Positions 1 through 55,487 of a stretch of 55,487 nucleotides of DNA are shown here, in pieces. The stretch's first letter is position 1; the number at the start of each line of letters is the position of its first letter. The notes under the pieces were generated by a model. It had not been told where the DNA came from and searched no databases. It saw only the letters and a list, made by a program, of their open reading frames with translations. Both the position numbers and the translations under genes were made by a program. Source of the DNA: a virus; the IMG/VR virus record IMGVR_UViG_3300042731_007552, positions 1-55,487 of that record, one strand, 5' to 3'.

Positions 1-70
1 GATGAAATAAATCAAAATATTTTTATATATGCGTTCCCTTATTTAGAAGCTGATTTTATTAGATTTTATA
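1..70. repeat. Terminal direct repeat, left copy (circular junction)
   Basis: The first 70 bases are identical to 55418-55487. A reading frame (tail assembly chaperone) runs continuously across the join, so the window is best read as a circular or circularly permuted genome of 55,417 bp cut at an arbitrary point. A real 70-bp direct terminal repeat is possible. However, it falls inside a coding sequence, which fits an assembly overlap better. Confidence 0.9.
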
Positions 71-264
71 ATATGGATTTAGTTGAAGAATTAAATAGAA
101 ATACATTAAGTTTCAGAAGATTTTCTATTTTAATGCAAGGTTTACCAGAGGATTCAGCATATCAATGTTGGTTAAGAAAAGATAATAATAAAGATTTAAT
201 AAAAGAAAATAATATAGATGAAGGAATAGAAAATGTCGTCAATAGAAGAAAGAAGGTGAATTGA
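1..264 (+). CDS. Tail assembly chaperone, C-terminal part reached by -1 frameshift
   Basis: This is the downstream half of the frameshifted tail assembly chaperone that begins at 55005. The frame is open from base 1, with no good ribosome site before the internal ATG at 73, and it joins the upstream gene after a slip at A AAA AAG (55412-55418). The 87 residues added here carry the aromatic and acidic segment AFPYLEADFIRFY and the LSFRRFSILMQGLP region typical of the second chaperone of long-tailed phages. The fusion would be about 225 aa, against 140 aa for the unshifted product. Its stop overlaps the tape-measure ATG as TGATG. In siphophages the two products coat the tape-measure protein during tail assembly. 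Confidence 0.85.
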   Translation, partial: DEINQNIFIYAFPYLEADFIRFYNMDLVEELNRNTLSFRRFSILMQGLPEDSAYQCWLRKDNNKDLIKENNIDEGIENVVNRRKKVN

Positions 265-2567
265 TGGCTATAAATTTAGGTGAATTATCCGCTACAATTA
301 GTGCAGATAGTAGTAGTTTTGCAACTGAATTAGGAAGCGCAAAAAGCATGGGAATGGGTTTTATTTCAAGTTTAACTTCTGGTTTAGAATCTATTAGTGG
401 TGCTTTGATTAACGTCGGATCAAAATTAACCCAATATATTACCTTACCACTTGCAGGAATTGGCGTTGCAAGTTTTAATCTAGGCAAAAATTTCGAAACA
501 GAGATGGCAAAGATTGTTGGACTTGTTGGGATCTCGAAAGATCAAGTAGATGACTGGGGTCAAAAGATACTTGACATGGCTCCAAAACTTGGTAAAGCTC
601 CAAAAGAATTAGCAGAAGGTCTATATTTTGTGACATCTGCTGGTATTCGTGGAGCAGAAGCAATGGAAGTGCTTGAAATGGCCGCAAAAGCAAGCGCCGC
701 AGGTCTTGGTGAGACAAAGACAATTGCCGATGTTGTAACATCTGCTATGAATGCATATGGTGCTGAAAACTTGAATGCCGCTCAGGCTACTGATATTCTT
801 GTTGCTGCTGTTAGAGAAGGTAAAACAGATGCTGCCGAATTAGCTGGATCGTTAGGATTTGTTTTGCCTGTTGCTTCTGAAATGGGAGTACAATTTCATG
901 AAGTATCTGCTGCAATGGCAGCAATGACAAGAACAGGTTCAAGCGCTTCAGAAGCTGGGACACAACTAAAAGCAATTCTATCTGGATTATTAAAACCATC
1001 TGAAGGTGCTGAAAAAGCATTAAAAGAAATGGGGTTATCTTCTGCTGGTTTAAGAAAACAAATTAAAGAGGAAGGATTATTAAAAGCATTACAAACATTA
1101 AGAAAAACAACAAATAAATTTGGAGACGATGCAATGGCTAAAGTTTTTCCAAATATTCGTGGGTTATCTGGTGTTTTGGACTTGATGGGATCTAATGCAA
1201 AAGATAATGAGGCAGTTTTTAAAGCATTAAGTGAATCTGGCGGTGAACTTGATTTTGCTTTTCAAAATGTAAGCAATACAATAGATTTTAAATGGAATCA
1301 GGCTATTGCAAGCGGTAAAGCTGCATTGATAGAATTATTTAATGTCATAAAAGGAAGTTTATTGCCTGTTTTAGAAGTAGTCTCAAGCGTAATACAAATT
1401 GTTACAGATAAATTCATGGCATTATCTCCACAAATGCAACAAATTGTTGTAATAGGTGCTTTAATTGCAGCTGCGATTGGTCCGATATTAGTAATTTTAG
1501 GAACTTTAGTTGGATTATTTGCTGCATTGATTCCTATTATTGTTGGTGTAATTGCTGTTTTTATGGTTTTTGGAGCGCCTCTTATAGCTGTTGGAGCTGC
1601 GATAATGGTACTAGTTGGAATAGTTGGTGCCTTAGTTGCTGCATTTATTTACCTTTGGAAAACGAATGACGAATTCAGAGAAAATGTAATAAATACATGG
1701 AATACAATAAAAGAAGCGGCAAAAGTCATATTCAATGAATTAAAAACAAATATAAAGATCGCACTGGATAATATAAAATCTTTTTGGTCATCACATGGTG
1801 CAACAATAATGGCGTTTGTAAAAACTATATTTAATGTTATTTTAGCAGTAATAAGGACAACAATGAATATAATTAAAAATGTAATAGGTTTAATTTTGTC
1901 TGTTATAAGAGGTGATTGGAGTAGTGCTTGGGGATATGTAAAAGGATTATTAAGCACAGTTGTAGGAGCTATAAAAGGAATCTTGAGTGGATTATGGGGA
2001 GCAGTAAAATCAATTTTTAGTGGTATTGTTAGTACTATTAAAAGTTTAATAGGAAAATTACCAAGTATAATAATGTTTTCTTTAGCAGCAATCCCGAGTC
2101 TGTTTTTAGCTCTTGGATCTAAAATAATTGGGGCGTTGACAGGAATTGATTTATATTCATCTGGTGTTGCGATTGTCCAAAGTCTTATAAATGGTATAAG
2201 TTCTATGATCGGAGCAGTAACAAGTAAAATATCTGAACTAGCTGGAACTATAAGAAAATATATGCCATTTTCACCAGCGAAAGAAGGACCTTTGTCTGAC
2301 ATAGATAAAATTGATTTTTATGGACCTATTGCACAAAGTTTGAATAGGGCAAGATTAAGATTAAATGCAGATTCTTTTAAAATTAGCGATGATATAATGA
2401 ATAATCTGTTACCTTCAAATGTTGATATGAATTTAAGTGGGCCAGAATCTGGAACAAAAAATATAAATTTTAATGGCTCTATGCATTTTAATGGAATACA
2501 AGATATTTATGATTTTATGGAACAAATGAAAACGGTAATAAGACAGCATACAGGAAGGATTGAATAA
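264..2567 (+). CDS. Tail tape measure protein (TP901-1 family)
   Basis: The protein has 767 aa. An ATG at 264 overlaps the chaperone stop and is preceded by AAGGTG. Residues about 79-360 match the TP901-1 tape-measure core: an alpha-helical, alanine-rich region with the TRTGSSASEAGTQLKA and PNIRGLSGVLDLMG segments. It is followed by very hydrophobic stretches at about residues 392-466 and a C-terminal segment with MPFSPAKEGPLSD. The tape measure sets tail length and is packed in the tail lumen, bound by the two chaperones encoded just before it. At roughly 1.5 angstrom per residue, the tail would be of the order of 110 nm (inference). Position and sequence both support the call strongly. Confidence 0.95.
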   Translation: MAINLGELSATISADSSSFATELGSAKSMGMGFISSLTSGLESISGALINVGSKLTQYITLPLAGIGVASFNLGKNFETEMAKIVGLVGISKDQVDDWGQKILDMAPKLGKAPKELAEGLYFVTSAGIRGAEAMEVLEMAAKASAAGLGETKTIADVVTSAMNAYGAENLNAAQATDILVAAVREGKTDAAELAGSLGFVLPVASEMGVQFHEVSAAMAAMTRTGSSASEAGTQLKAILSGLLKPSEGAEKALKEMGLSSAGLRKQIKEEGLLKALQTLRKTTNKFGDDAMAKVFPNIRGLSGVLDLMGSNAKDNEAVFKALSESGGELDFAFQNVSNTIDFKWNQAIASGKAALIELFNVIKGSLLPVLEVVSSVIQIVTDKFMALSPQMQQIVVIGALIAAAIGPILVILGTLVGLFAALIPIIVGVIAVFMVFGAPLIAVGAAIMVLVGIVGALVAAFIYLWKTNDEFRENVINTWNTIKEAAKVIFNELKTNIKIALDNIKSFWSSHGATIMAFVKTIFNVILAVIRTTMNIIKNVIGLILSVIRGDWSSAWGYVKGLLSTVVGAIKGILSGLWGAVKSIFSGIVSTIKSLIGKLPSIIMFSLAAIPSLFLALGSKIIGALTGIDLYSSGVAIVQSLINGISSMIGAVTSKISELAGTIRKYMPFSPAKEGPLSDIDKIDFYGPIAQSLNRARLRLNADSFKISDDIMNNLLPSNVDMNLSGPESGTKNINFNGSMHFNGIQDIYDFMEQMKTVIRQHTGRIE

Positions 2568-2568
2568 C

Positions 2569-4107
2569 ATGCCAGCATATACAATTAAAATTGATGGAAA
2601 TTATCTTCCTGATGGAATATATCCTAAAGCTAATTCATTAAATATTAACCAAGGCGAAGCAAATACGAGGTCTGTTTTGAATGTAACGTTATTAGACAGT
2701 TCTGGTATTTATAGAAATGATTATTATGAAAATATTATTGGAAAAGATGTTAAAATATATGTTGATGGAAATTTGTTTTGGGGTGGTAGAATTGATAGCC
2801 CAAGAAAAAGAAAAATAAACAATATACCATTTAAAGAACAAGCTATATCCTGTATAGATTATCATGAAATATGTGATAGAATTTTAGTAAATAGGTCATT
2901 CCCAAGAATGCTTATATCAGATATATTCAAAGAGATTGTTGATGATTATTTATCTACAGATGGTATCTGGTATGATTCAAGTTCAATACAAACTACAACA
3001 TCATATGCTTCTATAAATTGCCCTTATATAAAAGCAGGTGATGTCTTTAAAGAATTAAATGGACTGATAGGATGGCAATGGTATATAGCACCAAATAAGA
3101 AACTTTATCTAATACCAATTACATCAAACGTTGGAGAGCCTTTGATCGAAAATGTAAGCCATTATAATCCATTTAGTTTATCTATAAGCAATGATAAATC
3201 TGAATACAGAAATAGACAAGTTTTAAGGAAAGTAAATGCGATAACAGATGAATTAATTGAAAAAGCAACACCAAATCCAGAGCAAGATAAAAGCTATTTA
3301 ATGAGTTTTCCTTTAAATGAAGTACCTAAAATATATATATGTGATGAAGATAATATAAATGATCCACTTGAAGGTGAGCTTGTTGATCCAAGCTTAGTCG
3401 GAATTGGAGGACTTGACACAGGATTACAATGGTATTGGAATAAAAATAAAAATATTGTATATCAAGACAAAGATGCAGATGTTCTTGAAGAAGGACAATT
3501 TTTAGTATTAAAATATAAAGGTCAATATGAAATTGATGTTGTTGAAGAAGATAGTACTGAAATATCTGCTAGAGCTGCAATTGAAAATGGAAGCGGATTA
3601 TATGAAGATGTTGAAAATGGAGATGGAATAGAAGGATTGGCTGTCGGAGAGGATAAAGCTAATGCATTATTAAGAAGATACGCAAGAATAGCAACTAAAA
3701 TAGATTTTGAATCTGAAACCATTGATTTAAGACCTGGTCAAATAATAGATGTTGAAATACCAACATTTAATATAAATAGTAAAGTATCAGAAGGAAATGG
3801 GTATCTTGTAGTTGATAAAAGAATAAACGACAAAGGATATTTACTTAAACGTAAATATACAATAATAGATGGCGAAGGTATAGGTGGATGGATAGAGTTT
3901 TTTAAAAATTGGATGTCTAAAACAAAAGAGTTTACATTAAGAGAAGATGCTCTTGTAGCTGTAGCAAAAACAATACAAGAAAATCAAGAATGGTCTGGAA
4001 CTGTACAAGTTAAAACATTTGATTGTTTATATCCTGCTAATAACTTGTATCCTGCTAATAACTTGTATCCTGGTACATTAACATCAACAACAAATTTAAC
4101 CGATTAG
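2569..4107 (+). CDS. Tail hub / baseplate component
   Basis: The 512 aa frame starts at an ATG at 2569, 9 bases after AGGAAGG; an in-frame TTG at 2560 sits too close to the ribosome site. The protein follows the tape measure, where siphophages place the distal tail and tail-hub genes. The early part (YTIKIDGNYLPDG, then KDVKIYVDGNLFWGGRID) is beta-rich and resembles gp27-like tail-hub proteins. No lysin or protease motif was seen. Near the C-terminus the hexapeptide LYPANN occurs twice, followed by LYPG, encoded by two exact-length 18-bp units at 4027-4062. The family assignment relies mainly on position. Confidence 0.7.
   Translation: MPAYTIKIDGNYLPDGIYPKANSLNINQGEANTRSVLNVTLLDSSGIYRNDYYENIIGKDVKIYVDGNLFWGGRIDSPRKRKINNIPFKEQAISCIDYHEICDRILVNRSFPRMLISDIFKEIVDDYLSTDGIWYDSSSIQTTTSYASINCPYIKAGDVFKELNGLIGWQWYIAPNKKLYLIPITSNVGEPLIENVSHYNPFSLSISNDKSEYRNRQVLRKVNAITDELIEKATPNPEQDKSYLMSFPLNEVPKIYICDEDNINDPLEGELVDPSLVGIGGLDTGLQWYWNKNKNIVYQDKDADVLEEGQFLVLKYKGQYEIDVVEEDSTEISARAAIENGSGLYEDVENGDGIEGLAVGEDKANALLRRYARIATKIDFESETIDLRPGQIIDVEIPTFNINSKVSEGNGYLVVDKRINDKGYLLKRKYTIIDGEGIGGWIEFFKNWMSKTKEFTLREDALVAVAKTIQENQEWSGTVQVKTFDCLYPANNLYPANNLYPGTLTSTTNLTD
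4027..4071 (+). repeat. Tandem 18-bp coding repeat (LYPANN units)
   Basis: Two consecutive 18-bp units encode LYPANN and are followed by a partial third unit (LYP). They lie near the end of the tail-hub gene. Such short in-frame repeats can expand or contract by slippage and may vary the flexible C-terminal tail. Confidence 0.8.
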
Positions 4108-4117
4108 GTGATTAGAA

Positions 4118-4603
4118 ATGAAAATTAAAGAAAAATTAGGTTGGGCTGGTAAAGTAACTATAAAAACTAAAAAAGGAATATTCGTTATAAAAAATACAAT
4201 AATGAATAATGCTCTAGATGAAATTATTAAAGCATTATATGTTTCGGATGGTCCAGATTTAAATATAAAACATGTTGCGATTGGAACAAGCAGTATTGCA
4301 AATACAACAAGCATGACAGCTTTAGGCAATGAGGTTTATCGTGTTCCTTGTCTAAGCAAAATAAGATCTGGTGTTGGAGAAGTTACAAGCAGAGCAATAT
4401 TACAAGATACACACCCTACAGCAACATTAGGTATAGTTACAATAGAAGAAATAGGTTTTTTTGCTGGATCTGAATCAGAAAATTGGAATGATGGAGATGG
4501 AGCAGATACAGGTTTATTAGTAAGTAGAATACTGTGGAATTATTCGAAAACAGATGATGAACAAATACAATTTACAAGAGAAGATAATATTGATAGAGCA
4601 TGA
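4118..4603 (+). CDS. Conserved tail fibre/baseplate-associated protein
   Basis: The protein has 161 aa and a ribosome site GGTGATT before ATG 4118. The segment KHVAIGTSSIANTTSMTALGNEVYR, followed later by IVTIEEIGFFAG and SRILWNYSKTDDEQIQF, matches a common phage protein found before or within tail fibres. In that family an IALGTG-like strand, a conserved glutamate-initiated strand and a terminal beta-hairpin recur. It lies between the hub and the fibre gene in one + strand operon. Its likely role is a small baseplate or fibre-attachment protein. The exact function is not known to me. Confidence 0.6.
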   Translation: MKIKEKLGWAGKVTIKTKKGIFVIKNTIMNNALDEIIKALYVSDGPDLNIKHVAIGTSSIANTTSMTALGNEVYRVPCLSKIRSGVGEVTSRAILQDTHPTATLGIVTIEEIGFFAGSESENWNDGDGADTGLLVSRILWNYSKTDDEQIQFTREDNIDRA

Positions 4604-4612
4604 GGTGATTTG

Positions 4613-4975
4613 ATGAAAATATTTTATAGAAATTTTAAAATTGTAGATGAGAAAGATTTTGAACAAAATGCATATGCTACTTTTTGTATCGCATTGGCTG
4701 ATTTATGTTATAAAGATAAAAAACAATTCAAGATTTTAGATATAAGAGAAAGAAAATTAAATATACAAGATGAAGAAACAAAGGAAATGATTCCAACTTT
4801 AAGATATGAAGCTGATATAATTGTAATGGAACCAAATGAAATAAAAACAAAACAAAATGGTAAATATAAATTAGATAAAAATCCAGTAAGAGTTGATAAA
4901 AAATCACCTGAAAAAAACGTTGTAAAAAGAGTAGTTAATGGAAAAGTGATTGAAGAGGTGGTTAAAAATGCCTAA
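4613..4975 (+). CDS. Small tail-region protein, unknown
   Basis: The protein has 120 aa and begins at ATG 4613 after GAGGTGATTTG; the upstream stop TGA is part of the same site. It is rich in lysine and glutamate, with a central segment about metal- or nucleic-acid-free beta strands and a charged C-terminus. I recognise no domain. It overlaps the following fibre gene by 8 bases, which suggests translational coupling and a role in fibre assembly or as a fibre chaperone (inference from position only). Confidence 0.6.
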   Translation: MKIFYRNFKIVDEKDFEQNAYATFCIALADLCYKDKKQFKILDIRERKLNIQDEETKEMIPTLRYEADIIVMEPNEIKTKQNGKYKLDKNPVRVDKKSPEKNVVKRVVNGKVIEEVVKNA

Positions 4976-6692
4976 TTTTGGACAAATGACACCAGTAACA
5001 TATGTGAATGGTGGATCACCTGCTATAAATGATACGAATCTTAATGATAATGAAGATACAACAGCTTTAGCAGATGAAGAGCTTAGGAGAAATTTTTCTT
5101 TAAGATTAAAACATTATATAAAATATTTTTACCAAAGAAATTATAAAGAAATAGAAGATTGTTTGGACTATACTGAATTTACAGATGCAGGAACAGTTAC
5201 ATTGTCTAGAGATGAAACAAATACATTTATGGGATCAAGTGCAACAAGACTTACAGAAGATGATGACACGGCTAGTTATCTTGCTGCATATAAAAGTGCT
5301 ACTTTAGATTTATCAACTTTTAATGATGGTTCTGCTTCAAGCACATCGGATATGATTGAGGTTATTTTTTATATTTCTGATGTGAATTATGTTAATGAGG
5401 TATTTTTAAAGCTTGGTGATGATAATTCAAATTGTTACAGATATACATGGTCTTCTGGATCTGTTAGTACAGGATGGAATGTAATAAGGCTTGCTAAAAC
5501 CGATTTTACAACCGTTGGCGCTCCAACTGGATGGAATTCAATTACATATGTTAGAATAGAATGGAGATCTCTCGCAAATGCAAGTGGAGAATATGTTACA
5601 TTCCAATTTGTTGGAATGTATAGAGAAGATCCAGTTTATTCAGGATATCATAATGTTTTCCAAGAATATCAAGGTTCTGTTACGGGCTGGATAAATAAGT
5701 TTACAAATTTGGTTATACAAGACTTTATTGTCTATGATGAAGGCAAAAAACAAGGCGATATTGGTATAATGTGTGCTGATCCAACTTATGATTATTGGAT
5801 GGTAAGAATTGTTGATGATCTGTCATCCTTTATAACAAAATGGGAATGGTATTGTAAAGCAGATGGTGAAATACCAATAATGAGCTGGAGAGTAGACTCG
5901 AATAATTATGTTGAAGTTTATGTTGATTCTGATACTTTTTACATGGATGTAACTGAGGCAGGTGCAACAACATCATATTCTGAATCACTCGATAATGGAA
6001 TAGAAAAAAACGAAAAAGCTTATGTGTTTTTTGAAAAAGATGGAGATACATTAAGATCAGTATTCAAAAAAGATGGTGAAAGAGAATTAATATTAGAGCA
6101 CGAAACAACAATATCAGGATCAGATTCAGGAGATATTTATATTGGTTGCACTGGAGCAACAAACTATGGTTTGCTTACAGATTTTGTTATAAGCAATAAT
6201 CAGGCAATAGTTGATCAGCTTGATGAAAAAAACAGAGTTAGATATATACAAAAACAAACACATGAATATGTTTATAACTCAAATTCATTACAAGATGATA
6301 ATGATTTGTATGCATGGCTTGGTCCAAATTCACAATATAGAATAGAATTATTTGCTGCTGCTTATGCAAATTCATCTACACCAGATATAAAGCTTGCATG
6401 GACTCTTAGTGGTGGGCTTGAGGCTGCAACATATAGATATATAGATGGTCCACCAACAGCAAATGCAAATGTTAATTCTGCAACTATAAATGCAAGTGTA
6501 CAAAATATAACAAGTTCTGTTGCGTATGCGATTGAAAGTACAGGAGAATTGACATGTATAAAAGAAACTTTTGTAGTTAAAGCAGAAGAAGAAGGCGGTA
6601 AATTACAATTAAGATGGGCCCAAAATACTGCTAATACAAGTTATACAAATTTATCTCAGATGAGCTTTATGATAATTACTAAAATAAAATAG
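4968..6692 (+). CDS. Tail fibre / receptor-binding protein
   Basis: The protein has 574 aa, with ATG 4968 six bases after GAGGTGG. It is long, beta-rich and full of aromatic, Thr, Ser and Asp residues. About residues 95-215 look like a jelly-roll carbohydrate-binding module, with the DLSTFNDGSASSTSDMIEVI region and TGWNSITYVRIEWRS. A second beta-sandwich-like region follows around residues 230-420. The gene is the last large one of the tail cluster, where Gram-positive siphophages encode the adhesin. Binding of a surface glycan is the likely role. The specific fold and ligand are inferences. Confidence 0.7.
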   Translation: MPNFGQMTPVTYVNGGSPAINDTNLNDNEDTTALADEELRRNFSLRLKHYIKYFYQRNYKEIEDCLDYTEFTDAGTVTLSRDETNTFMGSSATRLTEDDDTASYLAAYKSATLDLSTFNDGSASSTSDMIEVIFYISDVNYVNEVFLKLGDDNSNCYRYTWSSGSVSTGWNVIRLAKTDFTTVGAPTGWNSITYVRIEWRSLANASGEYVTFQFVGMYREDPVYSGYHNVFQEYQGSVTGWINKFTNLVIQDFIVYDEGKKQGDIGIMCADPTYDYWMVRIVDDLSSFITKWEWYCKADGEIPIMSWRVDSNNYVEVYVDSDTFYMDVTEAGATTSYSESLDNGIEKNEKAYVFFEKDGDTLRSVFKKDGERELILEHETTISGSDSGDIYIGCTGATNYGLLTDFVISNNQAIVDQLDEKNRVRYIQKQTHEYVYNSNSLQDDNDLYAWLGPNSQYRIELFAAAYANSSTPDIKLAWTLSGGLEAATYRYIDGPPTANANVNSATINASVQNITSSVAYAIESTGELTCIKETFVVKAEEEGGKLQLRWAQNTANTSYTNLSQMSFMIITKIK

Positions 6693-6706
6693 AGGAGATT
6701 TTTACG

Positions 6707-7015
6707 ATGGATGATACTATGAAGATGCTATTAGAAAATATAAGTGATGGAGTAAAAGATTTAAAAGATGATCTTAGAAAAAATACGGATAAATCAGATA
6801 TGAGATTTAATAAAATTGATGTACAATTAACAGAATTAAATCTAAAAATAGATACTGTTAAGGATACCTATGTTACAAAAGAAGATTGTGCAAGCAATCA
6901 TAGCAATAAAGATCTTAATAATGAATTTAGTTTAAAAAAAACTACATTGATATGTACAACAATTTCCAGTATTGTTGCAACCATAGCAGCAATATTTGGT
7001 GTCAGTGTAGCATAG
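6707..7015 (+). CDS. XhlA-like membrane protein (holin-associated)
   Basis: The protein has 102 aa. A long N-terminal coiled coil (about residues 5-60, heptads of L, I, V and K) is followed by one C-terminal membrane helix (TLICTTISSIVATIAAIFGV). This is the arrangement of the XhlA/hemolysin-XhlA family that works with a holin or lysin in Bacillus prophages. It is the last gene before a strong terminator and lies close to the amidase. It may act as, or assist, the holin; no separate two-helix holin was recognised nearby. Confidence 0.65.
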   Translation: MDDTMKMLLENISDGVKDLKDDLRKNTDKSDMRFNKIDVQLTELNLKIDTVKDTYVTKEDCASNHSNKDLNNEFSLKKTTLICTTISSIVATIAAIFGVSVA

Positions 7016-7018
7016 AAA

Positions 7019-7050
7019 AAGACCTCTTTATTTAATAAGAGAGGTCTTTT
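7019..7050. terminator. Bidirectional terminator
   Basis: The stem AAGACCTCT...AGAGGTCTT is followed by TTTT on the + side and flanked by AAAAA on the other. It separates the convergent tail operon (+) and the recT-like gene (-). Confidence 0.85.
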
Positions 7051-7065
7051 GCATATATTTTATTT

Positions 7066-8022
7066 TTATTCATCATAGTTACTACATATTTCTTCAAGCT
7101 GTTCTTCAGTTATTTTAAATTTTTCAATAGTTTTTTGAGCTGCTGTTTTTGAATCTTCAATGTTTTTTTCTGTATAAAATTTTATAATTCCTTTTACATA
7201 TTCTTTTTCTTTTTTCTTCTTTATTTCTTTTATGTATTTTATAATGTTGTTAAATTTATCACTTGGTATATATTCAATTTTTTCAATATTAAATTGTTTT
7301 AGCACAAAATTTAATATTGTATATGTATCAATCTTTAAATTGTAGTATTCGAACCTGCATTCTTCTAATATTTTTTTTGCTTCATCGTTGCTTATATATA
7401 TTATTGGTTTTACAGGTTCTGGTTTTTTAGGTAATTCTCTTTCTGTAAAACTATTTTCAGATTCTGGCATTTCCTCAGCTGCATAAACGCCTCCTAAATC
7501 TTCTGGGAATGTATTCCTAACGCCTCCAACTATTGCACATTTGTAAATCATTATAGCGGGCATTGTCGCCCATAAACCCATTTCTTTTCCATTTCTATCA
7601 TATCTACAATAATCCTTAAAGTTGATTGTATATTTATACGGTTTTGTCCAATTTTTCTTTGTTACTTCAAACCATGCTCCTAAAAGTTTTTCAGACTCAT
7701 CATCATAAAAAGTTCCTTTTCTTTCTATGATTTTTGTATCTGATTTTACAATCACACCAGCCTCCCATCCAGTGCAATCTTTTGACTCATTGAGCCTCCT
7801 TGTAAATACGTCTTTACTTACGATGAAAGAAGCCTGTTTGCCAAACTTGACTAAATATGCTTCTCTTATAAAAGGATTTAGATTTCTGTATTTACATAAT
7901 TGCATAAACATATATATTTCTTTATCATTAATGTCTGAACCTGTTGCTATAAAATTTCTTACTATTTCCTTTGTTAATTCAACTTCACCATTATCAGTGC
8001 TTATCATAACTTTATTTTCCAC
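7066..8022 (-). CDS. bet: Phage recombinase, Bet/RecT family
   Basis: The protein has 318 aa and a GTG start at 8022 after AGGAGTG. It matches the Red-beta/RecT single-strand annealing family: LCKYRNLNPFIREAYLVKFG, then SKDVFTRR, GTFYDDESEKLLGAWFEV, and the MIYKCAIVGGVRNTFPEDLGGVY signature near residue 170. The last 110 residues are charged and variable. It anneals complementary strands during phage recombination, usually with an exonuclease and SSB. An SSB is present at 20339, but no obvious lambda-exo-like partner was seen next to it. It is transcribed alone from the promoter at 8054-8082. Confidence 0.9.
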   Translation of the reverse strand: MENKVMISTDNGEVELTKEIVRNFIATGSDINDKEIYMFMQLCKYRNLNPFIREAYLVKFGKQASFIVSKDVFTRRLNESKDCTGWEAGVIVKSDTKIIERKGTFYDDESEKLLGAWFEVTKKNWTKPYKYTINFKDYCRYDRNGKEMGLWATMPAIMIYKCAIVGGVRNTFPEDLGGVYAAEEMPESENSFTERELPKKPEPVKPIIYISNDEAKKILEECRFEYYNLKIDTYTILNFVLKQFNIEKIEYIPSDKFNNIIKYIKEIKKKKEKEYVKGIIKFYTEKNIEDSKTAAQKTIEKFKITEEQLEEICSNYDE

Positions 8023-8053
8023 AAAATCACTCCTATTTTTTTATTATACTTAC

Positions 8054-8082
8054 ATTATACATACTTTTTAATTAAAATACAA
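8054..8082 (-). promoter_or_regulatory. Promoter of the bet/recT gene
   Basis: On the minus strand TTGTAT is separated by 17 bp from TATAAT, followed by GTAAGTATA. A 39-bp block covering this promoter (8045-8083) is identical to 50898-50936 in front of a small ribbon-helix-helix gene. Confidence 0.8.
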
Positions 8083-8120
8083 GCTTTGTGGTATAATGTT
8101 AAATAAAAGGAAGTGTTTTT

Positions 8121-8852
8121 ATGATTGATATTGATATTATAGTTGGGCATGGCGGATATGACAATGGTGCTGACTATGCTGGCACACCTGATGAGGATGA
8201 CTTGAATCTAATTTTAGCAGGAATGGTATATAATTTATTAAAAAAACATTATAAGGATTCTATCAGAGTTCGCATGAATAGATTTACAGATGTATTCAAA
8301 TCTATTTATCAAAATGCTGAATGGGTTAGAAATAATCCTAACAAGGCAGAACTAAGTGTTAGTTTTCATCATAATTCAAGTGTTTATTCTTCTGCAAAAG
8401 GAACAGAGGTGTGGCATTTTACAGGTGACACAAAAGGCAAAACTTTAGCAGCTGCCATATCAAATGCAGTGGCTAAAATATTAAATACAATAAATCGAGG
8501 TGCAAAAGCTACAACACAGTTCGTAGAAATTAATTCTACTCCTGCTTATACAACAAGCATTTTGATAGAAGAAGGTTTTGGGTCTAATGAGGAAGAATTA
8601 AAGAAACTAAGAAATAAAACATTAACTCAAAAATGTGCTATTGAAATTGTAAATATTGTTGCAAAGTTTTTAGGTTTAAAAACAATTTCAGAAAAAACAG
8701 AGATAACAAGAAAATGGGATTATGAGAATGAATATGAATGGATGCTGAATAGAATAAGATACTACCATAAGAATTTTGGAATTTATAGAAGTCTAGAATA
8801 TATAGAATATAAACAAAAATGGTTTGATGAAAATAGAAATAATTTAATTTGA
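8121..8852 (+). CDS. N-acetylmuramoyl-L-alanine amidase (endolysin)
   Basis: The protein has 243 aa and ATG 8121 after AAGGAAGTG. It is an Amidase_3-type zinc amidase: H10 in VGHGG, an acidic residue near E25, H83/H84 in SFHHNSS and E150/E151 in LIEEGFGSN are the expected metal and catalytic positions. The catalytic domain fills residues 1-185. The last 55 residues are a small helical tail, possibly a wall-binding module. It cuts the bond between muramic acid and the stem peptide at lysis. It lies downstream of the XhlA-like gene but is separated from it by the minus-strand recT gene, so it needs its own promoter around 8090-8100 (TATAAT at 8092). Confidence 0.9.
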   Translation: MIDIDIIVGHGGYDNGADYAGTPDEDDLNLILAGMVYNLLKKHYKDSIRVRMNRFTDVFKSIYQNAEWVRNNPNKAELSVSFHHNSSVYSSAKGTEVWHFTGDTKGKTLAAAISNAVAKILNTINRGAKATTQFVEINSTPAYTTSILIEEGFGSNEEELKKLRNKTLTQKCAIEIVNIVAKFLGLKTISEKTEITRKWDYENEYEWMLNRIRYYHKNFGIYRSLEYIEYKQKWFDENRNNLI

Positions 8853-8877
8853 CAAATATGCATATAGTAAGTATAAT
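8849..8877 (+). promoter_or_regulatory. Operator-type promoter for the small gene at 8913
   Basis: TTGACA (8849), a 17-bp spacer and TATAAT (8872) are followed by GTAAGTATA and the leader TTAAATATTTAAAGGAG. The -35 box overlaps the end of the amidase gene. It belongs to the repeated promoter-operator cassette of this genome. Confidence 0.85.
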
Positions 8878-8912
8878 GTAAGTATATTAAATATTTAAAG
8901 GAGATGATTGGA

Positions 8913-9098
8913 ATGTTAACAATTGAAGAAAATAAAATAAAATTGGATAAGTCCAAAAAGAAAGGACTTATTGAATTTTATGGACTAAGAATTATTAACA
9001 ATACTGAATTGACTGCTGTTTTTGAGATTGAAGATCAAAATTGGTATATTAAAGATAGTATAAAAAAATTCACTAAGGATGGTGAATTTATATTATAA
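8913..9098 (+). CDS. Small protein, unknown
   Basis: The protein has 61 aa. The start chosen is ATG 8913, ten bases after AAAGGAG; the ATG at 8904 touches the ribosome site. It is a short beta-rich protein (GLIEFYGLRIINN, ELTAVFEIEDQNWYIKDSI) with no recognised family. It has its own operator-type promoter, like the early minus-strand genes, although it lies beside the lysis genes, so it is probably expressed early or in the lysogen. Confidence 0.65.
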   Translation: MLTIEENKIKLDKSKKKGLIEFYGLRIINNTELTAVFEIEDQNWYIKDSIKKFTKDGEFIL

Positions 9099-9169
9099 TA
9101 TTAGTATTAGGATTCATTTTTACACCACTATTTTATTTTATTTTCAGAAGCATAGATAAAAAAAAATAA
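9086..9169 (+). CDS. Possible 27-aa membrane peptide (no standard start)
   Basis: The frame between a TGA at 9083 and a TAA at 9167 reads IYIIILVLGFIFTPLFYFIFRSIDKKK. This is a convincing single membrane helix ending in lysines. It lacks ATG, GTG or TTG and overlaps the end of the 8913 gene. It could be translated from an ATT after re-initiation, or be a chance AT-rich frame. It sits directly before a terminator. Confidence 0.25.
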   Translation: MYIIILVLGFIFTPLFYFIFRSIDKKK

Positions 9170-9186
9170 GTCCCTCATAGGGACTT
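9168..9186. terminator. Terminator between convergent small genes
   Basis: The hairpin AAGTCCCT-CAT-AGGGACTT is followed by GTTTTT on the + strand and by runs of T on the minus strand. Confidence 0.8.
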
Positions 9187-9190
9187 GTTT

Positions 9191-9358
9191 TTAATCTCCA
9201 TCATATTGTATTCTTTCTCTATCACAATAATCAAGACAATTACATTTTATTGTATCTTTTATTTCTGTTCTCGTTCCTGTTACTTTATTGATTTCATACC
9301 ATTTGTCATCACTATCTTTGAAATAAAATATATTTTTATTATTTGATTGTACTGTCAT
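9191..9358 (-). CDS. Small protein, unknown
   Basis: The protein has 55 aa and begins at ATG 9358 after AAAGGATTTGTTAAA. The sequence opens MTVQSNNKNIFYF and contains a CNCLDYCD segment with three cysteines, perhaps a small metal site. It is the last gene of the primase operon on the minus strand and ends at the terminator at 9168. No family was recognised. Confidence 0.65.
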   Translation of the reverse strand: MTVQSNNKNIFYFKDSDDKWYEINKVTGTRTEIKDTIKCNCLDYCDRERIQYDGD

Positions 9359-9373
9359 TTTAACAAATCCTTT

Positions 9374-9634
9374 CTAAGTTTTATGTATTTCATTGTATCT
9401 ATCTTCTATTATGTATTTTTTGTCATTTCTTAAATCTTTAATTAAATACATATCATATTTACCAACTTTTTCTATTGTTGCCATGAAACTTTCGCAATCA
9501 TGATATGTGTCGTATTCAAATATCTCTCCAAAGTTTTCTTTTAGTGCATGTTCTGACTCATGATTGTGTCCACCCCTTAAATATCCAACATTAGAATAAC
9601 ATACAATCATTACTTTTTCGCCAACTTGAAACAT
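9374..9634 (-). CDS. Small phage protein, unknown
   Basis: The protein has 86 aa, and its ATG overlaps the end of the primase gene by one base. The N-terminus (MFQVGEKVMIVCYSNVGYLRGG) resembles a small SH3-like barrel, as seen in many phage accessory proteins that begin with a VGDKV strand. A histidine- and glutamate-rich turn follows. It is co-transcribed with the primase. The function is unknown. Confidence 0.6.
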   Translation of the reverse strand: MFQVGEKVMIVCYSNVGYLRGGHNHESEHALKENFGEIFEYDTYHDCESFMATIEKVGKYDMYLIKDLRNDKKYIIEDRYNEIHKT

Positions 9635-10608
9635 TATATCATTCTCCTTATCATTTTATTTATATTTCTTGCAAAATTTTCTTTATCTTTAATAAAATAT
9701 TCATTTATATCTTTATACTTTGTAAAGCTTAAAGCCATGCAAAATAAAGATCTTTTCTTTAATTGAGATATTAATTTTTTTGCTGCTTCTATTCCAGATT
9801 TATCATTATCAAATGCAATAATAAATTTTGTATTCTTACATTTGTATAAATCTATTAAAGAAACAAGTTTATTTATCATTACAACACTATTTATTGAAAT
9901 TGAATCTAATCCTATTGTTTCAAAGCTTAAACAATCAAAAATACCTTCAGTTACAAAAATATATTTTAGATTATCTTTCAATTTACATGCATTAAATATT
10001 TTAAGTTGTACTTTTGAAAGATTCATTATTTTATTATTATCAGTACTTTTTTCATCATTACGTCTAAGAATACAATTAACTATTTTATTGTTTTCAGTAA
10101 CTGGTATTATATTTTCATAACTTTCAATATTTCTTATATTAGGTAGAAATTTTTCAGGTATTATTTTTCTTGGATCACCTACAACAATTTTATATCTATC
10201 TATTATTTCCATAGATATACCTCTTTTTAAGAAATATCTATGATCATTTATTTCTTCTTTATACTGCTTAAAAATTAATCTAGTAAAGTCAAAAGATTCA
10301 TATTGCTTTTCTTGCTTTGGTTTAGGTTTTTCTGTAGGTAATGAAGAAGATCCCAAAATCTCTAAACCTATTTTAATTATTTTTGGAAAATCTGATTTTA
10401 TATCCAGACCTTCCATTTCTGCTATAACATTAAATGAATCTCCTTGTAGTCCACAATGACATGCACATATGTTATTTTTTGTTACTGTTAAATTATTTGA
10501 AGGATTACTATGTCTTGATGGAATACAAGACCAGTTATTTGAACCTGGTCTTGCTCCATAGTATTGCAATATATTTTTTAGATTGTTTCTTACAAGTTCC
10601 TTATTCAT
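9634..10608 (-). CDS. DnaG-like primase (zinc finger plus TOPRIM)
   Basis: The protein has 324 aa and overlaps the preceding Gp157-like gene by 8 bases. Residues C28, H33 and the CACHC cluster at 48-52 form a CHC2-like zinc finger, although the spacing is irregular. A TOPRIM domain follows, with the catalytic E221 in VTEGIFDC and D267/D269 in AFDNDKSG. It lacks the long helicase C-terminus of T7 gp4-type proteins, so it is a stand-alone primase. It would synthesise primers for phage DNA replication with the DUF927 protein and the helicase encoded elsewhere. Confidence 0.8.
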   Translation of the reverse strand: MNKELVRNNLKNILQYYGARPGSNNWSCIPSRHSNPSNNLTVTKNNICACHCGLQGDSFNVIAEMEGLDIKSDFPKIIKIGLEILGSSSLPTEKPKPKQEKQYESFDFTRLIFKQYKEEINDHRYFLKRGISMEIIDRYKIVVGDPRKIIPEKFLPNIRNIESYENIIPVTENNKIVNCILRRNDEKSTDNNKIMNLSKVQLKIFNACKLKDNLKYIFVTEGIFDCLSFETIGLDSISINSVVMINKLVSLIDLYKCKNTKFIIAFDNDKSGIEAAKKLISQLKKRSLFCMALSFTKYKDINEYFIKDKENFARNINKMIRRMI

Positions 10609-11080
10609 CTTCTACCAAATACTCAACTTTTATTTTTTCTTCAACTTCTTCTTTTTCTATTCCTTCAATTTTTGATAGGTCTTCATTCTTTTTCAAGTCA
10701 GACCATAATAATTTTTCTTTTTCCTCTATAACCTTTTCTATATATTTTCCCATATTATTTTGTTTCAAAAATTCTTTAATCCATAGGTCATTTCTTTTAT
10801 ATTTTGTTGATCTATTTTTGATTATTATATTTCCGCCGATACCTTTATATTTTCTTTGTGTTTTGGTATCGTACGTCTTAGCTTCATCCATTAGTGCAGA
10901 TATTGCATTATCTAATTCTTTAAACCTTTGTTCATATTCTTTTTCTATTTCTTTAATTCTCTGTTTATAATGCTCAAGTACTTTTTTTGCCGTATTCATT
11001 CTTATGTTATAGCTTTGTTCTGTCTTTCTATAATGTTCTATCTTTTTTTCTAATTCAAATCCAGCTTCAATTTGATCCAT
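10601..11080 (-). CDS. Gp157/Gam-like coiled-coil protein
   Basis: The protein has 159 aa. ATG 11080 follows the ribosome site GAGGAGG located at the end of the Xre gene; an in-frame codon at 11107 is rejected. A long N-terminal coiled coil is followed by ITYPE-like strands (GGNIIIKNRSTKYKRN) and a short helical domain. This is the order seen in Siphovirus Gp157 and in Mu Gam-like host-nuclease inhibitors. Such proteins protect linear DNA or support recombination. The family assignment is moderate. It is co-transcribed with the Xre regulator and primase. Confidence 0.6.
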   Translation of the reverse strand: MDQIEAGFELEKKIEHYRKTEQSYNIRMNTAKKVLEHYKQRIKEIEKEYEQRFKELDNAISALMDEAKTYDTKTQRKYKGIGGNIIIKNRSTKYKRNDLWIKEFLKQNNMGKYIEKVIEEKEKLLWSDLKKNEDLSKIEGIEKEEVEEKIKVEYLVEDE

Positions 11081-11081
11081 T

Positions 11082-11276
11082 TTATGCCTCCTCAAACATT
11101 TGTTCAAGCGTTATTCCTAACGCTTGCGCTATTCTTGTAGCTATATGGTATTTTATATCTGCTTGTTTATTTTCATATCGTATCAGGGTTGTATAAGAAA
11201 TCCCTGATTTTTCTGCAAGTTCTTTTTGTGACATGCCTCTATAAATTCTCATTTTTTTTATTATATTTTTCTTCAA
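11082..11276 (-). CDS. Xre/Cro-CI family helix-turn-helix regulator
   Basis: The protein is about 64 aa. A TTG at 11276 fits the usual spacing from AAGGAG, as in the other genes with this leader; the ATG at 11285 directly abuts the ribosome site. It is a single HTH_3 domain: GMSQKELAEKSGISYTTLIRYENKQADIKYHIATRIAQALGI. It has no peptidase or dimerisation domain. The gene is first in the operon with gp157 and primase and is driven by an operator-bearing promoter (11311-11339), so it may be an autoregulated early or lysogeny switch. It is a good candidate to bind the repeated operator. Confidence 0.85.
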   Translation of the reverse strand: MKKNIIKKMRIYRGMSQKELAEKSGISYTTLIRYENKQADIKYHIATRIAQALGITLEQMFEEA

Positions 11277-11310
11277 ATCAATCATCTCCTTAAATATTTA
11301 TTATACCTAT

Positions 11311-11339
11311 ATTATACGTATGTTATAAGTATTTGTCAA
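11311..11339 (-). promoter_or_regulatory. Operator-type promoter of the Xre-gp157-primase operon
   Basis: TTGACA, 17 bp and TATAAT on the minus strand are followed by TAAATATTTAAGGAG. The spacer reads AATACTTATAACATACG, with inverted ATACTTA/ATACGTAT-like halves. The -35 box overlaps the stop codon of the upstream transferase gene. Confidence 0.85.
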
Positions 11340-12472
11340 ATATTTTTCTGTATTTCTTTTAAAACTTTCGCTGTTTTTTCTCCTGCTTTTCCTCTTAATT
11401 TAGTTGGACATATTTGTTCAATAAAGTCTTTTTCCTCATCCCTCATTCCATCTTGTAAAGCTATATCAATCAATTTGTTTAGATGTTTTATATCTCTAGC
11501 GTGGTATCCAATTTTCTTTTTATATATTTGATATTCGAAATTATCAGGATCTTTTTTAAAATGATCTAAAACATCTTTTGAACAAATCCAATCTGGAAAT
11601 ATTACAGGTTTACCAAGAATCCAAGCCTCATACAATGTTGATCCTGCATCTGCGATAACAACATCTGCATCAATCAATTCTTGCATTGTTGGATTTTGTT
11701 TTTTACCTATATTCATTCTAGAGGTAGGATGTAATCCGGTTCCAACTTCATAATTTTTACTTATCTGAGACAAGTATTTTTTAAAAAATGGATATGAACT
11801 ACGACCTTTATTTTTATTATTATATCCATGCGATGGAGCCCAAACAATGTAAGGTTTGTCTCTTTTGGTTATTGTATATTCTCCATTTATAAGTGGATCC
11901 AATTTTGTATAACCTGTTATAAATATTTCACCTTTATAACCAGTATCACGCATTCTTTTTTCCCAAGCTGGTCCAGGACAGCATGCATATTTAAATTTAT
12001 CAATCCTTTTTCCAATCCAATAATTTTTATCTCCTATTCCATGGCTAAAAAATACATCATTTGGACCAACAGGTGCTTTACCTTGTTGTTCTATTCGCAT
12101 GCTAGAAAAAAATCTACAATTTATAGCTTTTAAACATTCTCCAGGTGCTGGCATATTAACAAAACCGGCTTCCTTTTTATTAAAAAATTTCAAAATAGGA
12201 TTTGCTAGAGCTTGAATTGCATGTATATACGCTCTACCAGCATGTTGCGACATGTTATCATAAACAAAATTTATAGGATATCCTTTGTTGAAATATTTTT
12301 TTATATAATGATTATTATTAACTTTGCCTACTCTTAATCTCTTATCAGTTCTTATTCTTCTAAATTCAACAGAACTTGTTGCAACATTTATAAATGTTTC
12401 CTTAAAAGGTATAAATTTATATCCTTCGACTTCAACAACATAATGTGTTTTATTCATTACCGAAACTTTCAT
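11336..12472 (-). CDS. CDP-glycerol/ribitol glycerophosphotransferase-like (TagF family)
   Basis: The protein has 378 aa, with ATG 12472 nine bases after GGAGTG. The C-terminal two thirds show the GT-B fold of TagF/TarF-type polyol-phosphate transferases: FFSHGIGDK, YKGEIFITGYTKLDPL, VWAPSHG, GLHPTSR and ELIDADVVIADAGSTLYEAWILGKPVIF. The first 95 residues are not typical of TagB and were not recognised. It would transfer an activated polyol or sugar phosphate onto a surface polymer, fitting the cytidylyltransferase and SDR genes at 13.4-14.7 kb. It follows the integrase gene by 14 bases, so it may be a lysogenic-conversion gene. Confidence 0.75.
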   Translation of the reverse strand: MKVSVMNKTHYVVEVEGYKFIPFKETFINVATSSVEFRRIRTDKRLRVGKVNNNHYIKKYFNKGYPINFVYDNMSQHAGRAYIHAIQALANPILKFFNKKEAGFVNMPAPGECLKAINCRFFSSMRIEQQGKAPVGPNDVFFSHGIGDKNYWIGKRIDKFKYACCPGPAWEKRMRDTGYKGEIFITGYTKLDPLINGEYTITKRDKPYIVWAPSHGYNNKNKGRSSYPFFKKYLSQISKNYEVGTGLHPTSRMNIGKKQNPTMQELIDADVVIADAGSTLYEAWILGKPVIFPDWICSKDVLDHFKKDPDNFEYQIYKKKIGYHARDIKHLNKLIDIALQDGMRDEEKDFIEQICPTKLRGKAGEKTAKVLKEIQKNI

Positions 12473-12486
12473 TTTTTTATCACTCC

Positions 12487-13314
12487 TCAAATATTTATGG
12501 AATTTATTATTTTTAGCAGTTCTTTTCTATCCAATTGCCCATATATTTCCGTAACTGTTAGAGTGTGTCCTAACAGTTGTTGTATGGCTGTATATGGTAC
12601 ATTTTTTTCAAATAATATTTTTGTATACAAATGTCTAAAACTATGTGCATGTACTTTACTAAGTTTTATTCTTGCTTTACCTGCATATTTTTTTAATATA
12701 TCATGTACAGTTTGTCTATTTATAGGTCCTCTTATGCCTATAAATAATTTTCCTTTTTCTCTATCTTGTACATATTCTTTTAAAACTTTATTCAATTTTT
12801 TTGGAAGTAATAAATTTCTATATTTATTTCCTTTTCCTTTTATTAAAATTATATTATTATCTATATCGTCAACCTTTAATTGAAGTACTTCAGATACTCT
12901 TCCGCCAGTGAAAAGTAGTGTATAAATTAATGCTATCGCTCTTTTATCATCTACTTTTTTAGCAAATTTAATTAATCTTTTAACTTCACTGATATTTAAA
13001 AAATCTTTTAAAAAACTTTGATCTTGTACTTTTACCTGTTTTGCTTTAGAAATATCGATCGAATATCCTTTATGGCTATTTATAAAATTAATATATACCT
13101 TTATGCTTGCTAATTTTCTATTTATTGTCGAAGGACTCATGCATTTATTTTCAAGAAAAATTATATACTTTTTTATATTAATTAAATTTGTTTTTTCAAT
13201 ACATATGTTAAAATCTTTCTCGAATATTTTTATATCTGAAATGTAGCTGTCAATTGTGTTTTGAGACTTATCATTTTCTATTAAATTTTCAATAAAATCG
13301 TTTTCAAATTTCAT
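12487..13314 (-). CDS. int: Tyrosine-type integrase
   Basis: The protein has 275 aa. It has an XerC/D-like layout: a SAM-like core-binding domain (residues 1-95) and a catalytic domain with R139 (TGGRVSEVLQL), a lysine near 161 in the KGKGNKYR hairpin, H224-x-x-R227 (HSFRH), H250 (LLGHT) and nucleophile Y258 (TEIYGQ). All catalytic positions are present. It would integrate the phage genome into the host chromosome, showing that the phage is temperate. The intergenic region 13315-13424 upstream carries an inverted repeat and a hairpin that may be regulatory or part of attP. Confidence 0.93.
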   Translation of the reverse strand: MKFENDFIENLIENDKSQNTIDSYISDIKIFEKDFNICIEKTNLINIKKYIIFLENKCMSPSTINRKLASIKVYINFINSHKGYSIDISKAKQVKVQDQSFLKDFLNISEVKRLIKFAKKVDDKRAIALIYTLLFTGGRVSEVLQLKVDDIDNNIILIKGKGNKYRNLLLPKKLNKVLKEYVQDREKGKLFIGIRGPINRQTVHDILKKYAGKARIKLSKVHAHSFRHLYTKILFEKNVPYTAIQQLLGHTLTVTEIYGQLDRKELLKIINSINI

Positions 13315-13343
13315 GTTTTTGCACCCTCTTTAAAAAGTATTAT

Positions 13344-13370
13344 AATACATCGTATGTATTCAATGTATTA
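13344..13370. promoter_or_regulatory. Candidate operator upstream of the integrase
   Basis: AATACAT-CGT-ATGTATT is a perfect 7-bp inverted repeat, followed two bases later by a third ATGTATT. It lies about 30-55 bp upstream of the integrase start. Its sequence differs from the ATACTTA/TAAGTAT operator used elsewhere. Confidence 0.6.
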
Positions 13371-13400
13371 TAAATAGGTTATCATATGCTATTATTTTTC

Positions 13401-13428
13401 TTAAGACATAAACTGGTTTTTGTCTTAA
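13401..13428. repeat. Long hairpin at the end of the SDR gene
   Basis: TTAAGACA and TGTCTTAA form an 8-bp stem with an inner AAAC/GTTT pairing. The hairpin overlaps the stop codon of the SDR gene. No clear T-run follows on the minus strand, so it may be a weak terminator, an integrase arm site or part of the attachment site. Confidence 0.5.
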
Positions 13429-14039
13429 AGCGATATTTTTATGTTATTTTTTAACAATAATTTCATTTCATCATTTATTATTTTGTAAACATATTCTGCA
13501 ACTTTTTCAGGTTGCAACATGTTTACGAAATCGTCATCTGGATACAAGGTTTTCCTTAAATTGGAATTAAATGCAGCCGGCGAAATACAATATACATCTA
13601 TACCGTATTTTTTTAATTCTTCTCTTATACTTTGACTAAAACTGACTATTGCAGATTTAGTTGCAGCATATGCGCTATAACCAGGTCTTGCACCTTTTGC
13701 AGCCGTTGAAGCTACATTAATTATCTTGCCTTTTAAATTTCTTCTGATACATTCTTTTGCATATATTTGTGAACAATTAAATACTCCATTTAAATTTGTA
13801 TTAATTTGTTTCAACCAGTCACATTGATTTAATTCTAAGATTGAACCTGGTATAACTATAGCAGCATTATTAATTAAAGTTTCTGGAAAAGGATTAAGAT
13901 ATTTAAAATATTCTTTTATAGAATTATAATTTGTTACATCCAAATTATTTGTTCTACTTATGTTATAAACAAATTTGAATTTCTTTGCTATAGCTGCACC
14001 AAGTCCACTGCTACTTCCTGTTATTGCTATTGTTTTCAT
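13425..14039 (-). CDS. Short-chain dehydrogenase/reductase (possible ribitol-phosphate branch)
   Basis: The protein has 204 aa. It is a classical SDR: cofactor loop GSSSGLG (residues 8-14), NNAA at about 58-61, catalytic Ser in NVAST and YAATK (Tyr and Lys). It is short and ends soon after the catalytic helix. It overlaps the cytidylyltransferase gene by 29 bases. Fused or paired TarI-type cytidylyltransferase plus SDR is known from CDP-ribitol synthesis (for example Haemophilus Bcs1), where the SDR reduces ribulose 5-phosphate. That role is inferred from pairing; the substrate cannot be read from the sequence. Confidence 0.75.
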   Translation of the reverse strand: MKTIAITGSSSGLGAAIAKKFKFVYNISRTNNLDVTNYNSIKEYFKYLNPFPETLINNAAIVIPGSILELNQCDWLKQINTNLNGVFNCSQIYAKECIRRNLKGKIINVASTAAKGARPGYSAYAATKSAIVSFSQSIREELKKYGIDVYCISPAAFNSNLRKTLYPDDDFVNMLQPEKVAEYVYKIINDEMKLLLKNNIKISL

Positions 14040-14679
14040 TTGTATATATCACCTCTGCTATTTTTAAATCTAATGGAGTAGTTATTTTTATATTTGTATA
14101 TTCTCCAACTAAAACATTTGGTTGAATTCCTTCTTCTGTACATATAAGATCGCAATCATCGCTACTATTTATAATATTTGTATAGTTATGTATATCAAAA
14201 AGCATAGAAGTATCAAATTTTTGTGGCGTTTGAACTTCCCCGATTTCACCACGTTCAAATGTTAATCCATGCACACTTATTGGGGTTGAAATACATGGCA
14301 TAAACAACGTTGTATTAGATTTTGCATTTATTATTTTTTTTATTAGTCCTATTGATACAAAAGGTCTGACGGATTCCATTATAATGACTTCTTTCGTTTT
14401 AACTTCGTTTAATCCATAATATACTGATTCTTGCCTTGTTTCGCCACCATCTATAATTTTATATTTTTTAGTACAATTGTGATTTTTTATAATTTCTTCC
14501 GTTCTTTTATATTCTTGTGGAGATGTTGGTATAATTATCTTGTTTATTTCTTTGAAATTATTTAATTTTTCTAATGCATGAACTAAAATAGGCTTTCCGC
14601 CTATTCTAGCAAATTGTTTTGGATATCCAAGTTTGGCACGTTTTCCAGTGCCGCCGTTTAGATAGACTACATCAATCAT
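14011..14679 (-). CDS. IspD/TarI-family cytidylyltransferase
   Basis: The protein has 222 aa. The motifs LNGGTGKRAKLGYPKQF (nucleotide-binding loop), GGETRQESVYYGL and ITTPLDLKIAE are those of the IspD/TarI family. HDAVRP is replaced by MESVRPFV. It would make a CDP-activated polyol or similar alcohol from CTP. Because it is paired with an SDR and lies near a TagF-like transferase, a CDP-ribitol-type product is more likely than an isoprenoid intermediate (inference). Its start overlaps the stop of the upstream gene as ATGA. Confidence 0.8.
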   Translation of the reverse strand: MIDVVYLNGGTGKRAKLGYPKQFARIGGKPILVHALEKLNNFKEINKIIIPTSPQEYKRTEEIIKNHNCTKKYKIIDGGETRQESVYYGLNEVKTKEVIIMESVRPFVSIGLIKKIINAKSNTTLFMPCISTPISVHGLTFERGEIGEVQTPQKFDTSMLFDIHNYTNIINSSDDCDLICTEEGIQPNVLVGEYTNIKITTPLDLKIAEVIYTNENNSNNRK

Positions 14680-15899
14680 TTGCTTTCAATTTCCTCCTTT
14701 AATGCCTTAACTATATCTTTTATAGTATGTTTAAATAGATAAGGTTGTAATGCTTTTAAAAATTGCTCATTATATTCTTTTGTAACTTTATTTGTTCTTA
14801 TATCTCCGATTGCATCTATAGCAGTATCTACATCTGTAATTTTATATGCATTTTTGTGGTACATATAATAAATGTATCCAAACACTAGACAAGGTTTTAG
14901 CCTTAATAATGCTTCTAATCCTGCCGTACCTGTTATTGTTGAAACTGCTAAAGAGTTATCAATTAAAGAATAATGATTTGCTTTAATTGAGATAAGATTA
15001 ACATTTTTAGTATTATGAATATGATTGTAATAATTTAAATTTCTGTTTTTGCTCATTCTTGGATGTTCTTTAACATATATTTGTATGCCTAAATTACTTA
15101 ATATATCAATCGCCAATAGTTGATTTCTAAATATTCCGCCCATACTTGAAGTAGTAGCTTCATATTGGAAATGCAATGGAAAATAAATATATGGTTTTGA
15201 TAGATCTGGTTTGACACATAATTTTGAATAATGTTTTAACAAACCTTTGTGTCTTTTTAATAATGTTCTTTGTGTTTTTAATTTCTTTTTCGGTATAATT
15301 ACAGGTCTACCAGACTTAGGCACAATTTTTTCACCATGCGTTTCTAATAGCCATTCTAAATCTTTTGATAATGGTTCATCGTTTCCGATTTTAAAATTAG
15401 GAAATGGATCTCTTATACTTCTAGCAAAATAAGCCATTCTTGGGTGGAATGGATTAAAACATAATGTTTTGATTCCTTTTAATTTACACAAATGATATAT
15501 AATATTGTCATATCCCTCATGTGGCGGTGCTGATCTGTAAAATATATCTGGCTTATATTTATCTAATAGATGATTCCACCATCTCAAATATTTAAAATAA
15601 TAATTTTCTCTGTTTTCATAATTACTTGGTCTAATTCTTTTTATTCTTTCAAGCATTTTAATTGTTTCTGTTTCTGCATATGCCATTTTTTCAATAACAT
15701 ATTCCGGCAGTGGTTTAATATCATTCCAATTTATTTTTGGAAAATATCTACCTTTTTTTAATCCATTATGATGATATGCTGCTTTTATTTTTCCTTTAAC
15801 TTTTACTTTTCTATTTGTTATAAATACATAACTATCTGCTGGTATTTGTCTTGTTATTTCTATTGCTGTTTCTTTATTACAGAGTGCTAATATATTCAA
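14676..15899 (-). CDS. Capsule polysaccharide biosynthesis-like protein
   Basis: The protein has 407 aa from a TTG at 15899, eight bases after GAAAGGAG; the longer frame to 15989 is rejected because it overlaps the GNAT gene deeply. The segment YIYFPLHFQYEATTSSMGG with QLLAIDIL and IQIYVKEHPRM, then STITGTAGLEALLRLKPCLVFG, is the hallmark of the capsule_synth family related to KpsS/KpsC GT-B enzymes. It probably attaches or modifies a surface glycan. It lies within the nonulosonate and polyol cluster and overlaps the GNAT gene by 23 bases. Confidence 0.75.
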   Translation of the reverse strand: MNILALCNKETAIEITRQIPADSYVFITNRKVKVKGKIKAAYHHNGLKKGRYFPKINWNDIKPLPEYVIEKMAYAETETIKMLERIKRIRPSNYENRENYYFKYLRWWNHLLDKYKPDIFYRSAPPHEGYDNIIYHLCKLKGIKTLCFNPFHPRMAYFARSIRDPFPNFKIGNDEPLSKDLEWLLETHGEKIVPKSGRPVIIPKKKLKTQRTLLKRHKGLLKHYSKLCVKPDLSKPYIYFPLHFQYEATTSSMGGIFRNQLLAIDILSNLGIQIYVKEHPRMSKNRNLNYYNHIHNTKNVNLISIKANHYSLIDNSLAVSTITGTAGLEALLRLKPCLVFGYIYYMYHKNAYKITDVDTAIDAIGDIRTNKVTKEYNEQFLKALQPYLFKHTIKDIVKALKEEIESK

Positions 15900-16374
15900 G
15901 AAAAAGACTCCTTTCAAAATTAATATAAACTGAATCATGAAATTTTCCATTGTAGAATTTTTTATTTGGTAATCTTGTTGAGTAGGCATTTGTCTTTGCT
16001 GTAAATCTCATCCATTCTTCTATTAAGTCATTACATTCGTAAACTTCCGCATATACATTGTTTAGATTTAAATTTTTGAATGCATATCTAAGCAATATTC
16101 TAGTAGCTGGAATAATTCCAAGTCTTTCTTTGGTTATTACACTTAATTCGGCTATAGAATTTTCCCATTCTATATTTATTAATCCAGATACTGCATCATA
16201 TGCTGGGATCGAAAAGAATCTTACATTAGATTGTCTATTACAAATCATCTTATAGTAATATTCTTCCTGCATTTCTTTTGTAAGAAAAAATGGAGTCCTT
16301 AATGTTTCAATATTTTTATTTCTCCACTCCAAAGCTTTTAGAAATATGTCTTTTGTTATTGTTTTAACTTGCAT
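15877..16374 (-). CDS. GNAT N-acetyltransferase (PseH-like candidate 1)
   Basis: The protein has 165 aa, and ATG follows GGAGGTAATGGA. It has a GNAT-like order: an N-terminal strand-helix with EWRN and LRTPFFLTKEMQEEYYYK, a central SGLINIEWENSIAELSVI strand pair, RLGIIPATRILLRYAF in the acetyl-CoA loop position, and LNLNNVYAEVYECN near the end. The family acetylates amino-sugars in nonulosonate synthesis. The RLG-based acetyl-CoA loop is atypical. A second GNAT at 16939 is probably a paralogue. Confidence 0.7.
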   Translation of the reverse strand: MQVKTITKDIFLKALEWRNKNIETLRTPFFLTKEMQEEYYYKMICNRQSNVRFFSIPAYDAVSGLINIEWENSIAELSVITKERLGIIPATRILLRYAFKNLNLNNVYAEVYECNDLIEEWMRFTAKTNAYSTRLPNKKFYNGKFHDSVYINFERSLFLEYISTL

Positions 16375-16979
16375 TCCATTACCTCCTTTACTTTTTCAAA
16401 ATCTTCTTTTGTGTCTATACTCCAATGTCCTTGCCAGTCAATTCCACAATCATAATGTCCTATTTTAAATTTATTATTTTTTAAATAAGGCGTGACATGT
16501 TCTCTTTCGTAGTCTGTTTTTGCATTTTGGTAATTATTTAAAAATGCATTTGATGTCATTACCTCAACATCAAATCCACTTGGACCGTTGTTATTTGTAT
16601 AGTCAAATTTATTATTAATATGATAATTAATTGTTTTATAAATAATATATGGATGAAAATATAAAAGAGGACAATCTGATGTTAATCTGATAATATTATC
16701 AACTTCAATAAAATCATAATAATAATTTAATGTATTATAATATCTTTCTAATACATTTTCAGTCGAACCCCTGAATATTTTTACTTTGTCTTTGAAATAT
16801 TTATACAATGGTATATCTTTTTTTGTATCTGGTATGGCTAATATCACATCATTTATATTTTTTGTTTTCATTGCAGCTTTTACAACATATTCAGTTATTG
16901 GAATACCATCTATTTTCATCATACATTTGCCTGGTAATCTATTGCTCGTCATTCTCGCTTGGATTATACATACGTTCAT
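16356..16979 (-). CDS. CMP-nonulosonate cytidylyltransferase-like (SpsF/PseF type)
   Basis: The protein has 207 aa, with ATG 16979 six bases after GAGGTG; a GTG at 16988 overlaps that site. It has the SpsF/NeuA-like fold: IIQARMTSNRLPGKCM (CTP loop), VILAIPDT, GSTENVLERYY, IIRLTSDCPLLYFHP, GFDVEVM, EREHVTPY and SIDTKEDFEKV. It would activate a nine-carbon acidic sugar with CMP. It lies next to a NeuB-like synthase and two acetyltransferases, which supports the assignment. Confidence 0.85.
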   Translation of the reverse strand: MNVCIIQARMTSNRLPGKCMMKIDGIPITEYVVKAAMKTKNINDVILAIPDTKKDIPLYKYFKDKVKIFRGSTENVLERYYNTLNYYYDFIEVDNIIRLTSDCPLLYFHPYIIYKTINYHINNKFDYTNNNGPSGFDVEVMTSNAFLNNYQNAKTDYEREHVTPYLKNNKFKIGHYDCGIDWQGHWSIDTKEDFEKVKEVMECKLKQ

Positions 16980-17460
16980 AATATTCACCTCTATTCATAT
17001 AAAAATATAAAATATCGTAATAATCACCTTTATAATATTTTCTTTCTGGTAAATACATATGATTATTAAAGTTATTAATCCAAAACTTTAATGCTGGATT
17101 GCATGTAAAACATTCTCCATATACAAGATTTAAATTTAATTCCAAGAATGCTTTATCTAATATTTTTTTTAGTATATCTTCTCCATATCCTTTTTTATTT
17201 TTATCTGTCAATATTCCTATTTCACAACATCTATTTTCTAATTCAATATTCGTTAATGCTGCCATACCTATCACACCAGAGTTTCTTATTACAGAAAAAT
17301 ATCTTGAATTAGATAATTTGTTGCACACAACTTTTTCATAAAATTCCAGTTGATTTTCTTTTGTCAAAGGAAATGACTCTCTTGTTGCATTATCATATTG
17401 TTTTCTTATTTCTAATATTTTTAATATATCTTTTTTGTTTAATGTGTCTAAAAATATCAT
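16939..17460 (-). CDS. GNAT N-acetyltransferase (PseH-like candidate 2)
   Basis: The protein has 173 aa, and its start overlaps the NeuB-like stop (ATGA). It is a clearer GNAT: SGVIGMAALTNIELENRCCEIGIL, the acetyl-CoA loop NKKGYGEDILKKIL, then FLELNLNLVYGECFTCN. In pseudaminic acid synthesis PseH acetylates the 4-amino group made by PseC. It is flanked by the synthase and the cytidylyltransferase, so this is the better PseH candidate. It overlaps the SpsF-like gene by 41 bases. Confidence 0.78.
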   Translation of the reverse strand: MIFLDTLNKKDILKILEIRKQYDNATRESFPLTKENQLEFYEKVVCNKLSNSRYFSVIRNSGVIGMAALTNIELENRCCEIGILTDKNKKGYGEDILKKILDKAFLELNLNLVYGECFTCNPALKFWINNFNNHMYLPERKYYKGDYYDILYFYMNRGEYYERMYNPSENDEQ

Positions 17461-18056
17461 AATATCACCTTCAATTGTTCTGGAGTTCTTGCAAAAGGTC
17501 CAGAATCTAGACCAGTTGTATTTTCTAATTTATAATGCCATTCAACTATAAGTGGTTTTTTATTTTTGTATAAATCAAAATTAATTGTATGATCTGAAAT
17601 ATATAAAAAATTATCGAATGTTTCTAAATATTTATTTATTGGTGCTGGGTATTCTGATATACATATAAATTCAGTACAATTATATATTTTAGGTTTATTA
17701 TATGTATAACTTAAAAATATAGGTATTATTCTTGGAACCTCTAAAGATAAATAATATAATTCTTTATTATTTGCAATTTTTATAAATGGTATATTATATT
17801 TTAATAAAAATTGTAATGAATCAATATCAAATACACTCGCTGTAGTTTCATATCCTTTTTCTTTTGCATAATTATAAGCAAAATCAAAGATATCTTGTTT
17901 TAGTGGAATATTATCTCCAGCTTCTTTAAATAATTGCCATTTTATTATTACTTTTTTCTTTTTTGTATCTACCTCGTATAATCCATCAATCATTCTTTTT
18001 ACATATTCTTTGTCATTCTTGCAGCTGTTACCACTGCCAAAATCTAATATAATCAT
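17457..18056 (-). CDS. Short NeuB/PseI-like nonulosonate synthase
   Basis: The protein has 199 aa from ATG 18056, preceded by GGAGGTGGT; longer upstream reading crosses the tRNA-like locus and is rejected. Conserved TIM-barrel motifs are visible: VIIKWQLF, YETTASVFDIDSLQFLL, FIKIAN, CISEYPAP, the metal histidine in SDHT, and VEWHYKLENTTGLDSGPFA. The family is usually about 330-350 aa with a C-terminal SAF (antifreeze-like) domain. That domain is absent, the barrel is compressed, and the N-terminal NHxG is changed to NSCKN. It condenses phosphoenolpyruvate with a 6-carbon amino-sugar if active. Confidence 0.75.
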   Translation of the reverse strand: MIILDFGSGNSCKNDKEYVKRMIDGLYEVDTKKKKVIIKWQLFKEAGDNIPLKQDIFDFAYNYAKEKGYETTASVFDIDSLQFLLKYNIPFIKIANNKELYYLSLEVPRIIPIFLSYTYNKPKIYNCTEFICISEYPAPINKYLETFDNFLYISDHTINFDLYKNKKPLIVEWHYKLENTTGLDSGPFARTPEQLKVIL

Positions 18057-18090
18057 GTTTACCACCTCCATATATATTTTATATTTATAA

Positions 18091-18119
18091 TTGACATTTT
18101 GCAACTTATGTATTAAAAT
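18091..18119 (+). promoter_or_regulatory. Promoter of the tRNA-like transcript
   Basis: TTGACA (18091), a 17-bp spacer and TAAAAT (18114) lie on the + strand. The segment CAACTTATGTATTAAAATA is shared with the cas12f promoter at 23305-23333. No ATACTTA operator is present. Confidence 0.75.
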
Positions 18120-18167
18120 AAAATTCACATGTGATTCATATATGAACAAAAAAATAATATCCGTATG

Positions 18168-18246
18168 AGTTATATAGCTTAATTTTGCGTTAAAGCCATA
18201 GCCTAGATTAGGGTGTGAGATATAGGTTCGAATCCTGTTGTAACTT
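18168..18246 (+). tRNA. tRNA-like gene with irregular D and anticodon loops
   Basis: A 7-bp acceptor stem (AGTTATA with TGTAACT, one G-U), a GCTT/AAGC D stem, and a T arm with ATAGG-TTCGAAT-CCTGT can be folded. The D loop (12 nt) lacks the usual GG. The anticodon arm pairs ATAGC with GGTGT through one G-G mismatch and leaves a 9-nt loop, CTAGATTAG, instead of 7. The amino acid identity is therefore unclear. A consensus promoter stands 49 bp upstream and a terminator 10 bp downstream, so the RNA is probably made. It may be a degenerate tRNA or a tRNA-like regulator. Confidence 0.5.
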
Positions 18247-18256
18247 ATACAAAATA

Positions 18257-18282
18257 AAACCACTACTAATATGTAGTGGTTT
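18257..18282. terminator. Bidirectional terminator
   Basis: The hairpin AAACCACTAC-TAATAT-GTAGTGGTTT has TTT on the + side and a T-rich run on the minus side. It ends both the tRNA-like transcript and the minus-strand operon finishing at 18297. Confidence 0.85.
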
Positions 18283-18296
18283 TATGGTTTGTAAAT

Positions 18297-18839
18297 TTAT
18301 ACCTTACTTGTACCTTGTACTCCACGCATTTTTCTGTCGTCTGTCCTTTTCCTAAGCCACATTAATGCCTCTTCTAACTTTGTAATAGCAACTGCATTTT
18401 CTCTACAACTAAACTTACTCTTTTGGAAATGTTCTAATCTGTCAATTACAATATTAATAAGATCCTCATGAAAGATACCATTTACTCCATGTTCTTTGAC
18501 TGGACCTTCTTGGAAGTGTATATGTCCAAGTATGATATCAGCGTCTATATTCATTCCTTTTATTGTGTAATTATGTGGAGCATTGAATTTTATTGTGTCT
18601 TTACCTATAAAAGTATGTTCTTGTGTGCCTTTTTCGACAGTTCCATCAACATCAACTTCATGATACGCTTCTTCAAAAGGTTTTTTAGGACTCCAAGATA
18701 CATATCCACCTTTATATTCAACCTTATAGCCTAGTTGATTTTCAACGCTTTTGTCCACTTTACCAAATTTTTCTTCTTGAAAATCATAAAGACTCATTTT
18801 TTCTGCTTTTACTGCTTTAGTTCCAATATAATATTTCAT
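18297..18839 (-). CDS. Tad1/Acb2-type signal-sponge-like phage protein
   Basis: The protein has 180 aa. The C-terminal half (HFQEGPVKEHGVNGIFHEDLINIVIDRLEHF, then FSCRENAVAITKLEEALMWL and KRTDDRKMRGVQGT) carries the conserved helical-hairpin signature of the Acb2/Tad1 domain. Acb2 sequesters cyclic nucleotides of CBASS, and Tad1 sequesters the gcADPR signal of Thoeris. The N-terminal 65 residues (YIGTKAVKAEKM, KVEYKGGYVSWSPKKPFEEAY) are a second common phage domain fused in front, and the middle is beta-rich. It overlaps the exonuclease start by one base. The ligand cannot be told from the sequence. An anti-defence role is inferred from the family. Confidence 0.75.
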   Translation of the reverse strand: MKYYIGTKAVKAEKMSLYDFQEEKFGKVDKSVENQLGYKVEYKGGYVSWSPKKPFEEAYHEVDVDGTVEKGTQEHTFIGKDTIKFNAPHNYTIKGMNIDADIILGHIHFQEGPVKEHGVNGIFHEDLINIVIDRLEHFQKSKFSCRENAVAITKLEEALMWLRKRTDDRKMRGVQGTSKV

Positions 18840-19426
18840 TATTTATACAACCCTTTCTTTTTATATTTATCTTCTAAATCATTCCATATTACCATTGTCA
18901 TTATTGCATCTTCTAATGCATTATGCAATTTTACTTTTACATTAGTTAACTTTTCATAGTATTCTTTTCTGCTAAAATCTGAATCTCCTAAAACTATATA
19001 TGCTAAGGTTGCAAGGTCTAAAGGTATATAATCTATATACTCGGGTACATTAAGTGCATTGTCCCATACATTGTCAACAGTGAATACCCAATCAAAATGC
19101 CCAACATCTGAAACAAACACAAGTTCATCATGTCCATCCATGTTTAAATCTTTCAACCAAGTTGAAAAAGTTTGTCTTAAATCATAAATATCTCCTTTGA
19201 CAAATGTTATATGATCATCTGTTTTGTGTGATTCTTTTATTTTAAAATTTTTAATTACATTTTCTTCAATCCATTTTGATATTAATTCTAATTTTCTTAA
19301 ATTGTCCAAGATTTCTTCATCTAGCTCAAAATAATATTGTTGATGGTCTTCTGTTATTGCTCCTAAGCTTAGTATTGAACATTTTTGATTTAATTCAGTA
19401 AATTCTAAATCAATAAATATTTTCAT
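18839..19426 (-). CDS. DEDDh 3'-5' exonuclease
   Basis: The protein has 195 aa. D6 and E8 in FIDLEFTE, an aspartate in SDVGHFDWVF and the HNALEDA motif near residue 168 make up the DEDDh active site. Overall it resembles RNase T and small phage 3'-5' exoribonucleases. It would trim RNA or single-stranded DNA ends. It is co-transcribed with the Tad1/Acb2-like gene (one-base overlap), the lipoprotein and SSB. Confidence 0.8.
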   Translation of the reverse strand: MKIFIDLEFTELNQKCSILSLGAITEDHQQYYFELDEEILDNLRKLELISKWIEENVIKNFKIKESHKTDDHITFVKGDIYDLRQTFSTWLKDLNMDGHDELVFVSDVGHFDWVFTVDNVWDNALNVPEYIDYIPLDLATLAYIVLGDSDFSRKEYYEKLTNVKVKLHNALEDAIMTMVIWNDLEDKYKKKGLYK

Positions 19427-19447
19427 TTATTTATAATCCTTTCTTTT

Positions 19448-19978
19448 TTAATAATTATCTGGTATGCTCCATTTTTCACATAATTTTTTATCTTTTTTTA
19501 CTGGAGACACAAATATTAATTGTTCATAATATTCAACTACAGGATCTCCACCTTTTTCTTTCGGAAGTCTTATGATCCAAGTTGCTGATGATGATGTTGG
19601 TATAAATAATCCGTTTGGTTCGGCTTGTGGTAATACTATACTGTCACTTGAAGATTTATAGACATATCTTTCAGGATTACTGTATTGTGTAGAGTATGGT
19701 ACACCATATCCCATGCATTCACCTTCATATATGTACTTCCCAGTATACTCATTTCTTGTATACAAATAACAAATTAAATCTGTTCTATCCTTTAATTCAT
19801 AAATGTATTTTAGATTCTTTTTCTCAGTATAATTTGATACATCTGGATCTCCAACTTGATTATCCATGTCTTTTTGTTTTTCCTCTTGTCTGTCAGCTAC
19901 TTTATCATCAATTGTTTTTTCACTACACCCTATAAAAGTGAAGCATATAACTGTTATAATCAACATTATTTTTTTCAT
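19448..19978 (-). CDS. Phage-encoded lipoprotein
   Basis: The protein has 176 aa. MKKIMLIITVICFTFIGC is a lipoprotein signal with lipobox FIGC (Cys18). The mature part contains the conserved YIYELKDRTDLICYLY, ECMGYGVPYSTQYSNPE and NGLFIPTSSSATWI blocks shared by a family of phage lipoproteins. The role is not established. Surface-exposed phage lipoproteins often block superinfection or receptor entry, which is a plausible but unproven role here. The neighbour at 19980 is a small membrane protein that commonly travels with it. Confidence 0.75.
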   Translation of the reverse strand: MKKIMLIITVICFTFIGCSEKTIDDKVADRQEEKQKDMDNQVGDPDVSNYTEKKNLKYIYELKDRTDLICYLYTRNEYTGKYIYEGECMGYGVPYSTQYSNPERYVYKSSSDSIVLPQAEPNGLFIPTSSSATWIIRLPKEKGGDPVVEYYEQLIFVSPVKKDKKLCEKWSIPDNY

Positions 19979-19979
19979 A

Positions 19980-20318
19980 TTAATAACCTCTCATTCTTTC
20001 TAAAAATGACCTTAAATTTGAACTTTGTAATTTGTTAATATCAAAGTTCGCAAACTCATTTATTATCCTTTGTTTTATCGAATTTTTGCCTGTTTGTGTA
20101 TCATTTTGTTCATACTCATTTTTGTATCTTGCCAAATCATTTACTTTACCTCTTATGTAACTTTCGTTATTTTCAAAAATTTCTCTTTCAATATTTGCAT
20201 CTTTTACACCAAAATATCCTTTGTAATATAATTCAACAAAAGACAATCCGACAAATATTGTTAACACTGCTATTATCCATATTATTGTTTTAAAATATGC
20301 TTCTATAAAATTTTTCAT
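19980..20318 (-). CDS. Small membrane protein
   Basis: The protein has 112 aa. One N-terminal membrane helix (IIWIIAVLTIFVGLSFVELYY) is followed by a charged helical domain ending in FANFDINKLQSSNLRSFLERMRGY. It precedes the lipoprotein gene by one base and may form an envelope pair with it. The cytoplasmic or extracellular side cannot be determined reliably. Confidence 0.65.
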   Translation of the reverse strand: MKNFIEAYFKTIIWIIAVLTIFVGLSFVELYYKGYFGVKDANIEREIFENNESYIRGKVNDLARYKNEYEQNDTQTGKNSIKQRIINEFANFDINKLQSSNLRSFLERMRGY

Positions 20319-20338
20319 TTTTTTATTCTCCTTTCATA

Positions 20339-20716
20339 TTAAAATGGCAATTCATCTTCTGATTCTAACGGATAATAATCTTCACTATTATCATTATTAT
20401 TATTAGTTTTAGGTTTAGTATTAACAAAGTGTAATTCTTCAACCCATACATCCCATGTATATTTTGTTGTTCCTGCATTATCAACATAACTTCCTGTCTT
20501 GACAGTTCCAACTAATGCTATTTTATCTCCTTTGCTAAGATATTTATGTGCAACCTCGGCCGTTTTATTCCAAAGTACGATTCTAATAAAATTACTTTTA
20601 TCTTTATCGAATCTTTCTTTTACTGCTATAGTATTTTTTGTGTATACTTTGTCATTTTTGGTGTGCTTTAATTCAAAATCAAAGCATAGATTACCAATTA
20701 GCATTACTTTATTCAT
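20339..20716 (-). CDS. ssb: Single-stranded DNA-binding protein
   Basis: The protein has 125 aa from ATG 20716; an upstream frame to 20791 overlaps the zinc-ribbon gene and is rejected. It has the OB-fold of SSB: MNKVMLIGNLCFDFELKHT, NFIRIVLWNKTAEVAHKYLSKGDKIALVGTVKTGSY, then a flexible tail ending in the acidic DELPF tip that recruits partner proteins. It supports replication and RecT/Bet annealing. The start is coupled to the zinc-ribbon stop (TAAGATG). Confidence 0.93.
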   Translation of the reverse strand: MNKVMLIGNLCFDFELKHTKNDKVYTKNTIAVKERFDKDKSNFIRIVLWNKTAEVAHKYLSKGDKIALVGTVKTGSYVDNAGTTKYTWDVWVEELHFVNTKPKTNNNNDNSEDYYPLESEDELPF

Positions 20717-20717
20717 C

Positions 20718-20813
20718 TTAATAACCTCCACATGGATATCCACAATCTGGGCATATACCAGCATTGTCTTGGTAATCAAACTCACATCCACAATTCAAAC
20801 ATCTAACCTTCAT
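20718..20813 (-). CDS. 31-aa zinc-ribbon miniprotein
   Basis: ATG 20813 to TAA 20718 encodes MKVRCLNCGCEFDYQ followed by ICPDCGYPCGGY. It is a rubredoxin-like double CxxC knuckle with two extra cysteines. It follows a good AAGAGGC site, overlaps the aminotransferase end by 11 bases and is translationally coupled to ssb. It may be a DNA- or protein-binding adaptor for SSB (inference). Confidence 0.7.
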   Translation of the reverse strand: MKVRCLNCGCEFDYQDNAGICPDCGYPCGGY

Positions 20814-21747
20814 AAAAATCAGCCTCTTTTCTTAAAAAATTAATAATTCTGTATATATCATATTGAGTTAGTTTTATATGCAATGGAATAGAGAGAATCT
20901 TTTCTTTAATTGAATCTAAATACTTAGAACTTCTTGGATTATCTTTATATTTATAAAAATCATAAACTGGCTTATAATGCACTTGAAATTGTATTCCTAT
21001 TTCTTTTCCTTTTTTAATTATATGTTCTCTATTATTAACTTTTATTACATACAAATGATTTGTTTCTTTACCTAATTTATATTTTTCAAAATATAGGTCA
21101 TAATTATTAGATACTCTTTTTCTTATACCTAAAAAATCTTCTAATCTACTTAATTGAGTAATACCAAGTTGTGCTTGGAAATCTGTCATTCGGTAATTAT
21201 GCCCAAGACCATGATTTCTGAATGATCTTATTTTTTTTGCATGTTCAACATTATCTGTAAGGCATGCACCACCTTCACCTGTAGTAATATGCTTTACAGC
21301 ATGAAAGCTAAAACATGTTATTTCTGAGTATTCATTAAATTTCATGGAATGTGCTGCATCCGAAACTAACATATTTTTGTGATTACAAATTTGGCCAGCA
21401 TAATCAACACCTACTGAAACGCAATTTGGTTTTTTCATTATTCCATTTTTATCAACATCTTCAAATACTGGAATCCCACCAGCATTTTTGATTGCATTTG
21501 CTGTTGCTATAAATGTAAGTCCTGGTACTGATATATATTTATTTTTTATGTCAAAACAACTTAATGCACAATGTAATGCAGCCGTCCCAGAATTTACGAC
21601 AATTGCATGCTTTACATTAAATTTTTTCTTTAATGCCTCTTCGAATTCTTCAATTTTTGGTCCTGTTGTTATAAACTGCGATTTTAGGACTTTGTTCATT
21701 TCTTTTATTTCCCATTCTGCAATGTTTGGAGAATTATAATAAATCAT
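20803..21747 (-). CDS. pseC: PseC-like PLP aminotransferase (DegT/DnrJ/EryC1)
   Basis: The protein has 314 aa. The PLP lysine is K152 in FHAVKHITTGEGG; SGTAALHC, DAAHSMKF and NYRMTDFQAQLG complete the DegT/DnrJ/EryC1 pattern. It lies directly downstream of, and overlaps by 14 bases, a PseB-like dehydratase. This is the classical pair making the 4-amino sugar in pseudaminic acid synthesis. It is about 60 residues shorter than typical PseC, mainly in the middle and C-terminal regions. Confidence 0.85.
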   Translation of the reverse strand: MIYYNSPNIAEWEIKEMNKVLKSQFITTGPKIEEFEEALKKKFNVKHAIVVNSGTAALHCALSCFDIKNKYISVPGLTFIATANAIKNAGGIPVFEDVDKNGIMKKPNCVSVGVDYAGQICNHKNMLVSDAAHSMKFNEYSEITCFSFHAVKHITTGEGGACLTDNVEHAKKIRSFRNHGLGHNYRMTDFQAQLGITQLSRLEDFLGIRKRVSNNYDLYFEKYKLGKETNHLYVIKVNNREHIIKKGKEIGIQFQVHYKPVYDFYKYKDNPRSSKYLDSIKEKILSIPLHIKLTQYDIYRIINFLRKEADFYEG

Positions 21748-22657
21748 TTACATCAATCTCCCATTCTTTATTGTCACTGGAATAATCACCAATGAACTTG
21801 CTATTTTCTGTTTCTTTATGATTAAAAAATATGTATCTTGGTCTAATAATGTAATGAGCAACTTTTTCAATTACTTTTTCATGTTTAGAAACAAGAGTCT
21901 CATGTATCTTTTCGCCTTCTCTTATTCCAATTATTTTATGATCCTTGCTAAATTTATTAGCTAGGTCGAGTATTTTTAGTGTCGGCAATTTAGGTATGAA
22001 TATTTCACATCCATACATAGTTGTTAAACACATATTTACAAATTGGCTGGCTTCATGTTTTCTTATAATAAATCTAGTCATATCTGGATGTGTTATTGGA
22101 AGAGGTAATCCTTTTACTGCAAATTGTTTAAATACATCAACAACGCTTCCGTTGCTGTTAAAAACATTACCATATCTTGCTATACTTATTTTTGTATTTC
22201 TTTTGCCATCATATGCATTCCCACACAAAAATATTTTTTCCATGCACATTTTTGTAGATCCATATAAATTAGTTGGCTGTACTGCTTTGTCTGTAGATAT
22301 TCCAATTAATTTTTTAACTCCTTGATCAATTGCAGCTTCTACAACATTTCTAGATCCATTAATGTTTGTTTGCACAGCTTCAAATGGATTATATTCGCAT
22401 GATGGTACTTGTTTTTGTGCAGCTGCATGTATTACCCAATCAATTCCTTTAAAAGCTCTTTGAAGCCTGTCCTTGTCTCTTACATCTCCAATTAAAAAAG
22501 AAATTTTCTTGTTTTCGTCGAATTTTTCTTTCATCTGTGATTGCTTTAATTCATTTCTAGATAGAATATAAATTTTTTCTATTCTTTTAACATTTAGATA
22601 ATATTCTGTTAGAGCATGACCTAATGTTCCTGTTCCACCTGTTATTAGTAGTTTCAA
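21734..22657 (-). CDS. pseB: PseB-like UDP-GlcNAc 4,6-dehydratase
   Basis: The protein has 307 aa from a TTG at 22657 after GGAGGAAAAGGA. It is an extended SDR with GGTGTLG (NADP loop), LIGDVRDKDRL, AAAQKQVPSCEYNP, the T122-D123-K124 triad of STDKAVQPTNLYGSTK plus Y132 and K136. These are diagnostic of inverting PseB/FlaA1-type dehydratases. It starts the pathway to pseudaminic acid by converting UDP-GlcNAc to a 4-keto-6-deoxy sugar. A TTG start and a four-base overlap with the upstream small gene suggest coupled, tuned translation. Confidence 0.9.
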   Translation of the reverse strand: MKLLITGGTGTLGHALTEYYLNVKRIEKIYILSRNELKQSQMKEKFDENKKISFLIGDVRDKDRLQRAFKGIDWVIHAAAQKQVPSCEYNPFEAVQTNINGSRNVVEAAIDQGVKKLIGISTDKAVQPTNLYGSTKMCMEKIFLCGNAYDGKRNTKISIARYGNVFNSNGSVVDVFKQFAVKGLPLPITHPDMTRFIIRKHEASQFVNMCLTTMYGCEIFIPKLPTLKILDLANKFSKDHKIIGIREGEKIHETLVSKHEKVIEKVAHYIIRPRYIFFNHKETENSKFIGDYSSDNKEWEIDVNDLL

Positions 22658-22854
22658 TCCTTTTCCTCCATTTCTATTACTAAATTATCACTTACTTTTC
22701 TACCTTCAGAAGCAGCATATTCAAGTTCATTTATTTCGTCTTGATTTATAACCGCTTTTCTATCTGTTGTATATCCTATGTTAGTAACCTTTATCCATGT
22801 TCCAGAATCTTTAATGTAAAATGCATTTTTGTTATTATAAATTCTAACTATCAA
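22654..22854 (-). CDS. Small protein, unknown
   Basis: The protein has 66 aa from a TTG at 22854, ten bases after GGAGG in the end of the upstream gene. It opens MIVRIYNNKNAFYIKDSGTW and is acidic at the C-terminus (VIEMEEKD). No family was recognised. It sits between two other small genes and pseB in the operon from the 23290-23318 promoter. Confidence 0.55.
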   Translation of the reverse strand: MIVRIYNNKNAFYIKDSGTWIKVTNIGYTTDRKAVINQDEINELEYAASEGRKVSDNLVIEMEEKD

Positions 22855-22856
22855 GT

Positions 22857-23072
22857 CTAATCGCCTCCAAATAAAAATTCAAACTTATAATCCTCGAATA
22901 AGTCGAGTATTATATTCATATGTTCATCTGTTACTTTTTTGATTATAATCTTAAATATTATAGATTCATGGTTTAATGCCATAATTTTAAAATTATAATC
23001 ATTTATTTTGATTATTTTTTCATATAAATTTTTTACTTTTGTATTTACATCATAGTAAATTTTTATTATCAA
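22857..23072 (-). CDS. Small protein, unknown
   Basis: The protein has 71 aa from a TTG at 23072, which overlaps the stop of the membrane-protein gene (ATTGA) and follows GGAGGTATGAGCA. It is a predicted alpha/beta protein rich in isoleucine and lysine with a C-terminal FEFLFGGD. No family was recognised. Confidence 0.55.
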   Translation of the reverse strand: MIIKIYYDVNTKVKNLYEKIIKINDYNFKIMALNHESIIFKIIIKKVTDEHMNIILDLFEDYKFEFLFGGD

Positions 23073-23254
23073 TGCTCATACCTCCAGACTAGTATATTTG
23101 CTAAATTTATTATGAAAAATAGAAATATACATACTAAAATTAAAACAATACCAAGTATTTTATCAAACATTAAAGGACTTGTTTTTATAACAAGAATACA
23201 TTTAAATATTCCATAAACAAGACCTACGCAAAAAATTAATGATAAAATTTTCAT
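23069..23254 (-). CDS. Small two-helix membrane protein
   Basis: The protein has 61 aa. Two membrane helices (LSLIFCVGLVYGIFKCILVI and ILGIVLILVCIFLFFIINLA) are joined by a short loop. It is the first gene of the operon that includes pseB and pseC. It starts from ATG 23254 after AAGGGGTGATGTAAAA. The function is unknown; envelope roles are possible. Confidence 0.65.
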   Translation of the reverse strand: MKILSLIFCVGLVYGIFKCILVIKTSPLMFDKILGIVLILVCIFLFFIINLANILVWRYEH

Positions 23255-23289
23255 TTTTACATCACCCCTTAAATATTTATACTATACTT

Positions 23290-23318
23290 ATTATATACCT
23301 ATTCTTGTTTTTATTCAA
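23290..23318 (-). promoter_or_regulatory. Promoter of the small gene-pseB-pseC operon
   Basis: TTGAAT, 17 bp and TATAAT on the minus strand are followed by AAGTATAG and the AAATATTTAAGGGG leader. It overlaps, back to back, the cas12f promoter. Confidence 0.8.
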
Positions 23319-23333
23319 CTTATGTATTAAAAT
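23305..23333 (+). promoter_or_regulatory. Promoter of cas12f
   Basis: TTGTTT (23305), a 17-bp spacer and TAAAAT (23328) are followed by the AAATATTTAAGGAG leader. It contains CAACTTATGTATTAAAATA, as in the tRNA-like promoter, and lacks the TAAGTATAATGTAAGTATA operator. It overlaps the divergent pseB-operon promoter, so the two units may compete. Confidence 0.7.
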
Positions 23334-23363
23334 AGTAAATAAATATTTAAGGAGATGATTTAT

Positions 23364-24635
23364 TTGGCAAGTCAAAATTGCAAGATTCAAGTGTATCTTG
23401 ATGATAAAAATATGTATAAAAATATACATGATTTAATGTTCGAGACTAGACATATATTAAATAAAACGATATGTGCAATGTATGAGTGGGATGATTTTAA
23501 GTTTGATTACAAAGAAAAGAATGAAGTATATCCAAAACCTAAGGATATATTGTATAAGAAAAATAATATAGATACATATAAAAGTTTGGCTGGATATATC
23601 GATTATAATTTAAGAAGTAAATTTTATAAAAATATAAGCAATAATTCGTCAAGTGCGATCCAAAATGCCATTAAATTATATAAAACTAAAGTAAAGGATA
23701 TGCAAAGAGGATTATGTACATTACCACATTACAGTAAATTCGATAAAATAATTTTGCATAATAGAAGTGTTAGAATACGCAAAGAAGATGATAAATATTT
23801 TTTTGATATTTCATTATTTTCAACAAAGTTTAAAAAAGAATTAGAATTAAAAAGTGGAATTGTTTTATTTAATGCAGTTGTGAAAGATAATTATCTTAAG
23901 TGTATTGTAGATAGATTATTATCTGGAGAATATAAAATAAATGAAAGCAAATTAACATATGACAAAAAGAAAAAGAAATTTTATATAATACTTGGATATG
24001 GATTTGAAAAAGCTGAAAATATTGAAAGAACAAACATAATGGGGATAAATTTAAGAGTAATTGATTATGCTGTATATGCTGCAATACATAATAGTAAGAT
24101 AAGATTCAAAATACATGGTGGTGAAATAGAAGCATTTAGAAATCAGATAGAAAAAAGAAGACTTTCTTTAAGAAAGCAACGTATAACTTGTAATAATAAT
24201 AAACGTGGCAGGAATAGGATGTTAAGACCAGTTGTTAAAATAGGAAATATAATATCAAATTTTAAAAATCTAATAAATCATAATTATAGTAAAACAATAA
24301 TTGGATTTGCAATAAAAAATGATGTTAAAGAAATAAGAATGGAAGATTTAAGCGGAATATCAATAAAAAATAATTTTCTTAAAAATTGGAGTTATTACGA
24401 TTTACAACAAAAAATAAAATATAAAGCTGAAAATAATAATATAAAATTTACATTAATTAATCCTAAAAATACAACAATATCATGCAACAAATGTGGATAT
24501 GTCGATAAAAAAAATAGGAATAATAGAAAAAACTTTATATGTACAAAATGTGGATACCATGTTATACTTGATTATAATGCAGCTTTAAATATAGCAAATA
24601 AGGATTTTCGGGCTGATTCGGCAGCCTTAAGGTGA
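23364..24635 (+). CDS. cas12f: Cas12f-like (type V-F) effector with altered RuvC-I
   Basis: The protein has 423 aa from a TTG at 23364, nine bases after AAGGAG; the ATG at 23355 touches that site. Colinear similarity to AsCas12f1, recalled from memory, runs almost end to end: ETRHILNK, EWDDFKFDYKEKNEVYPKPKDIL, LLSGEYKINESKLTYD, GGEIEAFRNQIEKRRLSLRKQ and NWSYYDLQQKIKYKAE. The zinc ribbon is C374/C377 and C393/C396. RuvC-II E327 (RMEDLSG) and RuvC-III D403 (LDYNAALNIA) are kept. The RuvC-I aspartate is Asn229 (IMGINLRVIDYA), which should abolish or strongly reduce cleavage. A tracrRNA-like segment and a repeat-spacer-repeat array follow directly. An RNA-guided binding function, such as repression, is inferred. 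Confidence 0.9.
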   Translation: MASQNCKIQVYLDDKNMYKNIHDLMFETRHILNKTICAMYEWDDFKFDYKEKNEVYPKPKDILYKKNNIDTYKSLAGYIDYNLRSKFYKNISNNSSSAIQNAIKLYKTKVKDMQRGLCTLPHYSKFDKIILHNRSVRIRKEDDKYFFDISLFSTKFKKELELKSGIVLFNAVVKDNYLKCIVDRLLSGEYKINESKLTYDKKKKKFYIILGYGFEKAENIERTNIMGINLRVIDYAVYAAIHNSKIRFKIHGGEIEAFRNQIEKRRLSLRKQRITCNNNKRGRNRMLRPVVKIGNIISNFKNLINHNYSKTIIGFAIKNDVKEIRMEDLSGISIKNNFLKNWSYYDLQQKIKYKAENNNIKFTLINPKNTTISCNKCGYVDKKNRNNRKNFICTKCGYHVILDYNAALNIANKDFRADSAALR

Positions 24636-24727
24636 GGTTAATATTTAATATTAAAACTCGTCAAGCGGCTTAAATGCTGGCACCTCGGGCGAAATGCTCG
24701 ATAATAGTAGATAAAATAAACATAGCT
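24604..24727 (+). ncRNA. Candidate tracrRNA of the Cas12f locus
   Basis: The segment overlaps the end of cas12f and is far less AT-rich than its surroundings. Stems can be drawn: GGCTG/CAGCC at 24611-24625, GAGGT (24634) with ACCTC (24682), and CGGGC/GCTCG at 24686-24700. TAATAGTA at 24702-24709 is perfectly complementary to TACTATTA in both repeats and could be the anti-repeat. The position between effector and array, with a structured RNA, matches type V-F tracrRNAs. The exact 5' and 3' ends are unknown. Confidence 0.65.
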
Positions 24728-24825
24728 AGTTTAAACTTGAATATAGTACTATTAGAAGGAATGAGAAAAATATTATTGAATTTAAGCTCTCAAAGTTTAA
24801 ACTTAACAATAGTACTATTAGAAGG
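24728..24825 (+). CRISPR. Mini-CRISPR array: two repeats, one spacer
   Basis: The 32-base repeat cores lie at 24728-24759 and 24794-24825 and differ at 3 positions near the middle. Each contains the palindromes AGTTTAAACT and ATAGTACTAT and ends TTAGAAGG. The first copy continues GAAGGAATGAGAA, resembling the GAAGGAATG end of known type V-F repeats, so its functional repeat may reach about 24767. The spacer is 34 bases (24760-24793), or about 26 if the longer repeat is used. It is AT-rich, and I saw no match elsewhere in the window by eye. The second repeat looks like a degenerate terminal copy. Confidence 0.8.
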
Positions 24826-24840
24826 TTATATATATTGATT

Positions 24841-25230
24841 TTAAAATTTAAATGTATCGCAATCATCAAATCCAACATATTTTCTACTTTTAACTATTTC
24901 AATAAAATCAATAATATTTAATCTGCGATATTCCTTTTTTTGATAAAAATAGATAAGAAAGAATGCTTCTAACCCGGCATTGTGACAGGCTAATAAATTT
25001 TTAGCCTGTTTTATATCTTTGTTTAATATTTTCCATTTTGCACTATGTGTTTCTTTAGCATCAAAAACATATTTATGATCCTTTGTAAATATTTCATAAT
25101 CAAATGGCTCACCGCCAATATATTTACCATTGAACAATCTATTTGGATGATTCTTATGTGCATGCCCAAGCTTGTTATCGTTTATATATTTAATTAGTTT
25201 ATCTATTTGGTATTCAAAATCATTTTTCAT
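24841..25230 (-). CDS. RecU-like Holliday junction resolvase
   Basis: The protein has 129 aa. The nuclease core reads GEPFDYEIFTKDHKYVFDAKETHSAKW: aspartate, then D-x-K, as in PD-(D/E)XK nucleases of the RecU/PBP-related-factor family. KQAKNLLACHNAGLEAFFLIYFYQ follows, a typical RecU helix-strand. It resolves recombination junctions during phage DNA replication and packaging. It is convergent with the CRISPR array, its stop lying 15 bases from the second repeat. It follows the helicase gene on the minus strand. Confidence 0.7.
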   Translation of the reverse strand: MKNDFEYQIDKLIKYINDNKLGHAHKNHPNRLFNGKYIGGEPFDYEIFTKDHKYVFDAKETHSAKWKILNKDIKQAKNLLACHNAGLEAFFLIYFYQKKEYRRLNIIDFIEIVKSRKYVGFDDCDTFKF

Positions 25231-25304
25231 TTTTAGCGCTCCAATACAAAAATCTCCAACAGAGTTGAAGATTTATAATAGTATTAAATATTTAAAGAGT
25301 AACT
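25231..25304. other. Intergenic hairpin and orphan leader
   Basis: AAATCTCCAAC and GTTGAAGATTT form an imperfect hairpin just after the helicase stop in the direction of minus transcription. On the + strand TATAATAGTATTAAATATTTAAAGAG copies the common promoter-leader of this genome. It points into the helicase end with no gene behind it, so it may be a relic or an antisense promoter. Confidence 0.45.
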
Positions 25305-28300
25305 TTATTTTACCATTACCCTGTTTAAAATACAACAAGCTTCTAATTTATTTAAATTATCCATTCCTTTAAATTTCTTGAATTTTCTTTTTATCAATTT
25401 TAGTTGTTTTTCAGTTGCTGGAGCTTGCCCCCATCTTTTTATGCTGCTAAGATTCCATAAAGCTTTTTCATTCATATGATTCTTTTGCAGATATAGAAAC
25501 AACCAATCAATTGCTTTTTGCATTTTTACTTTGGTTCCATGTTTAGTTCTAGTATATCCAAGCTCGTCAGGTGCAGGTATTTCAAATGTTTGACTTGGTA
25601 TACTCAATCTCATTGATCCATTTGGCATTTTGAAAAAGTTTATATCATGTGTATTATATTCCATTTCTTTTGCCCATAAATCAACGATTTTAACATTTTT
25701 AATCCAGCACTCTGGTGTATCAGAAGCTGCAATAATTTTGTTTTCTAAATCAAATAAATCTCCTTCAATTTCATTTTCTTTGTCTTGATCCACGTTTTGC
25801 ATATCCAAACCAATTAAACTTGGAGCCGTACACATATTCAAGTTGGACACTCCAACACAATCTAATAATAATAATTTTTCTTTTCCAGGTGATAGTCTTA
25901 AACCTCTTCCTATCATTTGACATTGACCCATTATAGTTACCTTCCCATTTCTTCTTGTTATTATTGTTCCAATATCGTTTTCTATACACCAACAATTTTC
26001 ATTTTTATAATTTTCTATTTCAAATTTTGGTCGTTTATCATAATGACTACTTAAATGTTTTATCTCTTGTTTTTTTATATGTATTGTATATACTTCTGTT
26101 CCATAATTACTTTTAAATGTCCTAACATTTGCCTTATATCCTCTTGTTATACAAGCAATTTGCAATTTTTCAATAAATTCTTTTTTACCTTTAGTTATAT
26201 CTATGCTTCTTTTAACCCAATTTTTAGGAATATATTTATTACCGTCAGCTTTGTTGCAAGTTTTTAAAAATATTTCGAATTGCCTGTTGCTCATATCCCA
26301 TAATTTATCTGTATAAAAATATTTGCTAAGATATTCCCAGCCTCTAAGATTTTTATCTCTTCCTCTAGGTTTTCCTTTTGAAATTGTAAATATATAGTGT
26401 TCTCTATATTTTGAAAAATTAGTCGAATCTTTTTTTAAAATTTTATTATATTTCATACCACATTCATTTATACATTCTTCTATTTCATTAACAAAATTTA
26501 TATTTTTTTTAGATTGGGTTATGTTAATAGCATTGTTATGTTTATTTATATTTCCATCTGTCATAGTCCATGCTATAAATTTTATTTCATGGTCATACAA
26601 ATTTATACCATTATAATTATAATATCCTGATACGGGTACGAAAAAACCATCTTTCATTTTTGTTAAATTTTCAGCCTTAGTTATTCTTAATTCTTTTTTA
26701 CGCCTGGTACAATATATCATTCTATGTTTATTGGTAACTCTTATATCAATATAATTAGATTTAATACCAACATAATTTTCGCCAATATTTATTTTACGGT
26801 TTATGTATCCTTTTATATTTTTATATTTTATTTCTTTTGTTTTTATATCAAATGTTGCTGTTTTGTCGTTTTCTATATTTATTGTTTTATGATTTTTCCA
26901 TCCGTTGTCGGTTAATATTTCGGTATCATAATCAATACAATATAATGATTTATTTTTAGTAGGTCGTGCCATTATAATTGTCTCTATCAAAGGAATATTA
27001 GTTCCTTCTGTAAATATCATACAATTTACAATTACTGGAATTTCTCTATTTGTAAATTTATCAATTATGTCTTGCCTGTTTTTTGTTTCGGCGCTTATTA
27101 CTACAGCACCATCTATTTTTTCAGCAATGTTTTCAGCATGATCCACAGTTGTTGCAAATATTAAAGTTTGTCCACGAGCATATTTTTCATAAGCTTCTTT
27201 AATCTGTTCATTTGCTTCTTCAATATTTACTTTTTTGTCTAATGATTCAAGCGTGAAGTCTTTGCTATGCTGCCTTATGCCTCTAAGATCATATTTGATA
27301 TTGACTCTTTTGCATTCAATACCAGATAGATATTTATTTTGTATACCCCATTTCAAATCCTTTTCAAATATGATATCATCGAATATATCAGATAAACCAA
27401 CCTTATCATTTCTGTTTGGAGTAGCTGTAAATCCTAACAATAATCTAGGATTAAAATACTCAATGATTTTTTTGTATGTTTTAGCACTACTATGATGGCA
27501 ATTATGTACAAGTATTTTATCTACAAAATAATTATTATTATCTTTTACTTCGATATTATAGACATAACTATTTGGACACAATCCTCCAAATTTTCCGTCA
27601 CTTGTTCGTTTTTGAATCTTAATATTTTCCACCCTAATCCATTCAAAAACAACTCTTTCTTTTTGTCTTGCTTTTGTCTTTCTAAAGCACAATGACTGTT
27701 TCCATCTATTTCTATTGCTATCATTTTTGTTGGTATTGCTATGTCTATTTTGTAGCAAGTTGGATATCCATTTCCTCTTTTTATTTTCGTTGGTATTGGA
27801 TATTCTGAATATGGATAAAAATCTTTTAAAGCAATTAACATTTTTTGTTGTGTAACTGTTAGACCTGTTCCATTTCCACATCTTATTTTTGGGCAATGTC
27901 CTATTTCTTTTAATCTCTTTGATACTTTTTCTCTTACTTCTTTTCTTGACATTGGATTGTTTTGTTTCATTCTTTCTGATGCATATTTTTTGTTTGTTTT
28001 TACCATAAAGTAACTTGATTTTTTTCCTAAACATTCTTTTGAGCAATATACATATTTGTGTCTTTTTTTTAATTTTTTTATAACATTTTTCCCACATATA
28101 ATACACTTCATCATTATTATTTAATTTTGCAGCTTGTTTATATCCTTCTTTTGTATAAAAAGGATGTCCACCAGTGCAAATTATCTCCTTTCCATTTGAT
28201 AATTTTACAACAACTATATTTTTTGGTTTTGATTTGAAAGTATTTATTACTTCTTTTTTTTCTATGGTATTCGTCTTATGATTGTATGATGTTATTATAT

Positions 28301-29726
28301 CACCACACTTGATTTTTTCAATAGGAACATTGTCAATCAATGTACCTTTTGGAAAACATTCATCAACTACAATAATTTCAAAATCGTCATTTTTGAAATT
28401 GTCAAGTCGATTTACCAAACTCTGTACACTTGCAGATATGACACGTTCTCCGTTACTTGTTTCTTTACCAAGTTCGATGCCATAGCTGCAAGTGAAATAT
28501 TTTTTTGGCTGATATACTAATTCTTGTCTATGACTTAATATTAGCATTCTTCCTTCTATGTGATTAATTAATTGTGAAAATATAACAGTATTATGAACAA
28601 CTGTAAAATCGTACAACAAAAACATTCTGTCATTGCCTTCTATTTCGAAACCATAATAATTATCAATGTCTTTTTTTATTACTTTTATTCCAGTCATAAG
28701 ATTTTTTTTATTAGGTTTGTTAATAGCCTGTTTCCTTTTTATTTTTGTTGGAATTTCTTTTGTTAAACCTGAAATATTTAATCTATAATAATTTTTATTA
28801 TATTTTTTAACATATTTTAACAACTCACTACACGAAAATCCAAGACTTCTTGCTATGAACGCAACATCACATGCAATATGCTTATATTTTGTAGTAAATT
28901 CAAATGTTGTATTGTCCTTATGTAAATATCCATCACTATCAAGTAAACCTGCGAGTAATTCGAGTCTTACTTTTCGTGAATTTATTTTATAATTTTTTGG
29001 AATATGTTTGTTATTGAATAAATTTTCTTTGAAATATTTTCTTAATATTATTCTTTTATAATTAGATGTTAAATGATACATTTTTGATTTATTATTTTTT
29101 TGATTTTCAATTCTAATATTAAGATTATTCTTTTCAGAAAAATAATTTAAATAATTTACAATTTCAATATCAGGAGTACATATTGACAAACTTTTGTTAT
29201 TTCCATCTCCTAACCACAGTCCTAAAAAATATGGTTCTATTTTTGGTTCATTGTGTTCCCAATCTATTTTTGAAGAAAATCCTTTCATAACATGCTTAAA
29301 TGTTTTACTGCACTTTATATAATCATTAACTTTTATATTGCATATATCATTATTTGTGTATTTTTTTCCATTAATGTCATATACATATTTTTTAGTATTA
29401 TTCCCAATTCCTGTACATTTTAGGCTAAGTATGTGACTTTCATTTACTGTATATGATTTTTTTTTGTTTTGTTTCACTTCATACATTTGTTCTTTGCCTC
29501 TTGCTAATGATATAACTTTTCTAGGTTTATTGTCCCAACCCATTAATATATCATTAACTTTTATATCTTGGACTTTTTTTATTGTCCCATCATACATTAA
29601 TATTTCTGTATCTTTACAAAAACATTTACCCAATCCAGTTGCTAGTTGTACAAGATAGTTACCTGGATGTTGTTTTAAAATTGTATCAATGCATTCTTGT
29701 TGATATGGTCTGAGTTTAATGTTCAT
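25305..29726 (-). CDS. DEAD/DEAH helicase with three inteins
   Basis: The precursor has 1473 aa; removing three inteins leaves 503 aa. The exteins form a superfamily 2 helicase: motif I ATGLGK|T, Ia LILSHRQELV, II VVDE|CHHS, III GFTATPNR, IV TLIFATTVDHAEN, V TEGTNIPLIETIIMARP and VI |CQMIGRGLR. Inteins occupy residues 35-379, 457-742 and 930-1268, each splitting a catalytic motif, so an unspliced protein should be inactive. The mature enzyme resembles phage UvsW/XPB-like helicases acting in replication or recombination. Its start overlaps the KilA-N gene by 11 bases. The RecU-like gene follows. Confidence 0.92.
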   Translation of the reverse strand: MNIKLRPYQQECIDTILKQHPGNYLVQLATGLGKCFCKDTEILMYDGTIKKVQDIKVNDILMGWDNKPRKVISLARGKEQMYEVKQNKKKSYTVNESHILSLKCTGIGNNTKKYVYDINGKKYTNNDICNIKVNDYIKCSKTFKHVMKGFSSKIDWEHNEPKIEPYFLGLWLGDGNNKSLSICTPDIEIVNYLNYFSEKNNLNIRIENQKNNKSKMYHLTSNYKRIILRKYFKENLFNNKHIPKNYKINSRKVRLELLAGLLDSDGYLHKDNTTFEFTTKYKHIACDVAFIARSLGFSCSELLKYVKKYNKNYYRLNISGLTKEIPTKIKRKQAINKPNKKNLMTGIKVIKKDIDNYYGFEIEGNDRMFLLYDFTVVHNTVIFSQLINHIEGRMLILSHRQELVYQPKKYFTCSYGIELGKETSNGERVISASVQSLVNRLDNFKNDDFEIIVVDECFPKGTLIDNVPIEKIKCGDIITSYNHKTNTIEKKEVINTFKSKPKNIVVVKLSNGKEIICTGGHPFYTKEGYKQAAKLNNNDEVYYMWEKCYKKIKKKTQICILLKRMFRKKIKLLYGKNKQKICIRKNETKQSNVKKRSKRKSIKEIKRNRTLPKNKMWKWNRSNSYTTKNVNCFKRFLSIFRISNTNENKKRKWISNLLQNRHSNTNKNDSNRNRWKQSLCFRKTKARQKERVVFEWIRVENIKIQKRTSDGKFGGLCPNSYVYNIEVKDNNNYFVDKILVHNCHHSSAKTYKKIIEYFNPRLLLGFTATPNRNDKVGLSDIFDDIIFEKDLKWGIQNKYLSGIECKRVNIKYDLRGIRQHSKDFTLESLDKKVNIEEANEQIKEAYEKYARGQTLIFATTVDHAENIAEKIDGAVVISAETKNRQDIIDKFTNREIPVIVNCMIFTEGTNIPLIETIIMARPTKNKSLYCIDYDTEILTDNGWKNHKTINIENDKTATFDIKTKEIKYKNIKGYINRKINIGENYVGIKSNYIDIRVTNKHRMIYCTRRKKELRITKAENLTKMKDGFFVPVSGYYNYNGINLYDHEIKFIAWTMTDGNINKHNNAINITQSKKNINFVNEIEECINECGMKYNKILKKDSTNFSKYREHYIFTISKGKPRGRDKNLRGWEYLSKYFYTDKLWDMSNRQFEIFLKTCNKADGNKYIPKNWVKRSIDITKGKKEFIEKLQIACITRGYKANVRTFKSNYGTEVYTIHIKKQEIKHLSSHYDKRPKFEIENYKNENCWCIENDIGTIITRRNGKVTIMGQCQMIGRGLRLSPGKEKLLLLDCVGVSNLNMCTAPSLIGLDMQNVDQDKENEIEGDLFDLENKIIAASDTPECWIKNVKIVDLWAKEMEYNTHDINFFKMPNGSMRLSIPSQTFEIPAPDELGYTRTKHGTKVKMQKAIDWLFLYLQKNHMNEKALWNLSSIKRWGQAPATEKQLKLIKRKFKKFKGMDNLNKLEACCILNRVMVK
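25923..26939 (-). mobile_element. Intein 3 in helicase motif VI (339 aa)
   Basis: It starts at Cys930 (CIDYDTEILTDNGW, block A), has a TNKHRM block B, a central endonuclease-like region with FIAWTMTDGNINK and FLKTCNKADGN (LAGLIDADG-like halves), and ends NGKVTIMGQ followed by Cys1269. The last residue is Gln instead of Asn. Gln-ended inteins are known but rare, and they splice through the same chemistry with glutamine cyclisation. Confidence 0.85.
27501..28358 (-). mobile_element. Intein 2 in helicase motif II (286 aa), with nested gene
   Basis: It begins at Cys457 (CFPKGTLIDNVPIEKIKCGD), has GGHPFYT as block B, and ends YVYNIEVKDNNNYFVDKILVHN before Cys743. Between the splicing blocks the frame reads as low-complexity Lys, Arg, Asn and Ser. 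This is because the DNA there encodes a homing endonuclease in the +1 frame (27545-28114). The splicing frame nevertheless has no stop over 190 codons. Confidence 0.88.
27545..28114 (-). CDS. Vsr-like homing endonuclease nested out of frame in intein 2
   Basis: The protein has 189 aa in the +1 frame relative to the intein, from ATG 28114 (or 28111) with no clear ribosome site. C4, C7, C24 and C28 form a zinc knuckle. NPMSRKEVREKVSKRLKE resembles a NUMOD3 DNA-binding helix. YKIDIAIP, IAIEIDGNSH and LGWKILRFKNEQV form the Vsr/DUF559-like nuclease with D124, E135, D137 and H141, matching the EDxHD homing endonuclease family found with phage split inteins. The protein sequence is coherent while the overlapping intein linker is not, so this frame carries the endonuclease. 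Its end overlaps intein block F. Confidence 0.85.
   Translation of the reverse strand: MMKCIICGKNVIKKLKKRHKYVYCSKECLGKKSSYFMVKTNKKYASERMKQNNPMSRKEVREKVSKRLKEIGHCPKIRCGNGTGLTVTQQKMLIALKDFYPYSEYPIPTKIKRGNGYPTCYKIDIAIPTKMIAIEIDGNSHCALERQKQDKKKELFLNGLGWKILRFKNEQVTENLEDCVQIVMSIISK
28590..29624 (-). mobile_element. Intein 1 in helicase motif I (345 aa)
   Basis: It starts at Cys35 (CFCKDTEILMYDGTIKKVQD) inside the Walker A loop, has NESHILSL as block B, LAGLIDADG-type motifs FLGLWLGDG and LLAGLLDSDG, and ends YDFTVVHN before Thr380. It is a full bifunctional intein with an in-frame DOD endonuclease, probably still mobile. Confidence 0.92.
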
Positions 29727-30336
29727 TATCTACTCCTTTCAATATTCCGATTCTAACTGCCTCTGTTAAAGGCAAAATATCTGCTAGTAAGGCAATGTTT
29801 TCATGGATTTTATCTCTTTTTGATAATATTTTCTCATCTGCTTTTTGCCAGTCATTCCATTCATTTATTCCACATGCTTTTTGTATTTTTATTGAAACTT
29901 TTTGTATAAACTTGTTAAATTCTCTTTTGTTACCATATTTATTGTATAATGCCCCACTCATTTTTTTGAAACTATCACCACTATCATTTCTATATTTCAG
30001 TAAATGATCATATAACCATTCATAAGTTTCAATTTTTAATTTTGGTGAAATAGCTAATGCAATATCAATAAATAAAAATGGATGAACCCATGTATGTTTT
30101 CCTCTGCCTCTGCCAGATATTTTAACTTTCCCATATTTTTCTTCCAATGCTTTAACAAACTCCTTTGTTTTTTTATTTCTAAACCATTCTGGAAGATTAA
30201 AATTGTCAAATCCGTTCAACATCCTCCATTCATTTCCTGCTTTTACCAAATCAGTTGCTGATAAAAAAGTTGTTTTTGATTTTTGAGAAATCTCATATCC
30301 AAATAGTTTTCGTTTCATTGTTACCTCTGTTTTCAT
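29716..30336 (-). CDS. KilA-N domain protein
   Basis: The protein has 206 aa from ATG 30336 after AAAGGAG. Residues 5-110 match the KilA-N DNA-binding domain: FLSATDLVKAGNEWRMLNGFDNF, then GRGRGKHTWVHPFLFIDIALAISPKLKIETYEWL. The C-terminal 90 residues are helical and charged. KilA-N proteins of phages act in antirepression and DNA-level regulation. It is translationally coupled to the next genes, with 11- and 4-base overlaps. Confidence 0.85.
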   Translation of the reverse strand: MKTEVTMKRKLFGYEISQKSKTTFLSATDLVKAGNEWRMLNGFDNFNLPEWFRNKKTKEFVKALEEKYGKVKISGRGRGKHTWVHPFLFIDIALAISPKLKIETYEWLYDHLLKYRNDSGDSFKKMSGALYNKYGNKREFNKFIQKVSIKIQKACGINEWNDWQKADEKILSKRDKIHENIALLADILPLTEAVRIGILKGVDNEH

Positions 30337-30980
30337 AAATAAACTCCTTTATATTTTAAATATTTATTAAAAATTATAGAAATTGCCTCAATATTACTCA
30401 TATTATCTTTTATACGTATTATCTTATAACCATTGTTTATAATATATTTTTCTCTAAGTTCTTCTTGTTTTTTATCATAATTATCATGGAAAATTTCATC
30501 ATATTCTATCACTAACTTGGAATCTATTAAAAAATCTACAATATATGTATCGATTGTAACCTGTGATTCTACTGCAATATTAAATGGCTTAAAGAATAAT
30601 AATAAATCATCTTTGAAATTATTTTCTTTTCTAGTTAAAGATAGTAAAATATTATTATTTATCATATTATGTTTTTTCAATTCCGCTAAAATATTATTTT
30701 TGTCTGTCATTGTTAATCTTAATGTTTTTTGTAAAAATTCAACTACGCCATCTCCATTAACTAAAATTTTTCTTTTTCTTTTGTCATCTGCATCTCTTTT
30801 TTTAACATAATTATATTTAGATATATAAGATAATTCACGATGTACATTACAATTACTAGAATAATTACCAATTACTAATAAAAAAAATTTAAAATCTAAA
30901 TATTTTTTGTTCTCATATTCTATAATTTTTAAATTAAAATTTGTAAAACTTGTATTTATATTGAACAATTTATTATACAC
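30333..30980 (-). CDS. Bro-like/Vsr-like nuclease fusion protein
   Basis: The protein has 215 aa; GTG 30980 touches AAAGGAG, and a TTG at 30968 is an alternative with better spacing. The N-terminal part resembles phage antirepressor or MSV199-type DNA-binding domains (YLDFKFFLLVIGNYSSNCNVHRELSYI). The C-terminal part reads VESQVTIDTYIVDFLIDSKLVIEYDEIFHDN followed by EELREKYIINNGYKIIRI, a Vsr/DUF559-like PD-(D/E)XK nuclease. It is the first gene of the operon through the helicase. It might be a stand-alone homing or regulatory nuclease. Confidence 0.65.
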   Translation of the reverse strand: MYNKLFNINTSFTNFNLKIIEYENKKYLDFKFFLLVIGNYSSNCNVHRELSYISKYNYVKKRDADDKRKRKILVNGDGVVEFLQKTLRLTMTDKNNILAELKKHNMINNNILLSLTRKENNFKDDLLLFFKPFNIAVESQVTIDTYIVDFLIDSKLVIEYDEIFHDNYDKKQEELREKYIINNGYKIIRIKDNMSNIEAISIIFNKYLKYKGVYL

Positions 30981-31006
30981 CTCCTTTTTTTACTGTATTA
31001 TAATTT

Positions 31007-31035
31007 ATTGTACTACATTTTTTGATACTGTTCAA
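31007..31035 (-). promoter_or_regulatory. Promoter of the nuclease-KilA-N-helicase operon
   Basis: TTGAAC, 17 bp and TACAAT on the minus strand lie about 27 bp upstream of the first gene. It lacks the TAAGTATAATG operator. Confidence 0.55.
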
Positions 31036-31071
31036 TACTTTTGCACAAAACAATACATGTTTTAATAAAAT

Positions 31072-31100
31072 AAGACCCGCATTTTATTAATGCGAGTCTT
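31072..31100. terminator. Terminator downstream of thyX
   Basis: AAGACCCGCATT and AATGCGAGTCTT form a stem with one mismatch, flanked by T-runs on both sides. The adjacent motif CTTTAAGTGGGA recurs at 38659-38673 downstream of the radical SAM gene. Confidence 0.75.
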
Positions 31101-31121
31101 TTTCTTTAAGTGGGAATATAG

Positions 31122-31628
31122 TTATTTATAATATCCACATGATTCAAATTCTGGACAAAATCCTCGATATTCACATTCACGTTTACATACACTAAATAAT
31201 TCTGGTTCATATTCATATATTTTTTGTAGTATATTTTGCCATATTTCTCTTGTTTCTTTTGCTGCTTTATTGCATAATCTTTTTCTAGAAATATTTATAA
31301 AAGCTTGTGCGTTTGCTTCAAATTCCCAGTCTACTAAATTATCTTGTGATAATTTAGTTCTATCTACATTTGTCCTATCTGTTCTTTGTGTACTTATAAA
31401 GTGCTCTATACCTATTTTATGTCTTACAAAGTGCATTGCAATCCAATAAGGAATATCATATACTTTTATATTAAGTTTGATCTTTCTTATGACACTATGC
31501 TCTGCCAATAATATTCTTCTCTTCCATATTTTGCTTGGATAAACAGTGCTTTCTTTTTTTATTGTTGTCAGAGCTGCATCTTTTACTTCTTGCCAATAAT
31601 CTTTGTAATTTATTACTTTTATTTGCAT
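31122..31628 (-). CDS. thyX: ThyX-like flavin-dependent thymidylate synthase
   Basis: The protein has 168 aa. RHKIGIEHFISTQRTDR (residues 69-85) is a variant of the ThyX signature RHRxxS...SxR, preceded by a helix with LLAEHSVIRKIKLNIKV and WIAMHFV. Four C-terminal cysteines (CKRECEYRGFCPEFESC) are unusual and might bind metal. At 168 aa it is shorter than bacterial ThyX. It would supply dTMP for phage DNA synthesis, which suits an AT-rich genome. Confidence 0.75.
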   Translation of the reverse strand: MQIKVINYKDYWQEVKDAALTTIKKESTVYPSKIWKRRILLAEHSVIRKIKLNIKVYDIPYWIAMHFVRHKIGIEHFISTQRTDRTNVDRTKLSQDNLVDWEFEANAQAFINISRKRLCNKAAKETREIWQNILQKIYEYEPELFSVCKRECEYRGFCPEFESCGYYK

Positions 31629-31646
31629 TTTAATTCACATCCTTAA

Positions 31647-31820
31647 TTATATATACTTTAATAATACAATTATTGAAGTAATACAAAATGAAAAACACAT
31701 TGCTTTTAATCCAAATATACAAATTTCAATAGCAATTAATATAATACTCACCAAAATGACAAGTAGTATAAAGTATTTTTCAATAAAATCTAATATACTG
31801 TCAAATTTATTTTTATACAT
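31647..31820 (-). CDS. Small membrane protein
   Basis: The protein has 57 aa from ATG 31820, four bases after GGAGGTGT. Two hydrophobic stretches (ILLVILVSIILIAIEICIFG and MCFSFCITSIIVLLKYI) make up most of the protein. It lies between a HAD phosphatase gene and thyX. The function is unknown. Confidence 0.6.
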   Translation of the reverse strand: MYKNKFDSILDFIEKYFILLVILVSIILIAIEICIFGLKAMCFSFCITSIIVLLKYI

Positions 31821-31880
31821 TTTTACACCTCCTTTGCCAGTTCTGCACATCCAATTTCTTTTAAAAATTCTGTAAAAATT

Positions 31881-32240
31881 TTATCTTTTCCCTATCCATG
31901 GAACAAAATAATCTATTTTTGTTTTCAATGTATCTGCATCTCCCTTGAAACAAATACATCTATCATCTATTGTCAAAAATGCTGGAGGCTTTTTATCAAC
32001 AACATCATCAAAATATATTTCATGTTCTTTACAATATTTTTTAATTGCTTCTATACCTTCTTTTTTTATACATCTACTAGAATAAATTATTATTTTATAA
32101 TCATTTCTCAAACTTTCGATTGCCTCTTTTATTCCTTTTACTGGTTTATCTGGTATAACATCTATCCCTTGCCACCCACTTTTATATGAATGAACAACTC
32201 CATCAAAATCAAATAATAATGTTTTTTTATAAATTTTCAT
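31881..32240 (-). CDS. HAD-like phosphatase
   Basis: The protein is about 119 aa from ATG 32240; an in-frame ATG at 32249 lies inside the ribosome-site region. The HAD motifs are LLFDFDGVVHSY (nucleophile DxD), IIIYSSR (motif II) and the lysine and aspartates of VDKKPPAFLTIDDR. It is a compact phage version without a large cap. It probably dephosphorylates a nucleotide or nucleic-acid end; the substrate is unknown. Its start overlaps the extended reading frame of the gene before it. Confidence 0.75.
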   Translation of the reverse strand: MKIYKKTLLFDFDGVVHSYKSGWQGIDVIPDKPVKGIKEAIESLRNDYKIIIYSSRCIKKEGIEAIKKYCKEHEIYFDDVVDKKPPAFLTIDDRCICFKGDADTLKTKIDYFVPWIGKR

Positions 32241-32630
32241 GATCTTCATCCTCTCTATATAATTTGTCCAATTTTTTATTAATGTTTTCTATAACCTGTT
32301 CCTCTCTAATTTGTTTAATATCAATTTCTGCATGAAATTCGTCAATGATATCATCAAAACATTCTTGAGGTATAACATATGTAATATTTGTTTTGCTGCA
32401 TTACATAATTTTATACTCTCGTCACAGCATTCATGCTTTTTTGTCCCCATATATATAGAAATGTCATTTGAGTTTAATTCTATGTCTAATACACTGTCTT
32501 CAACGAAATCATTTTTATAATAACTCTTGCTTAATATAATAGTTTCTTCATCATAATCATTATACAATGTTTCTATACATCCAAATTCTAACTCATTTTT
32601 TAAAAATTCTTTAAATTCTTTTTTATTCAT
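32227..32630 (-). pseudogene. Frameshifted accessory gene (or programmed -1 shift)
   Basis: The first frame from ATG 32630 runs MNKKEFKEFLKNELEFGCIE to NAAKQ and then becomes unlikely sequence ending at 32289. From the four-A run at 32391-32394 the -1 frame gives a credible protein (TNITYVIPQECFDDIIDEFHAEIDIKQ to EDEDHENL) ending at 32227. One extra A would restore a single frame of about 133 aa. Either one A was lost (mutation or sequencing error) or the ribosome shifts here. The N-terminus is paralogous to the gene at 33050. Confidence 0.6.
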
Positions 32631-32635
32631 GGTCT

Positions 32636-32809
32636 TTAACCTCTCTTTTTAAAAAAATTATCCCAATTTTTCTTAACGTTTTCCTTTGCTTGCTCTGGTG
32701 TTTTACCATATGATTTTATGATTGAAAATTCATTTGGACGTTTTGTCTTTGCTATTTTTTGTGCAAAATACATACCTGTTTCTTCAATATACACTATTAT
32801 AATTTCCAT
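32636..32809 (-). CDS. Small protein, unknown
   Basis: The protein has 57 aa from ATG 32809 after GAAGGTGATTAAAA. MEIIIVYIEETGMYFAQKIAKT is followed by a helix with YGKTPEQAKENVKKNW. Such short beta-beta-alpha proteins resemble HicB-like or phage recombination-helper fragments, but no family is certain. Its stop is 5 bases before the next ATG. Confidence 0.6.
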   Translation of the reverse strand: MEIIIVYIEETGMYFAQKIAKTKRPNEFSIIKSYGKTPEQAKENVKKNWDNFFKKRG

Positions 32810-32825
32810 TTTTAATCACCTTCTT

Positions 32826-33035
32826 TCAAAATATTTTTCCTTTATAGTCTTGTAGTTCAGACCAAATATTTTCATCATAATATTTTTTTGTATTTTTATC
32901 CCATAAATCAACATCCACTATTGCATGAGGTGCTGAAATATGTAATTCATATTTATTATTTATTTCAATCACATAACATGAATCGTTTATAGCCATTCCT
33001 GTTATTTTTAGACCTTTTAAGTATTTAAATTTCAT
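32826..33035 (-). CDS. Small protein, unknown
   Basis: The protein has 69 aa from ATG 33035, preceded by AGGAGGTTATGATTA and the TAAATATT leader. It begins MKFKYLKGLKITGMAIND, contains ISAPHAIVDVDLWDKNTKKYYDENIW and ends KGKIF. It is predicted to be a small beta-rich protein. No family was recognised. Confidence 0.55.
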   Translation of the reverse strand: MKFKYLKGLKITGMAINDSCYVIEINNKYELHISAPHAIVDVDLWDKNTKKYYDENIWSELQDYKGKIF

Positions 33036-33049
33036 TAATCATAACCTCC

Positions 33050-33457
33050 TTAAATATTAAATATTTTAAACTCTTCATATATTTTTGTACCTCTGTAACA
33101 AATTATTTTATTTTCTTTAAATTCAAAAATTATTAATGTTAGCCCTTCTTCATTCTTGAATCTATCTATGTAAAAATACAATTTGTCATATTCTATTTTT
33201 TGCATATAAGTGTCAGTATTAAAATATTTTTCAAATTCTATTGTTGTGTATATTTTCGATGTTGTATCGTTCAAAAAATATACATATCTGCTTGGTAAAT
33301 TAATATTAAACAAACTCTCTCCGTTATTATTTGGAAATTTTAGTATATACCACATATATTCATTTTCAAGAAAGTCAAAATCAACTTTATTTTCTACTTC
33401 AATCATACTAAAATGGAATTTATTTTTTAAAAAATATTTAAATTCTTTTTTATTCAT
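33050..33457 (-). CDS. Accessory protein, paralogue of the 32.6-kb gene
   Basis: The protein has 135 aa from ATG 33457. MNKKEFKYFLKNKFHFSMIEVEN shares its opening with the frameshifted gene at 32227-32630, so the two genes are probably duplicated members of one family. The rest is beta-rich (IYTTIEFEKYFNTDTYMQK, YFYIDRF, KIICYRGTKIYEEF). The function is unknown. Confidence 0.55.
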   Translation of the reverse strand: MNKKEFKYFLKNKFHFSMIEVENKVDFDFLENEYMWYILKFPNNNGESLFNINLPSRYVYFLNDTTSKIYTTIEFEKYFNTDTYMQKIEYDKLYFYIDRFKNEEGLTLIIFEFKENKIICYRGTKIYEEFKIFNI

Positions 33458-33474
33458 TATCAAAACCTCTCTCT

Positions 33475-33699
33475 TTACTCAATGTAATCATCATATATCG
33501 TCAACGATTCCTCAGAAATTATTAAATCAGATTCAAAAATATTTATTATATCGATCAGGTCTTTTATTTCATTTATCTCTATATTATATGTGCAACTATC
33601 AGATACTTTATTATCTATTTTTATTTTAAACTTTTTCATTTTTTCAAATTGTTCACTCGTTATCTTTTCGTACCAAACTTTTTTTAACTTAAATTTCAT
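33475..33699 (-). CDS. Small protein, unknown
   Basis: The protein has 74 aa from ATG 33699 after GGAGGTGATGATTA. It is acidic and ends EESLTIYDDYIE, with one predicted helix-turn and mixed strands. It is the first gene of the small-gene string and lies directly beside the inverted element at 33721-33807. No family was recognised. Confidence 0.55.
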   Translation of the reverse strand: MKFKLKKVWYEKITSEQFEKMKKFKIKIDNKVSDSCTYNIEINEIKDLIDIINIFESDLIISEESLTIYDDYIE

Positions 33700-33720
33700 T
33701 AATCATCACCTCCTATATCG

Positions 33721-33807
33721 CATTTAAATGCTCTAGATTGGACTAAACTTTTTAATGTATAATTCTATGAAAATTTTAGTTTATGTAAACCTCGTTGATA
33801 TTTTAGG
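33721..33807 (+). repeat. Inverted element, copy A
   Basis: This about 85-bp block aligns with the reverse complement of 37885-37969. Shared segments in order are CATTTAAAT, GACTAAA, GTATAAT, GAAAATTTTAGTTTA and AACCTCG. The two copies face each other and bracket the repair and DUF927 gene block (33811-37374). No coding capacity was seen. It may be a protein-binding, promoter or recombination site. Confidence 0.7.
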
Positions 33808-33810
33808 GGT

Positions 33811-34350
33811 CTATGTTGATTTCATATTAATATTTAGAGCTTTATGTTTACTTAAAAATAACAAATTGTGAATATACTCAATCAAATATATTTGTTCTTC
33901 TGTTAAATGTGTTTTTATTTCCTCTATATTTTCAGTAAAATACTTTCTAAAATCATTTTTAAATTTCATAGACATTGCTAACCAATCACACAACATTTCT
34001 ATCAGATAACAAAATCTCATTCTCTCGCTTACACACTCATTTATAGTTTCCATATGATGAAAATTATATTTTTTATGATGTTCCCATGCTTTATTGAAGT
34101 CATCTTCCAAATATTCTTCATTCTCTTTTTCTACTTTAGTTGGATAAAACTTTGCTTTGTATTGCGTAAATTCTTCTGCTGAATATTTTGATAAATCATG
34201 CTGTTCTATCAACATTTCCATTGTTTCATAATCATATTCTACCTCAGCTTTTATTACTTCGTGTACAATACTAAAAGCTTTTTTGACAAGCTCTCTATGT
34301 TCTTTTATATAATCTAAATATTCTCTAAACTTAATATCTATTTCACTCAT
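33811..34350 (-). CDS. DUF5662-like phage protein
   Basis: The protein has 179 aa. Its HD-like helical pattern (IEQHDLSKYSAEEFTQY, then AWEHHKKYNFHHME and MLCDWLAMSMKF) matches the DUF5662 family, common in phages and thought from its histidine/aspartate pattern to be a hydrolase. The catalytic activity is unknown. It is the last gene of the operon that starts near the origin-like region. It overlaps the next upstream gene by 8 bases. Confidence 0.7.
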   Translation of the reverse strand: MSEIDIKFREYLDYIKEHRELVKKAFSIVHEVIKAEVEYDYETMEMLIEQHDLSKYSAEEFTQYKAKFYPTKVEKENEEYLEDDFNKAWEHHKKYNFHHMETINECVSERMRFCYLIEMLCDWLAMSMKFKNDFRKYFTENIEEIKTHLTEEQIYLIEYIHNLLFLSKHKALNINMKST

Positions 34351-34729
34351 ACTTCCCCCACGCTTCCCCTAATGAAAATTTTCTTTCTATATCTTCTATA
34401 GTCATACATGCCTCTTTATACTTTTCCCTTTCTCTTATAAAATCTTCCTTTATTGCTTTCTTACTAGTTTCTCTTATCTTCTGTAAATTTTTAACTACAC
34501 CTCCCTGAAAACAGTTAAAAACTACTATAGCTCTCTTTATTTCTTCCCTGTGAGGTGCTAATTTTCTACTTACTAAACATTCCCTTTCCACCTTTGTCTC
34601 TAGATAATCAAAATATTGCATAAAAACACTCATCTCTTCTTCTTTCCCTTTAAATTCTTCTATTATTTCTTCTGTTAACTCTGTATAAAACTTTATTACT
34701 TTTATATAATCTTTTATTTTAACATCCAT
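34343..34729 (-). CDS. Helical protein, unknown
   Basis: The protein has 128 aa and is almost entirely helical and charged (ELTEEIIEEFKGKEEEMS, NLQKIRETSKKAIKEDFIRER). The codons look better conserved and less AT-rich than in neighbouring small genes. It lies between a DUF5662-like gene and another unknown gene. No family was recognised. Confidence 0.55.
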   Translation of the reverse strand: MDVKIKDYIKVIKFYTELTEEIIEEFKGKEEEMSVFMQYFDYLETKVERECLVSRKLAPHREEIKRAIVVFNCFQGGVVKNLQKIRETSKKAIKEDFIREREKYKEACMTIEDIERKFSLGEAWGKYE

Positions 34730-34753
34730 TCTCTTTTCTCCATTTTTCTTTTT

Positions 34754-35128
34754 TTATTTTATCTTATTCTCTCTAATTAATCTTAATATTTCATCTGCCA
34801 CTTCTAATTTAATATCGTATTTAATTCTAAAGTTATAGTCGTCCAAAGTTGCTAAAATGCTAAAAATTTTTACAGCAAATTTCATTTTTTCTTTGTTTTC
34901 TTCACAACTCTTAAATAATTTATAACTATTTAAAATTTCACCATCTTTATCTTTTATCTCTTTTCTTACTTTTGTTATTCTGTCTATTTCATGTAGATTA
35001 TATCCAGTAACACAATTCGAAAATGGCCTATTATAAAATATATAAACCTTATCGCCTACTTTTAAATCTTTTTTCTCTACTTCTTCTAATTTTAAATTAT
35101 TTGCTTTCAATATTCTTTCTAAACACAT
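34754..35128 (-). CDS. Protein with SH3-like start, unknown
   Basis: The protein has 124 aa and overlaps the end of the glycosylase gene by 32 bases. After a short helix, LKVGDKVYIFYNRPF looks like an SH3-like strand pair, followed by KLEVADEILRLIRENKIK. No recognised family. The start could be any of the internal codons near 35128. Confidence 0.5.
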   Translation of the reverse strand: MCLERILKANNLKLEEVEKKDLKVGDKVYIFYNRPFSNCVTGYNLHEIDRITKVRKEIKDKDGEILNSYKLFKSCEENKEKMKFAVKIFSILATLDDYNFRIKYDIKLEVADEILRLIRENKIK

Positions 35129-35510
35129 CTATTTCAATCCCTTTCTTTTTCAAATTATCAATACATTCCAAGTAATATTTATCATTGTGTTCTTGATATA
35201 CATTTTTAGAGTTGTCTATTGATGATAAATATTCAAGCTGTTTATGACTATATTCATGTTCCTTGCATTTTTTGCCCCTATAAGCTGCAGATATCCATTC
35301 ATCGGCAACTTTGTAACCCCTGATTTTCATTTCAATCATTATTTTTGTATGATATGCATACAAAAACAATGGATGATATTTAAACACATAATTTACAGTA
35401 CTATGTTTCTTATCCCATCCATTACCTCTTAGAGCGCAACATTCACGGTGCTGTCCTAAAAGTTGTTGTCTGGGAAGTATTGATATTAATTCCTCATGCC
35501 ATAATCTCAT
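35097..35510 (-). CDS. Pyrimidine dimer DNA glycosylase (DenV-related family)
   Basis: The protein has 137 aa from ATG 35510 after AAGGAGATGAATAAAAAAA. MRLWHEELISILPRQQLLGQHRECCALRGNGWDKKHSTVNYVF and YRGKKC are near-perfect signatures of the Pyr_excise family. These enzymes excise UV-induced pyrimid­ine dimers; the family is related in function to T4 endonuclease V. In this genome it pairs with a spore-photoproduct-lyase-like radical SAM gene at 38683, suggesting UV protection of phage or lysogen DNA. Confidence 0.88.
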   Translation of the reverse strand: MRLWHEELISILPRQQLLGQHRECCALRGNGWDKKHSTVNYVFKYHPLFLYAYHTKIMIEMKIRGYKVADEWISAAYRGKKCKEHEYSHKQLEYLSSIDNSKNVYQEHNDKYYLECIDNLKKKGIEIDVFRKNIESK

Positions 35511-35534
35511 TTTTTTTATTCATCTCCTTAAATA

Positions 35535-37211
35535 TTATATTTCTTTAAATAATTTGTTTTTTATAAACATTGGATATCTGGATTTACCACCATCATATTT
35601 TTTAGCCGGTATTGATCCGGTTTTGTCTAGCTTTAAATATCCTTTTTGTTTGGCTTCTTTTATAAAAACTTTATATGAAAAACCTTCTTTCTCCATTTCT
35701 TTTTCAAGTGTATTTTTAATAAACACTATTTCAAGTTCTCGTTCATATCCAATTTTCTCATTTCCAAAAAAACTTTCTCCAATCTTGTCAATTTTTTGGA
35801 TGTTCATTGAATAATAATCTTTAATGAAATTCATAGCTTTATTAAATTCGTTTATTTCGGATGTTTTAACGAGATATTTTATTATTTTACATCCAAAGTC
35901 TTGCGATAAAAGAAAAGCTTTTGCTTCATCTATTTTTTTTTCTTCAGTCAAAAATAGATAATTTATATAGCATAAATATGCCAATTGAGATATATTATCT
36001 CCAAGATTTTCTTTATTATCAAAAGCTTCTCTGAATTCATTTATTATATTATTTGCATATTTTACATTTATATTTTTTATTATTTCAATCCATTTAAAGC
36101 CAAACATTCCATAATTTTCAGTAAAAAAAGAATAGCACTTTCTTCCATCATTTATATCCATCATTTTCCCTTCAAGTTCTATGCATCTTTTTATTATGCC
36201 TCCTTGTTTCGCTGTTGGACTTATAAGAGGTTTTTCGCCATTTGATAAAAATGTTGTATTCCAAGTTTTTAGTTTGGTATTTGTTCCTTTTAATGTTCCT
36301 CTTACTTTACCTTTACCTTCAAATGCCGTATATATTAATGTGCTTGTGTCTATGTAAGGACTTAAGTTTTGTGAATCATCTAGAAATAGAGGAATATTAC
36401 CATGTGTTGCTGATAAAAATTCAAAACCTGTATATGTAAGATTGAATCCTTTTACTAATTTTGTTGGATCTCCATATATGCTTGCAAAAGCATACATCGA
36501 TGCTGTTTTACAACTTGAATATTTTCCATAATTGTGAAGAAATATACTTGGTTTTTTAAGTTTTGATAATAATGGTCCCCCAAGTGCAGTTAAAAAACCA
36601 GTCTCAAACAAAATATTTTTATTAAATTTTTCAATTTTATCAGACCATGCATTGTAGTCTCCTTTGGATTGAAATGTATTTTTATATTCATTTAATCCAT
36701 TTTCATCTGAGTAATATGGTTTAATGTCATATGGACAAAACTTATCGCCAATCCATCCAAATTGCTCTGTGCATACTATTGTTTTTAATTTTTTGTAATT
36801 TGTCATATGATTTAGTATTTTCATATATTCAATTACATCTTTCATTTCTCCATCAAACCAATATTCTGGACCAAATGAGTCAATAAAAAATTCTCTTGTA
36901 TTTTTTGCCGTTGATATATTTTCACCTTTTATTAATACATTTTTTTCTGTTCCATATTCGTTTACTTCTATTCTTTTAACACCATCAATGCTTAATATTC
37001 GATTTGGTATCAAAACGAGTGGGGTTATTTTTATGTCCCATATTAACATTTGTTTGTTGTCTATAACCCTTTTTATTAATCCTTTTTCTGTAATATATGT
37101 ATTAGGAGAATAATCATCTGGTAGCAAAGTTGACTTTAATTCAAAATTAGCAAAATCAAAGTTTTCATTGTTTCTGGAATTATTCACAACATCAAATAGT
37201 GTTTTTGCCAT
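35535..37211 (-). CDS. DUF927-family replication helicase-like protein
   Basis: The protein has 558 aa from ATG 37211, eight bases after AAGGAG; an ATG at 37217 is too close to that site. The N-terminal half is a beta-rich domain (EQFGWIGDKFCPYDIKPYY). The C-terminal half has the DUF927 ATPase pattern: LHNYGKYSSCKTASMYAFASIYGDP, IPLFLDDSQNLSP, VRGTLKG and WNTTFLSNGEKPL. The P-loop reads GKYSSCKT, with Cys where GK-T loops usually have Gly. Such proteins accompany plasmid and phage primases. It sits beside the iteron region and is likely the replication initiator or helicase. Confidence 0.8.
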   Translation of the reverse strand: MAKTLFDVVNNSRNNENFDFANFELKSTLLPDDYSPNTYITEKGLIKRVIDNKQMLIWDIKITPLVLIPNRILSIDGVKRIEVNEYGTEKNVLIKGENISTAKNTREFFIDSFGPEYWFDGEMKDVIEYMKILNHMTNYKKLKTIVCTEQFGWIGDKFCPYDIKPYYSDENGLNEYKNTFQSKGDYNAWSDKIEKFNKNILFETGFLTALGGPLLSKLKKPSIFLHNYGKYSSCKTASMYAFASIYGDPTKLVKGFNLTYTGFEFLSATHGNIPLFLDDSQNLSPYIDTSTLIYTAFEGKGKVRGTLKGTNTKLKTWNTTFLSNGEKPLISPTAKQGGIIKRCIELEGKMMDINDGRKCYSFFTENYGMFGFKWIEIIKNINVKYANNIINEFREAFDNKENLGDNISQLAYLCYINYLFLTEEKKIDEAKAFLLSQDFGCKIIKYLVKTSEINEFNKAMNFIKDYYSMNIQKIDKIGESFFGNEKIGYERELEIVFIKNTLEKEMEKEGFSYKVFIKEAKQKGYLKLDKTGSIPAKKYDGGKSRYPMFIKNKLFKEI

Positions 37212-37374
37212 GCTCATTCTCCTTTTGGTATAACGTGTTTATTGCTATATCTAGAATTCTGCTTTTTCTTTCATTATATTTTTCTGCTAGTTCATTTAAT
37301 TTTTTAATTGAATCTTTATACAATGTATATGATCTTAATATTCTTTCGTCTGTCTTATGCAATGTTAATTTCAT
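37192..37374 (-). CDS. Small helix-rich DNA-binding-like protein
   Basis: The protein has 60 aa from ATG 37374 after GGAGGGAAAACA. MKLTLHKTDERILRSYTLYKDSIKKLNELAEKYNERKSRILDIAINTLYQK shows a strand followed by two helices, with KSRILDIAINTLY as in ribbon-helix-helix proteins. It is the first gene downstream of the origin-like arrays and overlaps the DUF927 gene. It may bind the iteron arrays or autoregulate (inference). Confidence 0.65.
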   Translation of the reverse strand: MKLTLHKTDERILRSYTLYKDSIKKLNELAEKYNERKSRILDIAINTLYQKENEHGKNTI

Positions 37375-37440
37375 TGTTTTCCCTCCTTATATATAAATTT
37401 TATAATTAAAATTATATAACAACTTTTAATTATAATCAAC

Positions 37441-37850
37441 AAGGAACAAAAAAATATTTTTGTACCCCGTTTTGTACCCCGTTTTGTTCCCCCTTTTGTT
37501 CCCCGTCAAAGTCACTGTTTATCTTATTTTATTATTTTTAGGAACAAAAATTATTATATATATATATATTATATAGAGATTTTTGATTTCAAATTATTTA
37601 CAATTTTATTTTTTTAATATTATACTATTATATATATACCCTTGGATTTTTTTGTTCTTTTGTTCCCTTTTAGTTCTAAACCTGCATGAATACTTGATTG
37701 TATAGGGGTACAAAAAAAAATAATTTTGTTCCCTATTTTTGTTCATTTTAGCTTAAAACTATGATTAATACTTATATTCATCCCAAAATGTAACTTTGAT
37801 TATTTTTGTTCTCTATTTTTGTTCCCCTTTTCAATTAAAGAAAAACATAT
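37441..37850. repeat. Iteron-like array 1 (GTTCC type), candidate origin
   Basis: About 7 GTTCC/GGAAC boxes and several GTACC boxes occur, mostly in the form TTTTGTTCCCC, arranged around TATATATA tracts and the segment AAACCTGCATGAATACTTG. No gene is visible. Its layout is colinear with array 2 at 37983-38350 but with a different box base. Confidence 0.75.
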
Positions 37851-37884
37851 CTACTTAATATGAGTTTAAATCAATTTTAAGGTA

Positions 37885-37969
37885 TCTAACATCGTCGAGG
37901 TTGACCTAAACTAAAATTTTCGCATGATTATACCTAATTATTTTTTAGTCAAGGAAATCGATTTAAATG
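37885..37969 (-). repeat. Inverted element, copy B
   Basis: This is the minus-strand counterpart of 33721-33807, sharing CATTTAAAT, GACTAAA, GTATAAT, GAAAATTTTAGTTTA and AACCTCG in the same order. It separates the two iteron-like arrays. Confidence 0.7.
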
Positions 37970-37982
37970 GCTTAATTTTATA

Positions 37983-38350
37983 ATAGAGTAACAAAAATAT
38001 TTCTTGTACCCTAAATGTTACTGGAATGTTACTCTTTTTGTTACCCCTTTAAAACCAGTAACAAAGCCGTTTCTTATATATATATATTAAAGTAACAATA
38101 ATTATTATATATATATACTAGGAGTTTTTGTTACAAATTTTATTTTTCTATTATATATATACTGTTTAAAAAATCTTGTTACTTTTGTTACCTTTCCTTT
38201 GAAACTAGCATGAACACTTGTGTGTAGCAGTAACAAACGTATTTTTTTGTTGTTACTAATTTTGTTACTGTCTTATAAAAGTAGCTTAAACACTACATTT
38301 TAAAAAAATATAAATGTTACCCTATTTTTGTTACTCTAAAATGTTACCTT
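37983..38350. repeat. Iteron-like array 2 (GTTAC type), candidate origin
   Basis: About 15 GTTAC/GTAAC boxes, often TTTTGTTAC, take the places occupied by GTTCC in array 1. The surrounding skeleton (TATATATA tracts, AAACTAGCATGAACACTTG, AGCTTAAACACTAC) parallels array 1. Together with 37441-37850 it forms the largest non-coding region of the genome, next to the DUF927 gene. Confidence 0.75.
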
Positions 38351-38413
38351 GCTTGAAGTATTATTGAAGTCACAAACAAGGTATAATATAATAGAATCAT
38401 ATAAATTAATATA

Positions 38414-38445
38414 ATGCCCTGTTACTAGTCGAAATAACAGGGCAT
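38414..38445. terminator. Terminator-like hairpin
   Basis: ATGCCCTGTTA and TAACAGGGCAT form an 11-bp perfect stem with AAAAAA on the + side. It closes the origin-like region from the operon to its right. Confidence 0.75.
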
Positions 38446-38452
38446 GAAAAAA

Positions 38453-38473
38453 AGGCCTATAATAGGTCTTTTT
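38453..38473. terminator. Terminator of the zinc miniprotein gene
   Basis: AGGCCTAT-A-ATAGGTCT is followed by TTTTTTT on the + strand and preceded by AAAAAAA, immediately downstream of the 38474 stop. Confidence 0.75.
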
Positions 38474-38617
38474 TTATTTATATTTTCCAAGTTGTACACA
38501 ACGTGTACACATGTTGTGTGTTTTGTCAAAACAAGTTTTGCACACGTTTTTATTACATTCGCCACAAAGTTTATTTGCCTTTTGTAAACCACATACCTGG
38601 CATTTTATTATTGCCAT
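38474..38617 (-). CDS. 47-aa zinc-binding miniprotein
   Basis: ATG 38617 follows AAGGAGATGATTTTG with the standard TAAATATT leader. MAIIKCQVCGLQKANKLCGECNKNVCKTC is followed by HNMCTRC: four CxxC pairs plus a histidine, like a compact cross-brace zinc finger. It precedes the origin-like arrays and its terminator abuts the stop. It may be a DNA- or RNA-binding regulator (inference). Confidence 0.75.
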   Translation of the reverse strand: MAIIKCQVCGLQKANKLCGECNKNVCKTCFDKTHNMCTRCVQLGKYK

Positions 38618-38682
38618 CAAAATCATCTCCTTAAATATTCACAAAAAAAGAAAGAAGTTTTTCTTTAAGTGGGATAATGAAG

Positions 38683-39420
38683 TTACATATATTTTTTTAA
38701 ACTATTTTTTATATAATATTTTTTATTATTTTTTGCACACATTTCAATAATTTTATATGTAAATCTATGCCAATCTACATTTTTATCAAAATTTTTGTAT
38801 CTGTTTATTTTTCCGATTTTGTAGAGGTCCACGAAATCTTTGGTATGCTCAAATAATTTGTATGTTTCTTCCGGTTCTATTACCGGCTCGAAACTTACCC
38901 ACGTTTCTATGTTTTTTTCTTTTGCTTTTTTAAGACTTTTAATTCTATCTTCTGGCGTTGCTGCTAAAGGTTCCCATTCAAGACTTTTTCTTTCATCAAA
39001 AAAAGTCAATGTAGACGCATATGCGTCATTTTTTTTATATAAATGAAAGTCTCTTACGGCCTTCATGCCGCCTTTTGTAAGCACCTGCATAGGAATATTA
39101 TATGCCTTAAACAACCCTAATGCTTGAGCAGTGATTTTGTTAAAACTATAATTTCCTTGATACGGATCTGTTATAAAACATAATAAAACACGTCTTGTAT
39201 CTTTTGATATAGACATGTCAATTAGATCTTTTTGTAATTTATTGATTACATTACTTCTTATTTTTATATTTTCGTTATACTGTTCTTTTGATTTAAACAT
39301 ACATGCAGGTGCATAACAGTACTTGCAACCATGATTGCATCCAATAAATAAGTTACATGCTAATTCTGAGTATTCCCTTGCCGCCCCTTTTGGTTCATAA
39401 ACAACTCTATATTTTTTCAT
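38683..39420 (-). CDS. Radical SAM protein, spore photoproduct lyase-like
   Basis: The protein has 245 aa. C28-x3-C32-x2-C35 (CNHGCKYC) binds the iron-sulphur cluster. FITDPYQGNY, MQVLTKGGMKAVRD and WVSFEPVIEPEE match the SPL/DNA photolyase-related radical SAM family used by phages and bacteria. It would reverse thymine photoproducts or a related lesion. A phage copy suggests a host that forms spores or suffers UV stress. It has an operator-type promoter at 39489-39517. Confidence 0.82.
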   Translation of the reverse strand: MKKYRVVYEPKGAAREYSELACNLFIGCNHGCKYCYAPACMFKSKEQYNENIKIRSNVINKLQKDLIDMSISKDTRRVLLCFITDPYQGNYSFNKITAQALGLFKAYNIPMQVLTKGGMKAVRDFHLYKKNDAYASTLTFFDERKSLEWEPLAATPEDRIKSLKKAKEKNIETWVSFEPVIEPEETYKLFEHTKDFVDLYKIGKINRYKNFDKNVDWHRFTYKIIEMCAKNNKKYYIKNSLKKYM

Positions 39421-39488
39421 TTTTAACCTCCAAAGTTTTGCCTGCCATAAGGTTCAGGTCTTACAAACTATACTTACGTTATACTTAC

Positions 39489-39517
39489 ATTATACATATT
39501 ACTTGTTTATTTTGCAA
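39489..39517 (-). promoter_or_regulatory. Promoter of the radical SAM gene
   Basis: TTGCAA, 17 bp and TATAAT are followed by GTAAGTATAACGTAAGTATA on the minus strand. The TAAGTATA element is repeated twice. The -35 box lies inside the end of the methyltransferase gene. Confidence 0.75.
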
Positions 39518-40605
39518 GCTTTTTTATTTGTAAATTGTTCCCATCTTGAAATTATTATATCACATTGTTCTGGTGATAACTCTGAAATATAGCAGCTTCT
39601 ATTTATTTGTTCACATGCTATTAACGTTGAACCACCACCACCAAACATATCTAAGACAACATCATCTGTTTTAGTGTAATGTTTAATTAAAAGAGCTGGT
39701 ATTTCAACTGGTTTTCCCATTTTAGAAAATTTAGATTTATTTTTGTTATTGTAATTAGAATCGCATTTAATTATTGTGGAAAAACCATCTCTTAAATTTA
39801 TAAAATGTTTGCCTGGATTTTCACAAAAGAATGCAAATACAGTATGTTTTGACATGGGCATGTTATTATTTAATAAAATTGCTGAATTTCTATCATGTAT
39901 AAAAAAATGTCTAAAACTATCAATTTTAGTACTCAATCTTAATATTTGTTTATCAGAGCCCATTAATATTTTTGGACAACCTTTTTTAGCAAATTTCAAG
40001 TTTGTGATCCAATCATCTTTATCTAAATCAAACGGTGGATCCATCAAAACAAAATCTGGTTTGATATTACCTAACAAACATTCAAAAGTTTTTTCATCAA
40101 ATGAATTACCACAAATTAATTTGTGTCTATCTAATTCAAATATATCTCCTATTTTAGAAATATTTTCAACTTTATTTTCGTCGAAATCATCTTCTTTTAC
40201 ATCTTCTGCAAAAAAATATTCTAATTCTTTTTCATCAAAACCTATTAAATTTAGATCAAAATCTGTTTTTTCCAATTCTTTTAATTCATTTTTTAATATA
40301 TCTTCATCCCATCCTGCTTCTAAGGCTAGTTTATTGTCTGCTATTATATAAGCTTTTTTTTGATAATCATTTAAATTATTTAATATTATACAAGGTACAG
40401 TATTAATATTAAGTTTTTTAGCCGCTAAAACTCTGCCGTGACCAGCTATTATATTATTTTTTTTATCGATTAAAATTGGATTCGTAAATCCAAATTCTTT
40501 TATACTTGCAGCTATTTTAGATATTTGTTTATCAGAATGTGTTCTTGAATTGTTTATATATGGTATTAATAAATTTGTATCTAAATATATTATTTTTTTA
40601 TCCAT
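39499..40605 (-). CDS. ParB-like nuclease plus DNA methyltransferase fusion
   Basis: The protein has 368 aa. Residues 1-100 form a ParB/Srx-like domain (NSRTHSDKQISKIAASIKEFGFTNPILI, IAGHGRVLAAKKL). Residues 150-360 form an amino-methyltransferase with motif IV DPPF (189-192) and the SAM-binding FGGGGSTLIACEQINR near the C-terminus. This beta-class order is common in phages. It would methylate adenine or cytosine in phage DNA, giving protection from restriction. Target specificity is unknown, as the recognition domain is small. Confidence 0.88.
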   Translation of the reverse strand: MDKKIIYLDTNLLIPYINNSRTHSDKQISKIAASIKEFGFTNPILIDKKNNIIAGHGRVLAAKKLNINTVPCIILNNLNDYQKKAYIIADNKLALEAGWDEDILKNELKELEKTDFDLNLIGFDEKELEYFFAEDVKEDDFDENKVENISKIGDIFELDRHKLICGNSFDEKTFECLLGNIKPDFVLMDPPFDLDKDDWITNLKFAKKGCPKILMGSDKQILRLSTKIDSFRHFFIHDRNSAILLNNNMPMSKHTVFAFFCENPGKHFINLRDGFSTIIKCDSNYNNKNKSKFSKMGKPVEIPALLIKHYTKTDDVVLDMFGGGGSTLIACEQINRSCYISELSPEQCDIIISRWEQFTNKKACKINK

Positions 40606-41018
40606 TTTTTCACCTCATCATATTGTTCTCTTGCTTCATTTATAAAAATGTTATACATATCATTGTCGCCTTTGCTGAGATTTATACATATATCTCTGTA
40701 TAATGCAATTGAAGTAACAAAATTGCTGGTTAGTTTGTGATAATTGTGTGGTATTTTTATATCATCTGCTAAATATATTTCTAAAATTGAATTAAAATCT
40801 TCTATCGCTAAATTCAAATAATTAATATTTTTTGTTTTTATTGCCTTGTTTAAATTTTTTAAATTTTCTATTGCTGCCTCACTTTTTTCAAAATCATTTT
40901 TTAAATTTTCAAAATATGAACTTTGTTTTTCTGCTATATTTGCAGTTGTTTCTGGAATTTTATTACTACATGAACTTAAAGTTATAATTAAAATTATAAA
41001 TATTATTATTCTTTTCAA
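40590..41018 (-). CDS. Small lipoprotein
   Basis: The protein has 142 aa from a TTG at 41018, six bases after AGGTGA; a GTG at 41027 is too near. MKRIIIFIILIITLSSCSNK has a lipobox LSSC. The mature part is a helical coiled protein. It overlaps the methyltransferase start by 16 bases. The function is unknown; a surface or exclusion lipoprotein is possible. Confidence 0.7.
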   Translation of the reverse strand: MKRIIIFIILIITLSSCSNKIPETTANIAEKQSSYFENLKNDFEKSEAAIENLKNLNKAIKTKNINYLNLAIEDFNSILEIYLADDIKIPHNYHKLTSNFVTSIALYRDICINLSKGDNDMYNIFINEAREQYDEVKKWIKK

Positions 41019-41032
41019 GCATATCACCTACT

Positions 41033-41061
41033 TTGACAAATATTTTACTTAATTATAAAAT
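41033..41061 (+). promoter_or_regulatory. Promoter of the terminase region
   Basis: TTGACA (41033), a 17-bp spacer and TAAAAT (41056) stand 20 bp before the first + strand gene of the structural operon. It has no TAAGTATA operator. Confidence 0.75.
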
Positions 41062-41080
41062 ATTTTATAGGTGATGACAA

Positions 41081-41380
41081 ATGAAATTAGAAAGAGTAAC
41101 AGATAAAAGAACATTGCAATTTATTAGAATATTAAGAAGAAAAGGAAGAACAAAGTCTAGAGAAATGCTTGAAGAATTAGGTATTAAAAATCCAAGATCA
41201 CTGACAATATATAAAAATTATGCTAATTTATTAGGATATAATATTAAATCAGTCTGCGGATATAATGGAGGATATGAAATTATAGAAGAAAAATTAACAG
41301 ATAATGAACTTGATATTATTAAAAATAAATTAAGTAAAGATTTAAGTAGCAAAATAATAAGAATAATGAATAGGGTGTGA
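41081..41380 (+). CDS. Winged-helix DNA-binding protein
   Basis: The protein has 99 aa from ATG 41081 after AGGTGATGACAA. RTLQFIRILRRKGRTKSREMLEELGIKNPRSLTIYKNYANLLGYNI and GYNGGYEIIE form a winged helix like HTH_11/DeoR-type domains. It is the first gene of the packaging operon and may regulate late genes or assist terminase. It lacks an effector domain. Confidence 0.7.
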   Translation: MKLERVTDKRTLQFIRILRRKGRTKSREMLEELGIKNPRSLTIYKNYANLLGYNIKSVCGYNGGYEIIEEKLTDNELDIIKNKLSKDLSSKIIRIMNRV

Positions 41381-41385
41381 GTTTG

Positions 41386-41940
41386 ATGGGAAAAAATAAA
41401 TATCAAACACATATAGAGCCTAGATTGGATGAAATAGAAAAGTGGCGTGAAGAAGGATACACAGAAAAACAAATTGCAAAACTTTTAGGTATAGGATATA
41501 CAACTTTCAGAACACATAAATACAAAAATACGGCACTTACGACAATACTTGACAAAGCAACCCCAAATCTTGGAAGAAAATTGAAGTATAGTTCTTATGA
41601 AGAAGCTTTGGGATATTATAAAGATGAAATAACTGAAGAAATTGAAGTAAATCCTAGATTTGATGGAGAACCAAAAAAGAAAGTGAAAAAGGTAAGAAAA
41701 TGGTTTAGAGGAAGCCCACAGTTATTAATTTTTCATTTATGTAATATGTTTCCTGAAAAATTCAAAAGAGTTGATAAGGAAGCCGTGCGAGAATTGCAAG
41801 ATGAAATTGATAAACATTTTGAATTTAATAATGAAAAGATGGAAAGAGCTTTTGAAATAATTCAAGGAGATGCATTAAAAGATAAAAAAGAAAGAGATTC
41901 TGGTAAAAAAGGTGATATATTAGATGAGCCTAATTCTTAA
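41386..41940 (+). CDS. terS: Terminase small subunit
   Basis: The protein has 184 aa from ATG 41386. An N-terminal helix-turn-helix (KWREEGYTEKQIAKLLGIGYTTFRTHKYKN) is followed by a helical oligomerisation region and a charged C-terminus, the usual layout of small terminases. It overlaps the large-subunit gene by 17 bases. It recognises the packaging site, which could be one of the repeat arrays in this genome. Confidence 0.8.
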   Translation: MGKNKYQTHIEPRLDEIEKWREEGYTEKQIAKLLGIGYTTFRTHKYKNTALTTILDKATPNLGRKLKYSSYEEALGYYKDEITEEIEVNPRFDGEPKKKVKKVRKWFRGSPQLLIFHLCNMFPEKFKRVDKEAVRELQDEIDKHFEFNNEKMERAFEIIQGDALKDKKERDSGKKGDILDEPNS

Positions 41941-43249
41941 AGATATTGGAACCGATTTCTTATCAGTTGCTCCAAAGACTAAAGAACATCTTTATTTTTA
42001 TTGTACAAAATTTTTTCAAAATGCTGATATACCTTTCCCAAACTATTGTAAAAATCATATTTCACCACTTGAAGCAATTGCGGATGCTTTTTTTGAGAAA
42101 GAGGATTTTTTAATTTTCTATGCTGCCCGTGGTACAGGCAAAACTTATATTTTATCTATGCTTTCTTATCTTGAGAGCGTGTTTAAACCAAATTGTGGTA
42201 TTAATATATTATCTGGATCTCTTGAACAAGCTGTTAGAGCTGTACAATATTTAAAAGAGTTTTGGGATCTACCACATGCACCAAGACATATGCTTGTTAA
42301 TAATCAAGTTGTCGGACGTGGTTATAGGTTAACTAATGGATCATACGTACAAGCCTTGGCAGCTTCTCAAAAATCTGCGAGAGGAGCCCATCCGCAAAAA
42401 TTGCGAATTGATGAGGCGGACGAACTAGATGAGAAAATATATCAAGCAGCACTTGGACAGCCAAAGACTAAATATGGAATAAAAGACAATATAATTGTCT
42501 CATCGACACTTCATAATGCATTTGGTCTTATGTCAGATATAATCGATTCTAGAGAAGAAAGAGGAGCAAAATTATATCCTTGGTGTATAAAAGATGTTTG
42601 CGAACCGTATGGATTTTGGAAAAAAAGTGAGATACTTAGAAGAAAAAGACAGACTACTAAAGCAATGTGGGAATCTGAATATCTTTGTAAAAGACCAAAA
42701 ATTGGAGATTCTATATATGATTTTGAAACTATAGATCGATCTTATAGAAGAGGGATGCAGATTGAATTTAAAAAAGATCAAATGTCTGAAGCTTCTATTG
42801 ACTGGGGACACACATGTACAGTTATGCATATAATACAAAATATGAAAGAACATTATAATGTTCCAAATTCATATCAATGGGATTATGAAGAATTAACAAA
42901 TAGATGTGAGGAAATTGTTGAAATTGCAAAAGATAAAAATGTATATGTGATATATGCAGATTCAGCACCAAAAGATGCAAATGTAACACTAAAAAAAATA
43001 ATAAAAAAGAAACATGCCCGCATAACATTAGTACCAGTTTCTTTTAATAGGTGGAAAGAGGTTGGGATTGATGTTATTAGATATTTTTTAGAAAGAGATT
43101 TAATAAATATAAAAGATAAAGAACTACAAGACAAGCTTAAAAAATATCATTATGCTAATACAGACAAAGAAATAATAGCAAAAGAGGATGATCACCACCC
43201 TGATGCCTTGGTACCTTGGGCAGCGTCTAAATATAAAATTTTAAAATAG
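41924..43249 (+). CDS. terL: Terminase large subunit
   Basis: The protein has 441 aa. The N-terminal ATPase has Walker A AARGTGKTY (68-75) and Walker B LRIDEAD (D163, E164), with SSTLHN as the coupling motif. The C-terminal RNase H-like nuclease supplies acidic residues in IDWGHT, VIYADSA and DDHHPDALVPW. It drives DNA into the prohead and cuts it. Type (cos or pac) cannot be told directly; the circular assembly fits headful packaging or cohesive ends. Confidence 0.95.
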   Translation: MSLILKDIGTDFLSVAPKTKEHLYFYCTKFFQNADIPFPNYCKNHISPLEAIADAFFEKEDFLIFYAARGTGKTYILSMLSYLESVFKPNCGINILSGSLEQAVRAVQYLKEFWDLPHAPRHMLVNNQVVGRGYRLTNGSYVQALAASQKSARGAHPQKLRIDEADELDEKIYQAALGQPKTKYGIKDNIIVSSTLHNAFGLMSDIIDSREERGAKLYPWCIKDVCEPYGFWKKSEILRRKRQTTKAMWESEYLCKRPKIGDSIYDFETIDRSYRRGMQIEFKKDQMSEASIDWGHTCTVMHIIQNMKEHYNVPNSYQWDYEELTNRCEEIVEIAKDKNVYVIYADSAPKDANVTLKKIIKKKHARITLVPVSFNRWKEVGIDVIRYFLERDLINIKDKELQDKLKKYHYANTDKEIIAKEDDHHPDALVPWAASKYKILK

Positions 43250-43267
43250 GTATTGATGTGGTATAAT
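43239..43267 (+). promoter_or_regulatory. Operator-type promoter before the membrane protein gene
   Basis: A weak TTTTAA, 17 bp and TATAAT are followed by GTAAGTATA and TTAAATATTTAAGGAG. It allows the gene at 43300 to be expressed separately from the terminase operon. Confidence 0.65.
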
Positions 43268-43299
43268 GTAAGTATATTAAATATTTAAGGAGTGGTATT

Positions 43300-44403
43300 A
43301 TGAACAATATGCTTGGATTTGCAAGCAAATTAGCTTTTGTGATCTCTGGATTATTCACACTAATAATGATGACATCTGGAGTTGTTGGTTTATTTCCTAT
43401 CGTATTGATGGGTGCAAGCGCTATAATATTAGAATTAGGCAAATGTCTTACATTTTATTATGCAATCGAAGGTAACATTGGAGAAATTGGCATAACTAAA
43501 AATATAAGAAAAGTATTATTTTCAGCAAGTTGTATATTATTTATTGCTTCAATAGCTGCAAGTCTTTCATTTATGCAAAATAACATGAATAAGACGAAAA
43601 ATACAAGTGTTGAAAATGTATCAAAATTTGAAAAGCAAGAGAATAATATAAAAATACAAAATAGTCTTATAGAAGATGAAAGAAAAAGTAAAAATAAATT
43701 AGAGACCAAACTAGAACAAACACCGTCTGAATATATTACTGAAAGAAAAAATATAACTGAAATGATTCAAATAAAATTAAATAAAATTGATGAATTATCA
43801 AAAGAATTACAAGATATGCAGAATAAAAAAATTATAATCAAAAATGAAACAAAGGGATATATAAGTTTTCTTGGTTCGATAAGAGTTATTTTAAACAAGA
43901 TAATTGGGACTGACTTAAAGTTTGAAACAATAGAAACAATATTTTTTGGAACATTATGTGTTGTATTTGAAATAGTTGCAATTCTTTTATTTTACCTTGA
44001 TAAATTAAAAGAATTTAGCGAAAGCAATAACAAAACTAAAAAGCCAACAAAACCAAAGATAAAGCCACAACCTAAAAAATTAGTTAAACCTCCAATTGAA
44101 ATAAATGATAAAATAAAACGTATTCCAATACATGTAAATGGTAAAAATATAAATGAACAAAAAAAAATAACATTTGATGAAGATGATATAAATAAATATA
44201 TACAATATGTATATGATAATAGTGAAGATGGCAAGTCTCCACCAGCTTCTAAGATAAATGAGGCAACAAATCTTGGATTAAGAAAAATAAGCGGAATAAG
44301 GACAATGCTTATGGATATGGATATATTAGTTAAAGACGCTAAAAATGTAACATACATAATAAAAGATAAAGAAACTGCATTAGATATTGTTTCAAATATG
44401 TAA
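43300..44403 (+). CDS. Multi-helix membrane protein with coiled coil, unknown
   Basis: The protein has 367 aa. Membrane helices lie near residues 5-30, 30-55 and 70-95 (VLFSASCILFIASIAASLSF) and again near 210-230 (FFGTLCVVFEIVAILLFYL). A long charged coiled coil (about 100-180) separates them. The C-terminal part (PPASKINEATNLGLRKISGIRTMLMDMDILVKDAKN) looks like a winged helix. Such membrane proteins occur in phages and mobile elements near conjugation-like or defence genes; no function is known. It has an operator-type promoter within the late region. Confidence 0.65.
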   Translation: MNNMLGFASKLAFVISGLFTLIMMTSGVVGLFPIVLMGASAIILELGKCLTFYYAIEGNIGEIGITKNIRKVLFSASCILFIASIAASLSFMQNNMNKTKNTSVENVSKFEKQENNIKIQNSLIEDERKSKNKLETKLEQTPSEYITERKNITEMIQIKLNKIDELSKELQDMQNKKIIIKNETKGYISFLGSIRVILNKIIGTDLKFETIETIFFGTLCVVFEIVAILLFYLDKLKEFSESNNKTKKPTKPKIKPQPKKLVKPPIEINDKIKRIPIHVNGKNINEQKKITFDEDDINKYIQYVYDNSEDGKSPPASKINEATNLGLRKISGIRTMLMDMDILVKDAKNVTYIIKDKETALDIVSNM

Positions 44404-44427
44404 AAAGAGCCTTTATAGGCTCTTTTT
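44402..44427. terminator. Terminator
   Basis: AAAAAGAGCC-TTTAT-AGGCTCTTTTT is a strong bidirectional hairpin after the membrane protein gene. Confidence 0.85.
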
Positions 44428-44464
44428 ACATATTTCAATTCTATTTCTCTAATCTTATCCATTT

Positions 44465-44710
44465 TTACACCCACCACTCTTTCCTGAATTTTATTGCATT
44501 TTCTTCTCTTTCTTTTTTTATACCTTCTGAATCTTCTATAAAGTACCTTTGCTCTTTTACTTTGACAGTTTTATATTTATTCATAGCCTGTAATTTTCTT
44601 ATATAAGGTTTTGTTTCTAATAAACTCATTTTTGCAGTCTCAGGATAAAGTTTGTTTGCAAGTTGTAACCATGCGTTTTTTCCTTCTTTAACTTTGATTA
44701 TATATTTCAT
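44465..44710 (-). CDS. Small basic protein, unknown
   Basis: The protein has 81 aa from ATG 44710 after GAGAGGATGATTAGAA. It is charged (EGKNAWLQLANKLYPETAKMSLLETK, KEREENAIKFRKEWWV) and probably helical with a short beta-strand. It has its own operator-type promoter (44753-44781). It stands opposite to the structural genes. The function is unknown. Confidence 0.65.
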   Translation of the reverse strand: MKYIIKVKEGKNAWLQLANKLYPETAKMSLLETKPYIRKLQAMNKYKTVKVKEQRYFIEDSEGIKKEREENAIKFRKEWWV

Positions 44711-44752
44711 TTCTAATCATCCTCTCAAATTTTTATTATTTACTATACTTAC

Positions 44753-44781
44753 ATTATACTTATACTATAAGTATATGTCAA
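44753..44781 (-). promoter_or_regulatory. Operator-type promoter
   Basis: TTGACA, 17 bp and TATAAT, with ATACTTATAGTATAAGTAT inside, are followed by GTAAGTATAG. The palindrome array at 44813-44959 begins 32 bp upstream of the -35 box. Confidence 0.85.
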
Positions 44782-44812
44782 GCATAAAATAAAAAAAGTT
44801 CCTATATATTTT

Positions 44813-44959
44813 TGTTAGTACTAACATGTTTTTGTTTGTACAAACGTTAGTACTAACAAATGTTAGTACTAACATGTTAGAACTGGAACACTGATAAACA
44901 CTGTATTGTTAGTACAAACGTTAGTACTAACAGTGCTAACATTCTTGTTAGTACTAACA
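44813..44959. repeat. Array of TGTTAGTACTAACA palindromes
   Basis: Exact 14-bp copies lie at 44813, 44861 and 44946; variants with one or two changes lie at 44833, 44845, 44907 and 44919, and half-sites at 44875 and 44933. Adjacent palindromes abut at several places. The stretch between the stop at 44981 and the promoter at 44781 is otherwise empty. It is a likely multi-dimer protein-binding array: regulatory, centromere-like or packaging. Confidence 0.85.
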
Positions 44960-44980
44960 TAATTATGGAGTAGGGAAGTA

Positions 44981-45289
44981 CTATTCTTGCAAATTAAATT
45001 GTGCTTCCAAATCTGATACATTTTCAAAGACATATTTTTGATCATCATAGAAGTATCCAATATAGTCTCCTCTGTCGTCGCATAAACCAACAGCTTGATA
45101 ATTTTTATGTAACCATCTTCTTAATGTATATTCAATTTCGTCAAATTCTTTTTCGTCATATTTATCATTGTGATCCATGATTTCATCAAGTATTATCTCA
45201 TCAAGAAACCTTTCAGTGTTGTCGCTATCGCAGATGTAACCTTTGCTGTTCATTTCTTTTTTTAATTTTTCTTTTAAATTTTGATACAT
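44981..45289 (-). CDS. Acidic protein, unknown
   Basis: The protein has 102 aa from ATG 45289 after GAGAGGATGATTAAC. It is acidic with RFLDEIILDEIMDHNDKYDEKEFDEIEYTLRRWL and ends LEAQFNLQE. Many Asp and Glu residues suggest a DNA-mimic or a protein-inhibiting role, but nothing is established. It is driven by an operator-type promoter and lies just beyond the palindrome array. Confidence 0.65.
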   Translation of the reverse strand: MYQNLKEKLKKEMNSKGYICDSDNTERFLDEIILDEIMDHNDKYDEKEFDEIEYTLRRWLHKNYQAVGLCDDRGDYIGYFYDDQKYVFENVSDLEAQFNLQE

Positions 45290-45326
45290 GTTAATCATCC
45301 TCTCAAATATTATTTACTATACTTAC

Positions 45327-45355
45327 ATTATACTTACACTATAAGTATTTGTCAA
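45327..45355 (-). promoter_or_regulatory. Operator-type promoter
   Basis: TTGACA, 17 bp (ATACTTATAGTGTAAGTAT) and TATAAT are followed by GTAAGTATAG on the minus strand. It is divergent from the portal gene, whose own TATAAT lies at 45370. Confidence 0.88.
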
Positions 45356-45400
45356 TAGTTTTTTTATGTTATAATTATTACAAAAAGAGCAGGTGAAAAT

Positions 45401-46876
45401 ATGTTTATAAAAGAAGGTTCGGACTTTCCACCTAAAAATTGGAAATATTGGATTGATAAATATAATGAATATGCAACATGGTATAGTGCAGACCAAAAAA
45501 GATTAATGGATTATTATAAATATAAGATTGATAATAAGATATTTTGGGGAAGAGATGCAAATGAAGAAACTGGTATATTAAATTTACCTCTTGCTGCTGA
45601 TATAGCAGGAGTATCAGCAAATTTACTATTTTCAGAAATACCAAAACTTGAATATGATAATGATGAAATTATAGATGAGTTTATAGAAGAAAACGGATTT
45701 TATAATAAATTATTAGAAGCTGCTGAAATAGCTGCTGCACTATCTGGTGTATTTTTAAAATTAGATATTGATACAAGTATTACAGATGTACCAATTTTAA
45801 ATATAATGACACCACAATATTGTTTCCCGTATTTTTACAGAGGAAGATTAAAAGAAATATTATTTTATAGAACTGTTTTGATAGAAAAAGAAGGAACTGT
45901 CCATTATAGATTGTTTGAAAATAGAAGAAATGAAAATAATACTCTTTATATTGAATTTAAACTTTACAAAGGATCTGAATATAAAATTGGAAAAGTTGTT
46001 GATATTAATTCAATTGAAGAAACTGCAAGACTTGGATTAAATGATATCACATTTTCAAATATGCGTGGATTAGGTGTTGTATATGTCCCTAACATGAAAC
46101 CGAATAAATTAGATCCAGGGAGTGATCTTGGTTCAAACGATTTTGGAACATGTATTCCTATGCTTGGAGGATTAGATTTTGCATATACAAGCTGGATAAG
46201 AGATATAGAACTTGGTATGGGACAGATTTTCATTGACAATGAATTGTTAAGGAATGAAGAAGAAGTTCTTGACAGTAATATAAACGCTCCACAACTAAAC
46301 CCATTTTCTAAGTTTCAAAAAGCCTTCTTAAAACTAAATATGAGTCAAAGAGGGATGGCAGGAGAAAATTATAAACCAATCGAGATTGTACAATTTGAGA
46401 TGAGAGTTGAAGAACATCTTAAAACTTGTAATGATTGGATAAAACAAATTATAACAAGTTGTGGTTATTCTCCACAAACATTTGGATACGATATAAATGG
46501 ACAAGCCGAATCAGGAACAGCACTTAGAATGAGAGAAAGAAAGTCTTTTCTTAATAGAGAAAAGAAAAGCAGATACTGGCAACAAGCTATTAAAGAATTA
46601 TTATTGCAAACCCAAAATTTCTATTATGTATCTCAAAATAAAATTGTCGAGTCTCAAGATGTTAATGTTGAATTAGAGGATTCAATAATAATTGATTATA
46701 GAGAACAATCAGAAGTTTTAAGAAATTTAGATCAAGCAAGGTCAATAAGTTTATATACTAAAGTTGCAATGCAGCATCCAGACTGGAATGCTAAGCAGAT
46801 TGATGAAGAAGTCAAAATGATCCAGAATGAACAAGGTATAGAAATGGCAGACACAATGTTTAATCTAGAAACGTAA
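45401..46876 (+). CDS. Portal protein
   Basis: The protein has 491 aa from ATG 45401 after CAGGTGAAAAT. Its length and features fit the SPP1 gp6-like portal family: an N-terminal wing with YYKYKIDNKIFWGR, ILNLPLAADIAGVSANLLF, the central QAESGTALRMRERKSFLNREKKSRYWQQAIKELLL stem and the conserved NEQGIEMADTMF end. It forms the dodecameric DNA gate. It is separated from terminase by the 43.3-45.3 kb accessory genes. Confidence 0.9.
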   Translation: MFIKEGSDFPPKNWKYWIDKYNEYATWYSADQKRLMDYYKYKIDNKIFWGRDANEETGILNLPLAADIAGVSANLLFSEIPKLEYDNDEIIDEFIEENGFYNKLLEAAEIAAALSGVFLKLDIDTSITDVPILNIMTPQYCFPYFYRGRLKEILFYRTVLIEKEGTVHYRLFENRRNENNTLYIEFKLYKGSEYKIGKVVDINSIEETARLGLNDITFSNMRGLGVVYVPNMKPNKLDPGSDLGSNDFGTCIPMLGGLDFAYTSWIRDIELGMGQIFIDNELLRNEEEVLDSNINAPQLNPFSKFQKAFLKLNMSQRGMAGENYKPIEIVQFEMRVEEHLKTCNDWIKQIITSCGYSPQTFGYDINGQAESGTALRMRERKSFLNREKKSRYWQQAIKELLLQTQNFYYVSQNKIVESQDVNVELEDSIIIDYREQSEVLRNLDQARSISLYTKVAMQHPDWNAKQIDEEVKMIQNEQGIEMADTMFNLET

Positions 46877-46905
46877 AAAAAGCTGCTTATACATAAGCAG
46901 CCTTA
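46875..46905. terminator. Bidirectional terminator
   Basis: AAAAAAAGCTGCTTAT and ATAAGCAGCCTT form a stem between the portal gene and the convergent minus gene at 46912. Confidence 0.8.
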
Positions 46906-46911
46906 CATTAA

Positions 46912-47376
46912 TTATCCTTTCAATTTTTCTTGGACATTAAGACAATCATATCCGCAACATTCGCAAAATATTATATCTTCCTCATAGCTATCCCAAAGCT
47001 CTATGTTTTCCCCACATTCACATGCGATATTTACTAATTTTGGTTTACTCATTCCCATCATCCCCTTCAATTTATTCAAATTCTTACATCCCACTATTCT
47101 TCCTTTTTCATCCCTTAACAGGTCTCCAGGATAAAGTACATCCTCTCGACCTATCTCTTTTGCAGCATTCGCTACATAGATTGATACAATATAATATGTA
47201 TTTTTCTCTGGAGCCGGCAATCCTTCAATGTTCTTGTATTCAACAGAATTTATTTCAATTCCGTTTGTGGTGTCAACCTTCTCCTTATTCTCTACCACTC
47301 TGGCTAAACCAGAGCTTTCGATTGGGTCTAAACCTACGATGTTTATTACATGTGGTGTTAAATTTACTAATTTCAT
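46912..47376 (-). CDS. Phage protein with C-terminal zinc ribbon, unknown
   Basis: The protein has 154 aa from ATG 47376 after GAGAGGATGATTTAT. The N-terminal part MKLVNLTPHVINIVGLDPIESSGLARV, GLPAPEKNTYYIVSIYVA and RDEKGRIVGC belong to a frequent phage family of unknown function. A zinc ribbon (CECGENIELWDS, FCECCGYDC) is appended at the C-terminus. It is driven by an operator-type promoter and stands against the structural genes. Confidence 0.7.
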   Translation of the reverse strand: MKLVNLTPHVINIVGLDPIESSGLARVVENKEKVDTTNGIEINSVEYKNIEGLPAPEKNTYYIVSIYVANAAKEIGREDVLYPGDLLRDEKGRIVGCKNLNKLKGMMGMSKPKLVNIACECGENIELWDSYEEDIIFCECCGYDCLNVQEKLKG

Positions 47377-47413
47377 ATAAATCATCCTCTCAAATATTAT
47401 TTACTATACTTAT

Positions 47414-47442
47414 ATTATACTTACACTATAAGTATTTGTCAA
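47414..47442 (-). promoter_or_regulatory. Operator-type promoter
   Basis: TTGACA, 17 bp with ATACTTATAGTGTAAGTAT, and TATAAT on the minus strand are followed by ATAAGTATAG. Confidence 0.88.
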
Positions 47443-47594
47443 TAGTTTTTTTGAAATTATGTTAAAATATTTTTAGAGGTAAGTTACAGTTGCCGAAAAA
47501 TTATAATAGCTTATAAAAATATTAATATAAAATCTATTAATTTATACACTGTATTAATGTATAATAAATGTATAAATTAATTGGGGATGTTAAT

Positions 47595-47729
47595 ATGAAA
47601 AGGTTTCAAATTTATTTAACTGAAAGACAACATAAAATAATATCAAAAATAGCTAACGAAAAAGGTATATCATTTGCTGAATTTATCAGACGTATTTTAG
47701 ATGATAAGATTGAGCAGGTAAAAAAATGA
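47595..47729 (+). CDS. Small ribbon-helix-helix protein coupled to tnpB
   Basis: The protein has 44 aa from ATG 47595 to TGA 47727, which overlaps the tnpB ATG. MKRFQIYLTERQHKIISKIANEKGISFAEFIRRILDDKIEQ is a typical RHH fold: one strand and two helices. It may repress the element or regulate its RNA. Similar small RHH genes precede tnpB in some IS605-type elements (recalled, not checked). Confidence 0.75.
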   Translation: MKRFQIYLTERQHKIISKIANEKGISFAEFIRRILDDKIEQVKK

Positions 47730-48865
47730 TTAAATCCATTAAAATTAGACTAGAGCCTAATAATAAGCAAGATACTAAACTATTTAAATTTGCTAGTACT
47801 GCTAGATTTATTTACAACTGGACATTGGATAGACAACAAAAGAATTATAAAGTTGGTAATAAGTTTATATCTGATTGTGAGCTAAGAAAAGAATTGACAC
47901 AACTTAAAAAGACAGATGAGTTTAAATGGTTAAATGAAGTATCTTGTGATGTACCTAAACAAACAGTCAAAGATGCTTGCAATACTTATAAAAGATTTTT
48001 TAAAGGATTATGTGGATATCCTAAATTTAAATCAAGAAAGAAGTCAATACCTAGTTTTTATCAAGATAATTTTAAAATTAAAATTATTGAATCTTCTATT
48101 TATTTATCAAAGATAGGTAAAATGAGATTATCTGAATCAAATAAATTGCCTATTGGTAATAGTATTAAGAAAGAAATATCAGTATCAAATCCAAGAATAA
48201 CGCACGATGGATTACACTGGTATATATCTTTAGGCATAGAAACAGAAATAAAAGAAAATAATTACGATAATACTATAGGCATTGATTTAGGTATTAAAGA
48301 TACTGCTATATTATCAGATGGTATAGTTATAAAAAATATCAATAAATCTAATAAAATAAAAAATATACAAAAAAGAAAGCTTAAATTACAACATAAGATA
48401 TCTAAAAAATATGAAATGAATAAGAAAGGAGTATGTTACGTTAAAACATCTAACATACAGAAGTTAGAGAAAAAAGTTAAAAAACTTAGTACAAAAATAG
48501 TTAATATCCGAAAAGACTTTATACATAAAGCAACTACCAAGATAACGAAAACCAAGATATCTAAAATAGTTGTTGAAGACTTAAATATTTCTGGAATGTT
48601 AAAGAATCATAAGTTAGCTAAATCTATACAAGAACAGTCATTATATGAATTCAAAAGACAGTTAACTTATAAATGTAAACTTAACAGTATAGAATTAATA
48701 GAAGCTGATAGATGGTTTCCAAGTTCTAAAATATGCTCTAAATGTGGATATAAAAAGGATAAGTTGAGTTTATCAGAAAGAATATTTAAGTGTGAATATT
48801 GTGGGTATGAAATCGATAGAGATTTAAATGCAGCTAGCAATTTAAAAAATTATATAGTATCTTGA
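47726..48865 (+). CDS. tnpB: TnpB (IS605-type RNA-guided nuclease)
   Basis: The protein has 379 aa. The catalytic residues are intact: D187 (GIDLGIKDTA), E284 (IVVEDLN) and D366 (DRDLNAASNL), with zinc cysteines 337/340 and 356/359. No tnpA was found. It lies between the portal-region minus gene and the minor capsid gene, separating two structural genes. The region 48866-49020 probably includes its guide-RNA region and right end. Compare with the Cas12f-like gene at 23364, which lacks the first aspartate. Confidence 0.92.
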   Translation: MIKSIKIRLEPNNKQDTKLFKFASTARFIYNWTLDRQQKNYKVGNKFISDCELRKELTQLKKTDEFKWLNEVSCDVPKQTVKDACNTYKRFFKGLCGYPKFKSRKKSIPSFYQDNFKIKIIESSIYLSKIGKMRLSESNKLPIGNSIKKEISVSNPRITHDGLHWYISLGIETEIKENNYDNTIGIDLGIKDTAILSDGIVIKNINKSNKIKNIQKRKLKLQHKISKKYEMNKKGVCYVKTSNIQKLEKKVKKLSTKIVNIRKDFIHKATTKITKTKISKIVVEDLNISGMLKNHKLAKSIQEQSLYEFKRQLTYKCKLNSIELIEADRWFPSSKICSKCGYKKDKLSLSERIFKCEYCGYEIDRDLNAASNLKNYIVS

Positions 48866-49010
48866 TTAACAAAACTAATAAGATACTATGTACTGTGAGT
48901 TACACAGGATTTTAAGCCTTTGGAGATAATTGATTGTTTTACTTTTAATTATTTCATCAAGTCAATTTCGATGAATAAGGAAGAAAACATTAAAGTTTTA
49001 TAACTTTTTA
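48850..49010 (+). ncRNA. Candidate guide-RNA (omega RNA)/right end of the tnpB element
   Basis: Downstream of tnpB the stems AGTATCTT/AAGATACT and CTGTG-AGTTA-CACAG and the segment GGATTTTAAGCCTTTGGAG can form a structured RNA overlapping the gene end, as usual for TnpB. The element boundary and the guide are not identifiable by eye. Confidence 0.4.
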
Positions 49011-49035
49011 TAAGTTTTTCGTAACGGTGGTTAAA

Positions 49036-50151
49036 TTGATAGAATCTGCTGAACTTTTAACAGCTGAAATTTTAAATAATATAGTTGAATTAAATGAAGA
49101 ATTGATAATAGATCCAAATAATTTATCAAATGTTCGTGTTGAATATGATAAAAAAAATTTAAAATCGATAAATGAATTTTATAAAGCTGCCTTAGAATGG
49201 TCGACATATGGTCTAGCAGCTGCATATTTGGCAGGTATAAGAAAAGTTAATTTAAAATCTAAAGGTGTTAAAATTATAGATGGTGCTAATCTATTAAATT
49301 ATAATATTTCAACAACTTATGTCCCTCCAATACCAGGCAAAGTTATAAAAGCATTTAAAAATGCTGGTATTGAAGAACATATAAATTTTTATAATATTTT
49401 TCGTACAGCTGCAACTGATACAGCAAATAAATTACCAGGATTTATTATTAGAAAAACAAATGATATTTATAGGCATGTTGCTGCTGAAGTTGGGAAAACA
49501 CTATATAAAGAAGGCGATGTATTTACTAGAAGAAGAATGTCGCAACAACTTATAAATGGATATGCTAAACGTGGAATACAATGTATTACATATCGAAATG
49601 GTGCAGTACATACAATAGATAATTATTCTGAAATGGTTGCAAGAACAATGACTGCTAGAACATCATTACAAGCTTCTGTGAATAGATTAGTAGAATGTGG
49701 CGTTGAATTATGTCAGGTATCTTCTCACTTTAGAGCGTGCCATTTATGTGTACCATATGAAGGCAGAATATTAACGATAGGATCAAAAAAAAGTGATAAG
49801 TATGAGTCATTAGATGATGCTAAAATGCAAGGACTTTTTCATTGTAATTGCTTGCATTCAATAAGTGTGTGGACAGGTGAAAAAGTAGAATCTCCATTGA
49901 TGGATAAACATGAAAAGGCTGTGGTTGATAAATATGGATACAAGAAGGCACAAGAAATAACATATAAAGCACAGCAAAAACAAAGGTATTATGAAAGAAA
50001 GATAAGGCAATGGAAAAGAAATAAATCGATTGGTGATGAAAGAGCACAATCGAAAATAAGATATTATCAAGCCCAACAAAGAAAGCATTTAGATAATAAT
50101 CCTTATTTGCCTAGAAAATATATTAGAGAACAAATTAAAACAGCACATTAA
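49036..50151 (+). CDS. Phage minor capsid protein 2 family (head morphogenesis)
   Basis: The protein is about 371 aa from a TTG at 49036 after GGTGG; a GTG at 49027 is alternative. SSHFRACHLCVPYEGRILTIG and the FHCNCLHSI motif match Phage_min_cap2 proteins, which act in head assembly. The N-terminus may have been affected by the tnpB insertion just upstream (47.5-49.0 kb), because a normal portal-to-minor-capsid spacing is absent. Confidence 0.82.
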   Translation: MIESAELLTAEILNNIVELNEELIIDPNNLSNVRVEYDKKNLKSINEFYKAALEWSTYGLAAAYLAGIRKVNLKSKGVKIIDGANLLNYNISTTYVPPIPGKVIKAFKNAGIEEHINFYNIFRTAATDTANKLPGFIIRKTNDIYRHVAAEVGKTLYKEGDVFTRRRMSQQLINGYAKRGIQCITYRNGAVHTIDNYSEMVARTMTARTSLQASVNRLVECGVELCQVSSHFRACHLCVPYEGRILTIGSKKSDKYESLDDAKMQGLFHCNCLHSISVWTGEKVESPLMDKHEKAVVDKYGYKKAQEITYKAQQKQRYYERKIRQWKRNKSIGDERAQSKIRYYQAQQRKHLDNNPYLPRKYIREQIKTAH

Positions 50152-50183
50152 AAGACAATAAATAGTATATTTATATATAAAAA

Positions 50184-50203
50184 AAGTGCCTAGTTGGCAC
50201 TTA
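50184..50203. terminator. Terminator
   Basis: AAGTGCC-TAGTT-GGCACTT with T-rich runs on the minus side ends the minus gene at 50215. Confidence 0.75.
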
Positions 50204-50214
50204 AATGTTATACT

Positions 50215-50652
50215 TTATATGTTTGATTCTAATTCTTCTATGATTCTTTGCTTCTTTTTCTCGTTCATTTTGAAAATCTGACTAAAGATTTTCGTTTTTG
50301 AATTCTCATCTTTGTAATAAATTTTATCATTTTCAATAATAAATTCAGTATTCATTATGTTACAATATATTTTTTTCCCATCTAAGTGAGTTGTTAATTC
50401 TCTTATTCTTCTATTCCTTGCTAATCTTATGTTAAGCTCTTTATCCATTTCTTCAAAAGAGCCTGTAAAGTTTTCTATCTTTGCATCGTCATATTTTATG
50501 TTGCAATTAACGAAACCACGTCTATATTGTGTATTTTCACAGTTCCAAAAATGTGCTTGATCAACTGTCTTATTTACAAATGGATTTTTTAAAAAATCCC
50601 TATTTATATATGCATGATCTTTCCAAAATTTATCTTCATAATACCAACTCAT
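50215..50652 (-). CDS. Phage protein, unknown
   Basis: The protein has 145 aa from ATG 50652 after GGGGATGGTTTGA. It opens MSWYYEDKFWKDHAYINRDFLKNPF, contains several aromatic and charged segments and ends KKKQRIIEELESNI. No family was recognised. It is driven by the operator-type promoter at 50687-50715. Confidence 0.65.
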   Translation of the reverse strand: MSWYYEDKFWKDHAYINRDFLKNPFVNKTVDQAHFWNCENTQYRRGFVNCNIKYDDAKIENFTGSFEEMDKELNIRLARNRRIRELTTHLDGKKIYCNIMNTEFIIENDKIYYKDENSKTKIFSQIFKMNEKKKQRIIEELESNI

Positions 50653-50686
50653 TCAAACCATCCCCTTAAATATTTAATATACTTAT

Positions 50687-50715
50687 ATTATACTTACACT
50701 ATAAGTATTTGTCAA
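50687..50715 (-). promoter_or_regulatory. Operator-type promoter
   Basis: TTGACA, 17 bp with ATACTTATAGTGTAAGTAT, and TATAAT on the minus strand are followed by ATAAGTATATTAAATATTTAAGGGG. Confidence 0.88.
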
Positions 50716-50723
50716 TAGTTTTT

Positions 50724-50876
50724 TTATTTTTTTTTTATTTCTTTATATTTTTCTAATATTAAATTTCTGAATATTTGCGACAAATTATTTGTACAATATT
50801 CATCCTTTAACGTTGTAATCATTTTTAAGTATTCTTCTTTAATTTCATCTGGAACACTAAACGTTCTTTTTAACAT
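50724..50876 (-). CDS. Small ribbon-helix-helix-like protein
   Basis: The protein has 50 aa from ATG 50876 after GTGAGGTGAACATA. MLKRTFSVPDEIKEEYLKMITTLK, then NNLSQIFRNLILEKYKEIKKK, has a strand and two helices as in RHH regulators. Its promoter block (50898-50936) is identical to the bet promoter block. It is a candidate regulator of early or late genes. Confidence 0.7.
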   Translation of the reverse strand: MLKRTFSVPDEIKEEYLKMITTLKDEYCTNNLSQIFRNLILEKYKEIKKK

Positions 50877-50906
50877 TATGTTCACCTCACTTTTTTATAT
50901 ACTTAC

Positions 50907-50935
50907 ATTATACATACTTTTTAATTAAAATACAA
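50907..50935 (-). promoter_or_regulatory. Promoter of the RHH gene
   Basis: TTGTAT, 17 bp and TATAAT on the minus strand are followed by GTAAGTATA; the surrounding 39 bp equal 8045-8083. Confidence 0.8.
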
Positions 50936-50980
50936 GTGTAATACACAATATAATACCATATAGTAAAATATTGAATATAT

Positions 50981-51009
50981 TTGTAATTATATGTCGTTTA
51001 TTATACAAT
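50981..51009 (+). promoter_or_regulatory. Promoter of the capsid operon
   Basis: TTGTAA, 17 bp and TACAAT lie upstream of the scaffold gene. A leader with AGCC-TACA-GGCT hairpin (51042-51055) precedes GGGAGG. Confidence 0.6.
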
Positions 51010-51071
51010 TAAATTGAGTCGACGGACTTTAAACGGTAATAGCCTACAGGCTTAAAATGGGAGGAATAAAA

Positions 51072-51602
51072 ATGGATGAAAATAAAGATTTGAATATTGA
51101 TGTTAACAATGAACCTGAAGATAATAAAGAACCTGAAGATAATAATGAAAAAACTTATACACAAGCTGATATTGATAGAATAATTGAATCTAGACTAGCG
51201 AGACAAAAAGAAAAATTCGAAGAAGAACAAAATAGAGCAAAAATGACAGAATTAGAAAAAGCAAATGCAGAAAAAGCAGATTTACAAAAAGAAATTGATA
51301 ATTATAAAAATGAAGCAAGTGAGAAGGAACTGTATTCAAAAATAGTAACCGAGGCAGCAAAACACGATGTATATGATTTAGAATCTGTTTATCATTTGTT
51401 AGATAAAAATAAAATAGAAAAAACTGAACAAGGTTTTGTTGGTATAGATTTAGCTGTTAAAGATTTATTGAAAGAAAAACCTTTTCTTGTTAAAGCAAAT
51501 ACGACTCAAATTAATACAGGTGATCCAGGTCAAGGCCAAGGAGAACCAGATAAAAAGTTTGATATGAATACTTTGATGAGAAGAGCAATAAAAAGATATT
51601 AA
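51072..51602 (+). CDS. Capsid scaffolding protein (DUF4355)
   Basis: The protein has 176 aa from ATG 51072 after GGGAGG. The N-terminus has EPEDNKEPEDNNEKTYTQADID, and a long coiled coil (SRLARQKEKFEEEQNRAKMTELEKANAEK) is followed by DLESVYHLLDKNKIEKTEQGFVGID. This is the DUF4355/GP20-type scaffold layout. It precedes the capsid gene by 14 bases and guides prohead assembly before being removed. Confidence 0.88.
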   Translation: MDENKDLNIDVNNEPEDNKEPEDNNEKTYTQADIDRIIESRLARQKEKFEEEQNRAKMTELEKANAEKADLQKEIDNYKNEASEKELYSKIVTEAAKHDVYDLESVYHLLDKNKIEKTEQGFVGIDLAVKDLLKEKPFLVKANTTQINTGDPGQGQGEPDKKFDMNTLMRRAIKRY

Positions 51603-51616
51603 GGAGGATATAATAA

Positions 51617-52591
51617 ATGCCTGAATATAATATTGATAGAAGTGGATCAAGTGCATTAATGCCAGAGGATTACCAAAGAGAGATAATCCAAAAGACCACT
51701 GAACAAAGTATAATAATGCAATTGGCAAAAAGATTACCAAATATGCCAAGAAAAGAAAGAAGAATTCCAGTATTGTCAGTTCTTCCAACTGCATATTTTA
51801 CTAATCCTGGACCAGGAGATGTTGGAGATACTGGATATAAGAAAACATCAAAACAAGCTTGGGAAAACAAATATTTAGAGGCTGAAGAATTAAATGTAAT
51901 AATTCCGATACCAGAAGCTGTATTTAATGATGTTGACTATGATATGTGGGAACAAATCAAACCACAATTGTTAGAAGCATTTGGAAGAGCATTTGATTTA
52001 GCTGTACTATATGGAATAAATGCACCAGCCGCATGGCCGACTAATATTGTTACTGCTGCTCAAGCTGCTGGGAATGCTGTAAGTATAAGTACTAATTTAT
52101 ATACAGATATAATGGATGAAAATGGTTTACTTGCTAAAGTTGAAGAAGATGGATACATGGTGAACGGGCATATATCTGCAATGACAATGAGAGCAAAACT
52201 AAGAGGATTAAGAGATGCAAATGGACAACCTATTTTTAAATCTTTATACAAGGAAGGTGTCCAAGGAGCAACAAGATATGAAATTGATGGAGAAGCAATT
52301 TATTTCCCTAGAAATGGTTCAATAATTCCAAGCAGAACTTTAGATATATGTGGAGATTGGGACCAATTATTATATGCATTTAGACAAGATGTAACATATA
52401 AAATTGACAGTGAAGGTGTAATCCAAGATCCTGATACAGGAGAAATTATATATAACCTATTACAACAAAACATGATCGCATTAAGAGCATGTATGAGAAT
52501 TGCATGGCAAGTACCAAATCCAATTAATAGATTAAACAACGATGAAGAAACAAGATATCCATTTGCTGTATTAATACCTGAAGGTAGCTAA
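51617..52591 (+). CDS. Major capsid protein (HK97 fold)
   Basis: The protein has 324 aa from ATG 51617 after AAGGAGG. It is a typical siphophage capsid of the HK97-like type: an N-arm with ALMPEDYQREII, then MPRKERRIPVLSVLPTAYF, EELNVIIPIPEAVFND, the NGHISAMTMRAKLRGLRDANGQPIFK E-loop-to-A-domain region, and GDWDQLLYAFRQDVTYKI near the end. It sits between the scaffold and connectors and uses the strongest ribosome site of the cluster. Confidence 0.93.
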   Translation: MPEYNIDRSGSSALMPEDYQREIIQKTTEQSIIMQLAKRLPNMPRKERRIPVLSVLPTAYFTNPGPGDVGDTGYKKTSKQAWENKYLEAEELNVIIPIPEAVFNDVDYDMWEQIKPQLLEAFGRAFDLAVLYGINAPAAWPTNIVTAAQAAGNAVSISTNLYTDIMDENGLLAKVEEDGYMVNGHISAMTMRAKLRGLRDANGQPIFKSLYKEGVQGATRYEIDGEAIYFPRNGSIIPSRTLDICGDWDQLLYAFRQDVTYKIDSEGVIQDPDTGEIIYNLLQQNMIALRACMRIAWQVPNPINRLNNDEETRYPFAVLIPEGS

Positions 52592-52845
52592 TGCCAAGAG
52601 TTATTTTTCTCAAAGAGGGCATATACTATAAAGGAAAAATGATGAAACAAAATCAAATTATAGAAATGTCCTCTAAAGATGTAAAAGCATATATCGATCT
52701 TGGTACTGTAAGATATTATACAAAAATAGAAAAACCAGACTATACAAAATTAACATATAAAGAGCTTCAAAAAAAATGTACTAAAAATGGATTAACTGGA
52801 GTTGGGAAAAAAGAAGATTTGATCGAAAGATTGGAAGGAATATAA
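52591..52845 (+). CDS. SAP-like domain capsid-adjacent protein
   Basis: The protein has 84 aa, with ATG overlapping the capsid stop (TAATG). The C-terminus TKLTYKELQKKCTKNGLTGVGKKEDLIERLEGI is a SAP/Rho-N type helix-turn-helix DNA-binding module. The N-terminus is beta-rich. It is common directly after capsid genes and may help head-tail joining. Confidence 0.7.
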   Translation: MPRVIFLKEGIYYKGKMMKQNQIIEMSSKDVKAYIDLGTVRYYTKIEKPDYTKLTYKELQKKCTKNGLTGVGKKEDLIERLEGI

Positions 52846-53033
52846 TGCCATATACATATAATAATCCACCAGAAATTATAAAAGAACTCCCAAAAGCAGC
52901 GCAAAAAATATGGATTGGAACATTTAATTCTGTTTTATCTGAAAACAAAACAGAATTATTTGCTATAAAAAGTGCATGGAATGCTATTACTAAAGCAGGT
53001 TATAAGAAGGTTGATGATAAATGGGTTATATAA
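52845..53033 (+). CDS. ChaB-like protein
   Basis: The protein has 62 aa. PEIIKELPKAAQKIWIGTFNSVLSEN and the tail AIKSAWNAITKAGYKKVDDKW match the ChaB family, which is often encoded in phage and plasmid structural clusters. The function is unknown; a head-neck accessory role is inferred. The start overlaps the preceding stop. Confidence 0.82.
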   Translation: MPYTYNNPPEIIKELPKAAQKIWIGTFNSVLSENKTELFAIKSAWNAITKAGYKKVDDKWVI

Positions 53034-53437
53034 CAGCAATTGAATATAATACATTGACAGGTAGACCAGTCGCAGAAGCTACAACAATAAGAATTAATTT
53101 AGCTTCAAAACTGCTTGATTCAAGGCTTGGTGATTATCCACTACATACGGATGGTAATAAGATTGATTCAAGCTGGAGGATGTATATTAGGGGATATAGG
53201 GTTCCAATAAATCAAGCAAAAAGAGATGCAGTAAAAATGTGGGTAGCTGAAATGATAGCATATTTAACAGATAACAATAACAAACCTGCCGGGATTAAAA
53301 ACGTTACATTAGGAAGATTTAGTGTAGGCAATTCAAATATTTCTTCTTTAAGCGGAGGATTGCCAAATGAATTAGGATATGTTGATAATATTTTAAAAGA
53401 TTCTGGAATAATTAATTTGAGGATGAGAACATTATGA
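53021..53437 (+). CDS. Head-tail connector protein
   Basis: The protein has 138 aa. It is an alpha-helical connector (gp6/gp15-like order): TIRINLASKLLDSRLGDYPL, IDSSWRMYIRGYRV, NQAKRDAVKMWVAEMIAYL, then LSGGLPNELGYVDNILKDSGI. It overlaps the ChaB gene by 13 bases. It forms the ring below the portal. Confidence 0.75.
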   Translation: MGYITAIEYNTLTGRPVAEATTIRINLASKLLDSRLGDYPLHTDGNKIDSSWRMYIRGYRVPINQAKRDAVKMWVAEMIAYLTDNNNKPAGIKNVTLGRFSVGNSNISSLSGGLPNELGYVDNILKDSGIINLRMRTL

Positions 53438-53769
53438 CATCTGAATTTATAGCATTAATGACACATGATGTTATTGTTAGAAAAAGAGATAGAAATATAA
53501 CAGGAGATTGGCAAACTTTATCTGAAGATTCTGAAAAAGGTTTTGTTGAATATGGAAATCATTTGGTTACAAATGCTAAAGATGAAAACATAAAATGTAC
53601 TGCAATTGTATATTTAAAAAGCACATCTGTCATTGATATAAATCATTTATATTGGGAGATAGATCAAACATCACCATATTCTAGATCGTCAATGGAGGTT
53701 ATGAAAATTAACCCAATCGATGATCCTAGAACTGGTAGGACACATCATTACGAGGTGCATGCGAAATGA
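53434..53769 (+). CDS. Head closure / neck protein
   Basis: The protein has 111 aa, overlapping the connector by 4 bases (ATGA). It has the beta-barrel pattern of head-closure proteins (HDVIVRKRDRNITGDWQTLSEDSEKGFVEY, YEVHAK). Position and size support the call. A direct family match was not confirmed. Confidence 0.7.
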   Translation: MTSEFIALMTHDVIVRKRDRNITGDWQTLSEDSEKGFVEYGNHLVTNAKDENIKCTAIVYLKSTSVIDINHLYWEIDQTSPYSRSSMEVMKINPIDDPRTGRTHHYEVHAK

Positions 53770-54140
53770 ATGGATGGATCGAATGGAATGGAAATGAAAT
53801 AAATAACGATGTTGAAAATGCATTAAAAGAGGCAGTTTTAGAAACATCAGAAGAAGTTTTAAAAGGTGCACAGAGAGAAAACCCACTTGATGAAGGTACA
53901 TTGCAAGGAAGTGGAATCGTATCTAATAGATTTATAGAAGATAAAAAAGCAGTTATATCATATGGTGGTGGTTCAGGCACTGGAAGATCAAGAATTCCAT
54001 ACGCCATTAGATGGCATGAAAATAGTGCTAATTTTCAAAGAGGTAGAAAGAGATTTTATTTAAGAGATCCTTGGAGACGTATTGGTAGCAGAAACTTGAG
54101 AAGAAATATAAGAAGAAGAGTGGGGAGTGTTCTTGGATGA
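53766..54140 (+). CDS. HK97 gp10-like tail/neck protein
   Basis: The protein has 124 aa. ALKEAVLETSEEVLKGAQRENPLDEGTLQGSGIVS, then YAIRWHENSANFQRGRKRFYLRDPW, is the gp10-like pattern (aligned strands and a WHEN/RGRKRF loop). It is a neck or tail-completion protein in HK97-type phages. Confidence 0.8.
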   Translation: MNGWIEWNGNEINNDVENALKEAVLETSEEVLKGAQRENPLDEGTLQGSGIVSNRFIEDKKAVISYGGGSGTGRSRIPYAIRWHENSANFQRGRKRFYLRDPWRRIGSRNLRRNIRRRVGSVLG

Positions 54141-54541
54141 TAGCAGAACAGGTTGTCAACTATATTAATAATCAAGAAATTGCAACAAAAAATACTGACT
54201 TATTTTTAGGTTTCCAGCCTGATAATCCTTATAACTGTATTGTAATTTATGATGTTTCTAGTAGCAGTGATCCAGATTCGCAATCTGTTGACATAGATAA
54301 TTTTGATATACAAATTTTAGTGCGAAATCAAAGTTATACAGAAGCAAGGGATATATTAATTAATTTACATAAAAAATTAATAGCATTCTCAGGAAAATTT
54401 GAAGATAACGGAAATATAATTGGATATGTAAATTGTGTTACAAATCCATCAAGCATTGGTAAGGACGAACATGGTAACAATGAATGGTCTGCATATTATG
54501 AAATACAAGTTGTTAATATTGGTTCAGATAATAGATTATAG
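54137..54541 (+). CDS. Tail terminator-like protein
   Basis: The protein has 134 aa. YNCIVIYDVSSSSDPDSQSVDIDNFDIQILVRNQSYTEARDIL and SAYYEIQVVN are the signatures of the minor capsid/tail terminator family found immediately before the tail tube gene. It caps the tail and joins it to the head. Confidence 0.75.
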   Translation: MIAEQVVNYINNQEIATKNTDLFLGFQPDNPYNCIVIYDVSSSSDPDSQSVDIDNFDIQILVRNQSYTEARDILINLHKKLIAFSGKFEDNGNIIGYVNCVTNPSSIGKDEHGNNEWSAYYEIQVVNIGSDNRL

Positions 54542-54552
54542 GAGGTGTTGTA

Positions 54553-54996
54553 ATGCCAGATAGAGTTGAAGGAAATACTGTTAAATTTGCAGGTACAACC
54601 ATTACAGTTGATGGAGAACTTGTGGCGAAAATTACAAAATTTGGTGATTCTACAAGTATATCAGAAGAAGATGTAACAGGATCAGAAGATTATATCCCTG
54701 GTACAAATGTGTTAAGAAATCAGTTTACACCAATTTCAGTTGATGAAACTGTAGATATTGAAGGAATAGCGATTGAAACAAATGATGATGGTCCAGATAT
54801 TGGTCAATCTGATTTGAAAGATGCTGCAAAAACAGGGCAACAAGTTGTAATTAGACATGTTAAACATACTGGATATGGTAGTTCATTTACTGGATTTTTT
54901 ACATCTTATGAGGAAGAAGGAGACAAAGGTCAAACATATAAATTCAAAGGAAGTTTCAGGGCTAATCAGGTAAGTGAGATTACACCTGGAAGTTAG
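54553..54996 (+). CDS. Major tail protein (tail tube)
   Basis: The protein has 147 aa from ATG 54553 after GGAGGTGTTGTA, the strongest ribosome site of the tail cluster. TTITVDGELVAKITKFGDSTSISEEDVTGSEDY, VVIRHVKHTGYGSSFTGFFTSYEEEGDKGQTY and KGSFRANQVSEITPG are tail-tube features. It lies just before the frameshifted chaperone, as usual in siphophages. Confidence 0.88.
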   Translation: MPDRVEGNTVKFAGTTITVDGELVAKITKFGDSTSISEEDVTGSEDYIPGTNVLRNQFTPISVDETVDIEGIAIETNDDGPDIGQSDLKDAAKTGQQVVIRHVKHTGYGSSFTGFFTSYEEEGDKGQTYKFKGSFRANQVSEITPGS

Positions 54997-55004
54997 GAGA
55001 AGAT

Positions 55005-55427
55005 ATGAATAATGAAGAAAAATTCAATAAACTAAATGAAGCACATGAAAGAATTGAAAAAGAAAAATATGAAGGTCTAACGTTTGACTTTGATAAAGCA
55101 TTAGAAGAGAGCAAAGCAGAAAATATTAAAATAAAGTTATTTAATAAAGTTTTTGAATTGCCTCCTAAAATACCATTTTCTTTTTCTATGTTTCTATTTA
55201 GATATTGTTTTAAAATTAAGAATGGAAGAAAAAATTTAGTTGTGCCAGATGATAAAATTAGTGAATTTATAACTAAAATGTTTGGTAAGACATTTCTTAG
55301 AGAATTAGAAAAAAGTGATACCATTACAACTGAATTTATAATGCAGAATGTATCTATTAGTATTTTAAATCACTGGGGAATGGATATGAAAAAATCGATT
55401 GATACATCAAAAAAAAAGATGAAATAA
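55005..55427 (+). CDS. Tail assembly chaperone, upstream (unshifted) part
   Basis: The protein has 140 aa. It is charged and helical with FTITEFIMQNVSISILNHWGMDMKK near the end, typical of the first chaperone. The slippery heptamer A AAA AAG at 55412-55418 allows a -1 shift into the frame that continues at base 1 and ends at 264, giving about 225 aa. Without the shift it ends at 55427. Confidence 0.9.
   Translation: MNNEEKFNKLNEAHERIEKEKYEGLTFDFDKALEESKAENIKIKLFNKVFELPPKIPFSFSMFLFRYCFKIKNGRKNLVVPDDKISEFITKMFGKTFLRELEKSDTITTEFIMQNVSISILNHWGMDMKKSIDTSKKKMK
55412..55418 (+). promoter_or_regulatory. -1 ribosomal frameshift site
   Basis: A AAA AAG in the chaperone frame is followed by GAT in the -1 frame. 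The arrangement matches the classical G/GT tail chaperone shift. No strong downstream pseudoknot was identified by eye. Confidence 0.85.
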
Positions 55428-55487
55428 ATCAAAATATTTTTATATATGCGTTCCCTTATTTAGAAGCTGATTTTATTAGATTTTATA
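55418..55487. repeat. Terminal direct repeat, right copy
   Basis: It is identical to 1-70 and marks the circular join. See the left copy. Confidence 0.9.

Follow-up and report, generated by a model that had tools for sequence, protein, structure and literature searches.

A candidate tandem pair of PICI/SaPI-type replication origins with different box letters in a phage with one detectable DUF927 helicase

How initiator–origin pairs change specificity without loss of replication is an open question, since an initiator and its numerous boxes have to change in concert. The locus described here raises this question within a single phage. The window, by which we mean the whole 55,487-bp stretch analysed, is the IMG/VR virus record IMGVR_UViG_3300042731_007552, from a virus of bacteria. 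It holds two arrays of short boxes whose letters differ between the arrays (Table 1). A sequence-only reading had proposed two non-coding blocks with the same order of elements. This is borne out by the ORF listing of the window, which has no ORF of at least 50 aa within 37397-38424, by alignment of the blocks and by the elements that they share.

Table 1. Features of the two box blocks and of the neighbouring rep gene (positions in the window)
Feature	Position	Strand	Description
Rep, DUF927 (MCM-like) helicase with C-terminal HTH_56 winged helix	35535..37217	-	Pfam and structure matches
HTH_56 domain, residues 460-544	35586..35840	-	Presumed box reader; winged helix in the model
Codons of wing residues Ala538-Lys539-Lys540	35598..35606	-	Across the family, 538 tracks box position 4 and 540 box position 1
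60-aa ORF upstream of rep	37192..37374	-	Ribbon-helix-helix-like by eye only
Promoter-like site TTGATT-17-TATAAT	37411..37439	-	Between block 1 and the small ORF/rep; a consensus match only, such sites being no commoner than in shuffles
Block 1	37443..37832	+	Origin-like array by box counts, site table and paralogy to block 2; 14 boxes TTTTGT(T/A)C(C/T), 3 inverted, in two groups around an AT-rich core
AT-rich core, block 1	37546..37650	.	89.5% A+T; presumed melting region
GCATGAATACTTG element	37684..37696	+	Right box group, block 1
46-bp element	37888..37933	+	Between the blocks; a second copy with 80% identity, at 33757-33802 (-), precedes a small gene
Block 2	37988..38348	+	Origin-like array, predicted cognate origin of the window's own Rep; 16 boxes TTGTTAC(T/C), of which 15 match GTTAC exactly and 4 are inverted; an AT-rich core separates two box groups
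AT-rich core, block 2	38064..38172	.	85.3% A+T
GCATGAACACTTG element	38208..38220	+	Right box group, block 2
Terminator-like hairpin	38414..38445	-	Right of block 2

Counted as words, block 1 contains seven GTTCC (five on the plus strand, two on the minus), three GTACC, three GTTCT and a single GTTAC at 37790; the table of its 14 sites comprises seven GTTCC, three GTACC, three GTTCT and one GTTCA. The boxes of block 2 are GTTAC (11 plus, 4 minus) apart from one GTACC, and a word count found zero copies of GTTCC or GTTCT there. Elsewhere in the window the richest 420-bp stretch holds three copies of either word (GTTCC or GTTAC). These numbers agree with the earlier claims that GTTCC is missing from block 2, that GTTAC is nearly missing from block 1 and that block 2 has about 15 GTTAC. 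For block 1, described as about seven GTTCC boxes with GTACC variants, the count of seven held and the consensus proved wider once all sites were included. Position 4 of the box is C in 14/14 block 1 sites when the site at 37741 is put in register. At position 5, where the family box has an invariant C, block 1 boxes at times have T or A, and the block 1 register could therefore be shifted.

The two blocks are paralogous and colinear. Local alignment of one with the other, a check that the sequence-only reading had called for, gave a score of 85.5 against a mean of 22.2 for 500 dinucleotide shuffles (sd 3.5, maximum 39), and the same alignment against the rest of the window reached at most 36. 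With the boxes masked the score was still 56, compared to 25.5 (sd 3.7). As read from the alignments, approximately 12 boxes occupy homologous positions; about 11 of these have, in block 1, either C for the A of GTTAC or a deletion of this letter. GCATGAAYACTTG is present in both blocks, at 37684 and 38208, with the same order of elements, and AGCTTAAA recurs at 37750 and 38283. The box letters are kept within each block while the spacers between boxes have diverged across blocks, a pattern that points to selection by a protein reading the boxes and speaks against gene conversion. Selection or concerted evolution for two specificities had been suggested from the letters; selection is supported, with box letters tracking the helicase wing as set out below, and concerted evolution by gene conversion is unlikely as the source of the switch, given that conversion would homogenise the blocks and not differentiate them.

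The gene next to the small ORF beside block 1 encodes the presumed reader. That a DUF927 gene lies beside the blocks was confirmed by Pfam (DUF927, 7.9e-26; HTH_56, 2e-8, above the cut-off). Sequence searches with this protein, Rep, matched 8tch and 5dgk, and a structure model built with 28 relatives (pLDDT 77) returned SaPIbov1 Rep (8tch; 7.3e-22) and then SCCmec Cch (5dgk; 8.9e-20) in Foldseek, well ahead of other structures. By homology, Rep clearly belongs to the SaPIbov1/Cch-type helicases; its helicase activity is uncertain. The Walker A motif reads GKYSSCKT and so departs from an intact GxxxxGK[ST], with Cys236 standing where 136/136 relatives have Gly; Lys237, Thr238 and Asp280 are retained. 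Rep may be impaired by Cys236, or the base may be a sequencing error. An impaired Rep would make help in trans more relevant.

Only one DUF927/HTH_56 protein was detected in the record by hmmsearch of all six frames and by family searches. Profile searches of the window for a second initiator found no VapE and no D5_N; the AAA_25 profile matched only weakly, below cut-off, within the terminase gene. Since the record begins and ends inside genes for tail and head, what it lacks is likely structural. The small neighbour of rep had been called DNA-binding-like, a description that found no support: the 60-aa protein has no Pfam match and no support in the PDB, and a ribbon-helix-helix fold was rejected, its single-sequence model being a lone helix. 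No Rfam match was found in 30-45 kb.

This origin type is already known. PICI origins always have two iteron sets around an AT-rich region (PMC6092414), and short iterons in two sets with an AT-rich middle are found in both blocks. The C-terminal domain of SaPI Rep recognises a short-iteron origin directly downstream of its gene, the DUF927 protein Cch is related to SaPIbov1 Rep, and Cch2, from another helicase family, binds short iterons beside its gene through its C-terminal domain (PMC7581432). The window resembles the SaPIbov1/PICI replicon in combining a DUF927 MCM-like Rep and its C-terminal DNA-binding domain with two iteron groups around an AT-rich core. It differs in being a phage and not a satellite, since it has structural genes for capsid and tail, among them those for terminase, portal, major head, scaffold and tape measure; in having two putative origins with different boxes, and in the Gly to Cys change of Walker A. 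Placement differs as well: in PICIs and SaPIs the origin lies directly 3′ of rep, whereas both blocks are found upstream of rep and its small neighbouring ORF. Judged from these features, the blocks would work like a PICI/SaPI-type origin in a different position. SCCmec Cch (5dgk) is likewise a structural relative of Rep, but a two-specificity origin is absent from the account of Cch and Cch2 in PMC7581432.

To place the blocks within their family we turned to loci encoding related helicases. Four named phages have the helicase with an adjoining box array: THSA-485A of Thermoanaerobacterium (GGTTACC), a Ruminococcus gnavus phage (GTTAC), Roseburia phage Jekyll (GTTACC) and FP_Epona of Faecalibacterium (GTTTCACCT). 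Jekyll, FP_Epona and THSA-485A are phages with a DnaG-type primase and an MCM-like helicase; they share the helicase family and the adjoining array with the window, but each has one array with one box type, downstream of the helicase. Patterns from the helicase alignment yielded approximately 145 further loci, 136 with a full downstream flank. A box array lies just 3′ of the helicase in 122/136, compared to 16/136 for the upstream control, and a stricter array score gave 96 downstream against 0 upstream. The arrays have a median of 9 copies, span 288 bp and start a median of about 12 bp past the helicase stop; in 114/116 the largest box-free gap between box groups is AT-richer than the locus. 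Among the 14 loci that lack an array close by, four show ACACCT repeats some 2 kb farther along.

As a rule these relatives have a single iteron type per origin region, and the window departs from this with two types in two blocks. Among the 122 arrays L230 alone clearly combines two different box sets. In this origin (L230:5530-5940), 13 ACACCT boxes (CTGAACACCTAA-like) are interleaved with 6 that resemble TAGTCAC, and the same record has a weak second HTH_56 match, below cut-off, at 912-1151 of the contig. The sequence-only reading had proposed a search for relatives with one block or with other boxes; the survey gave the conserved single arrays and L230, and close relatives of the phage were not found by megablast (phages, plasmids), by helicase and portal patterns (IMG/VR) or by the helicase (GTDB genomes). 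One further search for helicase relatives added two distant loci. TTTTGCA-type words are repeated in or near the arrays of Faecalibacterium-phage-like origins (L126, L194, L221, L253, L269) and are a possible second conserved element.

A scan of IMG/VR for TTGTTAC arrays gave many arrays, at loci without the DUF927 helicase in the sequence examined. GTTAC arrays adjoin replication proteins of other families (VapE-like, AAA_25, Toprim) at L093, L110, L019, L096 and L047, and the initiator can therefore not be told from the GTTAC boxes by themselves. CCCGAA/TTCGGG arrays lie about 0.2-1.5 kb from GTTAC arrays at several IMG/VR loci (L044, L051, L066, L071, L017).

We derived a recognition code from the aligned boxes and HTH columns of 79 related phages. 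The family consensus is [G/C]TTAC.CCTAA, with C at position 5 in 79/79. Box similarity tracks HTH similarity with the helicase core removed (partial r 0.30, 0/500 permutations) and shows no association with the helicase core once the HTH is removed (-0.11). Of all HTH columns, column 45 is tied most strongly to box position 1 (z 23): W occurs there with C in 14/14 and K, R, S or M with G in 53/53. For position 4 it is column 43 (z 8.5), where K pairs with C (4/4), M with T (4/4) and N with G (1/1); L126, with Met, reads GTTTC. Where position 4 is A, in 64 loci, this column holds L, Q, S, V, R, T, P, F, A or I and never K, M or N. Six further loci (Q, V, S or R) are exceptions to the pairing of column 43 with position 4. 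Letters changed 10 times at position 1 and 13 times at position 4 on the helicase-core tree. There, position 1 and column 45 changed together in 5.4/6 supported independent pairs on average, and position 4 and column 43 in 3/7 supported pairs; the opposite direction was never seen in independent pairs at either position. Both columns fall on the wing strand, residues 538-541 of the Rep model. Together these data suggest that two wing residues set the box letters at positions 1 and 4.

The two blocks differ at position 4 and both have G at position 1. In Rep, column 43 is Ala538 and column 45 is Lys540; from these the code predicts A at position 4 and G at position 1 (GTTAC), and hence block 2. 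L191, alone among the relatives in having Ala in column 43, has a box that reads GTTACA, and the position-4 letter of block 1 is the one paired with Lys in column 43 (L177, L210, L252). Most likely, therefore, the resident Rep has its cognate origin in block 2, and block 1 is tuned to a different Rep. The alignment of the wing at Ala538 is somewhat ambiguous. A profile built without the window put Lys539 in column 43 in place of Ala538, at low posterior, and only 33 of the 58 pairwise alignments that cover the site favoured Ala538. With Lys539 in column 43 block 1 would be predicted, but that register puts Tyr in column 45, at odds with the G of both blocks. We favour the Ala538 register because of the motif [KR][KR][FY]DG..SR[FY], which L146 also has, and because of its position-1 prediction.

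On balance, we consider that the region is probably a tandem pair of PICI/SaPI-type origins, block 2 being cognate to the phage's own Rep and block 1 having the specificity of another Rep. We infer the following course of binding and firing. The iteron boxes of each block form two groups with an AT-rich core between them. Rep, as an MCM-like, self-loading helicase, would bind these boxes through its C-terminal winged helix, with two wing-strand residues reading the box letters, then melt the core and start replication. The phage's own Rep (Ala538, Lys540) would use block 2 (GTTAC) as its cognate origin. Block 1 (GTTCC) may be kept as a second origin for a Rep variant acting in trans, from another phage, a prophage or a satellite, or may serve the phage's own Rep after a one-residue change in the wing. 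Counting against this model, besides the ambiguous wing alignment, the possible register shift in block 1, Cys236 and the failure to find close relatives that could show persistence of the pair, are that the position-4 covariation depends on only 3 concordant supported pairs, and that the blocks lie upstream of rep where relatives have the array downstream. The sequence-only reading had left a choice between a double origin and a partition site. The double origin is best supported, through the conserved array by the helicase and the wing-tracking letters. A ParABS site found no support, the only ParB_N domain detected being fused to a DNA methyltransferase, with no ParA and no free ParB among the proteins scanned. 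GC skew, also proposed as a check, has its minimum near 41 kb, close to the blocks; it coincides with a switch of gene strand and so says little about the origin, and was set aside as a locator.

It is also conceivable that one Rep reads both box types, the blocks forming a joint double origin or one origin with a regulatory or handcuffing array. We regard this as unlikely, though it merits attention: a single Rep is detectable in the record, the two boxes have TTTGT and a C in common, and the conservation of the block 1 boxes, with their uniform position 4, implies that something reads them. Phage P4 is a precedent in having two replicons, ori1 and crr, both sites with the same repeat; it has two cis sites for one initiator, as would apply here, but that initiator is of another family. 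RctB, at the origin of Vibrio cholerae chromosome 2, is another, with one initiator and two kinds of site; its 12-mers promote and its 39-mers inhibit replication (PMC5395669). The RctB sites, however, differ in kind and role, whereas the arrays of the window are paralogous and each resembles a complete origin. Relaxed reading would moreover be unusual, given that the arrays of the 79 other phages have essentially one position-4 letter each, tracking the wing residue, and neither block is a bare box array, both having full origin anatomy. Alternatively, one block may be a relic, an old, unused origin left by past recombination or a specificity switch. Box letters do change often in the family, at both positions, and L230 also has a second, smaller box set. 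Yet both blocks have kept their box letters despite divergence of the spacers, which is unexpected of a decaying site unless the event was recent, and a recent duplication should have left the spacers more alike; we think a relic improbable.

The remaining alternatives appear weaker still. The GTTCC array might be bound by another phage protein, such as the 60-aa protein, as an operator array or partition site. The small ORF and the promoter-like site do adjoin block 1, but the paralogy and colinearity with block 2 extend to the AT-rich core and the GCATGAA element, the 60-aa protein lacks a DNA-binding match, and free ParB and ParA are absent among the proteins scanned, making such a reader very improbable. 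Least credible is a chimera in which metagenome assembly joined two related phages at their origins. This is a single IMG/VR record with no close relative to confirm the join, and a repeated element lies in the spacer between the blocks; however, the blocks are too unlike for assembler confusion, the spacer repeat is only 80% identical, and L230 is an independent two-set origin.

Several other features of the window were recorded. In the non-coding gap upstream of the portal gene, 44813-44959 holds about 8 imperfect copies of the palindrome GTTAGTACTAAC (11 TGTTAG/CTAACA words); this array has no AT-rich core and its structure is unlike that of blocks 1 and 2. A 1473-aa helicase (ResIII/Helicase_C) at 25305-29726 has apparently two intein-like insertions (Hint/Hom_end and Intein_splicing/LAGLIDADG matches). 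The sugar-nucleotide gene cluster at 13425-22657, with cytidylyltransferases, NeuB, a DegT aminotransferase, Polysacc_synt_2, a GNAT acetyltransferase and a capsule synthesis-like gene, looks like one for nonulosonic acid synthesis. A 180-aa protein at 18297-18839 matches the Acb2/Tad1 hairpin domain (3.5e-6) and is a possible counter-defence protein, and two genes, at 23355-24635 and 47726-48865, match the phage transposase family phrog_506.

In the literature searched, whose scope left out most subscription papers, the primary SaPI origin papers included, we found no description of a two-specificity tandem or of a wing-to-box code. A broader proposal, which we advance tentatively as possible and would not yet call probable, is that the phage keeps a second complete origin with the specificity of another initiator, through which a Rep from some other phage or satellite, or a variant of its own Rep with one wing residue changed, could replicate it; that a family-wide, two-residue code between wing and box sets origin identity; and that duplicated origins are a stepping stone for a specificity switch. 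With two apparently complete origins that differ at one box position, and wing residues that predict the letters, a switch in specificity becomes directly testable. The code would also allow one to foresee, among phages and satellites with this type of replicon, which can use one another's origins.
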